This document shows positions 1 to 64,000 of a stretch of DNA of 64,000 bases, in pieces (within the stretch, counting starts at the first letter, position 1; each line of letters begins with the position of its first letter). The DNA is from Phytomonas francai (Eukaryota > Euglenozoa > Kinetoplastea > Trypanosomatida > Trypanosomatidae). The position numbers and the translations under genes were made by a program. Where the stretch lies: assembly GCA_001766655.1 (NCBI GenBank), contig MJCC01000003.1, positions 714,212 through 778,211 on the forward strand, written 5' to 3'. The notes beneath the pieces were generated by a model. The model was not told where the DNA came from and made no database searches. It saw nothing but the letters and a program-made list of their open reading frames with translations.

Positions 1-225
1 TTGGTTCCAGCAAATAATACATATTGCTTTACTATGTCCCTCGAGAGTTTGGTTAATGGAAAGGGTACAGTTTTTCTGTGCTTGAGTCCCATTGTTAAAC
101 TTCATAACTTTAAGCAAGCCCCCTTCGCCGCCGCAGGCAAACCAGCCTTGACTTTCATTCCAGCTAACAGCAGTTATAGGAGTCCCGCTTGGGATTGCAA
201 TTCGCTTGCTGAAGTAGGCAAACAT
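1..225 (-). CDS. IFT121: IFT121/WDR35 intraflagellar transport protein, N-terminus only (cut by window edge)
   Basis: The first 75 codons of a leftward gene whose remainder lies beyond base 1. The ATG at 225 opens with MFAYFSKRIAIP, followed by AVSWNESQGWFACGGEGG and later SINQTLEGHS. This is the characteristic start of the IFT-A subunit IFT121 (WDR35): a short leader, then the first WD40 blades. IFT121 is a peripheral subunit of the IFT-A complex for retrograde transport in cilia and flagella. The match to the family N-terminus, including the CGGE(D/G)GLLKV stretch and the NQTLEGHS blade end, is seen directly; the rest of the protein is inferred. No break is seen in the visible part. A rightward 90-codon frame over the same bases starts with TTG and is a shadow. 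Confidence 0.9.
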   Translation of the reverse strand, partial: MFAYFSKRIAIPSGTPITAVSWNESQGWFACGGEGGLLKVMKFNNGTQAQKNCTLSINQTLEGHSKAICIICWNQ

Positions 226-793
226 CTCTGCAGCTATTTGTTTAGTGTTGTGGCAGTTTCTTTTTTAATTTGATAGCGATGACCTTTCCCAAGACAGGAA
301 AGGGTTGGTCCAGGGGGAAAAATCCACTTAGTTAGTATTGAATGTTCCCTTTTTTGCTCTGTTTTCTGCCTTTAGATCCAGTCTGCGAGAAAGACGCACA
401 AGCACAAAAGCGGCTTTATCTCTTCACCAAATGTACCCCTCTCCAGTAGTATGAGTAACTTGGTAAAACAACAACAACTATGTGAGATAACAAAGGTAAA
501 GAAAAGGAGAAAGCAAAAACAAGTGCGGCTTTAATCATGGTTTTTTTTTTCCAGCATGCATACACGTTACGAAAACGACGCAAAGACGTTACGGGGTCAT
601 GAAAACACGATCCCGTAACGGAATGCCCCGTTCGCATGAAACAGCGTTGTCATGTAGCTTGTTTTATTAATAAGGAAAAAAAATGGTAAATATTTCTACT
701 CGAGATTCATAAAATTAAATTAAACAAACGAAAAAAAAACTCTATGGGGTAAAAGGAGAATGAACCGATACGATTGGTATCGGTCATCTCCTT
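226..793. other. Spacer between IFT121 start and H2B stop
   Basis: Carries the 3' UTR of H2B and the trans-splice region of IFT121, both read leftward. It holds the H2B hairpin (750-796) and a second inverted repeat (587-595 with 612-620). No tRNA or other gene is seen. Short frames at 416-637 look non-coding. Confidence 0.6.
587..620 (-). repeat. Inverted repeat in H2B 3' UTR
   Basis: CGTTACGGG (587-595) pairs perfectly with CCCGTAACG (612-620) across a 16-base loop. A further partial copy of the CGTTACG core lies at about 564-571. In the leftward transcript this would form a 9-bp stem about 175 nt downstream of the H2B stop codon. Confidence 0.6.
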
Positions 794-796
794 TTA
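750..796 (-). promoter_or_regulatory. Long hairpin overlapping the H2B stop codon
   Basis: Bases 750-771 and 777-796 are reverse complements over 20 pairs, interrupted only by two single unpaired A residues on the 750-771 arm (around 759/760 and 763/764). The loop is 5 bases (772-776). On the leftward transcript the 5' arm begins with the TAA stop of H2B (796-794), continues through AAGGAGATG and ACCGATAC, turns at CAATC, and returns. The terminal 8-bp stem with its 5-nt loop starts 10 nt after the stop. The structure is seen directly; a role in histone mRNA stability, translation termination or cell-cycle control is inference. Confidence 0.65.
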
Positions 797-1132
797 GTGG
801 GCCGCGTTGGACACGGCCTTCGTGCCTTCCGCCATGGCATGCTTCGCGAGCTCCGCGGGGAGAACCAGACGGACGGCCGTCTGGAGCTCGCGGGCGCCCA
901 GCGTGCGCTTCTTGTTCACCCGCACCAACGTCGCGGCCTCCGTCGCGATGCGCTCGAAGAGGTCGTTCACAAAGGAGTTCACGATCTTCGTCGTGCGGCC
1001 GCTCAAGCTCATCTGCTTGTTAATGGCCTTGAGGGAGCGGCTGACGTAGACGTTCCAGCTCTGCTTGGGCTTGCGGCGGTGGGTGGTGCTGGAGTGCTTG
1101 GCTTTGTGAACGGATGACTTCGGGGTGGCCAT
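794..1132 (-). CDS. H2B: Histone H2B
   Basis: A 112-residue core histone of the kinetoplastid type, which is shorter and more divergent than animal H2B. After a basic tail (residues 1-27) come the histone-fold helices: [14 protein letters not shown], the loop [23 protein letters not shown], and [22 protein letters not shown]. It pairs with H2A in the nucleosome. Start ATG at 1132 is preceded by an A-run and a trans-splice acceptor about 20 nt upstream. Many trypanosomatids keep H2B in tandem arrays; here one copy is seen between IFT121 and SLU7. Its stop codon lies inside a long hairpin (750-796). GC-rich codon use fits high expression. Confidence 0.97.
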
Positions 1133-1465
1133 TTTTTTTTTTTTTGCGTAAGCTGATGGTTAAGTGAAGAGTGAAAATAAGCTGGCTTTTGGAAGACCTG
1201 AGTGTAGGATCTTTCCGGTAAGTAAAAAAGAAAAGAAAGAATCCCAATTGTTTTTGTTTGAGCATCGAGAAGAATAAATATACCTCAATTATACACGTAT
1301 ATATATACACACAAGCACATGTTTTATGACACATTTTTTTTTTTGCCCCCCACCCACCCCCTCGGGTCGATTGACCTTGAAGTAAAAACGTGGTGGCGCA
1401 GAGTTATACGAACCTTTTTCTCCCCCTTTACAGCACCTCCTTCGCACAGTATCCGCGATTCGGTA
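1133..1465. other. Spacer H2B / SLU7
   Basis: Holds the H2B acceptor and the SLU7 3' UTR. A T-run plus C-rich run lies at about 1332-1361, and a TATA-type microsatellite at about 1297-1308. No gene is seen. Confidence 0.5.
1153..1180 (-). promoter_or_regulatory. Probable spliced-leader acceptor of H2B
   Basis: Read leftward, a pyrimidine-rich stretch (about 1180-1161, TTTTCACTCTTCACTT) is followed by the AG at 1154-1153, 21 nt before the H2B ATG. Thirteen A residues lie directly before the ATG. The layout is typical of kinetoplastid trans-splice sites; the exact AG is inferred. Confidence 0.5.
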
Positions 1466-2857
1466 CTATTCTCCGTCCTTCTGGCTTATTTTTGACGCAC
1501 ATGGAGAATCCTTTTCGCATCCATGGCAGCACTTAAAGCCCCATGAAAACTTCTCCGTGTTGAAATAACTACCAAAGCAGTATTCGTGATCGCCATACCT
1601 GGTGACGTCGTGATGCAAGAGCCCCATCAGCTTCTCATGAACTCGCATGAGATGTTTTTCCTCTGTTTGCATGGCAGAGCTGCCGGATGGGGAAGGGGTC
1701 GACGCGCTTCCACCCTTTTGGTCGTTTTCGGTTGCACACGTCGCCACCAGTACTGCCGCAGTCCCCGAGGCAGAGCCCCCTGACAACGGGGAGAGGGATC
1801 TCTGTGCAATGTTGCGAGTGTTTTCATCAACAGAGCTTCCATATAGTGAACGAACAAGCGAGTTCACGGCGAGTTCTCTATCGTCCGAATTTCGACCTCC
1901 AACCTTCTCGTTCTGTGTGCCTCCGTCTGAAGTCATCCCCCCATCCTTGGTTTTCGATGCATCTTCCTCCCCTTCAACCCTTTCCAGGCCCTTTTCTCGA
2001 CCCAATTGCTCGTCCAGTGTGAAATCGACAAAAGTCTTTGACTGTCCCGTCAGGTAGCGGTGCTGGAACTCCACATAGTTGTAATAGTCCCCAGACCGAT
2101 AACGCTCTAGGTCACCCTGGAAAAGTCTCGTGGGATCATGCGCGTTGGGATTTTCCCGCATAACCCCCATTTTGGGATCAAAGAAGATGTCCTTTTCGTC
2201 TAAATTTTCCAAGTATTTTGGAAGGGGCTGAATTTCAAGCCCGCCGTGCTGGGCAGCTAGTTTAGCGAAGGCATCCTCAGGTCTAGCCCGCTTGCTCGGG
2301 TTGCCTTCTCCGTCGCGATCCGGCCCCTCGTCCCGCTCTTGAGAGGCCTGGCGGAGCAAATTCACGCCCGTCTGCCCCACAAAGCGCTCGCGCTTGGGCG
2401 CGGGTGCCCGGCCCGCGTCCACCAGCGGGCCCACCCCCCGCGCATCCCCCCCGCCGTACCGCGCGCCCACCCTCTTCTTCGGCAGGAAGCAGTGCGGCGT
2501 CTTGTGCGTGCGGGAGCCGCAGTTCGCGCAGGCCCCCGCGACGTACCGCGCGGCCTGCCCCACCCCCCCTTCCCCCGTCGTCGTTGTCGTCGTCGTCGTC
2601 GTTGTTGTCGTCGTCTGCGCGGGGTCGGGCCGCCGCTGGTGGTCGAGGGTGGGGCCGTCGACGCCGTAAAACCACGGCGCCCGCGCGATCGACGCCGGCA
2701 CGTTCGCGCGGATCGCCCGCCCGCTCACGGCGTCGACGGCGAGCGGGGCGAGGCCGAACTGCCGCTTCTCGTCGAGCTCCCGCTGCTCGCGCAGGAGCTG
2801 CCGCGCGGAGACCGGCGGCCGACGCGGCTCCCCCCCCTCCTTCGACGGCGGCGGCAT
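1466..2857 (-). CDS. SLU7: Pre-mRNA splicing factor SLU7-like, zinc-knuckle protein
   Basis: A 463-residue protein from the ATG at 2857. The frame stays open upstream to 3115 but that part is low-complexity and UTR-like. SLU7 acts in the second catalytic step of splicing, helping 3' splice-site choice, in the nucleus. Seen: ARAPWFYGVDGPTLDHQ near residue 58, which matches the family PWYYG...PTLKHQR stretch; a CCHC zinc knuckle C110-C113-H118-C123; the downstream KKRVGARYGG; a conserved middle FFDPKMGVMRENPN; and a C-terminus ending FGSYFNTEKFSWGFKCCHGC, which matches the SLU7 tail motif of GSYW followed by WGYKCCHS. A run of 13 threonines (about residues 82-94) precedes the knuckle. Most splicing in these organisms is trans-splicing, so it probably serves spliced-leader addition. 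The 5' half is much more GC-rich than the 3' half. Confidence 0.88.
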   Translation of the reverse strand: MPPPSKEGGEPRRPPVSARQLLREQRELDEKRQFGLAPLAVDAVSGRAIRANVPASIARAPWFYGVDGPTLDHQRRPDPAQTTTTTTTTTTTTTGEGGVGQAARYVAGACANCGSRTHKTPHCFLPKKRVGARYGGGDARGVGPLVDAGRAPAPKRERFVGQTGVNLLRQASQERDEGPDRDGEGNPSKRARPEDAFAKLAAQHGGLEIQPLPKYLENLDEKDIFFDPKMGVMRENPNAHDPTRLFQGDLERYRSGDYYNYVEFQHRYLTGQSKTFVDFTLDEQLGREKGLERVEGEEDASKTKDGGMTSDGGTQNEKVGGRNSDDRELAVNSLVRSLYGSSVDENTRNIAQRSLSPLSGGSASGTAAVLVATCATENDQKGGSASTPSPSGSSAMQTEEKHLMRVHEKLMGLLHHDVTRYGDHEYCFGSYFNTEKFSWGFKCCHGCEKDSPCASKISQKDGE

Positions 2858-3355
2858 TCGTGCGAGGGTGTCGTCAACTAGTGCGGCGGCGATCCCCCCC
2901 CCTTTTTTTTTTTCCTGTTTTGTCTGTGCCTCCGCTTCGTGAATTCGGCGAAATAAAAAAAAAAGGAGTGGGGACGGAGATGGAGGGGACCTTTGTTGAT
3001 AAAAGCGGATCACCAGGGTACAAAGGGTCCGAATGAAACCCACAACAACAACAACAACAATCTTCACCTTTACACGTATAGATGAGATAATAATATGAAA
3101 CACCAAAGTCTCCAAAACAAAGAATCACAGCTTATTCTCAGAGCCACAGAAGGGCAAAACACCAAAAGGCAGGTCTACCCTATTCCTATACTTCGCTTTT
3201 CCGTGTAAAGGTGAGCCCAGGACCGTGGGGGAAAAAAGAAATCAACGGCTTCCGTTAGACCTTGTGTGAGTGTATATTCGCAATAAATTACGCTACATGT
3301 GAACAAGGAGGGCTTGTCCCTTCTCCATACTTTTCCCCAGCGCAGTGTCTTACGT
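2858..3355. other. Spacer SLU7 / helical-repeat gene
   Basis: Contains T- and C-runs at about 2895-2915, which read leftward are an A/G-rich tract, and a CAA repeat at about 3042-3060, which reads leftward as a TTG-rich pyrimidine tract. No gene is seen. Confidence 0.4.
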
Positions 3356-4996
3356 TTATGTGCCACGGGAGATGTAGAGCTGGTACAATGGAGGGCAAAT
3401 ATTCGGTCCATACACATCGAATATCTCCTCTATTTCTTCGCTGCCGGTGGGATCCGAAAAGAACTCCTGGTGCAGCGTCAGACAGCGATTAAACACCGCT
3501 GTTAAGATCTGCGGCTCGCGGATGTGAAACTTTGCCAACGACCACAACAGCCGCCGCGCCTCCCCCGCATCGAGAAAGCGGCAGACGTACGGACTGCGCT
3601 CCGATAGCGCAATCGCGATATCCTCCTGGAAAAAATTCGTCCGCGCAAAGGCGTGGATGGTGTTGACGAGATCGCGTGGTTCGAATTGGTCGGCGATGGA
3701 GGCGGCATGCGAGGCCAGACGTTTGAACAGCTCCTCGTCCTTGAGCCCGAAGTGGGCGAGCGCGGTAACGGTCTTGGCGATATCCTTGGAGTCGTGGTCC
3801 TGGACGACGGCTAGGGAGCGCTCAGCGAGGTTGTCGAACAGTTCTGGGTTGTTGATCCCAATTCGCTGGAATGCCGAAAGCGTGGTGCTGATATACTGTG
3901 CGTTAAACTCATCAATTAGCTCAACGGCTCGGTTTGTGAGGACACCGAATAGCTGGTCATACCGGATCCCAAAGCAAGCGAAGGCCTGAAACATTATGGA
4001 CACTTGCTCCGCATTCATTTGGTCGACGTACTCCATCGCTTTGCTGGCAAAGCGCTTACTCAGCTTTACATCCTTCAGCCCGGCCTTTGAAAAGGCAAGA
4101 ATCAGAGGCACCAGTTCATTCACGGTAACACGCTCCCGCAGTGATATGGCGCGGCGGGCGATCACGTTGTAAACATTCTTATCCTGAAAACGCAACCTTG
4201 AGAAGGCATTGGATAGAATAACCAAATGCGACGCTTCAAACTCCCCTACGCGTGCGAGAGTCTGAATGCGTGTGGAAAGCAGACTAAATAACTTTTCGTG
4301 ATGAATTTTCGTCTTGGAGAAGGCGCTGATGATGTTTGTGACCCCTTTGGCGTCGAGGTACCTCGCGTTGCGGGTGGCCTTTACGGCTTGCAGCTCGATC
4401 ACTTCCCTCGCGTCCCGCGACTTGAGGGTCGCACAGGCGGTCACGACGATGGGCAAAACCTCCAAATTGATAAACTTGTCGTTCTTCAAACAGTAGTCGA
4501 CGCACTCGCGCACCAGCCTGGCGTCGCTCTCCATCCCAAAATAGACAGCAGTGTTAAGGAGGAGGGCAACGGAGCGGGCGTCGATGGTTTGCCCAGTAAT
4601 CGAGGTCGCGAAAAGGACGCGGCGGGCCTGCTGGGCGAGCATGGGGCCCCCGCCCCGCTCCTGATGAAGCTTCTTCATCTGGAGCGCCTCAACGGCGATG
4701 CTGCGCGCGGACAGCTGAGAGCCGTGGGGGGCGCTGGGCAAGGCTAACTCACCCCCAAAGATCCTGGCCACATCGCCGTTTAAAGACAGCGGCGTGGGCC
4801 TCGCAACTGCACTGGCGACCGCGTTCGAGGAGGCCACAGCGACACTGTCCGAGGGAAGATCCTTTCCCGTGGGTGTGGTGTCGTATTGCCACCGCCTACT
4901 AGTGTTCAAACCAGACCGCCATACAACCCGCGCTGCTATCACCGCTCGCATGGAACGACCTTGAAACTCCGTAAGAGACCCTTTCAGAGCCCTCAT
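3356..4996 (-). CDS. Mitochondrial helical-repeat protein (OPR/FASTK-like repeats)
   Basis: 546 residues. The N-terminus (MRALKGSLTEFQGRSMRAVIAARVV) is rich in Arg and hydrophobic residues and poor in acids, as in mitochondrial presequences; Met1 (4996) and Met16 are both possible starts. From about residue 150 to the end it is a tandem of roughly 36-residue helical hairpins with recurring signatures such as A-F-S-K/R, H-A-F-A-R and ELF..L..R. Such repeats resemble the octotricopeptide/FAST-kinase type of organelle RNA-binding proteins; no C-terminal RAP domain is seen. Kinetoplastid mitochondria use many repeat proteins in RNA editing and mitoribosome assembly, including the ARM/HEAT-type editing factor MRB10130, but I cannot assign it to one. 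RNA binding is inferred from the family. Confidence 0.75.
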   Translation of the reverse strand: MRALKGSLTEFQGRSMRAVIAARVVWRSGLNTSRRWQYDTTPTGKDLPSDSVAVASSNAVASAVARPTPLSLNGDVARIFGGELALPSAPHGSQLSARSIAVEALQMKKLHQERGGGPMLAQQARRVLFATSITGQTIDARSVALLLNTAVYFGMESDARLVRECVDYCLKNDKFINLEVLPIVVTACATLKSRDAREVIELQAVKATRNARYLDAKGVTNIISAFSKTKIHHEKLFSLLSTRIQTLARVGEFEASHLVILSNAFSRLRFQDKNVYNVIARRAISLRERVTVNELVPLILAFSKAGLKDVKLSKRFASKAMEYVDQMNAEQVSIMFQAFACFGIRYDQLFGVLTNRAVELIDEFNAQYISTTLSAFQRIGINNPELFDNLAERSLAVVQDHDSKDIAKTVTALAHFGLKDEELFKRLASHAASIADQFEPRDLVNTIHAFARTNFFQEDIAIALSERSPYVCRFLDAGEARRLLWSLAKFHIREPQILTAVFNRCLTLHQEFFSDPTGSEEIEEIFDVYGPNICPPLYQLYISRGT

Positions 4997-5474
4997 TCTG
5001 CTTCTGTTGTTTCTAAATTCTTAGTTCCTTCTAAGAACACTAAAACCTTCGTCTAGAATTCCACTGACTTCCCTTCCCAGAGAAAAAAAGATAGTGAATC
5101 CTTCTAAATTGGCGTTTTTCCCTTTTCCACGATGAAAGTATTTACACCCACAAAAATTGGTCCCAGCTTCACAAGAAAAAAATGTAAATAAAATGAAACA
5201 AAATAAGGAAAGATTTAAACAAACACCGACAGAACGGATGAAATCCAAAACGATCCAAATGATTACCTAATGAGCTCTTCTTTGACTCATCAAAATGCGT
5301 TTGTCCTAACTTCGGTAAGACTAAGAAGCACCATCTAACCGAAAAAGATAAACAAGAGCGATACGTGACGACAGGAGAAGGTAAACACTTATCTAATTGC
5401 GAGAATGATAATCAACATGGAGGGATAAGACTTGGGAAAGAGAAATTCATAACCCAATTGCCCTTTCCGGAGTG
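4997..5474. other. Spacer
   Basis: AT-rich 5' region of the repeat-protein gene and 3' region of the methyltransferase gene. A 75-codon leftward frame at 5021-5248 looks non-coding. Nothing else is seen. Confidence 0.4.
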
Positions 5475-6587
5475 CTAATTTCTTTTTTTTTGTTCATTTT
5501 CAGTTTGAGAGGACACAAATGCATCGCGCTCCTTCAGATTGACTCCCGTAGGACGAAACACCACACATTTAAAAGGTGTCACGTACAGCTCCCGCGGTAC
5601 GCGTTGCAGGATACGATCCTCACGGCTAAGTCGTGACATTGCATCCACCTTTTCCTCACAACGAACAAAGTAGCCCTCTGAAGTTGGGAAAAAATACTCA
5701 AGTTCTTTATGTGATAACGAGTAGGGTGGCCCACGAACCTTGTTGCCTTTCACCCTACCGGTGCGAAAAATACCCTCCACGTAAATAATCCCGTCATCCT
5801 TCAGCGCCTGTTTCAACAAATACACGTAGTTTGGGCGCTGATCACGGTTAAGCGACGTCATGGCTTGCCGTTCATAAATGATGTCAAACTTTTTGCCTTT
5901 AAGAGGACCGTCCCACAACGACGGTGAAAAAAAATCGTCCCAGTGGATATGAACGCGTTTGTACGCCTCTATCGGCAATAAAAGCTCTGTGCGTTCCACC
6001 AAGGAGCGCACCGCCGTTTGAGATGCCTCTACACCATGCACATCGTAGCCTTGCATCCCCATGGTGCGTATGATCAACGAGTCTCCACACAGAGGCACCA
6101 GCACCGCAGGCGGCGACTTTAGCTCACCATCCTTTGTCTTGCAATCCACTCCCTGTGCGACTTTGGGGTTCGGGTTGGACGCGATAAATGTTTCGGCCGT
6201 CGACAAGTCCCGCCCAGTCTGCGCGCGCAGAAAGTGGTAGACGCTTTTGTAAAAGTCGCTGGCGGTCTCGCCGGCGCGCCATAGGGTGTTCCCCTTGCGC
6301 CACTCATTTTCCCACCACACCGGCGACGTCCGCGGCATCGCCGAAGGAGGAACGGGCACGAATTTTTTGTGCATCGCCTCCTGAATCTCATCCCAGAGCC
6401 ATGGGCCTATGAAAAACGCGGCGCCGATGATTACTCCCGCCGCAGCCGCCCATCCCTGGAGGCGGGACGCCGTCATCGCCCGCAGAGATATCTTCGCGGG
6501 CACGTGCTTCATGCGGACCCGATTGTACAGAACTTGGTCACGCATCTCACCAGGACTCTGGTATCGACGGCTACTCAATTTCAGCAT
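5475..6587 (-). CDS. Membrane-anchored TPMT-like SAM-dependent methyltransferase
   Basis: 370 residues from the ATG at 6587. A basic N-terminus is followed by one hydrophobic segment at about residues 44-65 (WAAAAGVIIGAAFFIGPWLW). The methyltransferase domain then shows the thiopurine S-methyltransferase family landmarks: WWENEWRKGNTLW (91-103), the SAM-binding VLVPLCGDS (162-170), the acidic loop GVEAS (185-189), DDFF (217-220), DIIYERQAM (235-243) and GPPYSLSHKEL (287-297). It probably transfers methyl groups to a thiol, selenol or other small nucleophile; the substrate cannot be read from the sequence. The N-terminus suggests anchoring in a mitochondrial or ER membrane with the enzyme on one face. 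Family members are usually soluble proteins of 200-250 residues, so the anchor and the roughly 90-residue N-terminal extension are unusual. Confidence 0.85.
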   Translation of the reverse strand: MLKLSSRRYQSPGEMRDQVLYNRVRMKHVPAKISLRAMTASRLQGWAAAAGVIIGAAFFIGPWLWDEIQEAMHKKFVPVPPSAMPRTSPVWWENEWRKGNTLWRAGETASDFYKSVYHFLRAQTGRDLSTAETFIASNPNPKVAQGVDCKTKDGELKSPPAVLVPLCGDSLIIRTMGMQGYDVHGVEASQTAVRSLVERTELLLPIEAYKRVHIHWDDFFSPSLWDGPLKGKKFDIIYERQAMTSLNRDQRPNYVYLLKQALKDDGIIYVEGIFRTGRVKGNKVRGPPYSLSHKELEYFFPTSEGYFVRCEEKVDAMSRLSREDRILQRVPRELYVTPFKCVVFRPTGVNLKERDAFVSSQTENEQKKRN

Positions 6588-7352
6588 TTTGATAAGCGCA
6601 CCTTTCTCCCTCCTTTATGATCAACGGCAGGCCTCTTTTTACCTTCTCGTGAAAGTCGGCCCCCTTTCTAGTAGTTTATATTTTTAGACCCAGTGCATTG
6701 AGGAAGAAAACACAGAAAAAAGTCATAATACACAGTAGTACGAAAAGTATTAACGAGAAAAAACTCATTTATTTTGTGCTTGGGCATATATATATATATA
6801 TATATACCACTAAGATGCGTCAGATCACCAATTGCGAATACCTGTTTAACTTGCAAAAGAATAAAAGCAAGTACACCTCTGCAAATATGTTGTGATAAAC
6901 AGCAATCTATGCGCGATAGGAAAACATCCAGGTGGTGGATGGCATATCCCATATACAACCTGTAATGTCTATTCCACTTTTGTGTCTAAACACCTAGTCT
7001 AAGGGAATCAATAGGAGTATTCTGGCAGCGTCTTCACATTTTCCACAATAAAAATGTTTATAACTGCCGTCGTTGGAATGAATAGAGATTCAAGAATAAA
7101 ATACCCCATGTAATGCATTATTCCTTAATTATCATCAGGGTTATTTTGGAGGCAGGCAATCACCCTCACATAGAGTGAGCACGTCACCTCCTTTTTCCTG
7201 AAATACTAACAATAACAGCAACAACAAAAATAAGTAAATAATTATATAGATATATAAGGCAGTCGTAATAGTGCAAAACATTTGAAAACTAAATGAGGCG
7301 AAAGGGAAACTATATTGAAATAAATAAAGTACAACACCCAAAGTGGCTTTAA
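6588..7352. other. Spacer with TA microsatellite
   Basis: AT-rich. A (TA) run lies at about 6786-6806. A leftward 66-codon frame at 7141-7341 is poly-Leu/Ile low complexity and is judged non-coding. Confidence 0.4.
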
Positions 7353-10300
7353 CTAAAAAGAAGACAGTAACTTAGCCACTTCGTCACGCGTGACTGGCAC
7401 CTTAAGGCCACAATAATTTGGCTTGGCAAGTAAATTCGTGAAGAAGTCGTACTTCCGTAGAATCAGCTTTGAAAATTGTTGCCAGGTACGCTGCAATAGT
7501 GTGCTATGAAATGATTCCTCATTCCCACCGGAGACGACCTCACGCAAAAAATGTTTTTTTATCCTCGTCGCACTCGACCGAACACCGGTACGGAATTCCT
7601 TCTCAAACTTGTCTAATACCTTTTTTACGGCATCCACGGATAATGTTCGGTGATGTCGCAGCTCCTCCTCGGAGTAAACATTTGAAAGGTCCTCAGCAGA
7701 AAGAATAAAGACTCCGAAATTGGGGAAGTCTTTAGCCAAAAGCACGCGTGTCATGTAAAGATCCCTGTAGAAATTCCGCTTAACTTTAGAGGACTCATAA
7801 TGTTCATGTAACAGCTCCACGGCATAGCTACCCGTTGGCAACGCGACATAGAAGGCGCAAAAGAAGGCGTGATGCCGGTATTGTTGAATAAAGTTCCGCT
7901 TCAAAGCCTTATTTTCGTCGCTGTTCAGGCGCTCAATCACGTCGTGCACCTTTTTTTCGAGCAGTTCCACCAAGTTCAGCTTGGAGTCCTCGCTTGAGCT
8001 CCCGCCCGCCGATTTGAGGGCAGTAACCGCGTCCAGCGCGTCAAAGGACTGATCGACCAGGCTTGTCATGATCGAGGCGTACTGGGTACGATCGCGCACC
8101 TCTTCTGAAAGGGAATTGTGTATTTCCTCCATTCGCAAAATAAGGGCCGGCATCTTTTTAAAGCAATGAAGTAGTGCCGTTGGTCGGATTACATAGCGCC
8201 GGCGGCACACATTGATAGATTCCGTCTGTTCCGCGACAAAGCGCATTATAGCGCCCCTCACGATCTTCTCGAGGTCACGCAGGAGACATTGACAAAAGGT
8301 GCTCTTTGCCATCAGCTTGCTGGGATTGCGAAGGTAGGCCTTGATCACGCAAAGAGCAACAATGGAGTAAATTCGATCACACTTATCCGCAAAGAACTTA
8401 GAAAAGCTGATTAGCTCTGTCGCTAAAAAGCAACTGCGAATCCTATGGGCGATCTGCGGTGTTAAAACCTGATGGGTGGCAGTATCACTAGCACGACTAC
8501 CATGGGGAGTGGCGCTATCAGTTTCCCTGGGGTGACCGTGATAACTAAGGGAATCGTTCATAGAACGTATGCTTGGTGAGGGTGGATAGCGCGGCGGAAG
8601 ACCCAACTCTGACCTTACCGACAACTTCCTCCCGCCAGAGATTAAACTCACATCCTCACGGGGTGTTGCTGGGGGCTCCATTCGAATTCGTGCAATATCG
8701 GTTCCAAATACCTCTACAAGAGACTCTATAAATAGGTCGGCATCCTCCTGCTGCCTCCCCGGTGCCCTGGCTTCATCCTTGGGAAGCCCATCGAAGATTG
8801 GCATATTGCTTTCGAAGGCGGAAAAGCTGCTTGAGGAGCTATGGACAAACGAGGTTTTAGTGGACTCCACTCTGGCGGAAGCAGCTGCGTCACTGGCGGA
8901 GAGATTTGCCTCAGTAATCCCAAAGCAGTTATTCAGAATAGACTCCTCGTACAGAATACATGCCACGGTTGACTCCAGCGCAATCGAAAACGTCAGGTCC
9001 GGCCGAAGAAGCTTATGCGGGCAATGAATGACGCATGAAAGCCCTGTTCTAGTATTTGAGTCCCTGTGAATGGTGCAGTTGGGGTATAGAACCATTCCGT
9101 TGAGAACGGTTGAGGAGGGGAACTCAATGTAAAGGACGCGCTCCCGGCTACCATTTCCTGTTTCAGATGAAGCTCCTAAGCTACTGTTGGCACCGTCATA
9201 CCCGCTTGCCCCTCTAGGTGTTAGGGCAGGTGATGGCAGGGGTGTACTTCGCCACATAGGCGGAGTTCCACCAACCTGTCTGGGTTCCATACTAATTGTG
9301 ATGCCGCCTGCCTTGTTTTCGGAGGATCCCAAAAGAAAGGGACCAGATGACGGGTTGACTTTCTTAATTTGTTTGTGTAGCCCCTTGAAGTATTTGTAAA
9401 TTTCTACATGATACACCTTTTGCATGCCAGTGCGGTACTTGCGCAGCGTACTTGCAAAGCCCTCCATGTCAATACGAGAAAGGGCTTGAATAATGTCATT
9501 TATCTTTAAGAGTTTTTCGCTTAGATCAGTGTGTAGACGCCATACGAGACGATCGTCGCCACTGTAGCGTGCTCGATCTGCTATATATTGCTTTTCGTAG
9601 CCATCGATGATGGAAAATATGTAGGAGCGAGAGCGTTGAACAACCATGCGCCTCTGTTCAAGAAAATACGCTTTGCGCTCGCCAACGGCTGCGATAGGGT
9701 AGTCCGAATCCAGCTGAGGGTTATGCAAAATTTGTTGCATGTGCTTCATAGCATCGCTTAGGGTCTCAGCATTGCCGTCTTCCGAAAAGAAAGCGATGAG
9801 GTTCGAGTCCGGTTCTCTTTGCAAACGCCTTAGCAAGACCTGTGCAGCAGGTTTAAGGCTCAGTTGGTCATGAAGTTCAGTCATAATCACATGCAGTTGT
9901 GCAAGATTTTGTTGTCTACAGAGAAGCGCGTTGTTGGTGTGCTCAATTTCCTCGATCACTCCTTTTTTGGAAAGCAAGTTTGAGGAAAACTGCTCAATGC
10001 AGCCCTCCAGATTTTCCACATGGTGGATAAGATTAATAACTTGATTTCGCATATCATCCCAAGAGTTTACAGAAGTGACCAACGTGTTCAACGCCGCGAG
10101 CTCCGCTCTTTTTTGAGAGCTGAATAATTCCTCTTGAAACCCCTTAATGTCATCAAAGTCACCCTCACGCACAAATTTCAGTAGGTGCTGCTCTTCCTTA
10201 GTAGAGAATACCCTTCGCTTCTCTTGGTACAGTTTTCGAACTCGGGACACAGCATCAGCATCCACTTCGAGCCCGAATACTGGCGATAACACCCCATGTA

Positions 10301-10739
10301 CGAGATTGACGCCCTCCTGCCCATTTAACAGGCCATCATTGCGCGTTTTTCGGCTTTTCATTTCATTAAATCGCTTCAAAGTGGCTAGGAACATATCCCG
10401 CTGGATTTGCGACCCAAAACTCACTGAGAGCATCCCGCTTGCCCCAAAATTAAAGGTCGCATCGAAGCTGCCATTGTGCGTGACATCCCTAAGACGGTCT
10501 GCAGCAAAGGCCTGCTTAATTTTCGGACTATTATTCTTTCCAATACTAACGAGATTTAACGTCCAGGTATGATTAGCCAAGCTGCCGGATGCGGCAAGTG
10601 ACCGGCAAAGAATAAGCAATTGGAGTTTGGAAGGTTTCTTAGTCCCCAATACCGTAACCAGCTCACCGGCCTGAACTTCCTCCAGACGCTCCTGAAAGAA
10701 TGCCTCGACGACTAGTTTGTGATCGCTTAATCGATTCAT
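7353..10739 (-). CDS. SEC3: Exocyst complex subunit Sec3 (EXOC1-like)
   Basis: 1128 residues from the ATG at 10739. The exocyst tethers secretory vesicles to the plasma membrane, which in trypanosomatids means the flagellar pocket. Seen: a Sec3-type PH-like lipid-binding domain at about residues 55-125 (TWTLNLVSIGK ... FNFGASGMLSVSFGS); a helical heterodimer-forming region at about 200-300 with NLEGCIEQFSSNLLSKKGVIEEIEHTNN split over predicted coiled coil and ending LHDQLSLKPA; a low-complexity linker at about 490-760; and a helical C-terminal rod through residue 1128. Order and length suit Sec3/EXOC1 (fungal and animal proteins are about 900-1300 residues). Assignment rests on architecture and patchy similarity. 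No break is seen. Confidence 0.75.
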   Translation of the reverse strand: MNRLSDHKLVVEAFFQERLEEVQAGELVTVLGTKKPSKLQLLILCRSLAASGSLANHTWTLNLVSIGKNNSPKIKQAFAADRLRDVTHNGSFDATFNFGASGMLSVSFGSQIQRDMFLATLKRFNEMKSRKTRNDGLLNGQEGVNLVHGVLSPVFGLEVDADAVSRVRKLYQEKRRVFSTKEEQHLLKFVREGDFDDIKGFQEELFSSQKRAELAALNTLVTSVNSWDDMRNQVINLIHHVENLEGCIEQFSSNLLSKKGVIEEIEHTNNALLCRQQNLAQLHVIMTELHDQLSLKPAAQVLLRRLQREPDSNLIAFFSEDGNAETLSDAMKHMQQILHNPQLDSDYPIAAVGERKAYFLEQRRMVVQRSRSYIFSIIDGYEKQYIADRARYSGDDRLVWRLHTDLSEKLLKINDIIQALSRIDMEGFASTLRKYRTGMQKVYHVEIYKYFKGLHKQIKKVNPSSGPFLLGSSENKAGGITISMEPRQVGGTPPMWRSTPLPSPALTPRGASGYDGANSSLGASSETGNGSRERVLYIEFPSSTVLNGMVLYPNCTIHRDSNTRTGLSCVIHCPHKLLRPDLTFSIALESTVACILYEESILNNCFGITEANLSASDAAASARVESTKTSFVHSSSSSFSAFESNMPIFDGLPKDEARAPGRQQEDADLFIESLVEVFGTDIARIRMEPPATPREDVSLISGGRKLSVRSELGLPPRYPPSPSIRSMNDSLSYHGHPRETDSATPHGSRASDTATHQVLTPQIAHRIRSCFLATELISFSKFFADKCDRIYSIVALCVIKAYLRNPSKLMAKSTFCQCLLRDLEKIVRGAIMRFVAEQTESINVCRRRYVIRPTALLHCFKKMPALILRMEEIHNSLSEEVRDRTQYASIMTSLVDQSFDALDAVTALKSAGGSSSEDSKLNLVELLEKKVHDVIERLNSDENKALKRNFIQQYRHHAFFCAFYVALPTGSYAVELLHEHYESSKVKRNFYRDLYMTRVLLAKDFPNFGVFILSAEDLSNVYSEEELRHHRTLSVDAVKKVLDKFEKEFRTGVRSSATRIKKHFLREVVSGGNEESFHSTLLQRTWQQFSKLILRKYDFFTNLLAKPNYCGLKVPVTRDEVAKLLSSF

Positions 10740-11194
10740 TCCACAATGTGCTTGTAAGTGAAGAAGCTAAAGGTAAAAGTAGGAGTAACAACGAACAGAA
10801 TGAAAAATCCGCCCTTCCGAAGTGAAAAGGCAGTATCGCAAACAACTATGCACTCTACATACTTTGTAAGTGAAACAGTCAATAGTGGAAAAAGGGGAAA
10901 AATGTAAACACGATATCCTAAAAGAGGAAAACAACAATATAGGAATGTCTTTCCCTTGTCCAGTAGTTATGAATCATTTTATTTTAAAAAATATATTTTT
11001 AGTGATGCTGATGGAAAAGTATATTACAAGGAAAGAAATAAGCTAGGGACGACATCATATACGTTACCGCAAAAATGAAACATTGTAAAACACCGAATTC
11101 TACAGAACTAAACTTCTATGAGTAGTAAAAAAAATCTCAACAACATAATGTGATCTATAAGGTGTGTAATGAATATTTTTAAAAAATGAAACTA
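10740..11194. other. Spacer
   Basis: AT-rich, with poly-A/T tracts. No gene or structured repeat is recognised. Confidence 0.4.
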
Positions 11195-14035
11195 TTAGAA
11201 GACCGAAGGTGTAGGCGGCAAAGGCATCGGTAATAGCAATGTGTATGGCTCGGACAGTTGTATTGGATACTCTTTAAACAACACCGTCGAGGTGGGATCG
11301 TTTGCAGGATAGAGGATATCCTCACAGGGATGAGCATTGATGTCAGGTTTACCACGGCGTCGCTCTTCGATGAGTTCAGGATCCTTTTTACGAGTAAAGC
11401 GGTGACACGTGGCATCTATCAGGTCATCCGTGAACTCAACGGCCCCTGCAGCAGGCTTCGCTGAGGGCGATCCAGCATCCACCATATTTACCACTGTTGT
11501 GCCTTTTGTATGACCATCGTTTTTGATCTTCAACGTAAAGGCACCACTGCCGTCAAGAATAGGAGGCATAGCGTCACCGAATACGCGATCTGATAAGGAA
11601 TAATTAGGAAGCCTCACAGGGTGGTGGTAGGGCAAAGCCTCGGCTTCCAGTGAGTGATCTTTCACATAGCGTTCAAGGCTAAAAGTTGATTTGCGAAGGT
11701 CATCTTGCTGCTCAAGAATCACAGCGGTACTCTCTAGGTTACTATCACTGACCTCGTCATAAGGCACATCTCCAGATTCCTCATCGACATTCTGGTTTTT
11801 CAATATTTGATAAACCTTGCGAGGGTCCATGAGACGACCCTTGCGCAATCCCGAAATGACAACAGGCGGCCCGAGCATCTCTTGGAGATTTCTTAGTTCG
11901 CGTTCTGGAGAATACTCAGAACGGGCGTGTGTTAATGTTTTGTTGTCGGCTATCTGTACCATTGCATTGCTTTGAGGAATGATATCATGATCACCACTTA
12001 TCTTGTTAGTGACATACTCCTGTGCTGTAGGGCCCTTTTGGCTTATTGATATTTGCCCCTCCAGCGGCTGAGATGCAGTGAAAGCAACGGTATGCTCCTC
12101 GTCGGTAGTCTTTCCCTCAGGTATAGGCTCAGGTGGTCGAGCGGATCGAGGACTCAAAGATGAAGAAATGGATTCTGTGGAATTCTCAAGCGGGCTCTCC
12201 TCCTCTACCGCAACCACCTCTGGCTCACTTGCCACCGAAATCGAACCAACATTATCATCTCTTTCACCGTCACTTTCATGGAAGTCTGAGGTGCCACGTG
12301 ATGATAAGCAAGAGATGACAGCTTCAGGGCTCTCTTGATGCATCCCATTCCTCTCATCAGCGGAACTGTCATCTTCTTCACTAGCAATGCTCGGTGTTAA
12401 ACTGGATGCAAGCTTTACGACGTTCTTAAGATCTTGAAGCTTTACCTCAACTAACGCCACCAGTTCCTCATCATCGCTGGTGCGTTCCAGGGGGGGAACT
12501 ATCACACAGGGTTGTGTTTTTGTGCCCGTCGCAGTGGAAATATACTGCAAATTTTGGACAGACGGCGACAGCGTTGTCTGTGAAACTGTCGGATGCCCCA
12601 TCTCAGAGATCTCGTCGTCTATCCTGGACATCTCTGACTGTCTTACCGGCAGCGATTCAGTTGTGGGTGCGGAGGGCATACTGGGTTGCCACTGTCGTTC
12701 GCTCCCTTCCTGCGTTCCTTCACAGTATGAATCTTGGGATTTGCAATCATCCTCTAAGTGCACACTACTCTCTCTGCACCCCTCACCAGGCAGAGTCTCA
12801 GCGCAGTCGCTGAATGTATTCTGACTCTCATCTGCGAGTCTTGAGTTAAGCACAGCGGAAACATTGGCAGGCTTCAACAGATCATCTTGCCCCTGTCGCG
12901 ACAGAGCTTGACTCTCCCTAAGCATGTTCCCCTTGTCGCATTCACTAATGAGGTCTGCTAACGGCCACTTCCAGATGTCTCCTCTGCTGGACACTACCAG
13001 TAACGTTTCGTTCGCATAAAGTTGAACCCTTATGACACCGTAACCGACATCGAAGCGAGCGAGCTCCTTCAAACCATCTTCCAAGTTAGCAAAGTAATAC
13101 AGCAGAACCACACCAGAAGCGGTGCCGGCAACCAAATAGTTCGCAAAACAGGTGGCACACTGAATAGCGTTATCCAGAGTAAAGCGCCTATTAAGTCTCC
13201 ATTTATTCTGAGATTGTTGTATTGTCCGCTCACACGTCGTGAGATTCGAGGAAGCTAACTCTGTTTCTGTATATATCGAGATACATGTGCTGAAGCAAAA
13301 CACGGTTGTTAAGTGTTGTGGTATGATGCTCTCAAAGAATAGGACATCTACAACGGGATCTAGTTCACTCATCCACGTCATTAGACATTCCCCGGTGTCA
13401 ACCAATAGAACACAGAAGTGATGATCTGCTGAACAGCAAATAAGTTGTTCGTGATGTACCCTCAAGCACACTACGGTATCCTCTAAGAGCAATTTTTTCC
13501 AAAGTCGCTTTGGGTGCGTGGCAACGCTGCCCTGGATCAGCCCCTCATGATTAAGGCCCCAAACCGACACCTGACCGCCCCCTTCGCCACAGACGATATA
13601 ATTCTCATCGCAAAAAAGTGCGCTTGGGCGAGTATTAAATCTATCCAACACTCTCACCATGCCCGTACCGAGGTTTGCCAAAAGTAGCTCATTTGAAAAA
13701 GCGAGGGAGTATAGTAGATGGGTCCCGCGGCTGCCAAAATCCGATATACTGGAATCGGTGTGGGTGGGAAAATAACTGTGTATCAGTGATATACAGCGAA
13801 CTGGTGATTCTAATGGGATGTGATGTTCTAAATGGGTCAAGAAAAGACGAAACTCGCCATTGCAGACATCGACAAATTCAATAAACCCGTTTTGCGTGGT
13901 GACAGCAATGTGATTCGGTAGATGATGAGTCGACGCAACTCGCACAACTTGCTCACGACAATGTTGAAAGAGATCAAGTAAGACGTTGTCCTCCGCACTC
14001 TTCGCATCTAATTGCTTGAGAAAGAAGCAACTCAT
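11195..14035 (-). CDS. WD40-repeat protein with long disordered C-terminal half, family unknown
   Basis: 946 residues from the first ATG (14035); the frame extends upstream only through a GTG. Residues 1 to about 375 form degenerate WD/beta-propeller blades (for example NHIAVTTQNGFIEFVDVCNGE, NYIVCGEGGGQVSVWGLN, NYLVAGTASGVVLLYYF, GDIWKWPL). Residues 400 to about 720 are acidic and Ser/Glu-rich, predicted disordered. The C-terminal 200 residues contain more ordered blocks such as GRLMDPRKVYQILKNQN and DDLIDATCHRFTRKKDPELI, with a proline-rich end (LLLPMPLPPTPSVF). I do not recognise the family; a scaffold or trafficking role is possible but unproven. Confidence 0.75.
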   Translation of the reverse strand: MSCFFLKQLDAKSAEDNVLLDLFQHCREQVVRVASTHHLPNHIAVTTQNGFIEFVDVCNGEFRLFLTHLEHHIPLESPVRCISLIHSYFPTHTDSSISDFGSRGTHLLYSLAFSNELLLANLGTGMVRVLDRFNTRPSALFCDENYIVCGEGGGQVSVWGLNHEGLIQGSVATHPKRLWKKLLLEDTVVCLRVHHEQLICCSADHHFCVLLVDTGECLMTWMSELDPVVDVLFFESIIPQHLTTVFCFSTCISIYTETELASSNLTTCERTIQQSQNKWRLNRRFTLDNAIQCATCFANYLVAGTASGVVLLYYFANLEDGLKELARFDVGYGVIRVQLYANETLLVVSSRGDIWKWPLADLISECDKGNMLRESQALSRQGQDDLLKPANVSAVLNSRLADESQNTFSDCAETLPGEGCRESSVHLEDDCKSQDSYCEGTQEGSERQWQPSMPSAPTTESLPVRQSEMSRIDDEISEMGHPTVSQTTLSPSVQNLQYISTATGTKTQPCVIVPPLERTSDDEELVALVEVKLQDLKNVVKLASSLTPSIASEEDDSSADERNGMHQESPEAVISCLSSRGTSDFHESDGERDDNVGSISVASEPEVVAVEEESPLENSTESISSSLSPRSARPPEPIPEGKTTDEEHTVAFTASQPLEGQISISQKGPTAQEYVTNKISGDHDIIPQSNAMVQIADNKTLTHARSEYSPERELRNLQEMLGPPVVISGLRKGRLMDPRKVYQILKNQNVDEESGDVPYDEVSDSNLESTAVILEQQDDLRKSTFSLERYVKDHSLEAEALPYHHPVRLPNYSLSDRVFGDAMPPILDGSGAFTLKIKNDGHTKGTTVVNMVDAGSPSAKPAAGAVEFTDDLIDATCHRFTRKKDPELIEERRRGKPDINAHPCEDILYPANDPTSTVLFKEYPIQLSEPYTLLLPMPLPPTPSVF

Positions 14036-14705
14036 TTCACGGTTTTCCTTCCTTGTTGTTGCCAAGCGCCAAAATTTCACTTGGGTATAGGCGCAAATAA
14101 AAAGGTGGAGTATATATACAGGGAGGATAATAAAATAAGGTCAATACTGTGATAATTTTATGATACCTTTCCCGACATCCAAAGAATGAAATTGTTAGGT
14201 AAATAAATAAATAAATGTATGTATATTTATATATGTCTCAAAACGAACATAATGCAATTTCGTTTCATAGCTTCAGAGCTATATTAAATACACAGAATGG
14301 TATTTAGTAAGCATCAATAGCTGCATGTAGAAGTGTGCGTACGTGTTCTCCTCGGGAGCTTTCTTATTTTAAAACCTTCTCAATATGACGCACACTGGAG
14401 AAAGGTGGAGAGTCAAGGAAATGCTTAAAATATATACTATTACAATTTATCAAAGCGCTGTTTTTGTTTTTTGTCAAACGATCTCCACACGGCCTAATTT
14501 ACTACCCGAGCCACCCTTAGTCTGAAAAGGCAACTAAAAGTCTCCTGGAAAATATGGTAAGAAGCTAGCCCCCTTTCACTCACTTCACCTTTTCACCTGT
14601 GAAGTTCTGCACAAATAATTATTTGATTAAAGCTAAACCGTTTTCGATTACTTTAATATTATAGTGCTGCAACGATACGAGAAAATTAGCCATCAGGATG
14701 GCTTC
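14036..14705. other. Spacer
   Basis: 670 bases, AT-rich, with AAAT repeats at about 14200-14215. No gene is recognised. Confidence 0.4.
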
Positions 14706-15809
14706 TTACATTTTCAAAGGCGAATCGAACATGCTACTTAGACTCTCTTGACGTGTGTACTTGTCGATGACAATCGCAATAAGTGGTGCGATTGTCAGGA
14801 CCTTCAATTTTGGCATGCATTTTTGCTTCTCCTCCTGAGGGATAGAATCGGAAACCACTAATTCTGAGAGCGATGTACAATCATTGATACGCTGAGGGCA
14901 TGGATCGGTGATAATGCCGTGAGTGCAACAAGCCGTCACCCGTGCCGCACCCAACGACTTGAGCAGATTTGACGCCTTCACGAGTGTTTCACCAGTGTCA
15001 ATTATGTCATCTACGATAACACAGTTCAAACCATTGACCTCACCAACAGTTTGCAGAACTTCCTCGCCTCCGATGGTATTTTGTCGCTTCACGATCGTCA
15101 CGAGGTTTTTGACATGGAGAATATCAGCCAGCCTGCTCATCCGAACGACACCGCCTGCGTCAGGGGACACTAGCACAATCCGGTCCAAATCAAACCACGG
15201 CTGCTTCCGCAAGTAGCGCGCGAACTCATGTGCCATAAACAGGTTGTCTAGAGGCACATTGCCAAAGAAGCCTTGAATTTGCCCGGAGTGCAAGTCCAAG
15301 GTTGTTATACGGTCAGCGCCCATCTGGACGATCATGCGTGCAATCAGCGACGCGGAGATCGGGCCCCGTAAATCTCGCTTGCAGCCCTGTCTCGCGTAAC
15401 CGAAGAATGGCATAATGACGGTGATCGACTTTGCATTGCTCAAACGCATCTTACGGATCAAAATCATAAGTTCCATAATGGATGTATTGATGTCAATGAC
15501 ATTGTTGCCTGTAGTGCTTTGAATGATATACACATCGGCACCAAGGACATTCTCATTAATCCGAACATTGACCTCGCCGCTTGCGTACTGAGTAACAGAC
15601 GTATTGTGGGTGTTTTTGCCAAGCAAAAGAGCTACAGCCTCAGCGAGTGGGCGATTGCCGTTTCCTGATACTAAGGAAATAGGACGCGTTATGTTTACAT
15701 GTACGGGCGAGACAGTACCAGATATAGCATCTACCTCGGACAGCTTACCAGGTTCGTAAAAGTAAGCTTCCTCGATGCGCATAAGCTGATCCTGGACTGA
15801 GCTTAACAT
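14706..15809 (-). CDS. PRS: Ribose-phosphate pyrophosphokinase (PRPP synthetase)
   Basis: 367 residues from the ATG at 15809. It makes 5-phosphoribosyl-1-pyrophosphate from ribose-5-phosphate and ATP for nucleotide salvage and pyrimidine synthesis. Seen: FFGYARQGCKRDLRGPISA (135-153), the ATP/ribose-5-phosphate loop region; DLHSGQIQGFF (172-182), the signature helix; VSPDAGGVVR (214-223); and the PRPP-binding VIVDDIIDTGETL (264-276). A 40-residue N-terminal extension precedes the catalytic core, relative to the roughly 315-residue bacterial enzyme. Trypanosomatids carry several PRS paralogues, some in glycosomes; no C-terminal SKL-type signal is seen here (the end is SPLKM). The loop RQGCKRD differs from the usual RQDRK, so regulation may differ. 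Confidence 0.95.
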   Translation of the reverse strand: MLSSVQDQLMRIEEAYFYEPGKLSEVDAISGTVSPVHVNITRPISLVSGNGNRPLAEAVALLLGKNTHNTSVTQYASGEVNVRINENVLGADVYIIQSTTGNNVIDINTSIMELMILIRKMRLSNAKSITVIMPFFGYARQGCKRDLRGPISASLIARMIVQMGADRITTLDLHSGQIQGFFGNVPLDNLFMAHEFARYLRKQPWFDLDRIVLVSPDAGGVVRMSRLADILHVKNLVTIVKRQNTIGGEEVLQTVGEVNGLNCVIVDDIIDTGETLVKASNLLKSLGAARVTACCTHGIITDPCPQRINDCTSLSELVVSDSIPQEEKQKCMPKLKVLTIAPLIAIVIDKYTRQESLSSMFDSPLKM

Positions 15810-15892
15810 TGTTAGCTATTTGGGATGATATTGTGCCCTCTTGTTTATACTTTAAAAAAACACGTTTCCTTTAGCCTATAATTGACTTACGC

Positions 15893-15929
<37 letters not shown>

Positions 15930-16323
15930 GCGGAAGAAAAAAATTAACGAAAAAGAAGATCTCTTAGCACTACTTGCATGTATAAATATACTCAGGAGAA
16001 ATTTCAGCCCCTGGCAAAGACGCCTGGATCAATCAACTCTGATGTACAGAGCATTATTTGTGCAGGCGAGGTTGGAAAGGGTTAAAGCCAACAACAACGC
16101 AAAGAATAAATATTGTACATGTTATTCCTTTCTGCACTCAGCCCTCTAATGCTTATGCGCCGTTTTACACCAATGCTTTCCATAGGGGAAACCTTATTTG
16201 AAATGTTGATAATGATTTACATATTCTCTTCAAAGGAGTATCTTCTCAGAAGCAGACAATGCACTCTATTTTGCACTTCTGGGGATTTGTGACTAGTTTT
16301 CCTCTTTATCCATGGAGTATCAA
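15810..16323. other. Spacer with CA microsatellite
   Basis: Contains (CA)16 at 15895-15926. No gene is seen otherwise. Confidence 0.5.
15895..15926. repeat. (CA)16 microsatellite
   Basis: Thirty-two bases of perfect CA dinucleotide repeat directly upstream of the leftward PRS gene. In the transcript it reads as a TG repeat in the 5' spacer. Confidence 0.95.
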
Positions 16324-18864
16324 TTAGAAAACATTTCCAGTTTTGTCATCACCCTTTGAAAGCAATGCGAATTGGCATATATCATGAAACTTACTCTGGA
16401 AAGTGGGAAGATCAACCCTGTATTCCAACATATCATCGCGTTGACGAAAATGAAGCTCCACTGGCATCTCAGGAAAAAAGAAGCGTATAATGTCCGACAT
16501 TTCTTTCCGTGTAATAGTGCTCCATCCGAGAATCTCTTCTATGCAACGGCGTAGCTGCACAGGTGTAATGATAGCATCTCGATTCGGGTTAGTCAATGTG
16601 AGAATGTCAGCACGGTTCTTACGGTATGCACGTGGCATCGTGGAAGCAAGGCGGAACATTTCAGCGCTATTAAGACAGCGGTTCTCCAGATGCCCCCGTA
16701 ACTCGATCAAGGCATGCTGTTGCTGAAGCTTGCACAACCTTTCTTTTTCCTCTTCCTCGATGGTTTGACCTGTATTTTCAAGGTGTGCTTGATCTGGCAG
16801 ACTCCGCCGCTTGTCACGCGTATACGCGAGACTTTCTCCTAACCATTTCATGACATCCTGCGTTGTAAGGAGCTGCGATGCGTCAGAACTCGCTCCGGGA
16901 CTTTTTAAGAACATATATACCTCCTTCGCTAGAGACGCATCATCTGTAATTTGGAAAGTTTTGAGCGACTCGACGAACTCACTGAGCGTGATGACACCGT
17001 CTCGATTGTGATCAAAAGCCAGAAATGCCTTACAAGCAGTTCCGTAGCGTGAATATAAGAAATCTCGAAGGGCCTCCAGAAGGTGGGCCACGTATTCAGG
17101 GGGATGTGGTGGCGGCGCAGTGCCCATGAAGTAGGCTTCTGTGTGTGAGTCCATCGCAGTGATCTTCATGAGAAGACCGTTTACGGTAATTTGGTTTCCT
17201 ATGCGAAGATCACTTTCACTATAGAAAGTTTCCATAGATATTCCTTGTGACTCCTTCAAACGGCGCTCCTTTTCGATTGGGTCATTTCGAGGACCTCGCG
17301 GTGGGCTGGGCTTGCGCAGCTGTTGCCGTTTAAGGAAGCATCCACCATTGAACCCTAAGTTGCCGACACGCGCCTCATGCACGACAGCTTCGTTTGTTTC
17401 TGTGTAGTAGGTTAGCTTAAAACGACGGAAACTGTCCTCGTGGGTCTTGGGGTTTTCCAGTAACAGCACAAACCGCAGGACGTCGTTTTTCACCGGGTTT
17501 ACCGTAGCGCCATGAGAGACTGCGGAAGGGATGGCCCTCCGCTCCATGTCGGAGTCCGCCGCGAAGCCAGACCTCCGCCTGGCCTTTTGCCACGACGCGG
17601 CTTGTTGACTAAGGCGATCCGTGATGTCTACGGCGGGCGGTAGAGTCATGCCTAAGCGTTCGGAATAGAAGAAACGGGTATAGCTATCACAGTCGTACAA
17701 GAACACGGGGCGACCTAGCGCGTTGATCGTGACGCCAATGCCCAGGTCTTTATAAGTGTAATACGCGTCGGGACCGATATACGGCATTCGTACGCCATTG
17801 ATGCGATGCGCAAAGGTGAGCTCGTTAGCCTTCTGCAAGGAGCCACATTTAGGGAGAAAGCCGCGAGATAAGTACAGGCCCGACGTAGCCTCTGGGGTTG
17901 TTTGCTGCTCCGTGATGGCGACGGTATCATCTTCGACGTAATACAACACATCTAATTTACGCACGTTGCGTGTGCCAAGCTCGTCTCCCGGCTGGCTCTC
18001 TTCCATTAGTGCATGAAAACAAAGTATTTTTGCGCTGTCGCGCAAAAACCGTGTTGTGCGTTCCGACTCTGCTGCCTGAGTCTTTCGCTGCGATGAGGCC
18101 ATATTGTACAGCTTCTCCCCGTTTACCGAAGCTTGCACCTGCTGTTGATGACGGCGATATGCTTCCGTGAATTCATTCTCTTGGTAGTCTACTGGCTCAC
18201 CAACCTTGACGCCGAGCTCTGTGAGAAACTCACGAGTAAAGGCATCACAATCATAAAGGAAAAAATCAACCGTATTGATCCGAACAGACCACCCTACATT
18301 GAAGTAGTTAATATTCAAGTACTCACTATCAGGAAACTGCTCCAACTGCCTGTAGTCAGCCTTTACCTTTTGCCGCTTCAAGAATGTACCGCCGTCAAGA
18401 CCGCTGTTGGGAATGCGAGGCTCTTGGATGAGGATACTATCATCCTCAAGGAAAAAATCAATTACAACTTTTCGGTGCCAAAAGTCACTAACACCTCCTT
18501 CAGGCGACTGCTCCCGGAAAAATGCATAAAAACGTAGCACTTTATCGTCCAAAGTGAGATACCGTTTACTAAGTTTTGTGCTAGAATTTGGGTTCTTTAA
18601 AGAGCTCCGATTCTTTGTCAAAAGGGAAAGAAGAAGCTGGTGTGCAGTCGGATTAAGGTTTTCAGGGAGAGCAGTACTTGAAAAATTTCCGTTGACTCCA
18701 ACCATGGCCCGTTTACCGCGAAACTCAGCCTCAAGTTGCTGAGGTTTATCTTGTTTTTTCCGAAAAGCTTGATCATTCCAGTTGTGCCCTGCGCGCGGTG
18801 GCAGCAGTTTTGGGTTCGGATTCCGAAGAAACTCCTTTGAGACATTTGATACTGAAGCCTCCAT
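16324..18864 (-). CDS. EFHC/Rib72-like axonemal protein, three DM10 domains plus EF-hand
   Basis: 846 residues from the ATG at 18864. EFHC1/EFHC2 and Chlamydomonas Rib72 are microtubule inner proteins of the doublet A-tubule. Seen: three DM10 units, each with the order of an acidic strand, a DD-S/T-I-x-E-P/A-R strand, a G-x-F-L-K/R-R/K turn and a DCD-F/S-T-R-x-F end (VVIDFFLEDDSILIQEPR ... FFLYDCDAFTREFL at about 130-215; VLYYVEDDTVAITEQ ... FLYDCDSYTRFFY at about 305-400; LTYYTETNEAVVHEARVG ... at about 490-590). An EF-hand loop DHNRDGVITLSE lies at 618-629. Length and order match the family. It marks a motile axoneme. Confidence 0.9.
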   Translation of the reverse strand: MEASVSNVSKEFLRNPNPKLLPPRAGHNWNDQAFRKKQDKPQQLEAEFRGKRAMVGVNGNFSSTALPENLNPTAHQLLLSLLTKNRSSLKNPNSSTKLSKRYLTLDDKVLRFYAFFREQSPEGGVSDFWHRKVVIDFFLEDDSILIQEPRIPNSGLDGGTFLKRQKVKADYRQLEQFPDSEYLNINYFNVGWSVRINTVDFFLYDCDAFTREFLTELGVKVGEPVDYQENEFTEAYRRHQQQVQASVNGEKLYNMASSQRKTQAAESERTTRFLRDSAKILCFHALMEESQPGDELGTRNVRKLDVLYYVEDDTVAITEQQTTPEATSGLYLSRGFLPKCGSLQKANELTFAHRINGVRMPYIGPDAYYTYKDLGIGVTINALGRPVFLYDCDSYTRFFYSERLGMTLPPAVDITDRLSQQAASWQKARRRSGFAADSDMERRAIPSAVSHGATVNPVKNDVLRFVLLLENPKTHEDSFRRFKLTYYTETNEAVVHEARVGNLGFNGGCFLKRQQLRKPSPPRGPRNDPIEKERRLKESQGISMETFYSESDLRIGNQITVNGLLMKITAMDSHTEAYFMGTAPPPHPPEYVAHLLEALRDFLYSRYGTACKAFLAFDHNRDGVITLSEFVESLKTFQITDDASLAKEVYMFLKSPGASSDASQLLTTQDVMKWLGESLAYTRDKRRSLPDQAHLENTGQTIEEEEKERLCKLQQQHALIELRGHLENRCLNSAEMFRLASTMPRAYRKNRADILTLTNPNRDAIITPVQLRRCIEEILGWSTITRKEMSDIIRFFFPEMPVELHFRQRDDMLEYRVDLPTFQSKFHDICQFALLSKGDDKTGNVF

Positions 18865-19454
18865 AATAAGTGCAGCTTCTGTGCTTCTTTTTTTGGTGTT
18901 CTAACCTGATGAGGCTCAACTATTAGTTTAGCACTTTGAAAAATACAACACATTGAATGTAAAGAGATATTGAGAAAATTATGAAACTATCACTTTACGC
19001 ATTGTTCCTGGCTTACACTGTTGCCTCCCTCTTAGAAAGGAACCCAGAGAGAAAACTTTTCTCTTCCAGTGATTCATGGGTTATATATATATAGATATAT
19101 AGATATATATAAACAGCATATTACCTTCGTTCATTAGTGGGTGACAGCTGTAATAATATTATTACCATTAGAATTAATGACATATTCTCGTTAAATAATA
19201 GAATTTGAATAATAATAATAATAATAGATTTATTTACTACAAGTAGAGAGCGGGAAAAGAAAAGCTCAAATGAGATAGAGGAAGATGCTCTCTGAAGAAT
19301 TCACTTTAATCTCGACTAGAATAGAGTGTAGTAAATTCGGTCACCTACACGATTCCATAATCGTAAAGTAGACAATGTAATACCCAGAGCAAAAAAAAAA
19401 CAGCTTTTCATGATTTTTTTCTGTGAATGATATCTTTTCGTCTATTCTTTCGAC
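18865..19454. other. Spacer with TA/GATA and TAA repeats
   Basis: TATA/GATA low complexity at about 19081-19110 and a TAA run at about 19210-19226. No gene is seen. Confidence 0.4.
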
Positions 19455-21110
19455 TTATTGTCCAAAACGAATAATACCAGCGGATATCAACTTGTTAATC
19501 TTTGCCGAGATAGATGGGTCTCGCATGTACTCCTGGACACGCGAAGGATCGTTCTGCATCTCTTGCAGAACCAGCTGCATGTAGGTGTCCTGCATGATAC
19601 TCGCAATCTCAGGATCATTCATTGCGCGTCTTGCCGCCTCTTCCCCATCTGATGATTGGCCTGTTGCCATTTCCTGAATCTTCATCATGGTGCGCATTCG
19701 ACCTTCCTTGCACTCAGTGTTGTTCGGATCCACCTTAAGGCCGTCGTCGTACGCCTGAAGGGCACGGTTGTACTGCTTGGTCCAGAAGTAGGCATTCCCT
19801 TTGCGCGAGTATCCCTTCACAAAGTCAGGCTTCAGCTGAATGCATTTCTCAGCATCCTTCAGAGCATCATTAAATGCCCCCAACTTGATATAAGATGTGG
19901 CTCGATTACTGTACGCAGTGTGTTCCGTTGGGTTTCTCTTAATAGCCTCTGTGTACGCGGCCACAGCTTCAGGGAACTTGTCTTGCTTAAAAAACTCGTT
20001 GCCCTCTTCCTTCTTCTGCTTAGCGATTTCAGGATCAATGTACGCATCGGCGATCGCCTTATCACGTTCCTTTTCACATGCAGTTAGCTTGGCAAGTGTG
20101 TCGGGGTTCCGCCACTCCACCAAGGCCTTCTTGTACAGAAGGATTGCATCATCGTGTTTCTTTTGTTTTTGGTGGCAAAGAGCCTGACGAGTCAGAAGTT
20201 TAGAAATGATGGTGAAATCGCAACGATTCTCTTGACCATGTTCGAGTCCCTTTTGGCACTCCTCGATACATTTATCGTACTCACCCTTCTCAAAGTAAAC
20301 AGCGGTAGCATTTAGAATAAATAGCGTATTTGTAGGATCCTTTGCCGCGGCGGCAAGATACTTTTCAAGAGCTTCATCAAATTTCTTAGAAATATAGAGC
20401 TTGTTACCCTCTTCCTTGAGCTGGAGCGCTTCCTTTTGATCTTTGGTTAACTCTTTAGTAGTTTCCTTGGCTTTTTCTTCCTTGGGAGATGACTGTGTTT
20501 GCTTTTCAGGAGAGTGAACTTCTTCAGGATCCTCGTCTGTGTCGGGAAGCTTCATTCCACTTAAATACAAAAATGTCATCATGAAGCGCTGGTCCTCGAA
20601 ATAGAGCTTAGATTGTGAAGGATCACGGACAACAGCGTCGATCATTTTCACATAATCTGGCTGAAGAAGTAGCAGCGAAAGCTTCTTGTGCTCCTGAATT
20701 TTTCGGAAAGCCTCTGGTGTAAAGGCTTTAGCGAAAGGATCACGCGTTTCGCGATCGCTGGCATTCTGAACTTCTGTGATCCCCTGAATGCAAGCGGTGC
20801 TGCTCGGCTCCAGGCTCAGGCCCTTTTCGTACGCGGCTTTGGCATCTTGGTAGCGCCGCAACCCATGAAGGGCCGCACCACGACGCACATAGCCCTTCAC
20901 CCAGTCCGCCTTAAGTGCAATACACGCGTCCGCGTCGTCCAAGGCGTCTTTGTAGCGATGCAGTGCCGCATAGCAAGCGGAGCGGTTACTAAATAAAATA
21001 TGATTGGCACTGTCTAGTTGGATTGCCTTCGAGAAATGGTTAATCGCCTCAATGTAGTTACCTGAGGAAAATTCTTGGTTTCCCTTATTTTTAAGTTCGA
21101 CTGCGTCCAT
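19455..21110 (-). CDS. STI1: STI1/HOP co-chaperone
   Basis: 551 residues from the ATG at 21110. It links Hsp70 to Hsp90 during client transfer in the cytosol. Seen: TPR1 at about 4-115 (ELKNKGNQEFSSGNYIEAINHFSKAI), a DP1 domain at about 130-195 (FRKIQEHKKLSLLLLQPDYVKMI), TPR2A at about 225-345 (KEEGNKLYISKKFDEALEKY), TPR2B at about 362-470 (KKEEGNEFFKQDKFPEAV), and a C-terminal DP2 domain (MNDPEIASIMQDTYMQLVL ... MRDPSISAKINKLISAGII). All domains are present in the usual order and length. It is an essential, usually abundant protein in Leishmania and trypanosomes. Confidence 0.97.
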   Translation of the reverse strand: MDAVELKNKGNQEFSSGNYIEAINHFSKAIQLDSANHILFSNRSACYAALHRYKDALDDADACIALKADWVKGYVRRGAALHGLRRYQDAKAAYEKGLSLEPSSTACIQGITEVQNASDRETRDPFAKAFTPEAFRKIQEHKKLSLLLLQPDYVKMIDAVVRDPSQSKLYFEDQRFMMTFLYLSGMKLPDTDEDPEEVHSPEKQTQSSPKEEKAKETTKELTKDQKEALQLKEEGNKLYISKKFDEALEKYLAAAAKDPTNTLFILNATAVYFEKGEYDKCIEECQKGLEHGQENRCDFTIISKLLTRQALCHQKQKKHDDAILLYKKALVEWRNPDTLAKLTACEKERDKAIADAYIDPEIAKQKKEEGNEFFKQDKFPEAVAAYTEAIKRNPTEHTAYSNRATSYIKLGAFNDALKDAEKCIQLKPDFVKGYSRKGNAYFWTKQYNRALQAYDDGLKVDPNNTECKEGRMRTMMKIQEMATGQSSDGEEAARRAMNDPEIASIMQDTYMQLVLQEMQNDPSRVQEYMRDPSISAKINKLISAGIIRFGQ

Positions 21111-21464
21111 GTGGATGGATAGGTGATTATATTAGTGAAAGTGAGAGACTTATTTTTATTTATAGTGTATACGTATGTGCTTGAAGCTTTGCTTTACTTT
21201 ATATGAGAAGAGCGTAAAATAGGGAAAATCGTATTCTATAGCGTCCAAATATATATATATATATATATACCGCTTGCCGTCCCCTCTCTTTTGTTGATGG
21301 GTACGCGATTCATCGGCTTACCATAGCTCACGTAGGTTTTCGGTATTCTCAAAAACTGTACCAATAAGCTACTATCGATAAATTAAATTTTCCCAACATT
21401 TTCTCCCTCAGCTAATAATCGGTATTTGATAATAACTACTAATGCTACTTAAGCAAGATCACCA
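21111..21464. other. Spacer
   Basis: AT-rich, with a (TA) run at about 21248-21269. No gene is seen. Confidence 0.4.
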
Positions 21465-22559
21465 CTAATGGGCAGACTTTTTTTCACCAATAAGTTCCTC
21501 ATCACGCTTATGGATGCTTGCTTGAATGGCTAAAATTTCTTTGAGAAGCCGCTCACGGTCACCATCGCTTGACTTAGTTCCTTTAGGGCTGCGCTCAGCG
21601 AGTTCAGCCGCTTTCTGTGATTGCTTTTTGGCCATAGTTTCGCGCACCTCATTCAGGGATCGTAGCCGAATCGGTGTCACGCGGCGTTCTTCAAAAGGAG
21701 ACCACCACTGCCAGCCAGTAACATCAAGCTCCAACTCTGCGCGATCGCGCACCTCCGGGCACCAGTCCATGTACCGCCAGACGCCCAACTGCCCCTCTAA
21801 GTGTTTAATTACGAGCCGCTGCATGATGGCCTCGCGTGCGAACACGGATTTGAAACATTCAAGAAGCTCCACAAGGTCGTCGAGTCGCTTGTCCTGCGCA
21901 GGCTTTCGGTAACGCAGAAGAAGTTCACTAATCTGCGCCTCATCCCGTTCGGTGGTGTTCAGAGCAAGGGTGTCGTACCGAAGACGTTTTTCGTTGACCA
22001 ATTCACGGTCCATTACAGTACTGTACTCCTTGCTCCAGTCTAGTTGAAACAACAGTGAATCCGGGAGATTTTGTGCCTGAGTTTTTTTCCGAAAGGCAAT
22101 AAGTTTTTCCTTTGCCTCAACTTGACGTTTTAGCTGAGACAGCTTTACTTCATCGTCAGGGGTGTAGACAAGCCACTTGGACATTTCCTCGAAGTTGTAC
22201 TTTCCCTCCTCCTTGTAATAGGACCAGAGCGCATGGCGAAGGCAACGTTCCATCAGCGAAAGTTTATCCATGGGTTTGTCATCCCCTGAGTTCCTGCGCA
22301 TTTTTTCAGAACCACCCAGTATTGCATTAATCTCACGTTCAATTTCTTCGATTGTAGCTGTCGTCGTGCGAGTGTACGCCGGTGGTATTTCTCCTTTTTG
22401 CCGACGAATCATTTCCAAAGCAATATCGGTGTTCCTTTTGATCCGCTCCTCCTTTTTCATTGTTGAAGAAGCACTAGGCGGGAAGTAAAGAACGGGCGCA
22501 AGCCCGCTTATGAAGCAGGCGCCCTTGAGACTTATGGCGCAATTTGCAACACGGCGCAT
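21465..22559 (-). CDS. Hypothetical protein with mitochondrial-type N-terminus
   Basis: 364 residues from the ATG at 22559. The first 33 residues (MRRVANCAISLKGACFISG ...) are Arg/Ser-rich and acid-free, as in a mitochondrial presequence; a second Met (residue 34) starts the charged body. The body is mostly helical and highly charged, with several Trp-rich spots (ALWSYYKEEGKYNFEEMSKWLVY, LGVWRYMDWCPEVRD, VTGWQWWSPFEERRVTPIRL). No enzyme motif, TM segment or repeat is seen. Such proteins in kinetoplastids are often lineage-specific subunits of the mitoribosome, ATP synthase or respiratory complexes; that is inference. Confidence 0.7.
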   Translation of the reverse strand: MRRVANCAISLKGACFISGLAPVLYFPPSASSTMKKEERIKRNTDIALEMIRRQKGEIPPAYTRTTTATIEEIEREINAILGGSEKMRRNSGDDKPMDKLSLMERCLRHALWSYYKEEGKYNFEEMSKWLVYTPDDEVKLSQLKRQVEAKEKLIAFRKKTQAQNLPDSLLFQLDWSKEYSTVMDRELVNEKRLRYDTLALNTTERDEAQISELLLRYRKPAQDKRLDDLVELLECFKSVFAREAIMQRLVIKHLEGQLGVWRYMDWCPEVRDRAELELDVTGWQWWSPFEERRVTPIRLRSLNEVRETMAKKQSQKAAELAERSPKGTKSSDGDRERLLKEILAIQASIHKRDEELIGEKKSAH

Positions 22560-22792
22560 AGTAAAATGGAATCAATGGTACTAAATAGTAGTCAGAAAGG
22601 GGGAAAGGGTATGTGTCCTAATTCAGTAAAATAAATGCATTTTGAGTTGTTCATCACCACACCTTTTGTGTCTCGTGTTAGGTTTTCAGGGTTCACCACG
22701 TAGCCTGCAGCTATCCATTATTTTACATAGCTTGAATTGAATATATATATATTCCCTTTTAAAGGATATTGAAATAGCATGGGAAAAATATT

Positions 22793-23800
22793 TTATTTTT
22801 TCAATGCACACGAAAATTCAGAAGATTTTGAAGAATTCGTTTCACTGGGAAAAATGCTATGATGGTCTATTGGGCATTCAGCTTTATGTTCTGTTGCCCA
22901 TTTTCTGGAGCACTCCAAATGGAAAAAATGCCCGCACGGGAACTGCACAAGAACTGCGTTTTCCGTAAATTGCTCCAAACAAATGCTGCAAACTGAACAG
23001 CCCATGTTACCATGCCATAGGCTTTTCGGTAGCTTTTCGAACTCGGCCAGGCTAAGAGTAGTCAATACATTATTATCCAATGACAAAAGGACTTCGTAGT
23101 CTTCAGGATTAATTTCTCTGTACAGAAGTGAGGTGACATCCTGTACAGCGACTTTTGGAGAAATGTCTTTTAATACTGGGTTATCCTTTATAAATGGATG
23201 ATGCGTATGAACTTTTCCTGATGCATAACATACACTGCACAGTTTGTAGTTGGGACAAAAGCTACACACATATCTAGAATTTTCACAATCAGAATGACAA
23301 GCACTGCATAAAATTTGTGAAACAGAGCACTTATCCAATTTTTTATGACAGTGGAAACATGTAACATGCTCCTCGCGTAAGGCTCTTGACCTCAACTCAG
23401 CACAGTGCCAGTGAAATTGTTCATTGCAAAATGAACATCCACTCCTATACAAAAGACGTTCTCGGCACAGACAACACGAGGAATCGTCCTTTATTCTTCT
23501 AGATGATAGCAATTCCATAATCTCAGCTTCACAAATTCCATCCTGCCACACTAATGGGTTGCGGTCCTCCAACTTCCAATAATTGATAAGAATGAACAAA
23601 ACATGTATGCAAGGTTGAACACCGTGGCATGAACACACATGCTTTCTGTTGATTGAAACTGTAAATTTGCCTTTTGTCCCATCGACAAGACTAAATTTTG
23701 TCGGTTCATGCTCTTTGACTAATTTAATATGCCTTTTAGAAAGGCTCGTAATCAGTTTTTGTACTCTAAGAGGGCAACTTTCATTCCATCCTGAGTTCAT
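22793..23800 (-). CDS. ZSWIM2/MEX-like E3 ubiquitin ligase (SWIM-RING-ZZ-RING)
   Basis: 335 residues from the ATG at 23800. Four zinc modules in the order known from ZSWIM2 (MEX), a self-ubiquitinating E3 ligase: a SWIM finger C56-x-C58 ... C64-x-H66; a first RING at about 109-151 (CCLCRERLLYRSGCSFC ... CFHC); a ZZ finger at about 165-201 (CSACHSDCENSRYVCSFC ... CSVCYASGKVHTHHPF); and a RING-H2 at 271-312 (CSICLEQF ... PCGHFFHLECSRKW ... CPID). The final RING ligand position is Asp rather than Cys (CPID), as in Rbx1. The product is shorter than animal ZSWIM2. Substrates are unknown. Codon use is AT-rich, unlike genes further from the strand-switch region. Confidence 0.88.
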   Translation of the reverse strand: MNSGWNESCPLRVQKLITSLSKRHIKLVKEHEPTKFSLVDGTKGKFTVSINRKHVCSCHGVQPCIHVLFILINYWKLEDRNPLVWQDGICEAEIMELLSSRRIKDDSSCCLCRERLLYRSGCSFCNEQFHWHCAELRSRALREEHVTCFHCHKKLDKCSVSQILCSACHSDCENSRYVCSFCPNYKLCSVCYASGKVHTHHPFIKDNPVLKDISPKVAVQDVTSLLYREINPEDYEVLLSLDNNVLTTLSLAEFEKLPKSLWHGNMGCSVCSICLEQFTENAVLVQFPCGHFFHLECSRKWATEHKAECPIDHHSIFPSETNSSKSSEFSCALKK

Positions 23801-23952
23801 TTCACTAAGAGTCTGTGATGGTTAAAATAATAAATAATAATAATATAGAATAATTTTAAAAAGATTTTAAAAAATATTTTTTAGACTCCGTCGACTGAAA
23901 TTAATATCAATATTATCCCATATTCACAAATAATAGTATTTTTTTTCAATTA

Positions 23953-24435
23953 TTAATTGAAAGCTTGCTGCTTAGCAATTGCTTTCTGTAATGCTATAGT
24001 GACGCCCTGATTTACCAAACGGCGCGCATAGCCGATGTACAACTCAGTTTCAGTATTCTCTGAAGTTTCTTTTTTAGGTTTAGACACTTTGACTTCCTGT
24101 GATTGTATCTCCCTTGATTCATGAGGCTTTGTTTTTTTTCTGCGCATTTTTATTTTTTCACGCTCAAATTCGCGGCCCTTCTTTTCTAGCTGTTTTCTAA
24201 ACCCCCCTTTTACACCACCTCTACATCGGACTAATGCATAAAATTTTGAATCGTGTAACGAGCTACCAAGGGGATAAAAAGGGGCACCACCTGGGCTACG
24301 TCCTAGAAGAAAAAGACTTTGAGGGGAAATTCCTAAAATGGCTGCTATTTTTTCCTGAGCTTCACTAGACTGGCAAGATTCCAGTTTCAAGGAAACATCT
24401 TTTTCCACTGGCAAAATTCTGCAGGTGATTTCCAT
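23953..24435 (-). CDS. SDE2-like ubiquitin-fold splicing/genome-stability factor
   Basis: 160 residues, the first gene of the leftward cluster. Residues 1-74 look like a ubiquitin-type fold ending in GG; directly after comes KGGF and a basic helix (RCRGGVKGGFRKQLEKKG, residues 70-87, then REFEREKIKMRRKK). This is the hallmark of Sde2/C1orf55: a ubiquitin-like domain cleaved at GG before KGG, releasing a C-terminal fragment that works in splicing (fission yeast) and DNA replication stress (human). Here a Val sits between GG (73-74) and KGG (76-78). The C-terminal 60 residues are charged and end in a helix (LYIGYARRLVNQGVTIALQKAIAKQQ). Shorter than fungal or animal SDE2. Assigned on this motif plus order. 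Confidence 0.72.
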   Translation of the reverse strand: MEITCRILPVEKDVSLKLESCQSSEAQEKIAAILGISPQSLFLLGRSPGGAPFYPLGSSLHDSKFYALVRCRGGVKGGFRKQLEKKGREFEREKIKMRRKKTKPHESREIQSQEVKVSKPKKETSENTETELYIGYARRLVNQGVTIALQKAIAKQQAFN

Positions 24436-25816
24436 CTCTTTGAATGCAATAACTATTCCTTTTCAGCCCTAGAATAAGGATATGAAGTATAAAATATAAA
24501 GGGTATATATATATATATATGATTAAATGTAGTCTTTAATATATGATTATCATTAAAAAGCTAATGCGTAAATAATTTTTCTATGGTGTATTTTTTTTAA
24601 TGTGTGACATATTCAATAATTAATTTAAATACGACACTAAAAATTAATATTATTATTATTAGTACTAATAATATTTGATTAGTTTATTATTTTCACAAAT
24701 TTCATTTATTTAATTTTTTATTTAATATTTAATTAAAGAAAATTCTGAAGCAGCATATGAATTATTTTGTATATTATGCATATTATAGATATGGTAACCC
24801 AATATCATAATGCAGGTCACTTTAACAAAAATAAATAAAAATCATCGGAAAAGGTGTTTGATTTTTTTTTGCATGTGCTATGTAGCTCCTTCTACATAAA
24901 AAATAACACCAAGTCCAACTAAAAAAAATTACAAAAACGAAAGCTTAATTTTTTTTCAATGCAACTCAACATTTCATGCATGTGGGATTTTTTTTTGCCA
25001 AATGCAAGGAAGTATCTATGACATTTTTAAGCCAGTATTCAAAAGATTCAAACATTTCCCATGTATGTATCAGGCTTTTATCTCTAGTGGGCATATTAAT
25101 TATACGATATTCATTTTTTTATCAGAATTTTCAGTATCTCATTGATCGTATGTCGCGCATTCAATACATACTACAGAGGTCTTAAACGTTTCTTATTATT
25201 ATTATTATTATAGGTGCCCCAGAAGACGCACTATTCGTGACGTGGCCACGGTTCCACAACCTAAGCCTTCAAAGCAAAAGATTGCGAGAGCTGAGCATAC
25301 CTTCTCATCTAAATTGATGCCACTAAATTCTTTTACTCTGATAGAATAGTCAGTTTCGGTGGTATGCTTTTAAAAAATGTTCTCTTAAGGCACAGTTGAT
25401 AAACATACACACAGCAACAGACATGTTTTATGCCACAAGCGACAAAGAATTTGACGTAATTTGCTAAAGCTGAAAACACGTGGGGGAGGTGAAAATAATA
25501 GTAAACTCAAGTGAGGACTCGAAGCAAATTTATTTGGTGGACACTTTAGCCAGGGCTTTAGAAAATCAATCATCAAGATGATTGAACCTGAAAAATGTCT
25601 CAGGTTGAGAAGTGAACAACTCATGAAAGAATAGTTAAACGAATCTCAGAAAATTGTAAAATAATAAATGAAAAAAAAAATAGATTCAAAAATTAAACAG
25701 GGCTCCGTTGAACCCGCATTCGCTCGATCGGATAATACTCTTAGATATCAAGGACCTTCTTCCTCCAAAAAATTATTTCACGGCGCTATCCGGTGGCAAC
25801 AAAAACCGCACCAGTT

Positions 25817-25831
25817 GGGGGAGGGGGGGGG
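25817..25831 (+). promoter_or_regulatory. G-tract (5 G, A, 9 G) inside the divergent region
   Basis: Fifteen bases of GGGGG-A-GGGGGGGGG on the + strand, about 670 bases before the first rightward gene. Runs of G have been described at trypanosome transcription start regions; this one points along the rightward unit. Confidence 0.5.
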
Positions 25832-26449
25832 CCAGGATAACGTTTATGTTTGGGCGTGATTTCCGACGCTTTTTTCTTTTTGAAGAATACCTCCTCTGCA
25901 TGAATAATCACTTTTTTTCTTTTTCGTTACCAGTTGGGTCGAAGCTGAGCAACGGTAGTTGACATACGTAAATGCAATTCTTTCTGCAACGCTTTATCCA
26001 GCTGGGTGGGGGATAGAAAAAGTTCAAATGAAATGGAGGTACAGAGCAGCACCATTAATAGCCAGATACCCCCCAAGCCTTTCTAGGACTCTAGCCCGTC
26101 TAGGCGGTGAGTGTTTTCGATTTGGTATTGGAATATGCTATAATTTGAGGCAGCTCAATGATTTAAGAATGAAAAGTTTAAAATGAGTCTATTGCTATTG
26201 TTGTTTATGTAAAAGGAAATGGCTAAAAAAAGTTCATATGGAATGTAAAAAAAAAAATCCCCCCTCCTGCCCACACACGCCGTTGATATTACTTTTTCCT
26301 TTTATGACCAATGAGAAACTCGTAAAAGGAGGGAAAATACTGCGGTCTTTTTTTAATGACCATTAGTGTGATTGTACTCACAATTTTTGGGCGATTTCTC
26401 CTGAACTTGTCAATTTTTTTATGAATTAATTCTCTCGTCTTGTGCCTTC

Positions 26450-26495
26450 ATTCTTCAAAGTTTTTGTGAGATTCTTTTCTAATCAAAAAGCAGTA
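26450..26495 (+). promoter_or_regulatory. Probable spliced-leader acceptor region of the HDAC gene
   Basis: Pyrimidine-rich stretches (TTCATTCTTC at about 26447-26456 and ATTCTTTTCT at 26471-26480) are each followed by AG (26459-26460; AAAAAGCAG ending about 26493). Both lie downstream of the in-frame GTG at 26442, which supports the ATG at 26502 as the true start. Confidence 0.45.
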
Positions 26496-26501
26496 ATTCT
26501 A

Positions 26502-28286
26502 ATGGTTCTAAAGCCTTTTAACGCCAAGTTATCCGGAAGCGTTACAATTCGAAACCATGAAAAGGTAAACCTAGAGACTAATGCTGAGATACACAAAGGT
26601 AAACTAAAAGAAAGCCTTTGCGAAATTGGCTTGCGCGTAGGAATACAAATTCCAGCTGGGCAAGAAGAAGCCGCATACCTTATTGATGAACAGGGTTTGA
26701 TCATTACTTCAAAACTCAAGGATAGAGATGTTTATTATATTTCTGGCGAAAGTTTTCCCGAAACAGGATCATCCAAATTACACGAAGACACGTATAATGC
26801 TTCCTCTCCACCGGATATTCCTGTTGCATGGGCGTTTGACAAACGAGTTTTGCTTCATTGTACAAACGATCACCGCTCCCCAGAAACTCCTCATCGTTTG
26901 AAGCGTGCTTTGGATATGTTAGAGCAGATGGAGCACTCGGATGAAATGCTTCCCCAAGAATTGCTAACAATCTTTGGAAACGGTAGTACTGAATGTCTTT
27001 CTACCAGAAACATTTCTAGATATATTGTCTCACGCCTGGCTTCAAATGAAGAGATTTTGGACTTTCACGACCCCTTTGTCTATTCAAACTTTCTAGAAAC
27101 GGGTAGGCGTTTATGTAACCTACCTACAGACGTATATTGCAATGATCAGACTAGTGAAATCGCCGTTAGACTTTCATCTGCAGCGGTGATCGATGCATGC
27201 ACTTTGGTTCTCGATAATGCACAAAAATTTATGTGTGGAAATTATTGTGCCAAAAGTGATCCACTTCTCGCATTCTGTTTAGTGCGTCCTCCTGGACATC
27301 ACTGCAGAAGAAATAGACCAGCTGGTTTTTGCCTTGTCAATAATGTGGCAATAGCAGCGAAGCAGATTCTTACTAAAAACACGGTATTAGGCCAAAATCC
27401 CAAAATTGCAATTCTTGACCTGGATGTTCATTATGGAGAAGGAACAGCTTCTTTTGTTGACGATTATAATTATGATAGTAGCCAACCTTTTCCGTTACTT
27501 TACCTTTCCCTCCACCGTTTCGATCAAGGTGAGTTTTATCCCCATGAAAAAATGGGCTCGAATGATTTTGTCGGGGCCAAGCACACTGGTAGTATACTAA
27601 ATGTTGCTGTAGACACTAATGCCCATGAGGCTGAGAGTTGTCATAAAGTTATATCGGATTTTTTATTTGAGAAGGCGATGAATGCCATCTTTATAACAAA
27701 ATTAAATGAATTTAATCCAGATTTAGTTATTGTGTCGCTCGGATTTGATGCAGCTTACGGGGATCCCTTGGGTAAAATGGCAGTAGAAGGTGGTTTTTCC
27801 CTCGCTATGAGCATGCTAAAGTACTGGTGCATATATGAGCAAACAGACCCCTTTTCATCAATTTTGTCAACTTTGAATTATCCACCACGAAGACGCAAAC
27901 CTGTCGGTCTCGTAGCTGTTCTAGAGGGTGGCTACAGTCCGGAGGCGGTTTCACAAGGCATTGTGTCCGTTGCGTACGCCTTAACATATCCACCATGGGA
28001 TAGAAGAGTACAGCAGTATTCACGTCTACGAGTACCCAAAACGTGGGGCGATTTACGTAAAAAGCAAGAACGCCGGTTGTATGACTTTGATCTAATCAAA
28101 AAAGAACGTGAAGATATGGAAGATGATGCTGGGTTGTGTGAAAAACCTATTCACCCCCCCTTGTTGGTCAGCGATGATGACACCCTGATGGAAAAACATC
28201 TTGGATGGTGTGAGTTTGTAATTAAAGAAGCAATCCAACACCATCAAGCCGCTCTTGTTCAACAAGAGAAGTCTAGCTTCACTTAA
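26502..28286 (+). CDS. Class II-type histone deacetylase
   Basis: 594 residues from the ATG at 26502; a 20-codon in-frame extension upstream starts with GTG and is rejected. Zn-dependent lysine deacetylase. Seen: RPPGHHC with the catalytic His pair H266/H267; DLDVHYGEGT with zinc ligands D308 and H310; SLGFDA with the third ligand D416; and LEGGY with the transition-state Tyr478. Residues 1-110 form an extra N-terminal region; residues 100-220 contain the usual loop regions with insertions. Trypanosomatids have four such enzymes (DAC1-4), DAC3 and DAC4 being class II; which one this is cannot be fixed without alignment. It is the first gene of the rightward cluster, with AT-rich codon use. 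Confidence 0.93.
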   Translation: MVLKPFNAKLSGSVTIRNHEKVNLETNAEIHKGKLKESLCEIGLRVGIQIPAGQEEAAYLIDEQGLIITSKLKDRDVYYISGESFPETGSSKLHEDTYNASSPPDIPVAWAFDKRVLLHCTNDHRSPETPHRLKRALDMLEQMEHSDEMLPQELLTIFGNGSTECLSTRNISRYIVSRLASNEEILDFHDPFVYSNFLETGRRLCNLPTDVYCNDQTSEIAVRLSSAAVIDACTLVLDNAQKFMCGNYCAKSDPLLAFCLVRPPGHHCRRNRPAGFCLVNNVAIAAKQILTKNTVLGQNPKIAILDLDVHYGEGTASFVDDYNYDSSQPFPLLYLSLHRFDQGEFYPHEKMGSNDFVGAKHTGSILNVAVDTNAHEAESCHKVISDFLFEKAMNAIFITKLNEFNPDLVIVSLGFDAAYGDPLGKMAVEGGFSLAMSMLKYWCIYEQTDPFSSILSTLNYPPRRRKPVGLVAVLEGGYSPEAVSQGIVSVAYALTYPPWDRRVQQYSRLRVPKTWGDLRKKQERRLYDFDLIKKEREDMEDDAGLCEKPIHPPLLVSDDDTLMEKHLGWCEFVIKEAIQHHQAALVQQEKSSFT

Positions 28287-29767
28287 GCACGCTTGCGGCA
28301 AATATTATCTCTTTCACACATTGAATATTTTAGTGTGCATTGGATTATTTTATCTGCATGGATCTTAGCTTAGGTGCTCCTAAATGTTCCCGCCAAAACT
28401 GAGTGCGTTCTTTTCCCAATGCCAGGTTAACGTAGACATCGTCATACATCATTACTAAACGGAAAATAAAGATTGAGAATTTCCAGCTCCCTATCGTTAG
28501 AGGTATGGCCTCATCTGAAAAATTTTGGTATGATTTTCCTTTTGAAACCATTTTTTTCCCACTTTTCGCAATGACATATAGTTGTATTGGGCTTGTATCG
28601 GCTATCTCCAGTCCAGGAAGGGGGTGACATGTTGGCCGCATCATCATACATACAAGTTGAAAAAAAAAGTCTTTCTCTTTCAATATATATACATATATAT
28701 GTATATATTCAGAGCATAAGCATTGTATACTCATGTCTAAATCTAGGAAAGTGTGTCCCTTTTCCTGTTTCATGCTATTTTCAATTTTATGTCCTATTTT
28801 TCTGTTTCACATTATTGCAAATACGAGTTGCTTTAGTCATTTTTTTGAAATTGTAATAGGTAAGTACTAGCGCCTATTTTATCGAAACTGCTTAAGTTGT
28901 TGGAAAAATATTATTTATGTACAAAAAAAATTCCTGTAACTAATACAATGACTTCAAATATAACCAACTGCCTTTGACAAAGGAAGATAGATTTTCATAG
29001 TTTTTTCAGCTGTATAGGAGAAACTACATATATGAATCATGTTATGACAATTGATTTAGATACCAAAACCTCAGTAGCATAGGTGAATCCTTTTTCCTAC
29101 TAGTTTAAACTTACATGCTAGATCCACAGCTATAATGACTTATTTTTAAAAAGATATCTATTATTGAGGAACAGAGTATATATACATAAAGGCAAGAAGC
29201 TATTTTTAATCTGCTTCATCAGATTATTTGCTCTAACAAACTTATTTCGAATATGCACAAGGCGGGACAAACATTGTCTTTAATGCTAATCAAAGTAGAT
29301 GAATTATTTTATTCTACTGGCTGTATCATGCATTCATTCCTAATAGACAGAATGTCATGCATATATACCCATTTATGACCCAGGTAGTCATAAGCTTAAA
29401 CTAGAAGATATATTAAATATAAACTCCTTATACTTCATATCTGTCTGAATAGATTAGTATTCATTTTTAACTCTGTACACGTAAAAATTCATGTTCCCTT
29501 TCTATTAGAACAATATATAAGCTAAACACCTGTATCATTTATCTAATCCAAGCGCTGCTTTGTTACATCAAAGCTTTAAGCACTTTTTTATTTAATTAGC
29601 CTTTGTTTTTCCCACACAATAATTTACAAAAGAGTTATCTCAATTAGGGTGTAGGAAGAACATCAGTTTGAAATTCAGTATTGGGGCGAAGACTATAATA
29701 GAATATATATTGCTTCATCCTAAAACGAAAGTAATTCTTCATTCAGAAAAAGTAAGACACTTTTGAT
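28287..29767. other. Long AT-rich spacer after HDAC
   Basis: 1.48 kb without a rightward gene. Contains a TATATA/CATATA run at about 28685-28707 and a possible antisense frame at 28345-28773. The rest (28860-29767) is AT-rich with nothing recognised. Confidence 0.5.
28345..28773 (-). CDS. Possible antisense ORF, 142 codons, unrecognised
   Basis: An ATG-started frame on the strand opposite to the surrounding cluster, ending 58 bases after the HDAC stop. Its C-terminal 90 residues look protein-like (for example SPIQLYVIAKSGKK and YDDVYVNLALGKERTQFW), but the first 35 residues overlap a TATA repeat and are low complexity. Genes opposing a kinetoplastid polycistron are rare. It could be a decayed or recently inserted gene, or chance. 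No family is recognised. Confidence 0.25.
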   Translation of the reverse strand: MKQEKGHTFLDLDMSIQCLCSEYIHIYVYILKEKDFFFQLVCMMMRPTCHPLPGLEIADTSPIQLYVIAKSGKKMVSKGKSYQNFSDEAIPLTIGSWKFSIFIFRLVMMYDDVYVNLALGKERTQFWREHLGAPKLRSMQIK

Positions 29768-30715
29768 ATGAGTGAAAACGATCAAGCCCTTGAAATAAGG
29801 CGCCTCTTAGATTCTCAGGCTAAGAGGGTCGACCCTTTCGCAATATTGAAGATTGACATTGAGACGTGCGAAGTTTCTGATGTAAACAAAGCCTATCGTT
29901 CCATCGCCTTGCAACTCCATCCAGACAAATGCAAGCTGCCATATGCCGCCGAGGCCTTTCGTATCGCAGAAAAAGCGCACAAGTTGTTAAGCCAGGAGGT
30001 CGCTTTGAACCACCTTAAGCGGGCTCACATGAGGCGAAAGGAGCTGCACTCTGAAACGACATCGTCCTCTCTTCCGAATGTTGCTACAGAGCAAAAGCCA
30101 AACCTTGTCCCATCATCAGTAGCATCAAAGATTCAATTTGGAAAGCTTTCAAAACTCGCCTCTTTGGAGATTTCTACGGACGATCAAAAGGCAGCTGAGA
30201 TTGACCGTTTGCTGCGATGCAAACCGACCGATTACTTTATAATCCTGGATCTGGACCCAGAGAAATGCGAAGTTAGTGATGTGGATAGACGCTATCGCCG
30301 CATGGCGCAAGCGCTACACCCTGACAAATGCCAATTACCGCGTGTTTCTGACGCATTTAATTTGTTTGAAAAAGCACACAAAGAACTGAATGATGATAGG
30401 AAGCTCAGGCGATTTAAAATGTCCTTTTTGCAGCAGCAAAAACGTGAAGCGGCGCTGCACGAGGATATGGAGCGGGCTGGCCATAGGCGAGAACAGCAGC
30501 GGCAAGCGGACCCTTCAAGTGGACTAACTGCTGAAGAGCGGCTTGAGTTGCGTAAGCGAGAAGCTCTAAGAGAGCAACAAATGGAAGCAATTCGACTTGC
30601 TGATGAGGCTGCCCGAAAAAAAAAGAGAACAGAGGAAAAAGAAATTGAAATGCGAGAGCTTGCCGTAGAACTGGAGAGACAGCGGAAGGAGTGGCGAGAT
30701 TTACAGATTTTTTAG
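29768..30715 (+). CDS. Tandem J-domain (DnaJ-like) protein
   Basis: 315 residues from the ATG at 29768. J-domains stimulate Hsp70 ATPase. Two J-like domains are visible: residues about 9-90 with HPD at 51-53 (VNKAYRSIALQLHPDKCKLP) and residues about 143-225 with HPD at 184-186 (VDRRYRRMAQALHPDKCQLP). They share ETCEVSDV/EKCEVSDV, HPDKC and AEKAHK/FEKAHK, so they arose by internal duplication about 133 residues apart. The C-terminal third (230-315) is a charged coiled coil rich in Glu, Arg and Lys. The second J-domain region (KPTDYFIILDLDPE) resembles DNAJC8/SPF31-type splicing-associated J proteins; that link is tentative. Confidence 0.88.
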   Translation: MSENDQALEIRRLLDSQAKRVDPFAILKIDIETCEVSDVNKAYRSIALQLHPDKCKLPYAAEAFRIAEKAHKLLSQEVALNHLKRAHMRRKELHSETTSSSLPNVATEQKPNLVPSSVASKIQFGKLSKLASLEISTDDQKAAEIDRLLRCKPTDYFIILDLDPEKCEVSDVDRRYRRMAQALHPDKCQLPRVSDAFNLFEKAHKELNDDRKLRRFKMSFLQQQKREAALHEDMERAGHRREQQRQADPSSGLTAEERLELRKREALREQQMEAIRLADEAARKKKRTEEKEIEMRELAVELERQRKEWRDLQIF

Positions 30716-31340
30716 ATCCGATCATTTTTTTAGTGAAGTTACTCATTTAAATGCCTTTGTATCCCGAAGGTTTTATTAATGCATTGCAATATCACGCATT
30801 TTTCCTAAATTGTTGTTTCCCTCTTCTTTTCTCTGATACTTAACCTTGGGTTAAAGAAGTTTTTCAAATAGAACATTTAGTAATATTATCATTACCTTTA
30901 CCATTAGGCCGGTCTTGTTTTCCATTCTCTAACTTCGGAGTTCGTTAATACGAGTAAGCTGGCATATAGTAAATAGATAGTTATCAATATAGTTTATTGC
31001 ATTTCCATAGAAGGACTCTGTTCTTTCTTCATACTTTTCATGCGCTTGCGGTGGCAAAAAGAACGCTAAATTTCATAGTTCTAGGACACGATACAAACTA
31101 AAGGTGTCATTGGTAAAATATTTATTAATATATTTCTATTGAATTTTTGGGAAGGTACTGTTACTTTTATAGTTCTACGCGTCTTCATTTAGTAACTTTA
31201 AATTACAGAAGACGCTTTTTTTTTTAGGGCACCTTTCGATACGAAAGCAGTATAAAAGAGAGAAAATTATTTATTTGATGTGATATTTTCTATAATTTTC
31301 CCCCCTTTTTGAACTTTAAATGCTGGTGGCCTCATAAAAA
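30716..31340. other. Spacer with probable trans-splice acceptor
   Basis: AT-rich. A T-run (31218-31226) followed by AG, about 114 nt before the next ATG, is a candidate acceptor. No gene is seen. Confidence 0.4.
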
Positions 31341-33296
31341 ATGGGACTGAACATGCGTGTTAGCTTATTCATGCGGCGACTTCATCGTTACCATGTAGCT
31401 TTCTTGGCTTCACCTGACAGCATTTGCATCACCAAGCCCCCTTTTTGTCGCTTACTTTCCACTATAACTAAACCTCATACCGACACCCTTCTGGATTCAT
31501 CAGATGCTTCCACTGGAGGCAACCAAGCTATTTCTGTCGACAGAAACAACAAAAATGACAGAAGCTTGGAAGATGATGAAAAAGAAAGTAAAGCAACGCA
31601 AACAGATCACGCAGCTGGCAAAAAGAGTGTATCATTACAAAAGAAGGACACACCTTCTGAGTACCCCAGAAAAAGTAATCCTGAGGTGCATATGGAAGAG
31701 ATGATCCAAGTGGCTACTGAGCAGTTACGAGCTGCTCTTCAAGCGTGGTCAGTAGCAGAAAAGGCCAAGGCGGCTGCCAAATTTGATATGAGGAAGGAGC
31801 CATCCCCACTTCAGAGCCCGAAACTTGCTGCAGGGAACGCTACAAATATTTCACGTATTCTCCCCATCAACGTGCAACCTCCTCCTGAAGGGCGATCTGC
31901 GGAGACAGCTAAAACTGTCACGGATGTGAGTGCAAAAGGCCTTGCTTCCGGCGAAACTCAGGTACTCGAGGCGATGCTCGATTCAAAACAGCAGTCGCCT
32001 TCGCTGCCTTCGGATGCTTGGATTCGAAATAAGCGGTCACAATTTTGGGAGATTGTTTTCTCTGTACCTTCACCTTCGGTAGCCTCGAACTCTGTGGGGG
32101 GAAATTCACCCTTTTCTTCCTCGACGCTGACCGAGGTTCTCTCACAAACGAATAGGCCTTTGCCGGCAAAGGATGCTGCCGCCACAGGAGACCTGCGTCA
32201 AGATGAGCGAGGTGCCCTGACTTCGCCCATCCTGCCGGATAAACGCTTTAGTGAGGTGAGGGGGAATTCGAATAATGTAGATTTAGGTGATGCAGGGGCC
32301 CATCTGACCATCCCACCGGCTTCGCCGGGGAGGGAAAGCGGTTTACAGTCTTCCGATACAGCCTCTCAAGGCCCGTCAGAAGCGGCACACGGTACCCATC
32401 CCACTATGTCAAAGCTTCCATACATTCGAAATAAACACAAGAAGGACGTAGCACTCCGTTTAGCAGAGCTGCTTAATTGTGACCCCCGTTTAGGCTATAC
32501 CATTCTTGAGAGGCTTTCGGAGGATAACTTGCGTCTGCTCTTGGTCATGGGGACCGCGAATGAGTACTACGGCAAAGATAGCTATAATATCGTCAAGCAG
32601 GTTAAGGCCGCAGACAAAGACTGCGATAGCGCCATTTCCGCCAAGGAGTATGAAGAGTGGGCTTTGAACTCGTGGAGGCATCGGCGGCATCATCCGTCTG
32701 GCGACACTATGGCGGTGGACCAGCGCACACCAAGCGTCCAAGAGGATCTCGAGTCACGATCACAACCTGATATTTCTACTAAAAGCGGTGAAGTTTCCCT
32801 GGCTAGCGTCCAGAAAAATGCGCCGCAAAGCGACCCTGGGTATATCCCCTGGTCGCTCTATTTGCGTCTAATGTTTAATTTTTCTCTGCCTTTTATGGCT
32901 TTTGGCTTTATAGACAACGCAACCTTAATTATCGCGAGTGATACGGTCGATCGCTCTTTATCCGAGACGCTGGGTTTCACTGGCTTGGCGGCAGCAGGCG
33001 TAGGGGGCATCATCAGCGGCGTTGCAGGCATTCAGGTTCACGGCCTAGCAGAACGTTGGACTCGGATCACGCCACCAATGCTTACCAAATCGCAATCTAA
33101 TAGCCGAAGTTACGAGCGTTCAACAAATATTGGAAACACATTTGGGATAATCACCGGCCTAGTGATCGGTATGTTACCATTATTATTTATTCGAGGCGAT
33201 AAGGACAACGAAGCCGAAGACAACAACCGGTTGAGAAGGGAGGAGGAGCGGATTCAGATGGCAAGACGGAATTTAAACGAAGAGGCGCATGCTTGA
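31341..33296 (+). CDS. TMEM65-like mitochondrial membrane protein with EF-hand
   Basis: 651 residues from the ATG at 31341. Residues 1-45 (MGLNMRVSLFMRRLHRYHVA ...) resemble a mitochondrial presequence. Residues 45-355 are Ser/Pro/Lys-rich and probably disordered. An EF-hand loop DKDCDSAISAKE lies at 425-436, with flanking helices (YNIVKQVKAA and YEEWALNSW). Residues about 495-620 hold the TMEM65 domain: PWSLYLRLMFNFSLPFMAFGFIDN, then TLIIASDTVD, a Gly/Ala-rich helix (GLAAAGVGGIISGVAGIQVHGL) and a last hydrophobic helix (FGIITGLVIGMLPLLFI). Animal TMEM65 is a mitochondrial inner-membrane protein implicated in Na+/Ca2+ exchange. The added EF-hand suggests Ca2+ sensing on the same chain; this is inference. 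Confidence 0.82.
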   Translation: MGLNMRVSLFMRRLHRYHVAFLASPDSICITKPPFCRLLSTITKPHTDTLLDSSDASTGGNQAISVDRNNKNDRSLEDDEKESKATQTDHAAGKKSVSLQKKDTPSEYPRKSNPEVHMEEMIQVATEQLRAALQAWSVAEKAKAAAKFDMRKEPSPLQSPKLAAGNATNISRILPINVQPPPEGRSAETAKTVTDVSAKGLASGETQVLEAMLDSKQQSPSLPSDAWIRNKRSQFWEIVFSVPSPSVASNSVGGNSPFSSSTLTEVLSQTNRPLPAKDAAATGDLRQDERGALTSPILPDKRFSEVRGNSNNVDLGDAGAHLTIPPASPGRESGLQSSDTASQGPSEAAHGTHPTMSKLPYIRNKHKKDVALRLAELLNCDPRLGYTILERLSEDNLRLLLVMGTANEYYGKDSYNIVKQVKAADKDCDSAISAKEYEEWALNSWRHRRHHPSGDTMAVDQRTPSVQEDLESRSQPDISTKSGEVSLASVQKNAPQSDPGYIPWSLYLRLMFNFSLPFMAFGFIDNATLIIASDTVDRSLSETLGFTGLAAAGVGGIISGVAGIQVHGLAERWTRITPPMLTKSQSNSRSYERSTNIGNTFGIITGLVIGMLPLLFIRGDKDNEAEDNNRLRREEERIQMARRNLNEEAHA

Positions 33297-33908
33297 TTTA
33301 AACTATAAAGGGGGGGGGGGGGGGGCACGCAGCTCAAGCCCTTCATAGCAAAAGAGCAATGAGTGGTAAGGCATTAACTATGACAGAGTTTCTGCCCTGC
33401 TCTCATTGCATACATAGCATTCCCTTTCTTGATAGGAATTGTGCACCATGCGTTTCAACATATTTTCTCTCTTTTTTTTTGTCTTTCTTCAACTACAAAG
33501 GTGCTTGTTAACTCCCCTCGGACTCGAATTATCGGGTTTTAGATGTAATAGTGTCATTATTTGCCTATTTGAGGTGTAAAGGTAATTTTCAAGTACCAAT
33601 GATTTGTTTATAATAATGTGAATTTTTCTGACGATCGACAGACATCAATGATATTTGATGGGATAGCAATAAACATAATGCTTTTCAAGGAGCTAAAGGC
33701 TGTGGATTCCTATCATTTGTGGAGATTTAAATGTTTTCAGTTCATTATCCCAATCTTGTCATCTTACATTGGAAATGTTTTCTTTTACAACCCATTGTTT
33801 AAAATTCAGAAATCTATATGTATTGTAAGGCTGCCTAAATCAGGAATTTCGATAAATTTATTTTTATCATCCAAGTTATCCTTTGTATACCACACGAAAT
33901 AAGAAACT
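33297..33908. other. Spacer with 16-G run
   Basis: A run of 16 G lies at 33310-33325, just after the TMEM65-like stop. A 94-codon frame at 33618-33902 begins with GTG and is AT-rich; rejected. Confidence 0.5.
33310..33325 (+). repeat. Homopolymer run of 16 G
   Basis: Sixteen consecutive G on the + strand in a spacer inside the rightward cluster. It could form a G-quadruplex or mark an internal transcription start; its true length may be misassembled. Confidence 0.9.
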
Positions 33909-35552
33909 ATGGAAAGTGCGTATCTCAAGTGTCATGTTGGCCCCATTCTTGCTAAGGCCATTGCCGATACTGTGGTGGCACAGCCCAGTAATCCACAAGA
34001 GTATCTTGCGCTTTACCTTCTTCACTATTTGAATGTGGAGGAACATCGTAAGGCTGAGGATCGTCGCATTCGAAAGGCGATCGAGATTCGCGAGGAGTGC
34101 GCGCAGTACCGTGCCCAGAAGGAGAAAACCGCGGCGGAGACAATTCGACGGGGTATCGCACACTTCAGGGAACGCCTGCAGAACAAGAAGAAGCAGGAGG
34201 AAGAGCTAATGGAAATCTACGAAGAGGCATGTAGCGAGGCAGAGGAAATTCTGGAGCAAGAGGATAACCGCCGTATGCAGGGTGAAGGCGTCGAACCTAA
34301 TGCAAGGGCAACGACCGATGCCACAGCCGAGGATAACCCCGAAGAGCGTATCACACGCTTGCAGTTTGAGCGCCGAAAGGAACGACTGGATGAGGCCAGA
34401 AGCAACTTTTACATCGCTCAACGCTTCATTTTGTACCTTCAGAAGACACACCTTGGCCAGCTCAAGACTGCCCTGTTGGATTCAGAGGAACATATCCGTG
34501 TGGCACAGGCGGAGCTGGAGTCTCTTAAGGACCTTGAACAACAAACCGAAGACGAGATATCCTCTGATGCGAAACCACTCCCGTCTGCGCAAGATGCGAT
34601 TGGAAATGGTAGGATGTCCGCAATAGCCGCGGAGCTCACTGCGCGCCTTCGTGTGCAGCGCACACACAAACGAATTGCCGTCAGCCACGTGCTTTACCGC
34701 GTCCTCCGCTGCTTTTGTTATCTTTTGTTTAATTCTACACCAAGGGCCACAGATACCCCGGCCAAGGTTGCTGCCTTGATAAAGCCCGCGGTCATGGTAC
34801 AGCTCCTGCGCGCTTTCAACCCCGTTGCGACCTACGACAAGAATCAGCCACTAAAACTCGAGAAGATCTCGCCGCATCTCAAAAATGAGGATGAAGAGCA
34901 AACTGAGGGGGCTGAGAAGGCCGAAGAGGCCGTCGAGCCATTCCCTATCCCACAGGTCAAAACACGACAAATTCGACGTGTGCAGCGAATCATGCGCAGT
35001 TGCTTGTGCGATGCGGAATACATTTGCAATGCGGATCCGGCGGATTGCTTTGATGATGATACTCTTGAGGAGGAGGCGCTCCTAGCAGATGTAGTCGCCA
35101 AATCCGAGGCCGCAAAAGCGCGGCAGAAGGAAATTGAGGAGACCGTAGAGGCTCAAACGAAGGAGCGCGGCGGCATTGTGCTTTATGCATTTCTTCGTTT
35201 CGTGCGAGCAGCAGCGGACTACCGCGCAGCGCGAGATGCCTGGATCGCGTCGCTGCACGAGTTATCTCTTCCGGTTCCCGAAACGGAGGAAATACCCGAG
35301 GAAGACGACCCGGAGGACGATGAAACCGTACGACAGGACGATGAGGAGCCTTTGAATGACGATGGCGAAGTCGATTATGGCGAAATCAACCGTGTGCAGG
35401 CAAGGATTGGTGTCGATGAGGATGAGGCCTTGGTGAGGATATGGGAAGCTAGGGATAACCGTCAGCAGGGGATGTTGCAGGATCTTGTGCAGGTAGTCGC
35501 TAAGGCAACTTATGATGAGGATGAGGAAGACGAGAAGGATTATACCGAGTAG
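33909..35552 (+). CDS. Dpy-30-domain coiled-coil protein, probably axonemal
   Basis: 547 residues from the ATG at 33909. Residues 1-45 form a Dpy-30 motif (YLKCHVGPILAKAIADTVV, then NPQEYLALYLLHYL), a dimerising helix pair found in radial-spoke and other ciliary proteins and in the COMPASS subunit Dpy-30. The remainder is long acidic coiled coil (about 50-170 and 185-300) with an ordered-looking helical part at about 215-300 and 320-420, and an acidic tail (EDDPEDDETVRQDDEEPLNDD; TYDEDEEDEKDYTE). In a flagellate a radial-spoke or spoke-associated role is most likely, but a docking role for an A-kinase-type anchor is also possible. Confidence 0.8.
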   Translation: MESAYLKCHVGPILAKAIADTVVAQPSNPQEYLALYLLHYLNVEEHRKAEDRRIRKAIEIREECAQYRAQKEKTAAETIRRGIAHFRERLQNKKKQEEELMEIYEEACSEAEEILEQEDNRRMQGEGVEPNARATTDATAEDNPEERITRLQFERRKERLDEARSNFYIAQRFILYLQKTHLGQLKTALLDSEEHIRVAQAELESLKDLEQQTEDEISSDAKPLPSAQDAIGNGRMSAIAAELTARLRVQRTHKRIAVSHVLYRVLRCFCYLLFNSTPRATDTPAKVAALIKPAVMVQLLRAFNPVATYDKNQPLKLEKISPHLKNEDEEQTEGAEKAEEAVEPFPIPQVKTRQIRRVQRIMRSCLCDAEYICNADPADCFDDDTLEEEALLADVVAKSEAAKARQKEIEETVEAQTKERGGIVLYAFLRFVRAAADYRAARDAWIASLHELSLPVPETEEIPEEDDPEDDETVRQDDEEPLNDDGEVDYGEINRVQARIGVDEDEALVRIWEARDNRQQGMLQDLVQVVAKATYDEDEEDEKDYTE

Positions 35553-35998
35553 GTGAATTCACAGTTTAGTCGTGTCGAGAGCACAAATCATAGAAGGGGA
35601 AAGAAGCGATTCTGCTACTTTGCCTATTCATTATTTTACGCCCTCAAATGGTTTCGATACGCTCTACATGATGAAGCGTCGGCAACATTATGCTGCAGAC
35701 CTATCTTTATACATATATTCTCGCGAAAGGGAAGAAACACTTGGTATGGTATAGATGTACACTTTAGCAGATTTTCCCAGTTTTGGATGCTTATGTAACA
35801 TTTTTTAAGAAAAGTACTCCATCAATGTTATTTTTGTGGATGGTAATAGGAATGATTTGCATGGATTTCTTTTTTGCTTTCTTTCACATGCTCAGATACT
35901 AAAATTTTGCAATCCATTTCTCCCTCTATTATTGCCTTTCCGCACTGGTTGCAGCTCTTTTTTTACTGGAAAAGGAGGGGTACGGAAGGAGGAAAATA
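35553..35998. other. Spacer
   Basis: Contains pyrimidine-rich tracts upstream of the next gene (about 35865-35965). No gene is seen. Confidence 0.4.
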
Positions 35999-36430
35999 AT
36001 GTTTTCTTTCACTTTACAAAAAAAACTTTTAAATCATGTTGTAGGCGCTGGTTCGACCGGTTGGGCCCCACGCAGTGCAAAGCATGCTCAGCGGTACACA
36101 AAAGAGGCTCTGCAACGCAGCCGCCAACGGTATCACATCCAAAAGGAGAACGAGCGTATTCGGCAATCGGTTAACTTGGAATATATTGAACAGAAAAGGA
36201 TGCAGGGTAAGAGCCGGAAAGTCTTCGCTACCACCGCCTATGGACTCATTCATAAGGTTAGTAAAGGCAGAAATCGGAATGATAGTCAGCACTTCTACCG
36301 CCCACAGGATCGGGCTGAGGATATGGCAACCGCACGGCACTTTTTAATGCTTGAGGAAGCGAAGCGGAAAGAGATGAAGCGTGGTCGCACACAAAGGTTG
36401 GAGATGTTTCGAAGCATGAAACATCGTTGA
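35999..36430 (+). CDS. Small basic protein, probably mitochondrial, unrecognised
   Basis: 143 residues from the ATG at 35999. The N-terminus MFSFTLQKKLLNHVVGAG is amphipathic and acid-free. The whole protein is strongly basic and Gln/Arg-rich (for example RYTKEALQRSRQRYHIQKE, ARHFLMLEEAKRKEMKRGR). No domain is recognised. Size, charge and presequence would suit a mitoribosomal protein or RNA-associated factor; this is inference only. Confidence 0.7.
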   Translation: MFSFTLQKKLLNHVVGAGSTGWAPRSAKHAQRYTKEALQRSRQRYHIQKENERIRQSVNLEYIEQKRMQGKSRKVFATTAYGLIHKVSKGRNRNDSQHFYRPQDRAEDMATARHFLMLEEAKRKEMKRGRTQRLEMFRSMKHR

Positions 36431-37573
36431 TTCTAACTTTTTCCCCTTTTTTTTCCCAACTGTCTTCTTTGCTTACCTGTCATTTAAATTTTGCATACAA
36501 AGTGCTCTTATGCATATACAAAATTCAAGAAGAAAATTTTTTATTCGGATTTTCATCTGACTGTCATTGTTGAGAAACTTCTCTCTTTAGCCTTTTCAGA
36601 TGTGGGATCACGTTCACAGATTCTTTAGCTTTTTTTGAGACTTTTTTGTGTATTTTAAGTAAATTTCTTTTTCTAAGGATAAAAATTCTGCCTCACATTA
36701 ACGGTAAGGTTACATACCATGCCTTGGTGAAGTTCGTCCTTACGACGCATCGACCGACATTCTTTTATTAGAGCTTCTGAAGCCTATCAGCGGAAGCAAA
36801 ACAAATGGTTCATTCTGGAGTGGTGTAATAACCTGCATGGCTTCATTGAACGGGTGTCAAAGGACATTCAAGTGCTGCTGTTTTTGTCACCACTTTTCGG
36901 CATGCCTTTTATCTTTTGAAGCAATAGCGAACGTATTCCCTTTGGAAGGAAGAGCCTTGTAGTCTATTAAAGGAAGAGGCGTCTAATAAAACAGATTCCT
37001 CACGTATCACACTCTTTGCCACTGTTGCATGGACTGTCTAAAGCGACAGCATGCTGGTTATCCCTGAGGACATAGTCGATCATATATATGTACCTTCGAA
37101 CAAGGTGCTGCTATCGAGGGATGACAGTCCCGAATCAGTTCTTTTGCGCAGCAAAAAAGGAAAAGATGGGAAGGAAAGTGATTTTACCGTGGAAGATCAC
37201 ATTTGGGGGAGAACATTACATGTCTAGCGAGATCTACTAACTTGTTGTGTAGTGGGGTACACGGTACATGCATACGACTTTGATTTTCCCTTTACTTACA
37301 TTCCTAGTAAGCAGAGCTAAATGATGCAAGAGTCGAAACATTAATAATGTTCAAAAATAATACTTATTAAGATTTGGTTAAGGAATACCCCTTCTTCCTT
37401 GTCTCATTTTTCCTTGATGATATTGATCCCAACTTGAAAACTGGGACTTGAAGCTTTAGGAGAGCAATACTGCTTTTGATAAATCGAATTTATTAGCGGA
37501 GGACTTGTATATTGTTCTGCATACGTAATCTTTTAAAGAGAGCATATTACCAAATATATCAATTTGAAGGGGT
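36431..37573. other. 1.1 kb spacer before NEK gene
   Basis: Less AT-rich than other spacers. Holds a 58-codon ATG ORF (37051-37227) and several overlapping open frames without ATG at about 36650-36960, possibly a gene remnant. Otherwise probably the long 5' UTR of the kinase gene. Confidence 0.4.
37051..37227 (+). CDS. Possible small ORF, 58 codons
   Basis: ATG at 37051, TAG at 37225-37227. The product (MLVIPEDIVDHIYVPSN ... FTVEDHIWGRTLHV) is balanced in composition and looks protein-like, with charged and hydrophobic residues alternating. No family is recognised and no neighbour supports it. It could be an upstream ORF of the kinase mRNA, a small gene, or part of a decayed gene. Confidence 0.3.
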   Translation: MLVIPEDIVDHIYVPSNKVLLSRDDSPESVLLRSKKGKDGKESDFTVEDHIWGRTLHV

Positions 37574-40500
37574 ATGAACGGGGTAGACGAGCTTAATTTT
37601 CTCCTTGGCATAGGACCCCCACGTCCAAATCTTCCTTTAACCATTAGAAAATCCTCCTACACGTCTGTTCGAGACCTCGGCAAGGGCACGTACGGACAGG
37701 CTATTTTAGTATTCAACAAGATTCGTAACCAGTACTACGTCGTCAAGCACATTAACATGTCGAATATGAATTCGAAGCAACGTAAAGATGCCCACAAAGA
37801 GATATCAATCCTGCAACAGTTAGACCACCCGAACATTGTGCGCTACGTTGAGTACTTTGAAGAATTTCCTCATCTTTACATCGTAATGGAGTACGCTGAC
37901 GGTGGTGATCTCGGAACGCATTTGAAACGGATTAAGAGCAACACCAAGTACCATTTAGATTCTCAGCCTGATGAGGACCCAAACACTCAGCATCAGTGTA
38001 ACGGGCTGTTAACCGAACCACAAGCCATCAGCCTCTTTGTTCAGGTTACAATAGCCCTGAAACATATGCACGACCGCCGCTTGTTGCACCGTGATATCAA
38101 GTCGCAAAACATATTTCTAACCCAGAACCACGTTGTGAAGCTTGGAGACTTTGGTATTTCGACTGTGCTCAAGGATACCGTGGCGATGGCGAGTACCATG
38201 TGTGGCACACCCTGTTACTTTTCACCTGAACTTTGCCTTGGAAAGCCGTACAACAATAAAAGTGACGTGTGGGCTCTTGGTGTACTTTTGTACGAGATGT
38301 GTGCAAACCGCCTACCTTTCGAATCCTCGACTATGAAGTCCCTTATGAATGAAATTCTGAACAACGAACCCCAACGGATTCCCCAGTGCTTCTCAGATGA
38401 GTTGTGGGAGTTGATTCGGTGGATGCTGAATAAAGATCTGAAAAAGCGCCCAGATACACAGCAAGTACTTATGTCATCGATTGTGATGCGGCACATGCCA
38501 AATATCATTCAAAAGCTGAAGTCTGTGGAGAATGCCGAGAATTACTATGAACCTGTGCCTGGAGCGGAGATAGCGAAGCAACCATCAAAAGAGGATAAGA
38601 TTAGCAATAATGATGCACTCCCTCCCATTGATGGGAAAACTCCGATTAATCTTGGGGATGATAAGGTTAGTAGAATAACTCCTTTGCCTAAAAAGGTTGA
38701 CGATTCACCTCTTAGCAATCGAGATCAACAGAATTTAAATAGGCGACAATCAACAGGAATGAAGGAGGAGACAAAGATCATGGATAGACCCGATGGGGTC
38801 CCCAATACTAAGAAGGAGCAAGGTGTACACGGTGGTCAAGCACCGCACAATGTATACAACGCTGGATTCTTTCCTCAACAACAGCAAAACAATATTAAGA
38901 ATAAAGCTGAGGGGGTTAGGGGCAAGCCTTACCAGCCCATTTCTCAAGAGTTGCCCGCACAGACACCAGTGTCTCCAATGCAAGGCAGGGAATTTGTGGG
39001 AAAAGAGCCTAATGTGATTGGGGATCTCAGTGACCTCACGCCCGGGCAGCGTGCTGCACAAGAGGTTCAGATCATGGAACGACAAAAGCAGCAGAATTTA
39101 GAAAAGATGATGATGCGACAACATGGTGCTCAAAAGGCAGATAAGCCAACCGAATTTCCGCGTGAAATGCATCCAACTTCACTGCAGACAGGTTCGAACG
39201 ACCGTCTTTCTATTAACGCTCTTATTGAGGCTTACGACTTGGAGAAGAAAAAGATGTCCAACCTTCGGCAGAAGGAGCGCTTACTGAATCAGAAGCAGTC
39301 CCCGGTAGCCCCGTTGAATCACCACCTCGTCGATAATGCGCACCAGCAGATGGTGCACGGCTACAGGGCTCCTGAGAATGCCCTCGGTGCGAAGGGCCCG
39401 GCGAGGCAGGTTTCGACCGCGGCACGACTGCCTCCTATGGGGGGGGGACCCAGCAATCCAATTTTACCCGCAAAAGATCCTAACGCCCGTCCACTACCTC
39501 AAACCGGATGCGGAAGGGCAAGCAGTCACTCCAAGGACCCTACTACTGCTGAACCGGCTTTACGTTTCCTGACACCTCAATATACTCCTTCCAAGATGGT
39601 TCCTTTGTATAGAGCACCAATACTCCCTCCTTTGCCATCGCTTGGTGAGGGTGGTACAGAGGAGGTGAAAGGTGATCGAAATATAGAGACAACGCAGGTA
39701 AGACCCCCCTTGTCTCAGGAGAAAGAAAACTGCCCCAGAAGTGAGCTAAATGACGTGGTTCTTGAGATGACATTGTTGCTATCTCGCTTTACAATGAGTA
39801 TGCGGGGTGTAGAAGACAAGAATGGGGGAAATGACCCAGAAATGGCCGCTGCTTTGGACTCGAAGCGGGAGGCGGAGGCTAAATTAGCCATAGGAAATAT
39901 TGACGATACCGCCATGGCAACCTCAAAATCTGGTAAAGACTCTTGTATGAGCGGTAGAGACTTTCCCTCCCTACAAACAACTCACACCTTTGTAAAGACA
40001 TGGAATAAGGAACAGCTTGAAGTGCAAACAGTTAGCGAAGAGTTTACAGACACACTGGGCACGCGACTAGATGTTGGAAGGCTCCAAGCACAGCCAGAGC
40101 AAGGAGACCTTTCTACAGAAATATTAGAGAAGAATTTTCAACAAACTGAAGAACGAAACTCTGCCCAGACTTCGTCTGACCCTGAAGGCAAGGCAGTTCT
40201 CTCTGAGGGATCTACGCAGATTTCGGGCAGCTACTCATTTGGCGCTAAATCTGAGGTGGTGGCCAGTGCTGTCGATCGTGCTCAAAATGATTCACGCCAA
40301 TGTGAGTCCAATGCAGATTCAAAACAAACCAACTTCTGCATTAATAGGAGCGATCTGGGCGCTAATGTGCAGTCAAAGTCTTTCACTTCCGAACCTGTGG
40401 CGGACCGAACTCGGAATTTAAGCAACGGGAGACGATTAACCTCCTCCTCGTTGAGGAGGAATTCGAATGTAGACTACCCGGTGGTGAAAGGTCCTTCCAA

Positions 40501-41260
40501 AGGTCTTTCGAGAGGCGACCTCAATGCTTTGTGGAGGGACTCTGCGCTGAAGTACTTTGATGGAAGTTGCATCTGTGGTGGCACACGGGTGCGGGGCTTT
40601 TTCTCGAGCATTTATGGCTCGTTTGTGTGTTCGTGTGATGCTTGCTGCCGTGTGAGCGGCTCGGGCTATGGCGTCGAATGGCTCCATTTGCCCAAAGTAG
40701 GCGATATCGAAGATGTGCTAAACTTAATGTACCCGGACACTGAAGACGCAATGAGTGCTGAAAATGGAGACGAGGTGAATATTCCTGTGAACTGTTTCGC
40801 CGGTGCAGTTCCGGGTGATGACAACGGAGAAAAGAGGCTCATAAAACTCAGTCCCGAAATTCTACTCACCCCATCCGAGTACCATTTTACGATTCTCGTA
40901 GACGTTGCTGATGATGATTACTATGAAGGAATCAGAAGACCCGAAGTTGATGCCACTAATTATCCTGTTTCTAAACTTGATGAACCAATGTCTGGCGAGG
41001 ACAAGGGCTCGGACCGCGGCAGATGCGACATGGCTGATCCTTCAACCGACACTTTGCAGTGTCTACAGCGACCACAGGCCTGTCGGAAGGAGGAGGAGTA
41101 TTTCAGGGTTCACTTTTGTCCGACATGTGGGTGCGTGTTAGGGATGGAGCACGACGGAATCGAAGGTCTGTTGCTATCCAAGCTGTTGCTGGTGCCAGCC
41201 AGCGCGAGTGTTCTTCATCAATTTGAGCAAATACTGGACGAGCTGGAGGGTAAATCGTAG
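37574..41260 (+). CDS. NEK-type protein kinase with C-terminal GFA/CENP-V-like zinc fold
   Basis: 1228 residues from the ATG at 37574. The kinase domain is at about 28-310: GKGTYG (36-41), the VVK lysine K58, HRDIKSQN (172-179), DFG (192-194), GTPCYFSPE in the activation segment; subfamily NEK by overall pattern. Residues 330-980 are disordered and Gln/Pro/Ser-rich with a short coiled coil (YDLEKKKMSNLRQKERLL). The C-terminus, about 995-1228, carries a Mss4/GFA-type zinc fold: C999-x-C1001; C1019-x-C1021-x2-C1024; C1182-x2-C1185, the same spacing pattern as in GFA and CENP-V proteins, which have a structural four-Cys site (CxC plus CxxC) and a second three-Cys site (CxCxxC). NEKs in trypanosomatids act in flagellum and basal-body biology; the added fold may bind a partner or thiol adduct. 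Its activity is unknown. Confidence 0.88.
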   Translation: MNGVDELNFLLGIGPPRPNLPLTIRKSSYTSVRDLGKGTYGQAILVFNKIRNQYYVVKHINMSNMNSKQRKDAHKEISILQQLDHPNIVRYVEYFEEFPHLYIVMEYADGGDLGTHLKRIKSNTKYHLDSQPDEDPNTQHQCNGLLTEPQAISLFVQVTIALKHMHDRRLLHRDIKSQNIFLTQNHVVKLGDFGISTVLKDTVAMASTMCGTPCYFSPELCLGKPYNNKSDVWALGVLLYEMCANRLPFESSTMKSLMNEILNNEPQRIPQCFSDELWELIRWMLNKDLKKRPDTQQVLMSSIVMRHMPNIIQKLKSVENAENYYEPVPGAEIAKQPSKEDKISNNDALPPIDGKTPINLGDDKVSRITPLPKKVDDSPLSNRDQQNLNRRQSTGMKEETKIMDRPDGVPNTKKEQGVHGGQAPHNVYNAGFFPQQQQNNIKNKAEGVRGKPYQPISQELPAQTPVSPMQGREFVGKEPNVIGDLSDLTPGQRAAQEVQIMERQKQQNLEKMMMRQHGAQKADKPTEFPREMHPTSLQTGSNDRLSINALIEAYDLEKKKMSNLRQKERLLNQKQSPVAPLNHHLVDNAHQQMVHGYRAPENALGAKGPARQVSTAARLPPMGGGPSNPILPAKDPNARPLPQTGCGRASSHSKDPTTAEPALRFLTPQYTPSKMVPLYRAPILPPLPSLGEGGTEEVKGDRNIETTQVRPPLSQEKENCPRSELNDVVLEMTLLLSRFTMSMRGVEDKNGGNDPEMAAALDSKREAEAKLAIGNIDDTAMATSKSGKDSCMSGRDFPSLQTTHTFVKTWNKEQLEVQTVSEEFTDTLGTRLDVGRLQAQPEQGDLSTEILEKNFQQTEERNSAQTSSDPEGKAVLSEGSTQISGSYSFGAKSEVVASAVDRAQNDSRQCESNADSKQTNFCINRSDLGANVQSKSFTSEPVADRTRNLSNGRRLTSSSLRRNSNVDYPVVKGPSKGLSRGDLNALWRDSALKYFDGSCICGGTRVRGFFSSIYGSFVCSCDACCRVSGSGYGVEWLHLPKVGDIEDVLNLMYPDTEDAMSAENGDEVNIPVNCFAGAVPGDDNGEKRLIKLSPEILLTPSEYHFTILVDVADDDYYEGIRRPEVDATNYPVSKLDEPMSGEDKGSDRGRCDMADPSTDTLQCLQRPQACRKEEEYFRVHFCPTCGCVLGMEHDGIEGLLLSKLLLVPASASVLHQFEQILDELEGKS

Positions 41261-42481
41261 TGTCATATCGTCTTTTAGGTGCCTGTATCCATGAGAGAGT
41301 TATTAGATGACATGCACAAGAATACACAAATAGAATAATATGAGGTACTGTCTCGAGCACAACTATTTTGTTTGTGTATTCTTGTCTATTAAAAATCTTC
41401 AATTAGACTGGTGCGTTGCAGAATCATGGATATTCAAGGAGGGGGAGCAGCTTGCTTTATGGACTCTTTCCCCCATCTCACTGCAATCGCTCTATACCCC
41501 ACTAATCTGTATATATTATTGATTGGATTTTGGCTCGTTTTATTGAGATTTTAAAGTAAACAAAAGCGATCGAAGGAAATGTTTTAATCAATATACCCTA
41601 AAATGTGAAATTCATGCTTGCTATGTTTTTTCTTGCCTACGCTTCGAATTTCTTTTTTCCCGTGTGAACCTTTGCTCGATAAAATAATTGTGTTCCTTGC
41701 TTTGTCAATAAATACTTAGACATTTTTATTTATTTTACGCTACTCTGTTATTTTTATTTTCACATCTCACCCTTTATTTTTGCATTTTTTATATTCGTCA
41801 TGATGTTTAGCCACACGCATAGAAATGTGGTAATAAAGCTCTTCAGACACCTGTAGTAGCGATAGTTTTCCATTTCATTACACTTTCTTGAATCATAGTC
41901 TTGACCTCAGGTATATAGGCAATTGGGATAAAAATGAAATTGTTTTGGATCTCTTTTAATGCCAGCGCATGCGCGGGATGGCAAATGTACGAGTTTCTCT
42001 TCCCTTTTCTTAACACCTGGCATATGCGGCTATTCATAATGCTATTGTTTGGGGTGATTTAGCAGTGTTGTAGTCATGCTTTCGATTTGCCGCGGGGTCA
42101 CAGTGCTGGTGCAGTGTAAAACTGTTTGTCGCGAAGGCAATGGTGCTGGCACATTTTTCTCTGTTCAATGTTGCACCATATTGGTGAGTCTTACTCGCCA
42201 AAATCTAATCCCCCCCCCTCCCCCTCCACAAAAATAAGTAGCAAGAAACGCTCATATTTAATATCCTTCGAAATGCAATTCATTGTAGAGTTTTTTAATG
42301 TTTGTTCCTATTTTTTACGTTTCATCTCAACAATAAGGCGTGCCCATGTTACGAGTTAGACCTTTATGAATGGTTGCCTGAGACAGAATTCCCCTTTTTT
42401 CCCCTAGAAGGTATAGAGATAATTTTTCACTTCCGCTACTTTTTTTTCCCCTAAGCTCTTAGAGGGGATTCTTCAGATATC
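41261..42481. other. 1.2 kb spacer
   Basis: AT-rich, with a C-run at about 42211-42228. A leftward 64-codon frame (41843-42037) looks partly protein-like but has no support. No gene is called. Confidence 0.4.
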
Positions 42482-43108
42482 ATGTCGATAGCACGTGTCG
42501 TCTCCTCACGATTGCGTGTCCTCCAAAGAAATTACTTATCGCGTCGTGGGGGACGAGTAAATGTCGTACATACCTCCACGGCTGTGGAGTATGCTCCTGG
42601 CTACATTGCACCCCATAAGAAAGACTTGAATACATGTCCACGCATCATTGATGCCGAGGTGATTCATGGCGACGAGCAGAGCTTTTGGACCGCACGACGG
42701 GATTTTTACCGGAGCGGGGCCCTTCGTTCACACTATCCCATCTGGGATCGGCAGGCACAGGCCTTGATCATGTTGATGCGTCAGGTCCCGCGTGTTCCAC
42801 AAGAGGCGGCGTTTCGTCTCTTCACGTTGGGCTTAAAATTGTTGCTGATCCCAAGGCTGATTATGAATGCAGAGCTTCTTCTGCCATCGTGGGTACTCAT
42901 GAACGCCGAGGGTCTTCTCTCGGAAAACATTTCGAAGAAGGATGGCGAGAATAGTCCCACAAAGAACTTTTCTGGGCATGATAGTACGGCACAGGCAGCT
43001 GGGGTTGGAGTTTGCTCAACTCAATCTTCCGATGAGGAAGGGAAAGCCGTGGGGAATGCAAAAAAAGATGAGCCCAATCCCCCGAAAGATTCAAACAAAG
43101 TTGAATAG
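42482..43108 (+). CDS. Hypothetical protein with mitochondrial-type N-terminus
   Basis: 208 residues from the ATG at 42482. The N-terminus MSIARVVSSRLRVLQRNYLSRRGG is Arg/Ser-rich and acid-free, a good mitochondrial presequence. The middle (about 60-145) is hydrophobic-helical and rich in Leu/Arg (FRLFTLGLKLLLIPRLIMNAELLLP), possibly membrane-associated. The C-terminus is hydrophilic and probably disordered. No family is recognised; a lineage-specific subunit of a mitochondrial complex is possible. Confidence 0.7.
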   Translation: MSIARVVSSRLRVLQRNYLSRRGGRVNVVHTSTAVEYAPGYIAPHKKDLNTCPRIIDAEVIHGDEQSFWTARRDFYRSGALRSHYPIWDRQAQALIMLMRQVPRVPQEAAFRLFTLGLKLLLIPRLIMNAELLLPSWVLMNAEGLLSENISKKDGENSPTKNFSGHDSTAQAAGVGVCSTQSSDEEGKAVGNAKKDEPNPPKDSNKVE

Positions 43109-43385
43109 GTAGTATGATGGGAGGGTTTGGAACCATTACATCATATTTATGAGGAAGTGTAGTATTCTTCTGTTTATGAACATTGTGTAGAGTACGACAG
43201 GCACGCGCGCATCCCAAGATGTAGTCTGGAGACAAATCCTGTCGTGATGTGTTGCCTTTTATATATACTATTGGCATTTTTACCCTTTTGGGGCTTATAC
43301 ATATTTATAGACGGAACACTTCTTCGAGACCTTTTTTATTTTAAACCTAGAAAAGTAATCAGCGAGGTTTCGTTTGCACTCAAGC

Positions 43386-43423
<38 letters not shown>

Positions 43424-43477
43424 GATCGCATTTCTTCAGCCCCTTTCTGAAAAGATCATCAAACATAACCTTTTTCA
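43109..43477. other. Spacer with (TA)16
   Basis: Contains the TA microsatellite directly upstream of tRNase Z, and a possible acceptor TTTCTTCAG (AG at 43438-43439) 38 nt before that ATG. Confidence 0.5.
43388..43419. repeat. (TA)16 microsatellite
   Basis: Thirty-two bases of perfect TA repeat between the upstream gene and tRNase Z, ending 58 bases before the tRNase Z ATG. Confidence 0.95.
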
Positions 43478-46400
43478 ATGTCTCAATACATTCAATTGCT
43501 GGGGACAGATACACCCAATGGCTTTGGTGGATGTTGCTATTACGGGACTTTGGACCATCCTGGCTTGCAAATTGGCTCCTCATTGCCTTGCCCACCATCT
43601 CTGGGCTTTTCCGCTCCAGCTACCTACCAAAACCTTCTACAACTTCCCCTGGAAACTGCGATGGCTCGCTTGGGGGTAAGTTCTGAACTAGATTCCAAGG
43701 GCTGCAGCTCCTCGACTGTTGAAGAGGGGTTTCCTATTAACAAAAATACCTTGAGTAAAAAGTCGCCCATGAGCGTCAGCGGTAGTGAGGGGTATTTGTT
43801 TTTCAATTGTCCTGAGGGAACGCAGCGTTTTAGCTCGGAGGCAAACATTAAACTAACTAAAATTAAGGGCTTCTTTTTTACAAGATGGGGAGGCAAGCGC
43901 CAAAAGCCAGCGATAACACAGCCCACTTCGCTTCATCACGCAGAGGATAACAAGGATACTGAAGCCAATGACAACCAGTGCGGATGCAAAGCCAACGACA
44001 AGAAAGCGAACACCAGCAGTGAAGCGCATGACGGTGCATGGGATACGCTGGCAGCCGCCGCTGCGTCGGCGGGTACGGCTGTGATGGGTCTGCCAGGGTT
44101 ACTTTTCACGATCAACGATGCTGGTGTGCAGCATGTCAATATATTCGGCCCAAGTAGTGCGCAGCTCGCTCTTCAGGCGTGGCTCTCCAAGATGGATGGC
44201 GATCACACTCCTGGTACATCTGAGAAGGAAACACTTGTGCGGCACATGGCTGGTCTGGAGCAATTCCTAGTGGCTCTTCGTGTTAGTTACTTTTCATACC
44301 GCCCTATGGTTTTCCGCATGCTAACCCCTACGTTCCCACCTTTTTTGTCGGTTCTTAAGAAGGCAATAAAAAAGATCTCCTGTGGAACAGAACAGGACGT
44401 TTCCACTAGTCCAGTCGCCCAATGCCTTTCCTTGTCCCCATCGACGCAAAAGGCGGAAAAACCCACAGCGGTACCGAGGAACGAAACCTTTCTTTTGCCA
44501 CCGCCCCCTCCGGCTTTAACTCCCCTTCCAGTACATATGGAGCTAGGAGGGATAAGGATAAGTTTTGATGGAAAAGTACCATTTATTGTGGCTGTACTCC
44601 CTCTAAGTTCCCAGAGCGTTCTGATCGCATTCCGTGTATCGGGTGAGGTCGTACGAAATCACATCAACGATGCGCACATACGCAATGATGAAGAGGAGCC
44701 ACGAGAGGGGGCCTCCGCGGTGGACGCTGGTGATGTCGAAAATACATTTTCGGAATTTCTACCGGATTTGTCAGAACTGGTGCTAGGCTATGCCATTGTG
44801 AGTGCGCCACAGCCTGCGTTCGATGCAAGTCGGGCTCGCGCTCTTGGCGTGCTGCCAGGCCCTAAGTACGCACAGCTTAAACAGGGCATCGCCGTGTACG
44901 CGGATACCTGTGCGGGTGAAGGAGGTAGGAAAATTTCACGACGAACAAGGCGTGCTGGCGAGGGCACGGCTTCCCTAGGAGGGATTTCTGCAGAGAAGCA
45001 CCATCGCAGTTCTCATACCGGGTGTGATTCGGGTGCGCGTGATGGAGGCTTAATCTTCCCCAACGCGGAAGCCGCCTCTGCTCCGCCTGCGCAGCGTGAA
45101 AATCCTGAGCTGGAGCCGAAGCACCAAACTCGACTGGTCGAGCCATATGAGGTTACGTTTCCCACTATGGCCAGTCAGCACCTTTACGTATCGTTGGTGT
45201 TGGATGGCAATAGAGCCACGGATGTTCGTGCTGCCCTAGAGCGGCTGCTGGGAGCTTGTGATAGGAAAAAGAAGGAGACATTGGAAGGGTTAAGTAGTGC
45301 ACCTGGGCAAACGCAGGGCCTTTCTTCCTGCGACGATCTGGAGGAACGCACGGTTAGCGAGGGGGACTGCGGTGAGCTGATTCGAGTCTTAACGCAGTCG
45401 TTTCCAAACTTAGCATACACCTCTTTGTCTGATTCTTCGGATCCCAATACTTGTGGAAGTGAGCAGAAGCGCAAGTTGCGAACGGTAGTCATCCGTCACG
45501 TTGTACACGTTCAGCCGCTTTCCTACTTCAAGCTATTCGATGCCGGATATGGTAATTGTGAGGTTCATAAGAGAGGCTTCAAGACCCCTCCGGAGGCTCA
45601 TTTTCATCCGTTACCTCTCCACGAGAGCGTCTACCAGAGGTATCTCAGTACCATTTTTGGAACGGTTCACCATTCGGTGAAGCATTCGTGCTCCCCTATG
45701 TTCTCCTTCACGATGGCAGACCTCCTTGAGACGGATATTTCGGCCCCTGTAGACCCCCCCTCCGGTCTCTCGCGCAACGCCTTTGAGTCCACCAATGCTC
45801 AACCGGAGAAGGAATGCACCGGTGGCAACGCACGCCGTCCCTCGCGCCCGGACCTTTTCACCAAACATCTCTTCACCGCCTTTGTCCAGAAACACTTCAC
45901 GGCCTTCCCGACCGCGCTGGTGCATCGGTATCACCTCCACGCGATTGCGCCAGGAGGCTTTCCCGTCCCCGCCCACGCGAGGGGGGGGGCCGGGGAGGTT
46001 GGGAAGGTTGGGGAAGCCGCGTCCGGGCCCTTCTGGCCGTACTCGTTGAAGCTCCACTGCGTGCCGCCGCACCACGCGTGCCCCGCCCTGGCCTCGCCCT
46101 TGGCGATCCACACCGACGGCGGGGGGAGGGGGGGGACGCAGTGCATTCGCTACCCCGACCCCCCCACCGCGCAGGCCCTCCTCTCCGCGGGCTTCCGCGC
46201 GATCCTTCGCGCTTTGCCGGAGGAGAGGGCGGCGGAAAAGGGGGAGGGCGGCGGGGCGCTGGGCTTCCTCGGGACTGGCTCCGCGGTGCCGAGCAAGTAC
46301 CGCAACGTCAGCGGGGCCTACCTCGAGCTGCACCTGCCGGCGTGCTGTTTCGGCCCGGCGCGGTCTTTGGCCCCGGGCCATCCGGCGGGGCCCGACCTCG

Positions 46401-48226
46401 GGAACGAAGAGCGGCAAGGGGGGGATCTGGCCGCCCTCGCGGGGACTTCGGGCTCCGATGCTTTGGACTCCGACCCACCACGCCAGAGACGCGGGGTTGT
46501 GATCTTGGATTTTGGAGAGGGTAGTCTGGGGCAGCTATCGCAGCTTTTATCGCGTGGAAGCCGTCGCTGTAGAGTTGATTCGGATAAATACGAGGACGAC
46601 GACGTGGAACTTTCTCGTTTTGTGTTGGATGTGGAAGTTGTTTTCATATCCCACGGCCACGCCGATCATCACCTTGGCTTGCTTTCTTTTCTATCACTTC
46701 GACATTTCTACCTTGAGTATCGGAGGGTGACGAGATGGAAACAACAGCCACAGAGGGACGACCATGAGTTCGACCCTTTCGTAGAACATGAGGCCGAAAA
46801 ACTTCTAATCGTGCTTCCAGAAGAGGTGTATGAGTTCATGAACTTGTCTTGGTTCACTCTTTGGCCGTACAATACATGGATCGAGCAAGAGTGTGAGTTT
46901 GACATAATCCCAAGCATGGGTGGCGCGGTGACTTACGGTGGCTTCGCGGGTTCCGGGGTTACGCCGGAAAATGCTGCTGTTGGTTTAGGTCATGGGTCTG
47001 TTCCCACCATGCAGGGTGGCGTTGGCGTGGGTGAGGTTGCCTTCACCTTTGATGGGGCGGCGAGAGAGGAAAAATCGCATAGGCAGAGAAGTGAATCCCA
47101 AGCACCGCTGGTTGCGGCGAGCGGTGCCATGGATGAGGCGATGACGTCAGAGGTCACGTGCTTACCGCGTCTAAGGGCGCGGTTAATGCGATGGAATGAT
47201 TCGATTGCTTCGCATTTCGGACGACCGAGGGTGCAAGGGGAGGGACTCTGGGATGCGCGGGTGCTCAAGGTAGACCACCCGGCCAACGCCCATGCGCTCT
47301 TGCTACGCTTTCCATTTTCGTCGTCCTTTTCTTCCGAATGTGGTGGGGGTGGCGGGCTGGGCGTCAATGCATCGCAGGTTTTACTTTTCTCGGGGGACAC
47401 GCGGCCCTGCCCGTTTCTTGTTGCCCAATGCCGTTTCTTCTGCGCGCATCAAACCCATTCGGGAGGCATCGTCAATCGAGAGAAAATCTCCAGCGGCAAT
47501 CTCCTCGACGCGCGCTACGCCCCGGCGCCGCATGCTCGGCCAGATGCCTCGGCCCGTGCATTGGGAGAAGGTTACACGGTGCAGGAGGGTCCGGGCCCTT
47601 TTATTTGCCTTCACGAGGCTACCTTTGGCCCCGGCTTTGAGGCAGAGGCGATCAGCAAGAAGCACTCTACGCTCCCGGAGGCGTTGGATATCGGCGCGCA
47701 GACCTGGAGCGAGTTCGTCGTGCTGAATCACTTCTCGCAGCGCTACCCGAAGCTTCCGGGACAGATGGAAGGACATCTAAAGGAAAGCGTCGTGGATGTC
47801 CGGCTCAAGCGAAGCCGGACTGGGAGCTGCACCGACCCGTCGGCGAACTCTCTGATCTCGTCTGCATCACTTGAGCAGCTTCCCAAAGAATTCAAAAGGG
47901 GTGATGATGGTTATGGAAGCGACCTCACCAACGTGGAGAATTCGGTTCAATCTAAAGTTCCATCATGCCCATCGCCGAAGATGTACGCGTCTGGAGAGGA
48001 GTACGACCAGGCCGCGCAGGAAGTTATCGGCAGAAATCGATTCGCACAAGGGGCACGGCAACGGCCGGCTTCGAACGTGTGTTTTGCGTTTGACTTGATG
48101 CGGCTCTCATTTTCGGATCTCTGCTCCGGATCGGTGGCGTCACGTCTGCCCATTTTTGTCCGTCTTCTGGAGGAGTATGAAACCTGGGAAGTGGGCACAA
48201 CCCAAAGATTGCGGGATAGCGCATAG
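43478..48226 (+). CDS. Long-form tRNase Z (ELAC2-like)
   Basis: 1582 residues from the ATG at 43478, nearly twice human ELAC2 (about 830). It trims tRNA 3' ends in the nucleus and/or mitochondria. The N-terminal inactive half is visible (YLFFNCPEGTQRF, GFFFTRWGG, GLPGLLFTINDAGV, then HLYVSLVLDG near residue 570). The catalytic half starts at about residue 928 (GFLGTGSAVPSKYRNVSG) and keeps the metal site: HGHADH (H1059, H1061, D1063, H1064), VDHPANAH with H1267, SGD with D1307, the LHEAT box (H1379) and the NHFSQRY motif (H1418). Extra length comes from low-complexity insertions, among them a very GC-rich block at about 45950-46480. The frame is continuous in spite of G-runs. Confidence 0.93.
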   Translation: MSQYIQLLGTDTPNGFGGCCYYGTLDHPGLQIGSSLPCPPSLGFSAPATYQNLLQLPLETAMARLGVSSELDSKGCSSSTVEEGFPINKNTLSKKSPMSVSGSEGYLFFNCPEGTQRFSSEANIKLTKIKGFFFTRWGGKRQKPAITQPTSLHHAEDNKDTEANDNQCGCKANDKKANTSSEAHDGAWDTLAAAAASAGTAVMGLPGLLFTINDAGVQHVNIFGPSSAQLALQAWLSKMDGDHTPGTSEKETLVRHMAGLEQFLVALRVSYFSYRPMVFRMLTPTFPPFLSVLKKAIKKISCGTEQDVSTSPVAQCLSLSPSTQKAEKPTAVPRNETFLLPPPPPALTPLPVHMELGGIRISFDGKVPFIVAVLPLSSQSVLIAFRVSGEVVRNHINDAHIRNDEEEPREGASAVDAGDVENTFSEFLPDLSELVLGYAIVSAPQPAFDASRARALGVLPGPKYAQLKQGIAVYADTCAGEGGRKISRRTRRAGEGTASLGGISAEKHHRSSHTGCDSGARDGGLIFPNAEAASAPPAQRENPELEPKHQTRLVEPYEVTFPTMASQHLYVSLVLDGNRATDVRAALERLLGACDRKKKETLEGLSSAPGQTQGLSSCDDLEERTVSEGDCGELIRVLTQSFPNLAYTSLSDSSDPNTCGSEQKRKLRTVVIRHVVHVQPLSYFKLFDAGYGNCEVHKRGFKTPPEAHFHPLPLHESVYQRYLSTIFGTVHHSVKHSCSPMFSFTMADLLETDISAPVDPPSGLSRNAFESTNAQPEKECTGGNARRPSRPDLFTKHLFTAFVQKHFTAFPTALVHRYHLHAIAPGGFPVPAHARGGAGEVGKVGEAASGPFWPYSLKLHCVPPHHACPALASPLAIHTDGGGRGGTQCIRYPDPPTAQALLSAGFRAILRALPEERAAEKGEGGGALGFLGTGSAVPSKYRNVSGAYLELHLPACCFGPARSLAPGHPAGPDLGNEERQGGDLAALAGTSGSDALDSDPPRQRRGVVILDFGEGSLGQLSQLLSRGSRRCRVDSDKYEDDDVELSRFVLDVEVVFISHGHADHHLGLLSFLSLRHFYLEYRRVTRWKQQPQRDDHEFDPFVEHEAEKLLIVLPEEVYEFMNLSWFTLWPYNTWIEQECEFDIIPSMGGAVTYGGFAGSGVTPENAAVGLGHGSVPTMQGGVGVGEVAFTFDGAAREEKSHRQRSESQAPLVAASGAMDEAMTSEVTCLPRLRARLMRWNDSIASHFGRPRVQGEGLWDARVLKVDHPANAHALLLRFPFSSSFSSECGGGGGLGVNASQVLLFSGDTRPCPFLVAQCRFFCAHQTHSGGIVNREKISSGNLLDARYAPAPHARPDASARALGEGYTVQEGPGPFICLHEATFGPGFEAEAISKKHSTLPEALDIGAQTWSEFVVLNHFSQRYPKLPGQMEGHLKESVVDVRLKRSRTGSCTDPSANSLISSASLEQLPKEFKRGDDGYGSDLTNVENSVQSKVPSCPSPKMYASGEEYDQAAQEVIGRNRFAQGARQRPASNVCFAFDLMRLSFSDLCSGSVASRLPIFVRLLEEYETWEVGTTQRLRDSA

Positions 48227-48991
48227 GAAGAAAGACGCACTAATATAGTGCGTTCCGAAAGGGGTACTGCGCGAGGGTTTTTGACAAATGAAACCACACA
48301 CATACGCATACATATGGATAATACTTCGAGTAATCAGCTTTACTTTCTGTACACAGTTTTGTGTCGAATGAAAAAGGGATTTGGCTTAGTAGCTATTTTT
48401 GCATATGCATGTCTTCGTGCGCTTCAATACAACCATACTCCGTTGACATTGTTTGCAGTTGAAGGGGGGGTTGCAAGAGCAATTAAGAAGACATTTTTTG
48501 AGCCTTGACAAGCGTATTTTCACTGCATACCATTTCAGATTTTGCTCTCTTTCCCATGTCTTAAAAAAATTGTCAAGGAACACGCCATACATATCTATAT
48601 CTCTATATCTCTATATAGATATAGATATAGATATATATATATAGATCAATAGATAGAAAACGGAGACTCAAGGGAAGTTCGAGTGTAGCTAGTGGTTTGT
48701 CACATAAAAAGTTATTTGACAGTTTTAGTTGTTTAGTTTATCGCATTGCGTGTTTTGCTAATACTTTATAATTTAAAGTGTCATAGAATACCTATATTTA
48801 TTTATCTTTTCAAGGAGAAAAAGAAGAAATGCCATGGCGTAATTCACGTTTATATGGATGCATCACGACGTGGAAAGGGTGGCAGAACTCAGTCGGGCTA
48901 CATATCAGGATGCTTTGTTCCTTACCGAGCATGTGGATAGCTCAAATCGATGCACCGGAATATGCTGAGCAAATAGACGGTGCTAGGTTGA
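48227..48991. other. Spacer with palindromic TATC/GATA repeat
   Basis: Holds the 48587-48650 repeat. Frames at 48248, 48453 and 48746 look non-coding. The pol beta-PAK start lies near the right end and is uncertain. Confidence 0.45.
48587..48650. repeat. TATC / GATA palindromic low-complexity run
   Basis: A (TATATCTC)-type run is followed by a (GATATA)-type run, so the two halves are near-complementary and could extrude a hairpin of about 20 bp. Confidence 0.7.
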
Positions 48992-51459
48992 ATGATTTGC
49001 CTCCGACATTACTTCAGAACGACCCTGAGAACTCCCACGCATGCGCGCATCCGCATTTCGTTGATCGCCCCCCCACTCATCGATGGAGGGTGACGTGCTC
49101 CTGGCATATTCGCGGCGCCGTCGCCGCGCTTTGGGCAGGGGCGTCCCGCGGCCGCGGCGAGGCCGTCCCTCGGCCTTTCAGCCCGCTCTGCGCGCCCTCG
49201 CGCGGCCTTCACCTCGCGCCCACCTCGCGGCGGCTCGCGGCCGCGTCCTTCGCCGAGGGCCTCGAAACCGACGACGGCGCGGCCGCCCTCGCGTCGACGG
49301 CGGCCGCGGAGCCCCNNNNNNNNNNNNNNNNNNNNNNNNNNNNNNNNNNNNNNNNNNNNNNNNNNNNNNNNNNNNNNNNNNNNNNNNNNNNNNNNNNNNN
49401 NNNNNNNNNNNNNNNNNNNNNNNNNNNNNNNNNNNNNNNNNNNNNNNNNNNNNNNNNNNNNNNNNNNNNNNNNNNNNNNNCCCCCCGCCGAGGACGACGA
49501 GGAGGTCGAGGAGATGGAAACGCGGCGGCTTTTGGCGATCCTCGCGGGGGGCCGAAAGGCGGGGAGCCGAAATAACCGTGCGACCAAGCGGCGCTTGTCC
49601 TCGTCCTCGTCCTCGGGGGGGGGGCGAGGGGGAAGGCCGCCGCCGCGCCCCCCCCGACGACGGCGCCGCCCCCCGCGAAAGCCTCGCCGGAGCCCGCCGC
49701 GAAGCGGTCGCCGCCGACGCCGCGGGCTGCGAATGGGGAGCAAAGGCGGCGGGAGGTGGCCGCGCTCGCGCGGCTCCCTAAAAACACATCGCAATCGCAT
49801 CTCGCCCGTAAGCGACTTTTCATCCAACAACGACACCAGCAGCGCGAGTTGTTGAAGCGAATCCAGTTCGCCAAGGCCCCGCCGGCCGTCAGCGAAGGGA
49901 GGCCCGCCCCGCGGCCTCGTTCTGGCGAGGTCGCGGTGGGGCCCGATGCGGCCTCGAAAACAAAACGCAAAAAGGGGGCATCGCCCGCGTCGAGCGGCGG
50001 CACCCCCGCTGGAGTCTGCAGCCCGCTCCAATTCCCGGACTATCGCGAGCAGGTGCTTTTGATTTTTCAGCAATTAGGCGAGATCAACCTCGCCCTCGGG
50101 GAGAAGTACAAGACGCAGTCCTACCAAGTTGCGGGGGAGCGGCTCAAAAAGGAGGATACGATCTTCAAGCTTCTGCCCCCGCACTTGAAGCCGCTCCCGG
50201 AGAACGCGATGGAGATCGGCGACGAGGCGGAGGTGAAGGAGCTGCTCGCGAAGCGCACCTACGCGCTTGACCCATCGCAGCCGATTCCCGGAGTGGGGGA
50301 TAAGTTGCGCCGGAAGATTGTCGAGATCTTGACCACCGGCGACCTCAAGGAGCTCCACGTGTTGGAGGCGAAGCCCGTTATTCGCGCGATTCGGCAGTTA
50401 ACCCAAGTGCACGGCTTCGGCCCGCGCACGGCCATATCCATTTATAAAGACTACGGCATCAGCACGGTCGAGGAGCTCAAAGCATACGCTGAGGAGCATG
50501 GCCTGATGAGGGAATCGGATGCTGGTGAGGCCGAGCGAGGTAAAAAGGGCAAGAGCAAGGATAAGTTTCACCTCACTGACGCGCAGCGATTCGGCCTGAA
50601 GTACTACAAGGATATCCAGCAACGTATCCCGTACAACGAGTGCCGCCTGCACGAGGCCTTTCTGAAGCTCCGACTCCGCAAGCACCTCGGGCGTGAGTAC
50701 GAGTTAACGGTATGCGGAAGCTACCGCCGAAAGGTGCCGACCTCAGGCGATATCGACGTCCTCATCACGCGGCGGGACGGGCTCAAGAACGGCTCGGACC
50801 CGCTGGCCTCCTCGCAGAACGCGCTGGCGACCTTCACCGCGGCGCTGGAGGCGGAGCGCTATATTGAGGCTACTCTAGCCCACGGCCCGACCAAATTTAT
50901 GGGCGTCTGCCGTCTTCGCAGCCTGAAGAATCCCGGCGCGCCGGAAGCGGGGCCTGCGGAGACGCGTCGCTTCCACGCGCGGCGCATCGACATCCGCTTC
51001 GTGGACGCCGCCAGCTACCCTGCCGCGATGCTCTACTTCACCGGGAGTAAAAACTTCAACGTGATCATGCGCGCCGAGGCGATCAAGAAGAACTTCATCC
51101 TGAACGAGTATGGGTTGTTCCGGAACAACTCCAGCAGCGCCGCGGAGACGGGCAGGCTGCACGAGATGATCGCGCAGCTCTCCAAGGCCCAGTACTACAC
51201 CAGCAAAAGTGGCGCCTTGAATTACTCCCTCAGCAACCCCGCCACCGCCGACGACGATGGCGGGGGTGGCGCGGCCGCGGCGGGGGATAGGCGGGAACGA
51301 CGGGGGGGTGCGAAGGCCGCGGCGGGCAAGATGCAGCCCGCGGAGCTGCTGGAGGTGCTCCAGAAGGTTGAAGCCCTGCGGGTGAGGGTGCAGTCCGAAA
51401 AGGACATCTTCGACGCGATTGGGATGAGTTACCTCGAACCACAGAATCGGAACGTTTAA
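48992..51459 (+). CDS. DNA polymerase beta-PAK (interrupted by assembly gap and probable frameshift)
   Basis: Mitochondrial polymerase X/beta with a Pro-Ala-Lys-rich N-terminus. The core is open from about 49620 to the stop at 51459: HhH motif LTQVHGFGPRTAISIY, catalytic CGSYRRKVPTSGDIDVLI, third Asp in RRIDIRF, and FTGSKNFNVIM. The lyase/HhH1 region has PGVGDKLRRKIVEIL. The upstream part is broken: 165 N at 49316-49480; after the gap the reading frame (PPAEDDEEVEEMETRRLL ... SSSSSS) ends in a 10-G run (49615-49624) beyond which the PAK frame is shifted, as if one base were missing. Start uncertain: the ATG at 48992 opens a typical mitochondrial presequence (MICLRHYFRTTLRTPTHA) but hits TGA at about 49090, past a 7-C run (49068-49074); the ATG at 48829 is open in the frame that runs into the gap. 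Adjacent to polymerase beta, as in other trypanosomatids. Confidence 0.88.
49316..49480. other. Assembly gap (165 N)
   Basis: Unknown bases inside the very GC-rich 5' part of pol beta-PAK. The frame differs before and after, so the true length is not a simple multiple of the shown N count. Confidence 1.
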
Positions 51460-51929
51460 TTAAATTAGGAATAGTCGTGCCCGTTTCCCCTTCCTCCCCC
51501 CAATGTTCGCTCCCAATCAGCTATGGTGGGTTTAACAATTAACACTAAGTTGTGTTGCGTATAGATACATTTTTCTCATACATTATGGTTTTCTTTCTTA
51601 CCATTCCCCCTTTTCTGTAGATGGAAAATACCCCCTTGCGACTCTTATCGTCTGGTTTAGCATTCTCGGAAGGGAAGTATTTGATATGCACTTTAAGCCC
51701 CCCCCCCCTTCCCAATCCGAGGGAAGAGAGGCATCGTTGGAATTGATTTATTAATGTTTCTTTCGTTTTGTGTGCGTGCTCTCGATGGGATTAGCGTCAT
51801 TTTTTTCCTATTTTGCTTTATTAATCTTTCTTAAAGCGACAGTTATCACTCCTTTTCCCCCGAGCTCCTGCACTTAAGCGTACTTTACGAGAATAACATA
51901 GTAAATAAAATAAACATACACACCATTCC
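51460..51929. other. Spacer with C-run
   Basis: An 11-C run at 51698-51708 and a pyrimidine tract (about 51799-51831) followed by AG at 51835-51836 form a candidate acceptor for polymerase beta. No gene is seen. Confidence 0.45.
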
Positions 51930-53060
51930 ATGTTCCGCCGTTTTGCCTGCCTTCGCGACCACCGCGAGAATATTATTCGTATTTTTCGTGAGATGGCCGA
52001 TTTGAACAACGCGTTAGGGGAGAAGTACAAGGTCTCCAGCTACAGCCGCGCCATCGAGAGCCTCAAGACCAATCTTGATAAGCCGCTAGACACCCCTACC
52101 GATTTGAAGGCGTTCTCCGGATTCGGCGCGAAGCTACTGAAGAAGGCCGAGGAGATCATGGCGACCGGCAAGCTCGAGGAGCTGGAGAGCAAAACGAAGC
52201 CGAAGCTCAAGGCGATTCAGGAGCTGACGCAGGTCCACGGCTTCGGCCCGCGCGCGGCGGCGGCGCTCTTCGACCGCGAGGGCATCTTCACCGTCGACGA
52301 GCTCCTCGCGAAGGCGGACAGCATCCCCTCGCTGACGGACCAGCAGCGCGTCGGCATCAAGTACTTCTACGACATCAACGAGAAAATTCCGATGCAGGAG
52401 AGCGTGCAGCACGAGAACTTCCTCGCGGAGAAGTGCGCCGAGGTGCTCGGGAGCGGGTACGAGGTGCAGATCTGCGGGAGCTACCGCCGCCGCCACCCCT
52501 TCAGCGGCGACGTCGACGCGATCCTCTCGCGCACGCGCGAGGCCCCGCTGCTGAGCGAGCCCGTCGCCGCCACCGGCGTCCTTTCGCAGTTCGTGGACTA
52601 CCTCACCGGGCTGCGGTACCTCGAGGCGACGATGGCGCAGGGGCCGCTGAAGTACATGGGGATGGGCCGTCTGCCGCCGCGCGTCGTCCGCGATAAGGCC
52701 GGGAACGAGAGCCAGAAGATGTACAAGGCGCGCCGTGTCGACATCCGGCTGATCGAGACCAAGAGCGTGCCGACGGCCCTGCTCACCTTCACCGGCAGCA
52801 AGAACTTCAACGTCATCATGCGGCAGGCCGCGATCAGCAAGGGCTACCTGCTCAACGAGTACGGCCTCTTTAAGCTCGGGACCCCTGAGGAGGCAAAGGC
52901 GCTCTACGAGAAGCTCGGCGTGCGGGGGAAGAACGCCGGTGAGGAGCTCGGCGTCCCGAAGGACGAACTGGAGGACAAGCGCGTGCCGGTCACGTGCGAG
53001 CAGGACGTGTTCGACGTGCTCGGGATGCCGTACGCCAAACCGGAGAATCGTGATCCTTAA
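51930..53060 (+). CDS. DNA polymerase beta (mitochondrial family X)
   Basis: 376 residues from the ATG at 51930. Gap-filling polymerase/dRP-lyase of base-excision repair, which in trypanosomatids acts in the kinetoplast and sits near the kDNA disk. Seen: lyase region with Lys at the position of mammalian K72 (GFGAKLLKKAEEIMATGK, 64-81); HhH LTQVHGFGPRAAAALF (99-114); catalytic CGSYRRRHPFSGDVDAIL (182-199) with D194 and D196; third Asp D271 (RRVDIRLIETKS); and FTGSKNFNVIMRQAA (287-301). The N-terminus MFRRFACLRDHRENIIRIFR could double as a mitochondrial signal. Full length, no break. Very GC-rich codons. The 470 bp between it and pol beta-PAK and the shared domain order point to an old duplication. 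Confidence 0.97.
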   Translation: MFRRFACLRDHRENIIRIFREMADLNNALGEKYKVSSYSRAIESLKTNLDKPLDTPTDLKAFSGFGAKLLKKAEEIMATGKLEELESKTKPKLKAIQELTQVHGFGPRAAAALFDREGIFTVDELLAKADSIPSLTDQQRVGIKYFYDINEKIPMQESVQHENFLAEKCAEVLGSGYEVQICGSYRRRHPFSGDVDAILSRTREAPLLSEPVAATGVLSQFVDYLTGLRYLEATMAQGPLKYMGMGRLPPRVVRDKAGNESQKMYKARRVDIRLIETKSVPTALLTFTGSKNFNVIMRQAAISKGYLLNEYGLFKLGTPEEAKALYEKLGVRGKNAGEELGVPKDELEDKRVPVTCEQDVFDVLGMPYAKPENRDP

Positions 53061-53964
53061 TCGACCGAAGGGGGGGGGGGGTGCCTTCATTTTTGGATGG
53101 GCGAACAAGAGAAAAAGGGGGATGAGGCAAAACAGCCAAACGAACGAACTGGTCGAAATATTTCATTTCAACGCCTTCCCCCCACTTCCCACGCGGGGAA
53201 TAGGCCAAGCGATTGTGCGTTGTTGTTGTCGTTGATTTATGCTTTATCGAATTTTTCCTCGATAGTTTTTTGTTCCGACTGCTTCGTTACGTTTTTTTCT
53301 TTCTTCGGGGAGAGGTCATCTCCACCGATATACTTATTATAGACGGAGTGTTTTTTTACATTTTAATTGTTCTGATGGAGTTTTTTATCTTAAGGTGAAG
53401 GTGTTTGAACGTAGACTGTGGCATTAAGTGTTACTCATGGAAAGGGCACATTGCTCGATCGTATTTATTTTTGCTATTATATGCATACATTACATAGAGA
53501 AAGATTTTTATTTTGAAAATATTGCCCGATGTGCCGCGAACGGTCTCTTTTGTTGTAGGAGTCGTCCTCAACTGGGCGATTTCCTACCCACGAACGTCAA
53601 AATGCCCTGAAAGGGGCAAACCGTACTGTGGGGGAAGGGGTAGGAGTGGGTAAGAAGGACGAAACGCGCAAGAAAGTAATTTACCTACTATATATATATA
53701 TATATAGATAGATAGAAGATATAATTAGGTGCTTGTTTACTCGTGTGAGCTGGTACAAAATCTGAACGTATCTCTTTAAAGGATTTTTTTATTCTCAAAA
53801 GCTAGCTTTGCACCGAGATCTCACGTCGACCTCATTGTATCGTCTTTCGCCAGATTTCTAATCTATTTTGCCTTCCTCATTTTTTCTTTTTTTTTTTTCT
53901 AAATAGCAAAACCAAAGAATAAAATAGGTGGAAAGCTTCCAAGGTATTTTAGTCGATCCGCCTC
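53061..53964. other. Spacer with G-run and acceptor tract
   Basis: A 12-G run lies at 53070-53081 and a TA/GATA run at 53690-53714. The T-rich tract at about 53870-53900 leads to an acceptor AG. No gene is seen. Confidence 0.45.
53870..53906 (+). promoter_or_regulatory. Probable spliced-leader acceptor of SET-protein gene
   Basis: A pyrimidine tract of about 30 bases (with a 12-T run) is followed by AAATAG; AG at 53905-53906, 58 nt before the ATG at 53965. Confidence 0.6.
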
Positions 53965-55107
53965 ATGTTCGAGGTTCGGTCGTTCGGGGGCGGTAGGGGT
54001 CGTGGTCTGGTGGCGACGGCGCCTATACCAGCTCAGTCAATCCTAGCCGTTGTGCTCCCCGACATCTCGGTGTTGTACTCCGCATTCGCGGGCTCCTGTT
54101 GTGCGTGTTGCTATACGGCAAAGTCCTCCCGCGATGGGGCGCAGGAGGGGTGGTTTGTATGCCCGACATGTGATCAGTTCGTGCTCTGCCCGGCGTGCTG
54201 CGCGATGCTGCCCACCCACGAGACCACCGCCGCCGCCGACAGGGGGGATTTCCTTCGATCCATCTCAAAGCGCGCCGGCGAGTTATACGACAGCAAGAGA
54301 AGGTTCGCCAGGGTGTCCGTGGAGGCGCATCGCTTGAGCTGCGTGTGGTATAACGAACTTCCCGCGGCGGTTCGGGCCCCCGGGCAGGATACCGACATGC
54401 TACGCTTTTGCCTCGGCTACGGTGCACGCGTCGGGCAGGTCGGCGACACCGCGCTCGCGACGTCGGTCGCCGTGCTCGAGACGAACGCGGAAACGCAGGC
54501 GCCATCGTCCGTGCGTTTTTGCAATGACTTCGCGCACAAAATCGTGCGAACGTTCTCGTCTCCGCCTTGCGCGATTGCCGCGGGGAGCGATGCCGGTGAG
54601 AACGGCACCGAAACGTGCGCGCCGTCCCCGCGCTACGCGGTGGCGGTGGGTCACCTGCGTGAGGTTCTCCTCCGAGTCCAGTGCAATAGCCTAGGCTTCC
54701 CTTTCACACCGGAGGAGACGGTGGGCTGGTCGCTCCAGGAGACCCTCTGCATGTTGAACCACAGCTGCTACCCTAGCCTCTCCATTATTTGCGGTGAGGA
54801 TTCTACAGAAAGGGAGGGCATTTTAACGTATATGATCGGGGAAGATCGCGCGAGGGAGATTCAGACGAATACGGATCAGCCCCAAGAGGGCATTATCGAG
54901 GCATTCCTTCCGCTGCTTCGCGGCTGCATGGCTCTCAAGGCGTTACGGGATATTGCCGTAGGAGAGGAAATGACTTTGTCCTATGTGGACCTTGAGCAGC
55001 TGGGGGACTCCGTCGAGGAGCGATCTTTAGAGTTATCGGAACGGTATCGTTTTCACTGTGTTTGCCCGCGTTGTGAGCAGCAGCGGAAATTTGTTGAGAA
55101 TGGGTAA
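53965..55107 (+). CDS. SMYD-type SET-domain protein
   Basis: 380 residues from the ATG at 53965. Split SET domain: an N-terminal SET part (GRGLVATAPIPAQSIL, 13-28), a Cys-rich insert at about 44-80 in the place of the SMYD MYND finger (CCACCYTAK ... FVCPTCDQFVLCPACC), then the SET core with LNHSCYPSLSI, ALRDIAVGEEMTLSYVD, and a post-SET Cys cluster (RFHCVCPRCEQQ). Such proteins methylate lysines or act as scaffolds. The Cys insert is not a standard MYND (zinc-ligand spacing differs), which is worth alignment. It is the last gene of the rightward cluster. GC-rich codons. Confidence 0.88.
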   Translation: MFEVRSFGGGRGRGLVATAPIPAQSILAVVLPDISVLYSAFAGSCCACCYTAKSSRDGAQEGWFVCPTCDQFVLCPACCAMLPTHETTAAADRGDFLRSISKRAGELYDSKRRFARVSVEAHRLSCVWYNELPAAVRAPGQDTDMLRFCLGYGARVGQVGDTALATSVAVLETNAETQAPSSVRFCNDFAHKIVRTFSSPPCAIAAGSDAGENGTETCAPSPRYAVAVGHLREVLLRVQCNSLGFPFTPEETVGWSLQETLCMLNHSCYPSLSIICGEDSTEREGILTYMIGEDRAREIQTNTDQPQEGIIEAFLPLLRGCMALKALRDIAVGEEMTLSYVDLEQLGDSVEERSLELSERYRFHCVCPRCEQQRKFVENG

Positions 55108-55621
55108 TATTAATCAAAACGGAACTGCTAATTTTCTTGATGAAGGCTGAATTCTCCATTCCTAGGGAATGGGCGTGGGGCGCATTGACACCGCCACACT
55201 AAAGGGAAAAAGGGAAAAGGTAGCATTTTTTAGCTGAGAAGAGTGCACACAAGGAAGGCGCGCACACATGAAGCCTAGCAGTCGAAGGACAAAAATGGAA
55301 TTTTATATTCAGCATAAATATTACAGGTGATTGTATGAATAAATAAATAAATAAATATAAGATATAAACATATAGCTAGACAATATGCATTTAATATCAA
55401 GCTTAAAGATGCAGCATTTTTACGATCAATAATAATATTTATTATACTCCGTAAGAAATGGTATCCAATAATTAATACTAACGAGCGCAAGGTAATCTTT
55501 AGCTTCTTACAGGAATATAATAACAATAATAATATTTATTTTAATACTTGATAAATATAAATATAGATGATTTTTTTCTCACGTAAGTGGCAACCATAAC
55601 ATTCCTACGTGATAGCATTAC
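55108..55621. terminator. Convergent strand-switch region, probable transcription termination zone
   Basis: The rightward cluster ends at 55107 and the leftward one at 55622, so two polycistrons meet tail to tail. AT-rich with AAAT repeats (about 55339-55356). No tRNA is recognised, although tRNA genes are common in such regions. A termination role is inferred from orientation. Confidence 0.65.
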
Positions 55622-56353
55622 TCACAGGTCCGACTGACGTCGATAGTTTGAAGGATTTCTGTTGCCAAAAAATCCTCCACCAAACGGCCAGTCGTCATTC
55701 ATTGTAGACCCGTGGAAAAATGCGTCGTCAAAGGGAGAGCGTCCCCGACCTAGCATTCCGAAATCTTGGAATGCCGATTTCATGTGTGCCATGTGCTCTT
55801 CCATATGCCGCTGCATGCTCGCAAACGGATCATTCCTGTCCATTGGAAGCGCAAGGGAATCGTGATTTCTGTTGGAGACCTTACGACAGGGGACTTTGTC
55901 CTCGTCTGGCTCCTCCACAATGGGCTGCCTGGAGATGCTTTTTGCGCTGCTCTTGCTGCCATCGTGACGGTTGGCATCATCGTGAGATAGCTCCTGCACC
56001 CTCGGTTCATGGTTGGGCTGTCTGTATTGGTTGCTGGGAAACGATGAGGTGTAGAAAGCTGCACGACGTTGAACGAAACAACCTTTTCCATCCTTTTCGT
56101 TGAATTTATCTTTGAAAGAAGGGTCTTCATTGGAGTTATAAGAGTATAGGTACATTTGTGAGTTTGTTTCGGGGTCGTGCTGATACATCTGTCGAGCGTT
56201 CGTTTTCGGATCCACACGTGTATAGCGCTTAACAGAGCCGTTGTCAAGCTGGTCTGCACGCCCCAGCCTGAATTCCTCTGTCTTAGGGACCAGCTCTGCA
56301 TTGGACGTCTCCTTTTTGGTTGCTTTGTCGTCGGACCTGTGCCTGTTCGGCAT
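55622..56353 (-). CDS. Hydrophilic protein, unrecognised (weak MLF-like tail)
   Basis: 243 residues from the ATG at 56353. The N-terminal half is charged and Gln/Asn-rich with two YxxDP-type segments (YTRVDPKTNARQMYQHDPETN). The C-terminus (DPFASMQRHMEEHMAHMKSA, then FGMLGRGRSPFDDAFF) faintly recalls the myeloid leukaemia factor (MLF) helix, with Met/His-rich amphipathic sequence and a Gly/Phe-rich end. Similarity is too weak to name the gene. No TM segment or signal. Last gene of the second leftward cluster, facing the convergent region. Confidence 0.65.
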   Translation of the reverse strand: MPNRHRSDDKATKKETSNAELVPKTEEFRLGRADQLDNGSVKRYTRVDPKTNARQMYQHDPETNSQMYLYSYNSNEDPSFKDKFNEKDGKGCFVQRRAAFYTSSFPSNQYRQPNHEPRVQELSHDDANRHDGSKSSAKSISRQPIVEEPDEDKVPCRKVSNRNHDSLALPMDRNDPFASMQRHMEEHMAHMKSAFQDFGMLGRGRSPFDDAFFHGSTMNDDWPFGGGFFGNRNPSNYRRQSDL

Positions 56354-57206
56354 TTTTGTTGTTTTTGGTATTTAGATGAAAGTTGTGCCTTTGAAAATAG
56401 GTTGATGCCAAAATCTAGTGTAATTTGGGAAAAGTTTCGTTCGTAAATAGTTTTGGGAAAGCAGAGACGGAATTAACTCGAAATTTAGATTGTTACTATG
56501 AGTGCGAGAGGAAATTGTGGTACAATCACTGTAACATATGTATATTGTAGTGAAAGAAAATTTAAAGGAGTTGTAGATATGAAACTTAGGTTTGACGAAG
56601 CAACAGTAACGAATTAGTTCACTTTCGTAAGTGGAGGGTCTCTTCATTAGACAAAGGAGTATGACTTCCACTTTTCAATGAAAGAAGGGGAAAAATTGAA
56701 CCGTAATGAATATGAGGTAAAATACTCCAATTTAATTAAATGTATCAAAAAATAAAGGACGAGTAAAGCAGATCGACCCCATCACCACGTTGTATTCATA
56801 CGCGTGTGGGATGATTTGCAAATTCCAGGCTCCTTTCCCTAATCCTTGCCGATGCAAGCCCTTTTTTTCCTTATTACTGTACTGGCCGCCTCTCAGAGCC
56901 ACGCGCTGGGGCGGACAAGCTGCCATCCCTATTTCAAGGCTCAGACACCGCAGCACTGGTGCATTCTGCAATGAATACGCTCACCGCTGTCGCCTACCTT
57001 TCGCAGAGGCTGTCGAGCGCGCACTATAGTGTTCTGATCGAAAGCAGGGTCCTCAGGGGACGAACCCCCTCCTCGACTCCCCCGCCCTGCTCGCCAATTG
57101 GTTTCACGACACCTCTCTCTCGGATTTGGGCCCCTATTCGACGCGATGCCCCCCTCCTTCAGCCATCGCCGCCGCGCGCGTCGGCGCAATTGAAGGGGGG
57201 AGGGCC
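56354..57206. other. Spacer
   Basis: 5' region of the hydrophilic-protein gene (purine tract on + at about 56681-56695 reads leftward as a pyrimidine tract) and, near 57000-57206, GC-rich sequence after the next gene's stop. Short frames here are judged non-coding. Confidence 0.4.
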
Positions 57207-60200
57207 CTAGGAGAGAAAGTGCGCGGCCTCGGGGTCGGGCTCCGGGCGTGCCCGCTCCCCCCCCGCCCCCAGCCATTCCGCCGCGTCGACCACGAGGCTG
57301 GAGGCCAGGGACGAGCTCAGCGGCGAGGGGCTGGGCCGCTGGCGGACGCGGACCTGCACGTGGAGCCCGCTCACCGCGACCGCGTCCGCGAGCGGCACCG
57401 GCGAGATGTGGCCGCGCATCTGCTTGTGGTGGTAGTTGTGCATCCTATAGCAGCGGCGACCGCGCCACGCGAGGGGCGTCTCGGAAGAGGTCGGGCCAAG
57501 GCTCGGGATCGGGGGCCTGGACTCAAATGGGAAGTAGCGGTTCTCCATGCGCTTGTTGACCTGGATGGAGGTGTTCCCGGCGTCGTGGTGGCACGCGCCG
57601 GGCCGCGCGCTCGCGGGGCTGGAGGGCTCTGTCATCCCCGTTGGGAGCGTCGCGGTGCGCGAGCAGGCAAGTGTCGACGGAGACCGCGAGGCAGAGGTCT
57701 GGTAATCGGATGGAGTCTCAGCCGCCCTCGGGGGGGCGCCGACGCTGGTGCACGTTTCGTGTAGTTCGGACTTTAGGCTGCCTTCCGCAATTTCACAAAC
57801 AGAGGGTGCCAATCTGCTAAACAAGCTTGGTGTCTGAAGCGTGCGCCTACCATGGCTTGTCCTTAAATTGGTAGTTTCATCACTCAGACAAGCACCCCCG
57901 GTGTCCATTCGGACTGATGTGGCGAGGCCCTCAGCAGGACAGCGATTCTGGGAGTATTGTTGGCAGGCATTCACCACTGCTGCCCCTGTTTGTGGAGGGT
58001 GTCGTGTTGTGGAGTCTGGGGTGAACTCGCGCTGGTATTTAATTTTCGACATCGGCGACGTTACCATGTGCGATGCGTCGTTGTCCTCGGTTCCACACAG
58101 GATAGGATCCTCAGGAGGCTTAACCCCCCCTCCATCGGTGCCCCTCGCTCCTGAGGTGGTTTCTGTGGCCGGGATTTCCGACAAAGGGTCCTCTTCGGCA
58201 GTATTCGGGGACACCAGTCTAGGACAGGAGTGATGGGACATCTGCAATGGTTCCGTCAACTCATCCTGTGGCGACTGCTCCCGCGCCTTATGGTTGCCTT
58301 CGCATTGGCCGTTTGTTATCGGCTTTCTGCCATTTTTATTCTTTTTTTTGTTTGCATGCTGTTTACGCCTTAGTCGATTTTTCACGAATTTGGGTATAAC
58401 ACCGAGGAAAAATCGCTCGCGATTCAGGCGGAAGCTCCATATACAATATCGACCAACCTGCAGAAGACCGGTGGGCGTCTCTGTGGTTCTCAGCCAACCC
58501 GAATTGTCGCGCTCCTCGAAGAGGCGATTGTCTTTAACCCACTTACACCAGCTGAGCAGAAGGACGTCGAGACTCACACACAGCAGGCGTGCCTCCATTC
58601 CTGGGTCTATCGATGCCACCTCAACCTGAGCGCAGGTACCCTTTTCGGCGCGTTTGACAGTTGTTGTCGGGCTACATGCTAACCCCAGACGTTCGAATTG
58701 CATCCTGAGCCGCACATGCTCGTAGTGTTCCCACATAAAGGTCTGGCAGTTGTATACGATCAGGTCCCCATCACGGAAGTCGCCCGCGGCGTAGCTCTTG
58801 ACGTGTTTATCGTGCTCGCGTTCGTGCCGCTGCCGCAGCGCCAACGGGCTGGTGGGGTCGGGCAGGGCCTGCAGAACCATTCGCTTCAGGCGATGATCCG
58901 CACTAGGGCCCACAGCGTGCGCGCTTGGATCGGACACACTAAAAACAGGAATCAACCCATGAGCCGTGTGCTCCGCCAGAACCGCGAGATCGATGTCGAA
59001 TTGCTCCAGCGTATCCCATTCGTCTGGCTTTTCACGGGCCGCTCGAGAGAGCCGTATGGAGCCACAGTAGGTTAAATTTGTCGCATCCGATGGCTCCATG
59101 TACTCCCCAACGAACATGGGCACGGCAGCCAGGGAGAGGTAGTACAGCAGCGCCGACAGCGCGTCTTGGCGAATTCGAACTAGTAAAAAGCGCCCTCGAA
59201 TGGTTTCCATTATACCACAGTTATACAATGCCACCCAATGCGGCTTCGCCCCCTTACACCCTGTGGGGTGAGGGGTGCTCTCATGCTCCCTATGGGCGAT
59301 GGATCCTCGCCTGTGTAATGCCATCTCACACTTGGCCAATGCATCCTCCAGAACGTAGCTAGGCAGCTTCCCCGAACCTGGCGGTGGCAAAACAAGGTTT
59401 TCCGCCGCTCCTGACTCGTAGAGGGACTCCAGCACGTACGGCGCACACGGTTCCAGACGTGAGGAAAAGTCCCGCGTAAAGCTAGGGCGTGAACGCTGCG
59501 TGCAGTAATTGTTTGGGTCCCGTTTTTCCTCCTTTTGCACTTCTTGATCGATCTCCTCGGTTTCCGCCCTACTTTCACGCCGGCGGGAGTCAGGCAGCGG
59601 AGTGTTCTCGTGCACACCGCCGCGATCATTCGCATCAGACCGAGCGCGATCGACCTCGGCGCCGGTGCGCGGCCTCTCCGGCCGCCCCTCCTGTTCCCCC
59701 CAACACATGTTGAGAAAGTTCCGAAAGTTGTTCTCGCGATCAATGGTTTCGAGATGTTGGCGGAGGCGGAGGTCGTGGTGCTCAACCTCGGCGACCGCGG
59801 CGCGCGCGAGGAAGTAGGTCTCGCGCACCAGCTGCAGACTCGGGATGTTCGACATCGTGAAGAGCGACCACATCGGGCGCACGAGCGACTCCGACAGCCC
59901 CGCCCGCAGGCAAACCCCGCGGTACGTGCAGAGCGACGCCAGCGCGACGCGGTTGAGGATCTTCTCCCCTACGGCGCCCTCGATAAAGCGGCATAGGCGG
60001 AGCACCGGCGGCGGCGACGGCAGCCCCTCGCGGCGGGCATCCTCGGCGGGGTCGTCGTCGGTGCCGCGCAGCCACGGCGTCCCGCGCGCGCGCGCGGGCA
60101 GCGGCCCGTGCACCCCGACCACCCGCACTCGCGTGATCGGGATGCGAAACTCGCCGCCTTCGCTCGCGGGGGAATTCACGGCGGCGGGCCGCGCCCCCCC

Positions 60201-60934
60201 CCCNCNCCGTCGTGCGGGTTGACGGCGAAGCAGTAGAGCGCGCCGTCCTCCTCGACGAGGTGCACGCGGCCGTCGCGGTACGCCGCGCACGACTCAAAGC
60301 GGTAGCGCCGCCGCGCAAGGCCCCCCTTTTCCTTTTCTCCCACGTCGTCGTCGGTCTCCGCGGCCGGGGGCAGCTGCACGAGGATGGCCTTGGCGAGCGG
60401 GTAGAGGAATCGCGGGGGGGCCGGCCCCCCCTCCTCTTCCCAGCGGCGCTCCTGCGCGAGCCGCTCGCGCAGCTCCGCGTTCGTCTGCACGAGCCCGCCG
60501 TCGGCCGTCGGCGCGCGCACCAACGCGTCGTAGAGGGCGGCGGGGTCCTCGATGGCGGGCGGGGGGTTTCGCGGCCGCGCAGGCGCGCCCTCCCCCTCCT
60601 CTTCCCCCTCTCCCTCCCCCTCCCCCTCGGGCCCGTCGTAGTCGTGGAGGCCGGGGTCGACCTCGGCGGCCTCCAGGCCCCAGTCCTCGGCCCGCGCCCG
60701 CCGGTACGCCTCGGCGAGGCCCGCCGGCAGGTACGCGCCGACGTCGCGCAGGTGGAAGGCGTAGACGGCGGAGCGGTGGTTGCGCGCGTGAAAGAGCTGC
60801 CGAAAGGCAAGGCCGTCGGGGAAGGGGAAGTAGTGCGGGGTGAGGGGGAGATCGAACGCGACGTGGCTCCCGCAGTCGCAGGTGACCAAGGAGGAGGGGT
60901 CCTCGTTTGACTCCCGACTGGGCAGCGCCCCCAT
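57207..60934 (-). CDS. Large unknown protein (about 1240 codons), frame broken by ambiguous bases
   Basis: The start ATG at 60934 opens a frame (MGALPSRESNEDPSSLVTC ... YCFAVNPHD) that is good until a 10-C run with N at 60204 and 60206; there the coding frame continues in the next frame (from about 60200 to the stop at 57207). The total length, 3728 bases, is one short of a multiple of three, as if a C were missing. Content: N-terminal folded part with CDCGSHVAFDLPLTPHYFPFP and FHLRDVGAYLPAGLAEAY, an acidic Gly/Glu stretch, then helical parts (CRFIEGAVGEKILNRVALAS; WEHYEHVRLRMQFERLGL) and a Ser/Thr/Pro-rich C-terminal third. No known domain is recognised. The 5' 1 kb is extremely GC-rich. Confidence 0.75.
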
Positions 60935-61951
60935 TCCGAGGCGGCCGTTCGAGTGGAAACGAAGGAAACAAACAAGATATAGGAATAGGCAAACACAGCC
61001 TTAACTCACCAAGAGCGCAAGTATATACGTATATATTAGAAGAGCTGCTTTGGACTGCTTACTTTAATCGTCTTTGCTCTACTATAACAATGCACATAGA
61101 AAAAGCAACCCACAAACGGGGTTACAGTCTGTCGTTCCCTCACTTTCTTTGGAATCCAAGAAAAGGTTCAAGGCAAAAAAAAGTGGACTGATTATATTGG
61201 TTACCGTGATGATCCATTCTTTGCTAGAATTGAGTTTCATAGGGGAAATGAAGGAGGGGAGAAATAGCTCGAGGATCCAATAAAAAATCATATATTTATA
61301 TTCAAAAGTTAATATTCTTGGCAAGAAGGACTTTACACTTTCCTATAGTAGCGTGAGTTAGTTCCACATTACCAAGCTATATAAAAATGCAAAAAAGAGT
61401 AAAATCACGCACAAAATCGAAAGTAGCATAATAGAATGTTCTTTCTCCTCCTCTACCATAGATTCTGTAGATTTATAAACAATTTATATTGCATTCGTTT
61501 TGAATTTGTCAAGAAGTAAATATATACCTAATCAAAGAAGCGGCACCGGCAAACCAAGCTGTTGGTAAGATAAAGGTAGCAGCAATGTTTTATAACCAAA
61601 TTTAATATGATTGAGATGCAATTATTTACATATGACTTGTGCATCTCTAATATATGTATAAGCCAAACGCTGTGTCAAAACGTATTCGTGGATCACTTTG
61701 ACGTGCCGTATTTACAATGAACAGATGCGTTTATAATTCTGTGATGTACACAAACATTATGAGTTATGCACATCTTTACACTCCCTTTTGCTATCCTTTT
61801 TCACGTATTTTCGGGAAAAAGACGAACATTAAAAAATCAAAGATATTTATGCATGAAATAGGTAAATATGTTTGCCCATGAAAACATAAACAACATGGTT
61901 GAAGAATTTTTTTCTTGTCATGTTGAGGAATAGAATCTCACCATTTCAGAG
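60935..61951. other. 1 kb AT-rich spacer
   Basis: Presumed 5' region of the large unknown gene and 3' region of the small membrane-protein gene. Nothing recognised. Confidence 0.4.
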
Positions 61952-62254
61952 TCACTTCTTATCGTTCGTGTTTTCAATGTTCTCCGTATCATCGCTGTAA
62001 CTGTTCTCCAGCATACTGTAAGGATCTACATCGAGAAGACATTGACTATTTTCCCTGATTTCCCTCCGGCGTCTTTTTTGCTCACCTTCGTTGAAGTAGA
62101 ACCAGACTATAAGGAATAGTGTGATTATAAGCAATATAAAAACGCCTAGCATTATTACGAAGAAGATTACCCAATACTTTTGAAGCAGGGTGCGCTGAGT
62201 TGTGTAGGTGGTATGGACATAGGGTTGCGGAAAATCTATGCTAGTGAAGCTCAT
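61952..62254 (-). CDS. Small single-pass membrane protein
   Basis: 100 residues from the ATG at 62254. A polar N-terminus (residues 1-27) leads to one strong hydrophobic segment (about 28-53, WVIFFVIMLGVFILLIITLFLIVW within it), then a basic patch (EQKRRRREIRE), then an acidic C-terminus with DDTENIENTNDKK. The positive-after-TM pattern predicts a cytosolic C-terminus. AT-rich codons. No family is recognised; the size is close to the limit of reliable gene calling, but the TM plus charge pattern is convincing. Confidence 0.6.
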   Translation of the reverse strand: MSFTSIDFPQPYVHTTYTTQRTLLQKYWVIFFVIMLGVFILLIITLFLIVWFYFNEGEQKRRRREIRENSQCLLDVDPYSMLENSYSDDTENIENTNDKK

Positions 62255-63455
62255 AAGTTGATATTTCCTATATGTTGAGATAAAACAATTTTATCCTTGA
62301 CAATATGATATAAGGAAGCAAGAAAAGTTATTTAACTGCATGGTTTACCGTTAAAGCTGCCTTAGTTTCCGTTGATGTGGCTCCATTTCTTTTCACTGAA
62401 GGGACTGACAAGATTGTTTTGTTGGCTCAAAAATCACCTACTCATACAATAAAGATTTACCAAACAAAAACAAGCAGTGCTGAGTAAATAATGCGAAATT
62501 CATTACATTCACAAAGCGACTGAAAATACAAGATCATTGAATCTTTAATTTTTTCGTTCAATTTTGCAATCAATTATTCCTGAATCAGAAGCTATGTTAG
62601 ACACCATGAATTTTATTAAAAATACATTTCCAAGAAATTATAAATCGTGTACGTATACATGTGCTTACATTTCTAAATACATATATGTACACATGATATT
62701 GACTATAGGAGACTAAATTTTATACCGTCCACGCATACGTATCTCATTTCCATACTCGGGGGTTAATTCTATCAAGAGTAATCATTAGCATACATTTCTC
62801 TGCATAATTTTTTAGCGTTTTAAAGACGTCTAAATGCATATACAGGTAAGCAGATAATATATAATTCAAAAAAGCTGTAGGTATTATACGCTCCAAATAG
62901 ATCATGCTCTAAGATTTATAATAATTATATAATATAAGCAAGTTAATAAATCTTTTAAAAATCACAAACGTAAATTTATCTAGGAATGTTCACTTCTTTC
63001 CACTTACCTCAGCACGCATATTATACCATTCGTTTTCTTGGCCCATTTATATATAAAAATGTATAAAAAGGTGATGAGCTCGGTCATGAATCTTTTCATG
63101 GAAATAGTTCAAAGAAGGGGTCTGTCCTAAAGACAAATGCCTGATGAGGGTATGACACACACTTGTACATACGATTAATTAATTAGTACCGAAAAGTTAA
63201 CGCTAGAGTGATGTAGACTATCATTAATTTAATGGAAAAGTATCACAATGCACTTCCTTTTTTTTGTTTAAAAGACTAGATAAAATTAAGGCACTGCATG
63301 GGAAAGTTAGATTAGCTTAATTTCAGGTGTTGCAAAACTATTTTCATTATCTTAACCAATATTATACCAAGGCTGGTAACGAAACGGAGAGGCTAGCTTA
63401 TAGTGTAGGTGCGTAGCGAATTACAGCTTATACATATATCTTCGATAGACCTAAC
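62255..63455. other. 1.2 kb AT-rich spacer
   Basis: Very AT-rich with many TATA/ATAT stretches. No gene, repeat or structured RNA is recognised. Confidence 0.4.
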
Positions 63456-64000
63456 TTAACACGCATTCTGATATATTTGGCATTCTTGATGGGACGTTTT
63501 ATTTTGAAAGGCCAGTGAGGAATTAGACGCGGAAAGGTTTTCTGAGGTCATGGTTAACGTCTTTATCGTAGGTATCTTCATGATGGACTCGCCCAGTGAA
63601 CGGTCGGAGTCTTTTTGGCCAGTTTCCAACCCTGTGGAAACCCTGCAAGACGCCTTCTCTACTTCTGAAGCTTGCATTGAAACATCGACAGGGTGCATTT
63701 GGTTTCCTTTGCTATGTTCAGAGAATATAGTAAAAGAGCGTTCTACGTTCTTGTGAACATCCTCTCGACAGCGGAACAATCCCATATCTGTGATATTATC
63801 AATCGCCAGCAGATACGGGCGAACTTCATTAACGTAGTTGTTGTTCTCCGACCAACAGTTAAACGTTGAGGACCAGTGATATAAACTGTCAAGGTCGTCA
63901 TTCTCGTTGTTTTTTATGACTGATAAGCCATCTTTGTGGTCCATAGCCGCAATTTTCCCAAAGTCGGCACATACACCGCACGGCGGCTGGCAAGATGAGT
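63456..64000 (-). CDS. C-terminal part of an unrecognised protein (continues past window edge)
   Basis: The frame ends at TAA (63458-63456) and is open through base 64000, so the Met at 63944 need not be the start. Visible end includes CQPPCGVCADFGKIAAMD, then a more ordered part (LYHWSSTFNCWSENNNYVNEV, MGLFRCREDVHKNVERSF) and a Ser/Thr-rich tail. Cys pairs before the Met hint at a zinc site partly off-window. No family is named. Confidence 0.6.
   Translation of the reverse strand, partial: SSCQPPCGVCADFGKIAAMDHKDGLSVIKNNENDDLDSLYHWSSTFNCWSENNNYVNEVRPYLLAIDNITDMGLFRCREDVHKNVERSFTIFSEHSKGNQMHPVDVSMQASEVEKASCRVSTGLETGQKDSDRSLGESIMKIPTIKTLTMTSENLSASNSSLAFQNKTSHQECQIYQNAC

What the first reader, a model, noticed from the sequence alone, without database searches (positions are those of the whole stretch)
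37574..41260. NEK kinase fused to a GFA/CENP-V-like zinc fold
All seven cysteines of the two-zinc GFA/CENP-V pattern are present in order: CxC (999, 1001), CxCxxC (1019, 1021, 1024), CxxC (1182, 1185). A kinase joined to this fold is not an architecture I know. GFA relatives bind glutathione/formaldehyde adducts; CENP-V acts on centromeres and microtubules. The combination could couple a NEK (flagellum/basal-body) signal to a thiol or formaldehyde state, or to centromere/cytoskeleton targeting.
Basis: partly seen in the sequence, partly recalled or inferred. Interest (0 to 1): 0.75.

Follow-up and report, generated by a model that had tools for sequence, protein, structure and literature searches.

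The report
Kinetoplastid NEK kinase with GFA domain
A protein kinase found in sampled kinetoplastid protists, from bodonids to Leishmania and trypanosomes, carries at its end a domain of the glutathione/formaldehyde (GFA, CENP-V) family predicted to hold two zincs, and this domain would likely let the kinase sense or bind small thiols.

The parts
37574..41260 (+). NEK-GFA kinase gene, single open frame, 1228 aa plus stop
   Evidence: full-length relative P0002 of Phytomonas sp. EM1, 62% identity
37658..38476 (+). NEK-type protein kinase domain, residues 29-301; glycine loop 36-41, HRD 172, DFG 192 and activation segment CGTPCYFSPE 210 all present
38477..40546 (+). long low-conservation linker, residues 302-991 (12-19% identity to relatives other than Phytomonas EM1, counted over residues 302-985)
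40037..40084 (+). short conserved motif in the linker, residues 822-837 (F-x-D-x-x-G-T-x-L-D-V type)
   Evidence: F, D and G columns near-invariant; F invariant
40547..40729 (+). N-terminal half of the GFA domain, residues 992-1052, with five of the seven cysteines
40568..40576 (+). predicted structural zinc site, first pair: Cys999 and Cys1001
   Evidence: site role by analogy to Gfa C31/C33 (PMC4682968)
40628..40645 (+). predicted three-cysteine zinc site: Cys1019, Cys1021, Cys1024
   Evidence: by analogy to Gfa C52/C54/C57
40730..41086 (+). two expanded loops (low pLDDT) around one short strand, residues 1053-1171; absent from the nine bodonid-type relatives
41087..41257 (+). C-terminal half of the GFA domain, residues 1172-1228
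41117..41128 (+). predicted structural zinc site, second pair: Cys1182 and Cys1185
   Evidence: by analogy to Gfa C99/C102

Best explanation
The gene encodes a NEK-family protein kinase that ends in a GFA/CENP-V-type domain with all seven conserved cysteines, predicted to bind two zinc ions, and this domain likely acts as a small-thiol-responsive regulatory module for the kinase. Shown by calls: the kinase domain, the seven cysteines, their conservation in the sampled kinetoplastids, and grouping of the fused kinases on one branch of the tree. Predicted: the beta-tent fold, with four cysteines (999, 1001, 1182, 1185) pinning the fold and three (1019, 1021, 1024) forming an open zinc site. Inferred: a low-mass thiol (glutathione or trypanothione, free or as an adduct) would bind or displace the zinc at the open site, as proposed for bacterial Gfa, and the change would be passed through the flexible linker to kinase activity or partner choice. 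The long trypanosomatid loops would be a later addition for partner binding.
Against: No metal, ligand or activity data for this protein were found. Gfa catalysis of formaldehyde-glutathione adduct formation was not supported by later work (PMC4682968). The blocks that set this group apart (EWLHLP, and MEHDGIEG in the window) could equally be a protein-binding face. The window protein itself is under Pfam's GFA cut-off, 12 of 32 members gave no GFA match even at E <= 0.1, and Foldseek gave no match at E <= 0.001, its best row being Mis18 at 0.09. The full-length Bodo model has low overall confidence (pTM 0.38) and says nothing about a kinase-GFA contact.
Confidence: 0.4

Rival explanations
1. 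The GFA domain is a targeting or partner-binding module, as CENP-V and the related Mis18/Yippee beta-tents are thought to be (recalled); the zincs would mainly hold the fold, and the domain would bring the kinase to a cytoskeletal, flagellar or chromatin site.
For: PMC4682968 (passages) reports that the CENP-V overexpression effect on chromatin depends on the three-cysteine site. The invariant residues W1036, H1038, P1040, H1193 and G1198 and the large loops of trypanosomatids suit a binding face. Foldseek's best, weak, row is Mis18. Unverified lead: LmxM.08.0930, which gene numbering suggests may be the Leishmania ortholog, lights up in adhered flagella (PMC13416946).
Against: A purely structural fold need not keep the open three-cysteine site, yet 32 of 33 proteins examined do. 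The Leishmania gene identity is not verified, and the main text of that paper does not contain the word kinase.
Confidence: 0.35
2. The GFA domain is an active enzyme tethered to the kinase, handling formaldehyde-thiol adducts or another thiol substrate, with kinase and enzyme acting on a shared site or pathway.
For: Complete seven-cysteine set and two extra invariant histidines.
Against: Gfa catalysis is disputed (PMC4682968). No paper on GFA chemistry in kinetoplastids was recognisable in the listings of two searches (four listings each, one paper opened).
Confidence: 0.1
3. The C-terminus is another beta-tent family (CULT/cereblon-like, Yippee/Mis18 or MsrB) rather than GFA.
For: Cereblon and Mis18 rows fill the fold searches, and Mis18 leads the Foldseek list; PMC4287342 (passages) shows CULT domains in kinetoplastids.
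Against: The extra CxCxxC site and GFA model matches over the cut-off in relatives; the two GFA structures stand at least 2.4 Z units above the next row.
Confidence: 0.04

Closest known systems
GFA/CENP-V family (Pfam PF04828), e.g. Paracoccus denitrificans Gfa, R. sphaeroides 3fac, P. aeruginosa PA2722 (8ajq), human CENPV
   Same: Seven cysteines in the same order, predicted beta-tent, nearly full-length profile match in Bodo
   Different: Fused behind a kinase; own conserved blocks (EWLHLP, MEHDGIEG); trypanosomatid versions are split by loops (98-175 aa between cysteines 5 and 6, against 43-44 in bodonid-type proteins)
NEK family kinases, NEK1/NEK2 type
   Same: N-terminal catalytic domain with catalytic motifs present and a long C-terminal tail
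   Different: Human NEK1/NEK2 tails bear coiled coils (PMC1266030, passages); here the tail ends in a predicted zinc domain
Trypanosomatid NEKs with accessory domains (PH; one L. major NEK with a B-box zinc finger)
   Same: Lineage-specific NEK carrying an accessory domain; the B-box case is also zinc-binding
   Different: PH and B-box are other folds; GFA is not in the 2005 table of accessory domains. Which L. major NEK bears the B-box was not in the passages read
Sister NEKs P0055 and P0057 (EukProt transcripts, organism not named)
   Same: Nearest kinase domains in the tree (99/94); a faintly similar short tail motif (by eye)
   Different: No GFA match and no seven-cysteine pattern; tail ends in what looks like a coiled coil (by eye)

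Membership tests
GFA/CENP-V (PF04828) | Seven cysteines CxC ... CxCxxC ... CxxC | tested here: met
   32 of 33 proteins examined, window protein included
GFA/CENP-V (PF04828) | Profile match over the curated cut-off | tested here: inconclusive
   Window protein 13.6 bits, under 24.3; relatives over it: Bodo 41.7, T. vivax 26.9; L. major P0016 no match at E <= 0.05
GFA/CENP-V (PF04828) | Mss4-like beta-tent fold | tested here: met
GFA/CENP-V (PF04828) | Two bound zinc ions | not testable with these tools
   No coordinates with metal; ligands inferred from Gfa
GFA/CENP-V (PF04828) | Glutathione binding or formaldehyde-adduct chemistry | not testable with these tools
   Needs purified protein; catalysis disputed even for Gfa
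NEK kinase | NEK-type catalytic domain with intact motifs | tested here: met
   Best PDB matches NEK1, then NEK2; motifs
CULT/Yippee/Mis18 beta-tents | Four-cysteine zinc site only, without CxCxxC (definition recalled) | tested here: inconclusive
   The additional CxCxxC is present and invariant in 35, and Bodo's domain matched GFA alone of these families; but the fold lists also hold cereblon and Mis18

The most novel reading that the evidence does not exclude
Kinetoplastids built a kinase that reads the cell's thiol state directly: a GFA zinc site, repurposed from formaldehyde/glutathione binding to trypanothione, switches a NEK on or off, making this a receptor-like redox kinase unique to the group and one origin old.
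Probability: 0.2. Interest if true: 0.85.

Novelty: new variant of a known kind. Interest (0 to 1): 0.52.

Why it matters
Kinetoplastids depend on an unusual thiol, trypanothione (recalled), and receptor kinases appear rare in trypanosomatids (PMC1266030, abstract). A kinase conserved from bodonids to Leishmania and Trypanosoma with a built-in zinc/thiol-type domain is a direct candidate for linking redox or aldehyde state to phosphorylation, and can be tested on a compact domain of about 115 residues. It also gives a lineage-specific handle on one member of an expanded NEK family.

Tried and rejected
Chance cysteine pattern: rejected by conservation in 32 of 33 proteins. Other beta-tents: made unlikely by the CxCxxC site and the GFA profile. 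Misjoined neighbouring genes: rejected, since it is one open frame with a full-length Phytomonas relative and the same domain order in bodonids.

Bacterial donor: a scan of prokaryote genomes with six bodonid-type GFA domains found 17 pattern matches, none a relative by tblastn, so the origin is open. Fusion in other lineages: the search with the Bodo GFA region returned 4 hits of 1313 candidates, the query among them, all labelled kinase plus GFA; the window C-terminus gave 1 hit of 2492. These searches need shared five-residue words and limit length, so they miss distant fusions; uniqueness to kinetoplastids is not proved. One search listed only the best 120 of 2958 hits. A second GFA in this genome: none by family search, but that search also missed the window's own domain. 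Of 43 kinase matches in the genome 20 became loci; of the 19 other than the window gene none has the pattern on the matched strand (L004 has a low-complexity reverse-strand match, taken as chance), but these loci end about 1500 bases past the match, so a far C-terminal domain could be missed. The first alignment misplaced the head of the window piece and was redone before folding. The second model (Bodo) gave no usable kinase-GFA arrangement. P. denitrificans Gfa was not among the PDB sequence hits; one of the three hits was an antibody chain, taken as chance.

Literature, judged from listings unless said: no paper held NEK, trypanosom and the full GFA name; none of 13 kinome listings held 'GFA domain'; of 11 papers with two of GFA domain, protein kinase and CENP-V, 10 were listed and one opened, none seen to be about a kinase-GFA fusion; formaldehyde-activating plus trypanosom gave 4, one opened. 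The CENP-V plus kinetoplastid search was too broad to count. Only open-licence papers are held.

Full report
Observation. The frame 37574-41260 (+) is open for 1228 aa. The kinase domain is clear (PF00069 29-301, E 4.6e-64), with NEK1 and NEK2 as best solved relatives and the glycine loop, HRD, DFG and activation segment present. GFA on this protein alone is only suggestive (E 0.072, 13.6 bits, cut-off 24.3, residues 995-1035). A random arrangement of the last 299 residues reproduces the cysteine pattern in 10 of 200,000 shuffles.

Organism. The best relative is a 1229-aa protein of Phytomonas sp. EM1, 62% identical over the full length, so the window is likely Phytomonas or close kin (inference). 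The genome is 17.4 Mb in 37 contigs.

Family. A full-length search listed 120 of 2958 hits. Its top rows include NEKs named from Phytomonas, Trypanosoma (rangeli, cruzi, theileri, conorhini, grayi, vivax), Leishmania (major, mexicana, donovani and others), Leptomonas, Novymonas, Bodo saltans and Neobodo designis, plus unnamed proteins. Ten of the 120 carry a precomputed PF04828 label, so automatic annotation has seen the domain in some members. Of 33 proteins examined (P0001-P0032 and P0054, the window protein being P0001), 32 have all seven cysteines. The miss, P0029, has the CxC and the CxxC parts but other letters where CxCxxC should be, which looks like a frame error; it was left as it is and dropped from the alignments. 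Over all 124 proteins held, 35 have the pattern. In an alignment of those 35, 16 residues from 985 on are invariant: the seven cysteines, G1015, F1017, G1029, W1036, H1038, P1040, G1186, H1193 and G1198.

Domain anatomy. Between cysteines five and six, 9 of 9 bodonid-type proteins have 43-44 residues and 26 of 26 trypanosomatid-type proteins have 98-175 (the grouping is by the tree and by names where given). In Bodo the Pfam model is matched at 2-101 of 115 with 41.7 bits, in T. vivax only at 2-40. The loops are the likely reason why Pfam sees only the first half, or nothing, in trypanosomatids. GFA matched 20 of 32 members at E <= 0.1, best 1.4e-10; 12 gave no match. Identity to the window, Phytomonas EM1 aside, is 48-71% in the kinase, 12-19% in the linker, 30-53% in the first GFA half and 27-45% in the second, so the tail domain is held more tightly than the linker.

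Origin. In a tree of 124 kinase domains (104 different) the 36 rows labelled GFA (35 plus P0029, labelled by hand) form one side of a branch with support 100/99; one change explains them. The nearest relatives without the domain are P0055 and P0057 (99/94), then, with weak support (80/39), a group with Diplonema papillatum. This fits a single gain on the kinetoplastid line, limited to what was sampled. No donor was found in prokaryote genomes.

Known work. The TriTryp kinome paper tabulates accessory domains on kinases without GFA; for NEKs it mentions coiled coils, PH domains and one L. major B-box zinc finger (PMC1266030, passages read). A 2022 review of trypanosomatid kinases has no occurrence of GFA or formaldehyde (PMC7618733, term search and passages). 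Other searches found no description.

Leads on gene identity. Downstream lie two DNA polymerase beta genes (49756-51459 and 51930-53060). In T. brucei Pol beta and Pol beta-PAK are Tb927.5.2780 and .2790, in L. major LmjF.08.0890 and .0900 (PMC12578213, passage). Counting genes outward suggests Tb927.5.2820 and LmjF/LmxM.08.0930 as orthologs; this is inference from numbering, not a sequence match. Tb927.5.2820 is called an unclassified kinase that co-purified with MKT1; its RNAi did not affect proliferation or morphology, nor ZC3H11 (PMC4803223, passages). LmxM.08.0930 showed adhered-flagellum signal in about 86% of 7 haptomonads (PMC13416946, one section read); that main text never uses the word kinase, so the match may be wrong. 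For Leishmania NEKs in general, 18 of 20 could be deleted in promastigotes (another passage says 2 of 22 could not; PMC7902614, passages).

Mechanism. Gfa has a four-cysteine zinc and a three-cysteine zinc; glutathione binds, and the second zinc was proposed to move (PMC4682968, passages; the original Neculai 2005 paper was not read). The same paper's lysate work does not support formaldehyde catalysis. I therefore favour binding or sensing over catalysis. That trypanothione would be the ligand is my inference from recalled kinetoplastid biochemistry. The targeting rival is nearly as likely.

Noticed in passing
window 40037-40084 (residues 822-837): A short motif in the otherwise variable linker is kept through much of the family and, by eye, faintly echoed in the sister NEKs P0055/P0057 that lack GFA; possibly a docking site.
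   Followed up: partly
window 23800-26442: Divergent strand switch: ORFs listed to the left are mostly on -, to the right mostly on + up to about 55 kb, with low GC between, as at trypanosomatid transcription start regions (recalled).
   Followed up: no
window 49756-53060: Two tandem DNA polymerase beta genes, probably the PAK type and the plain type by comparison with T. brucei and L. major.
   Followed up: partly
window 43478-48226: A 1582-aa frame with only short weak tRNase Z / metallo-beta-lactamase matches, longer than usual tRNase Z (recalled).
   Followed up: no
window 53965-55107: SET-domain protein whose match is spread over residues 12-340, suggesting a split SET domain.
   Followed up: no
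window 57207-60996: Several long overlapping frames on both strands; the 1027-aa minus-strand frame has no Pfam match at E <= 0.001.
   Followed up: no
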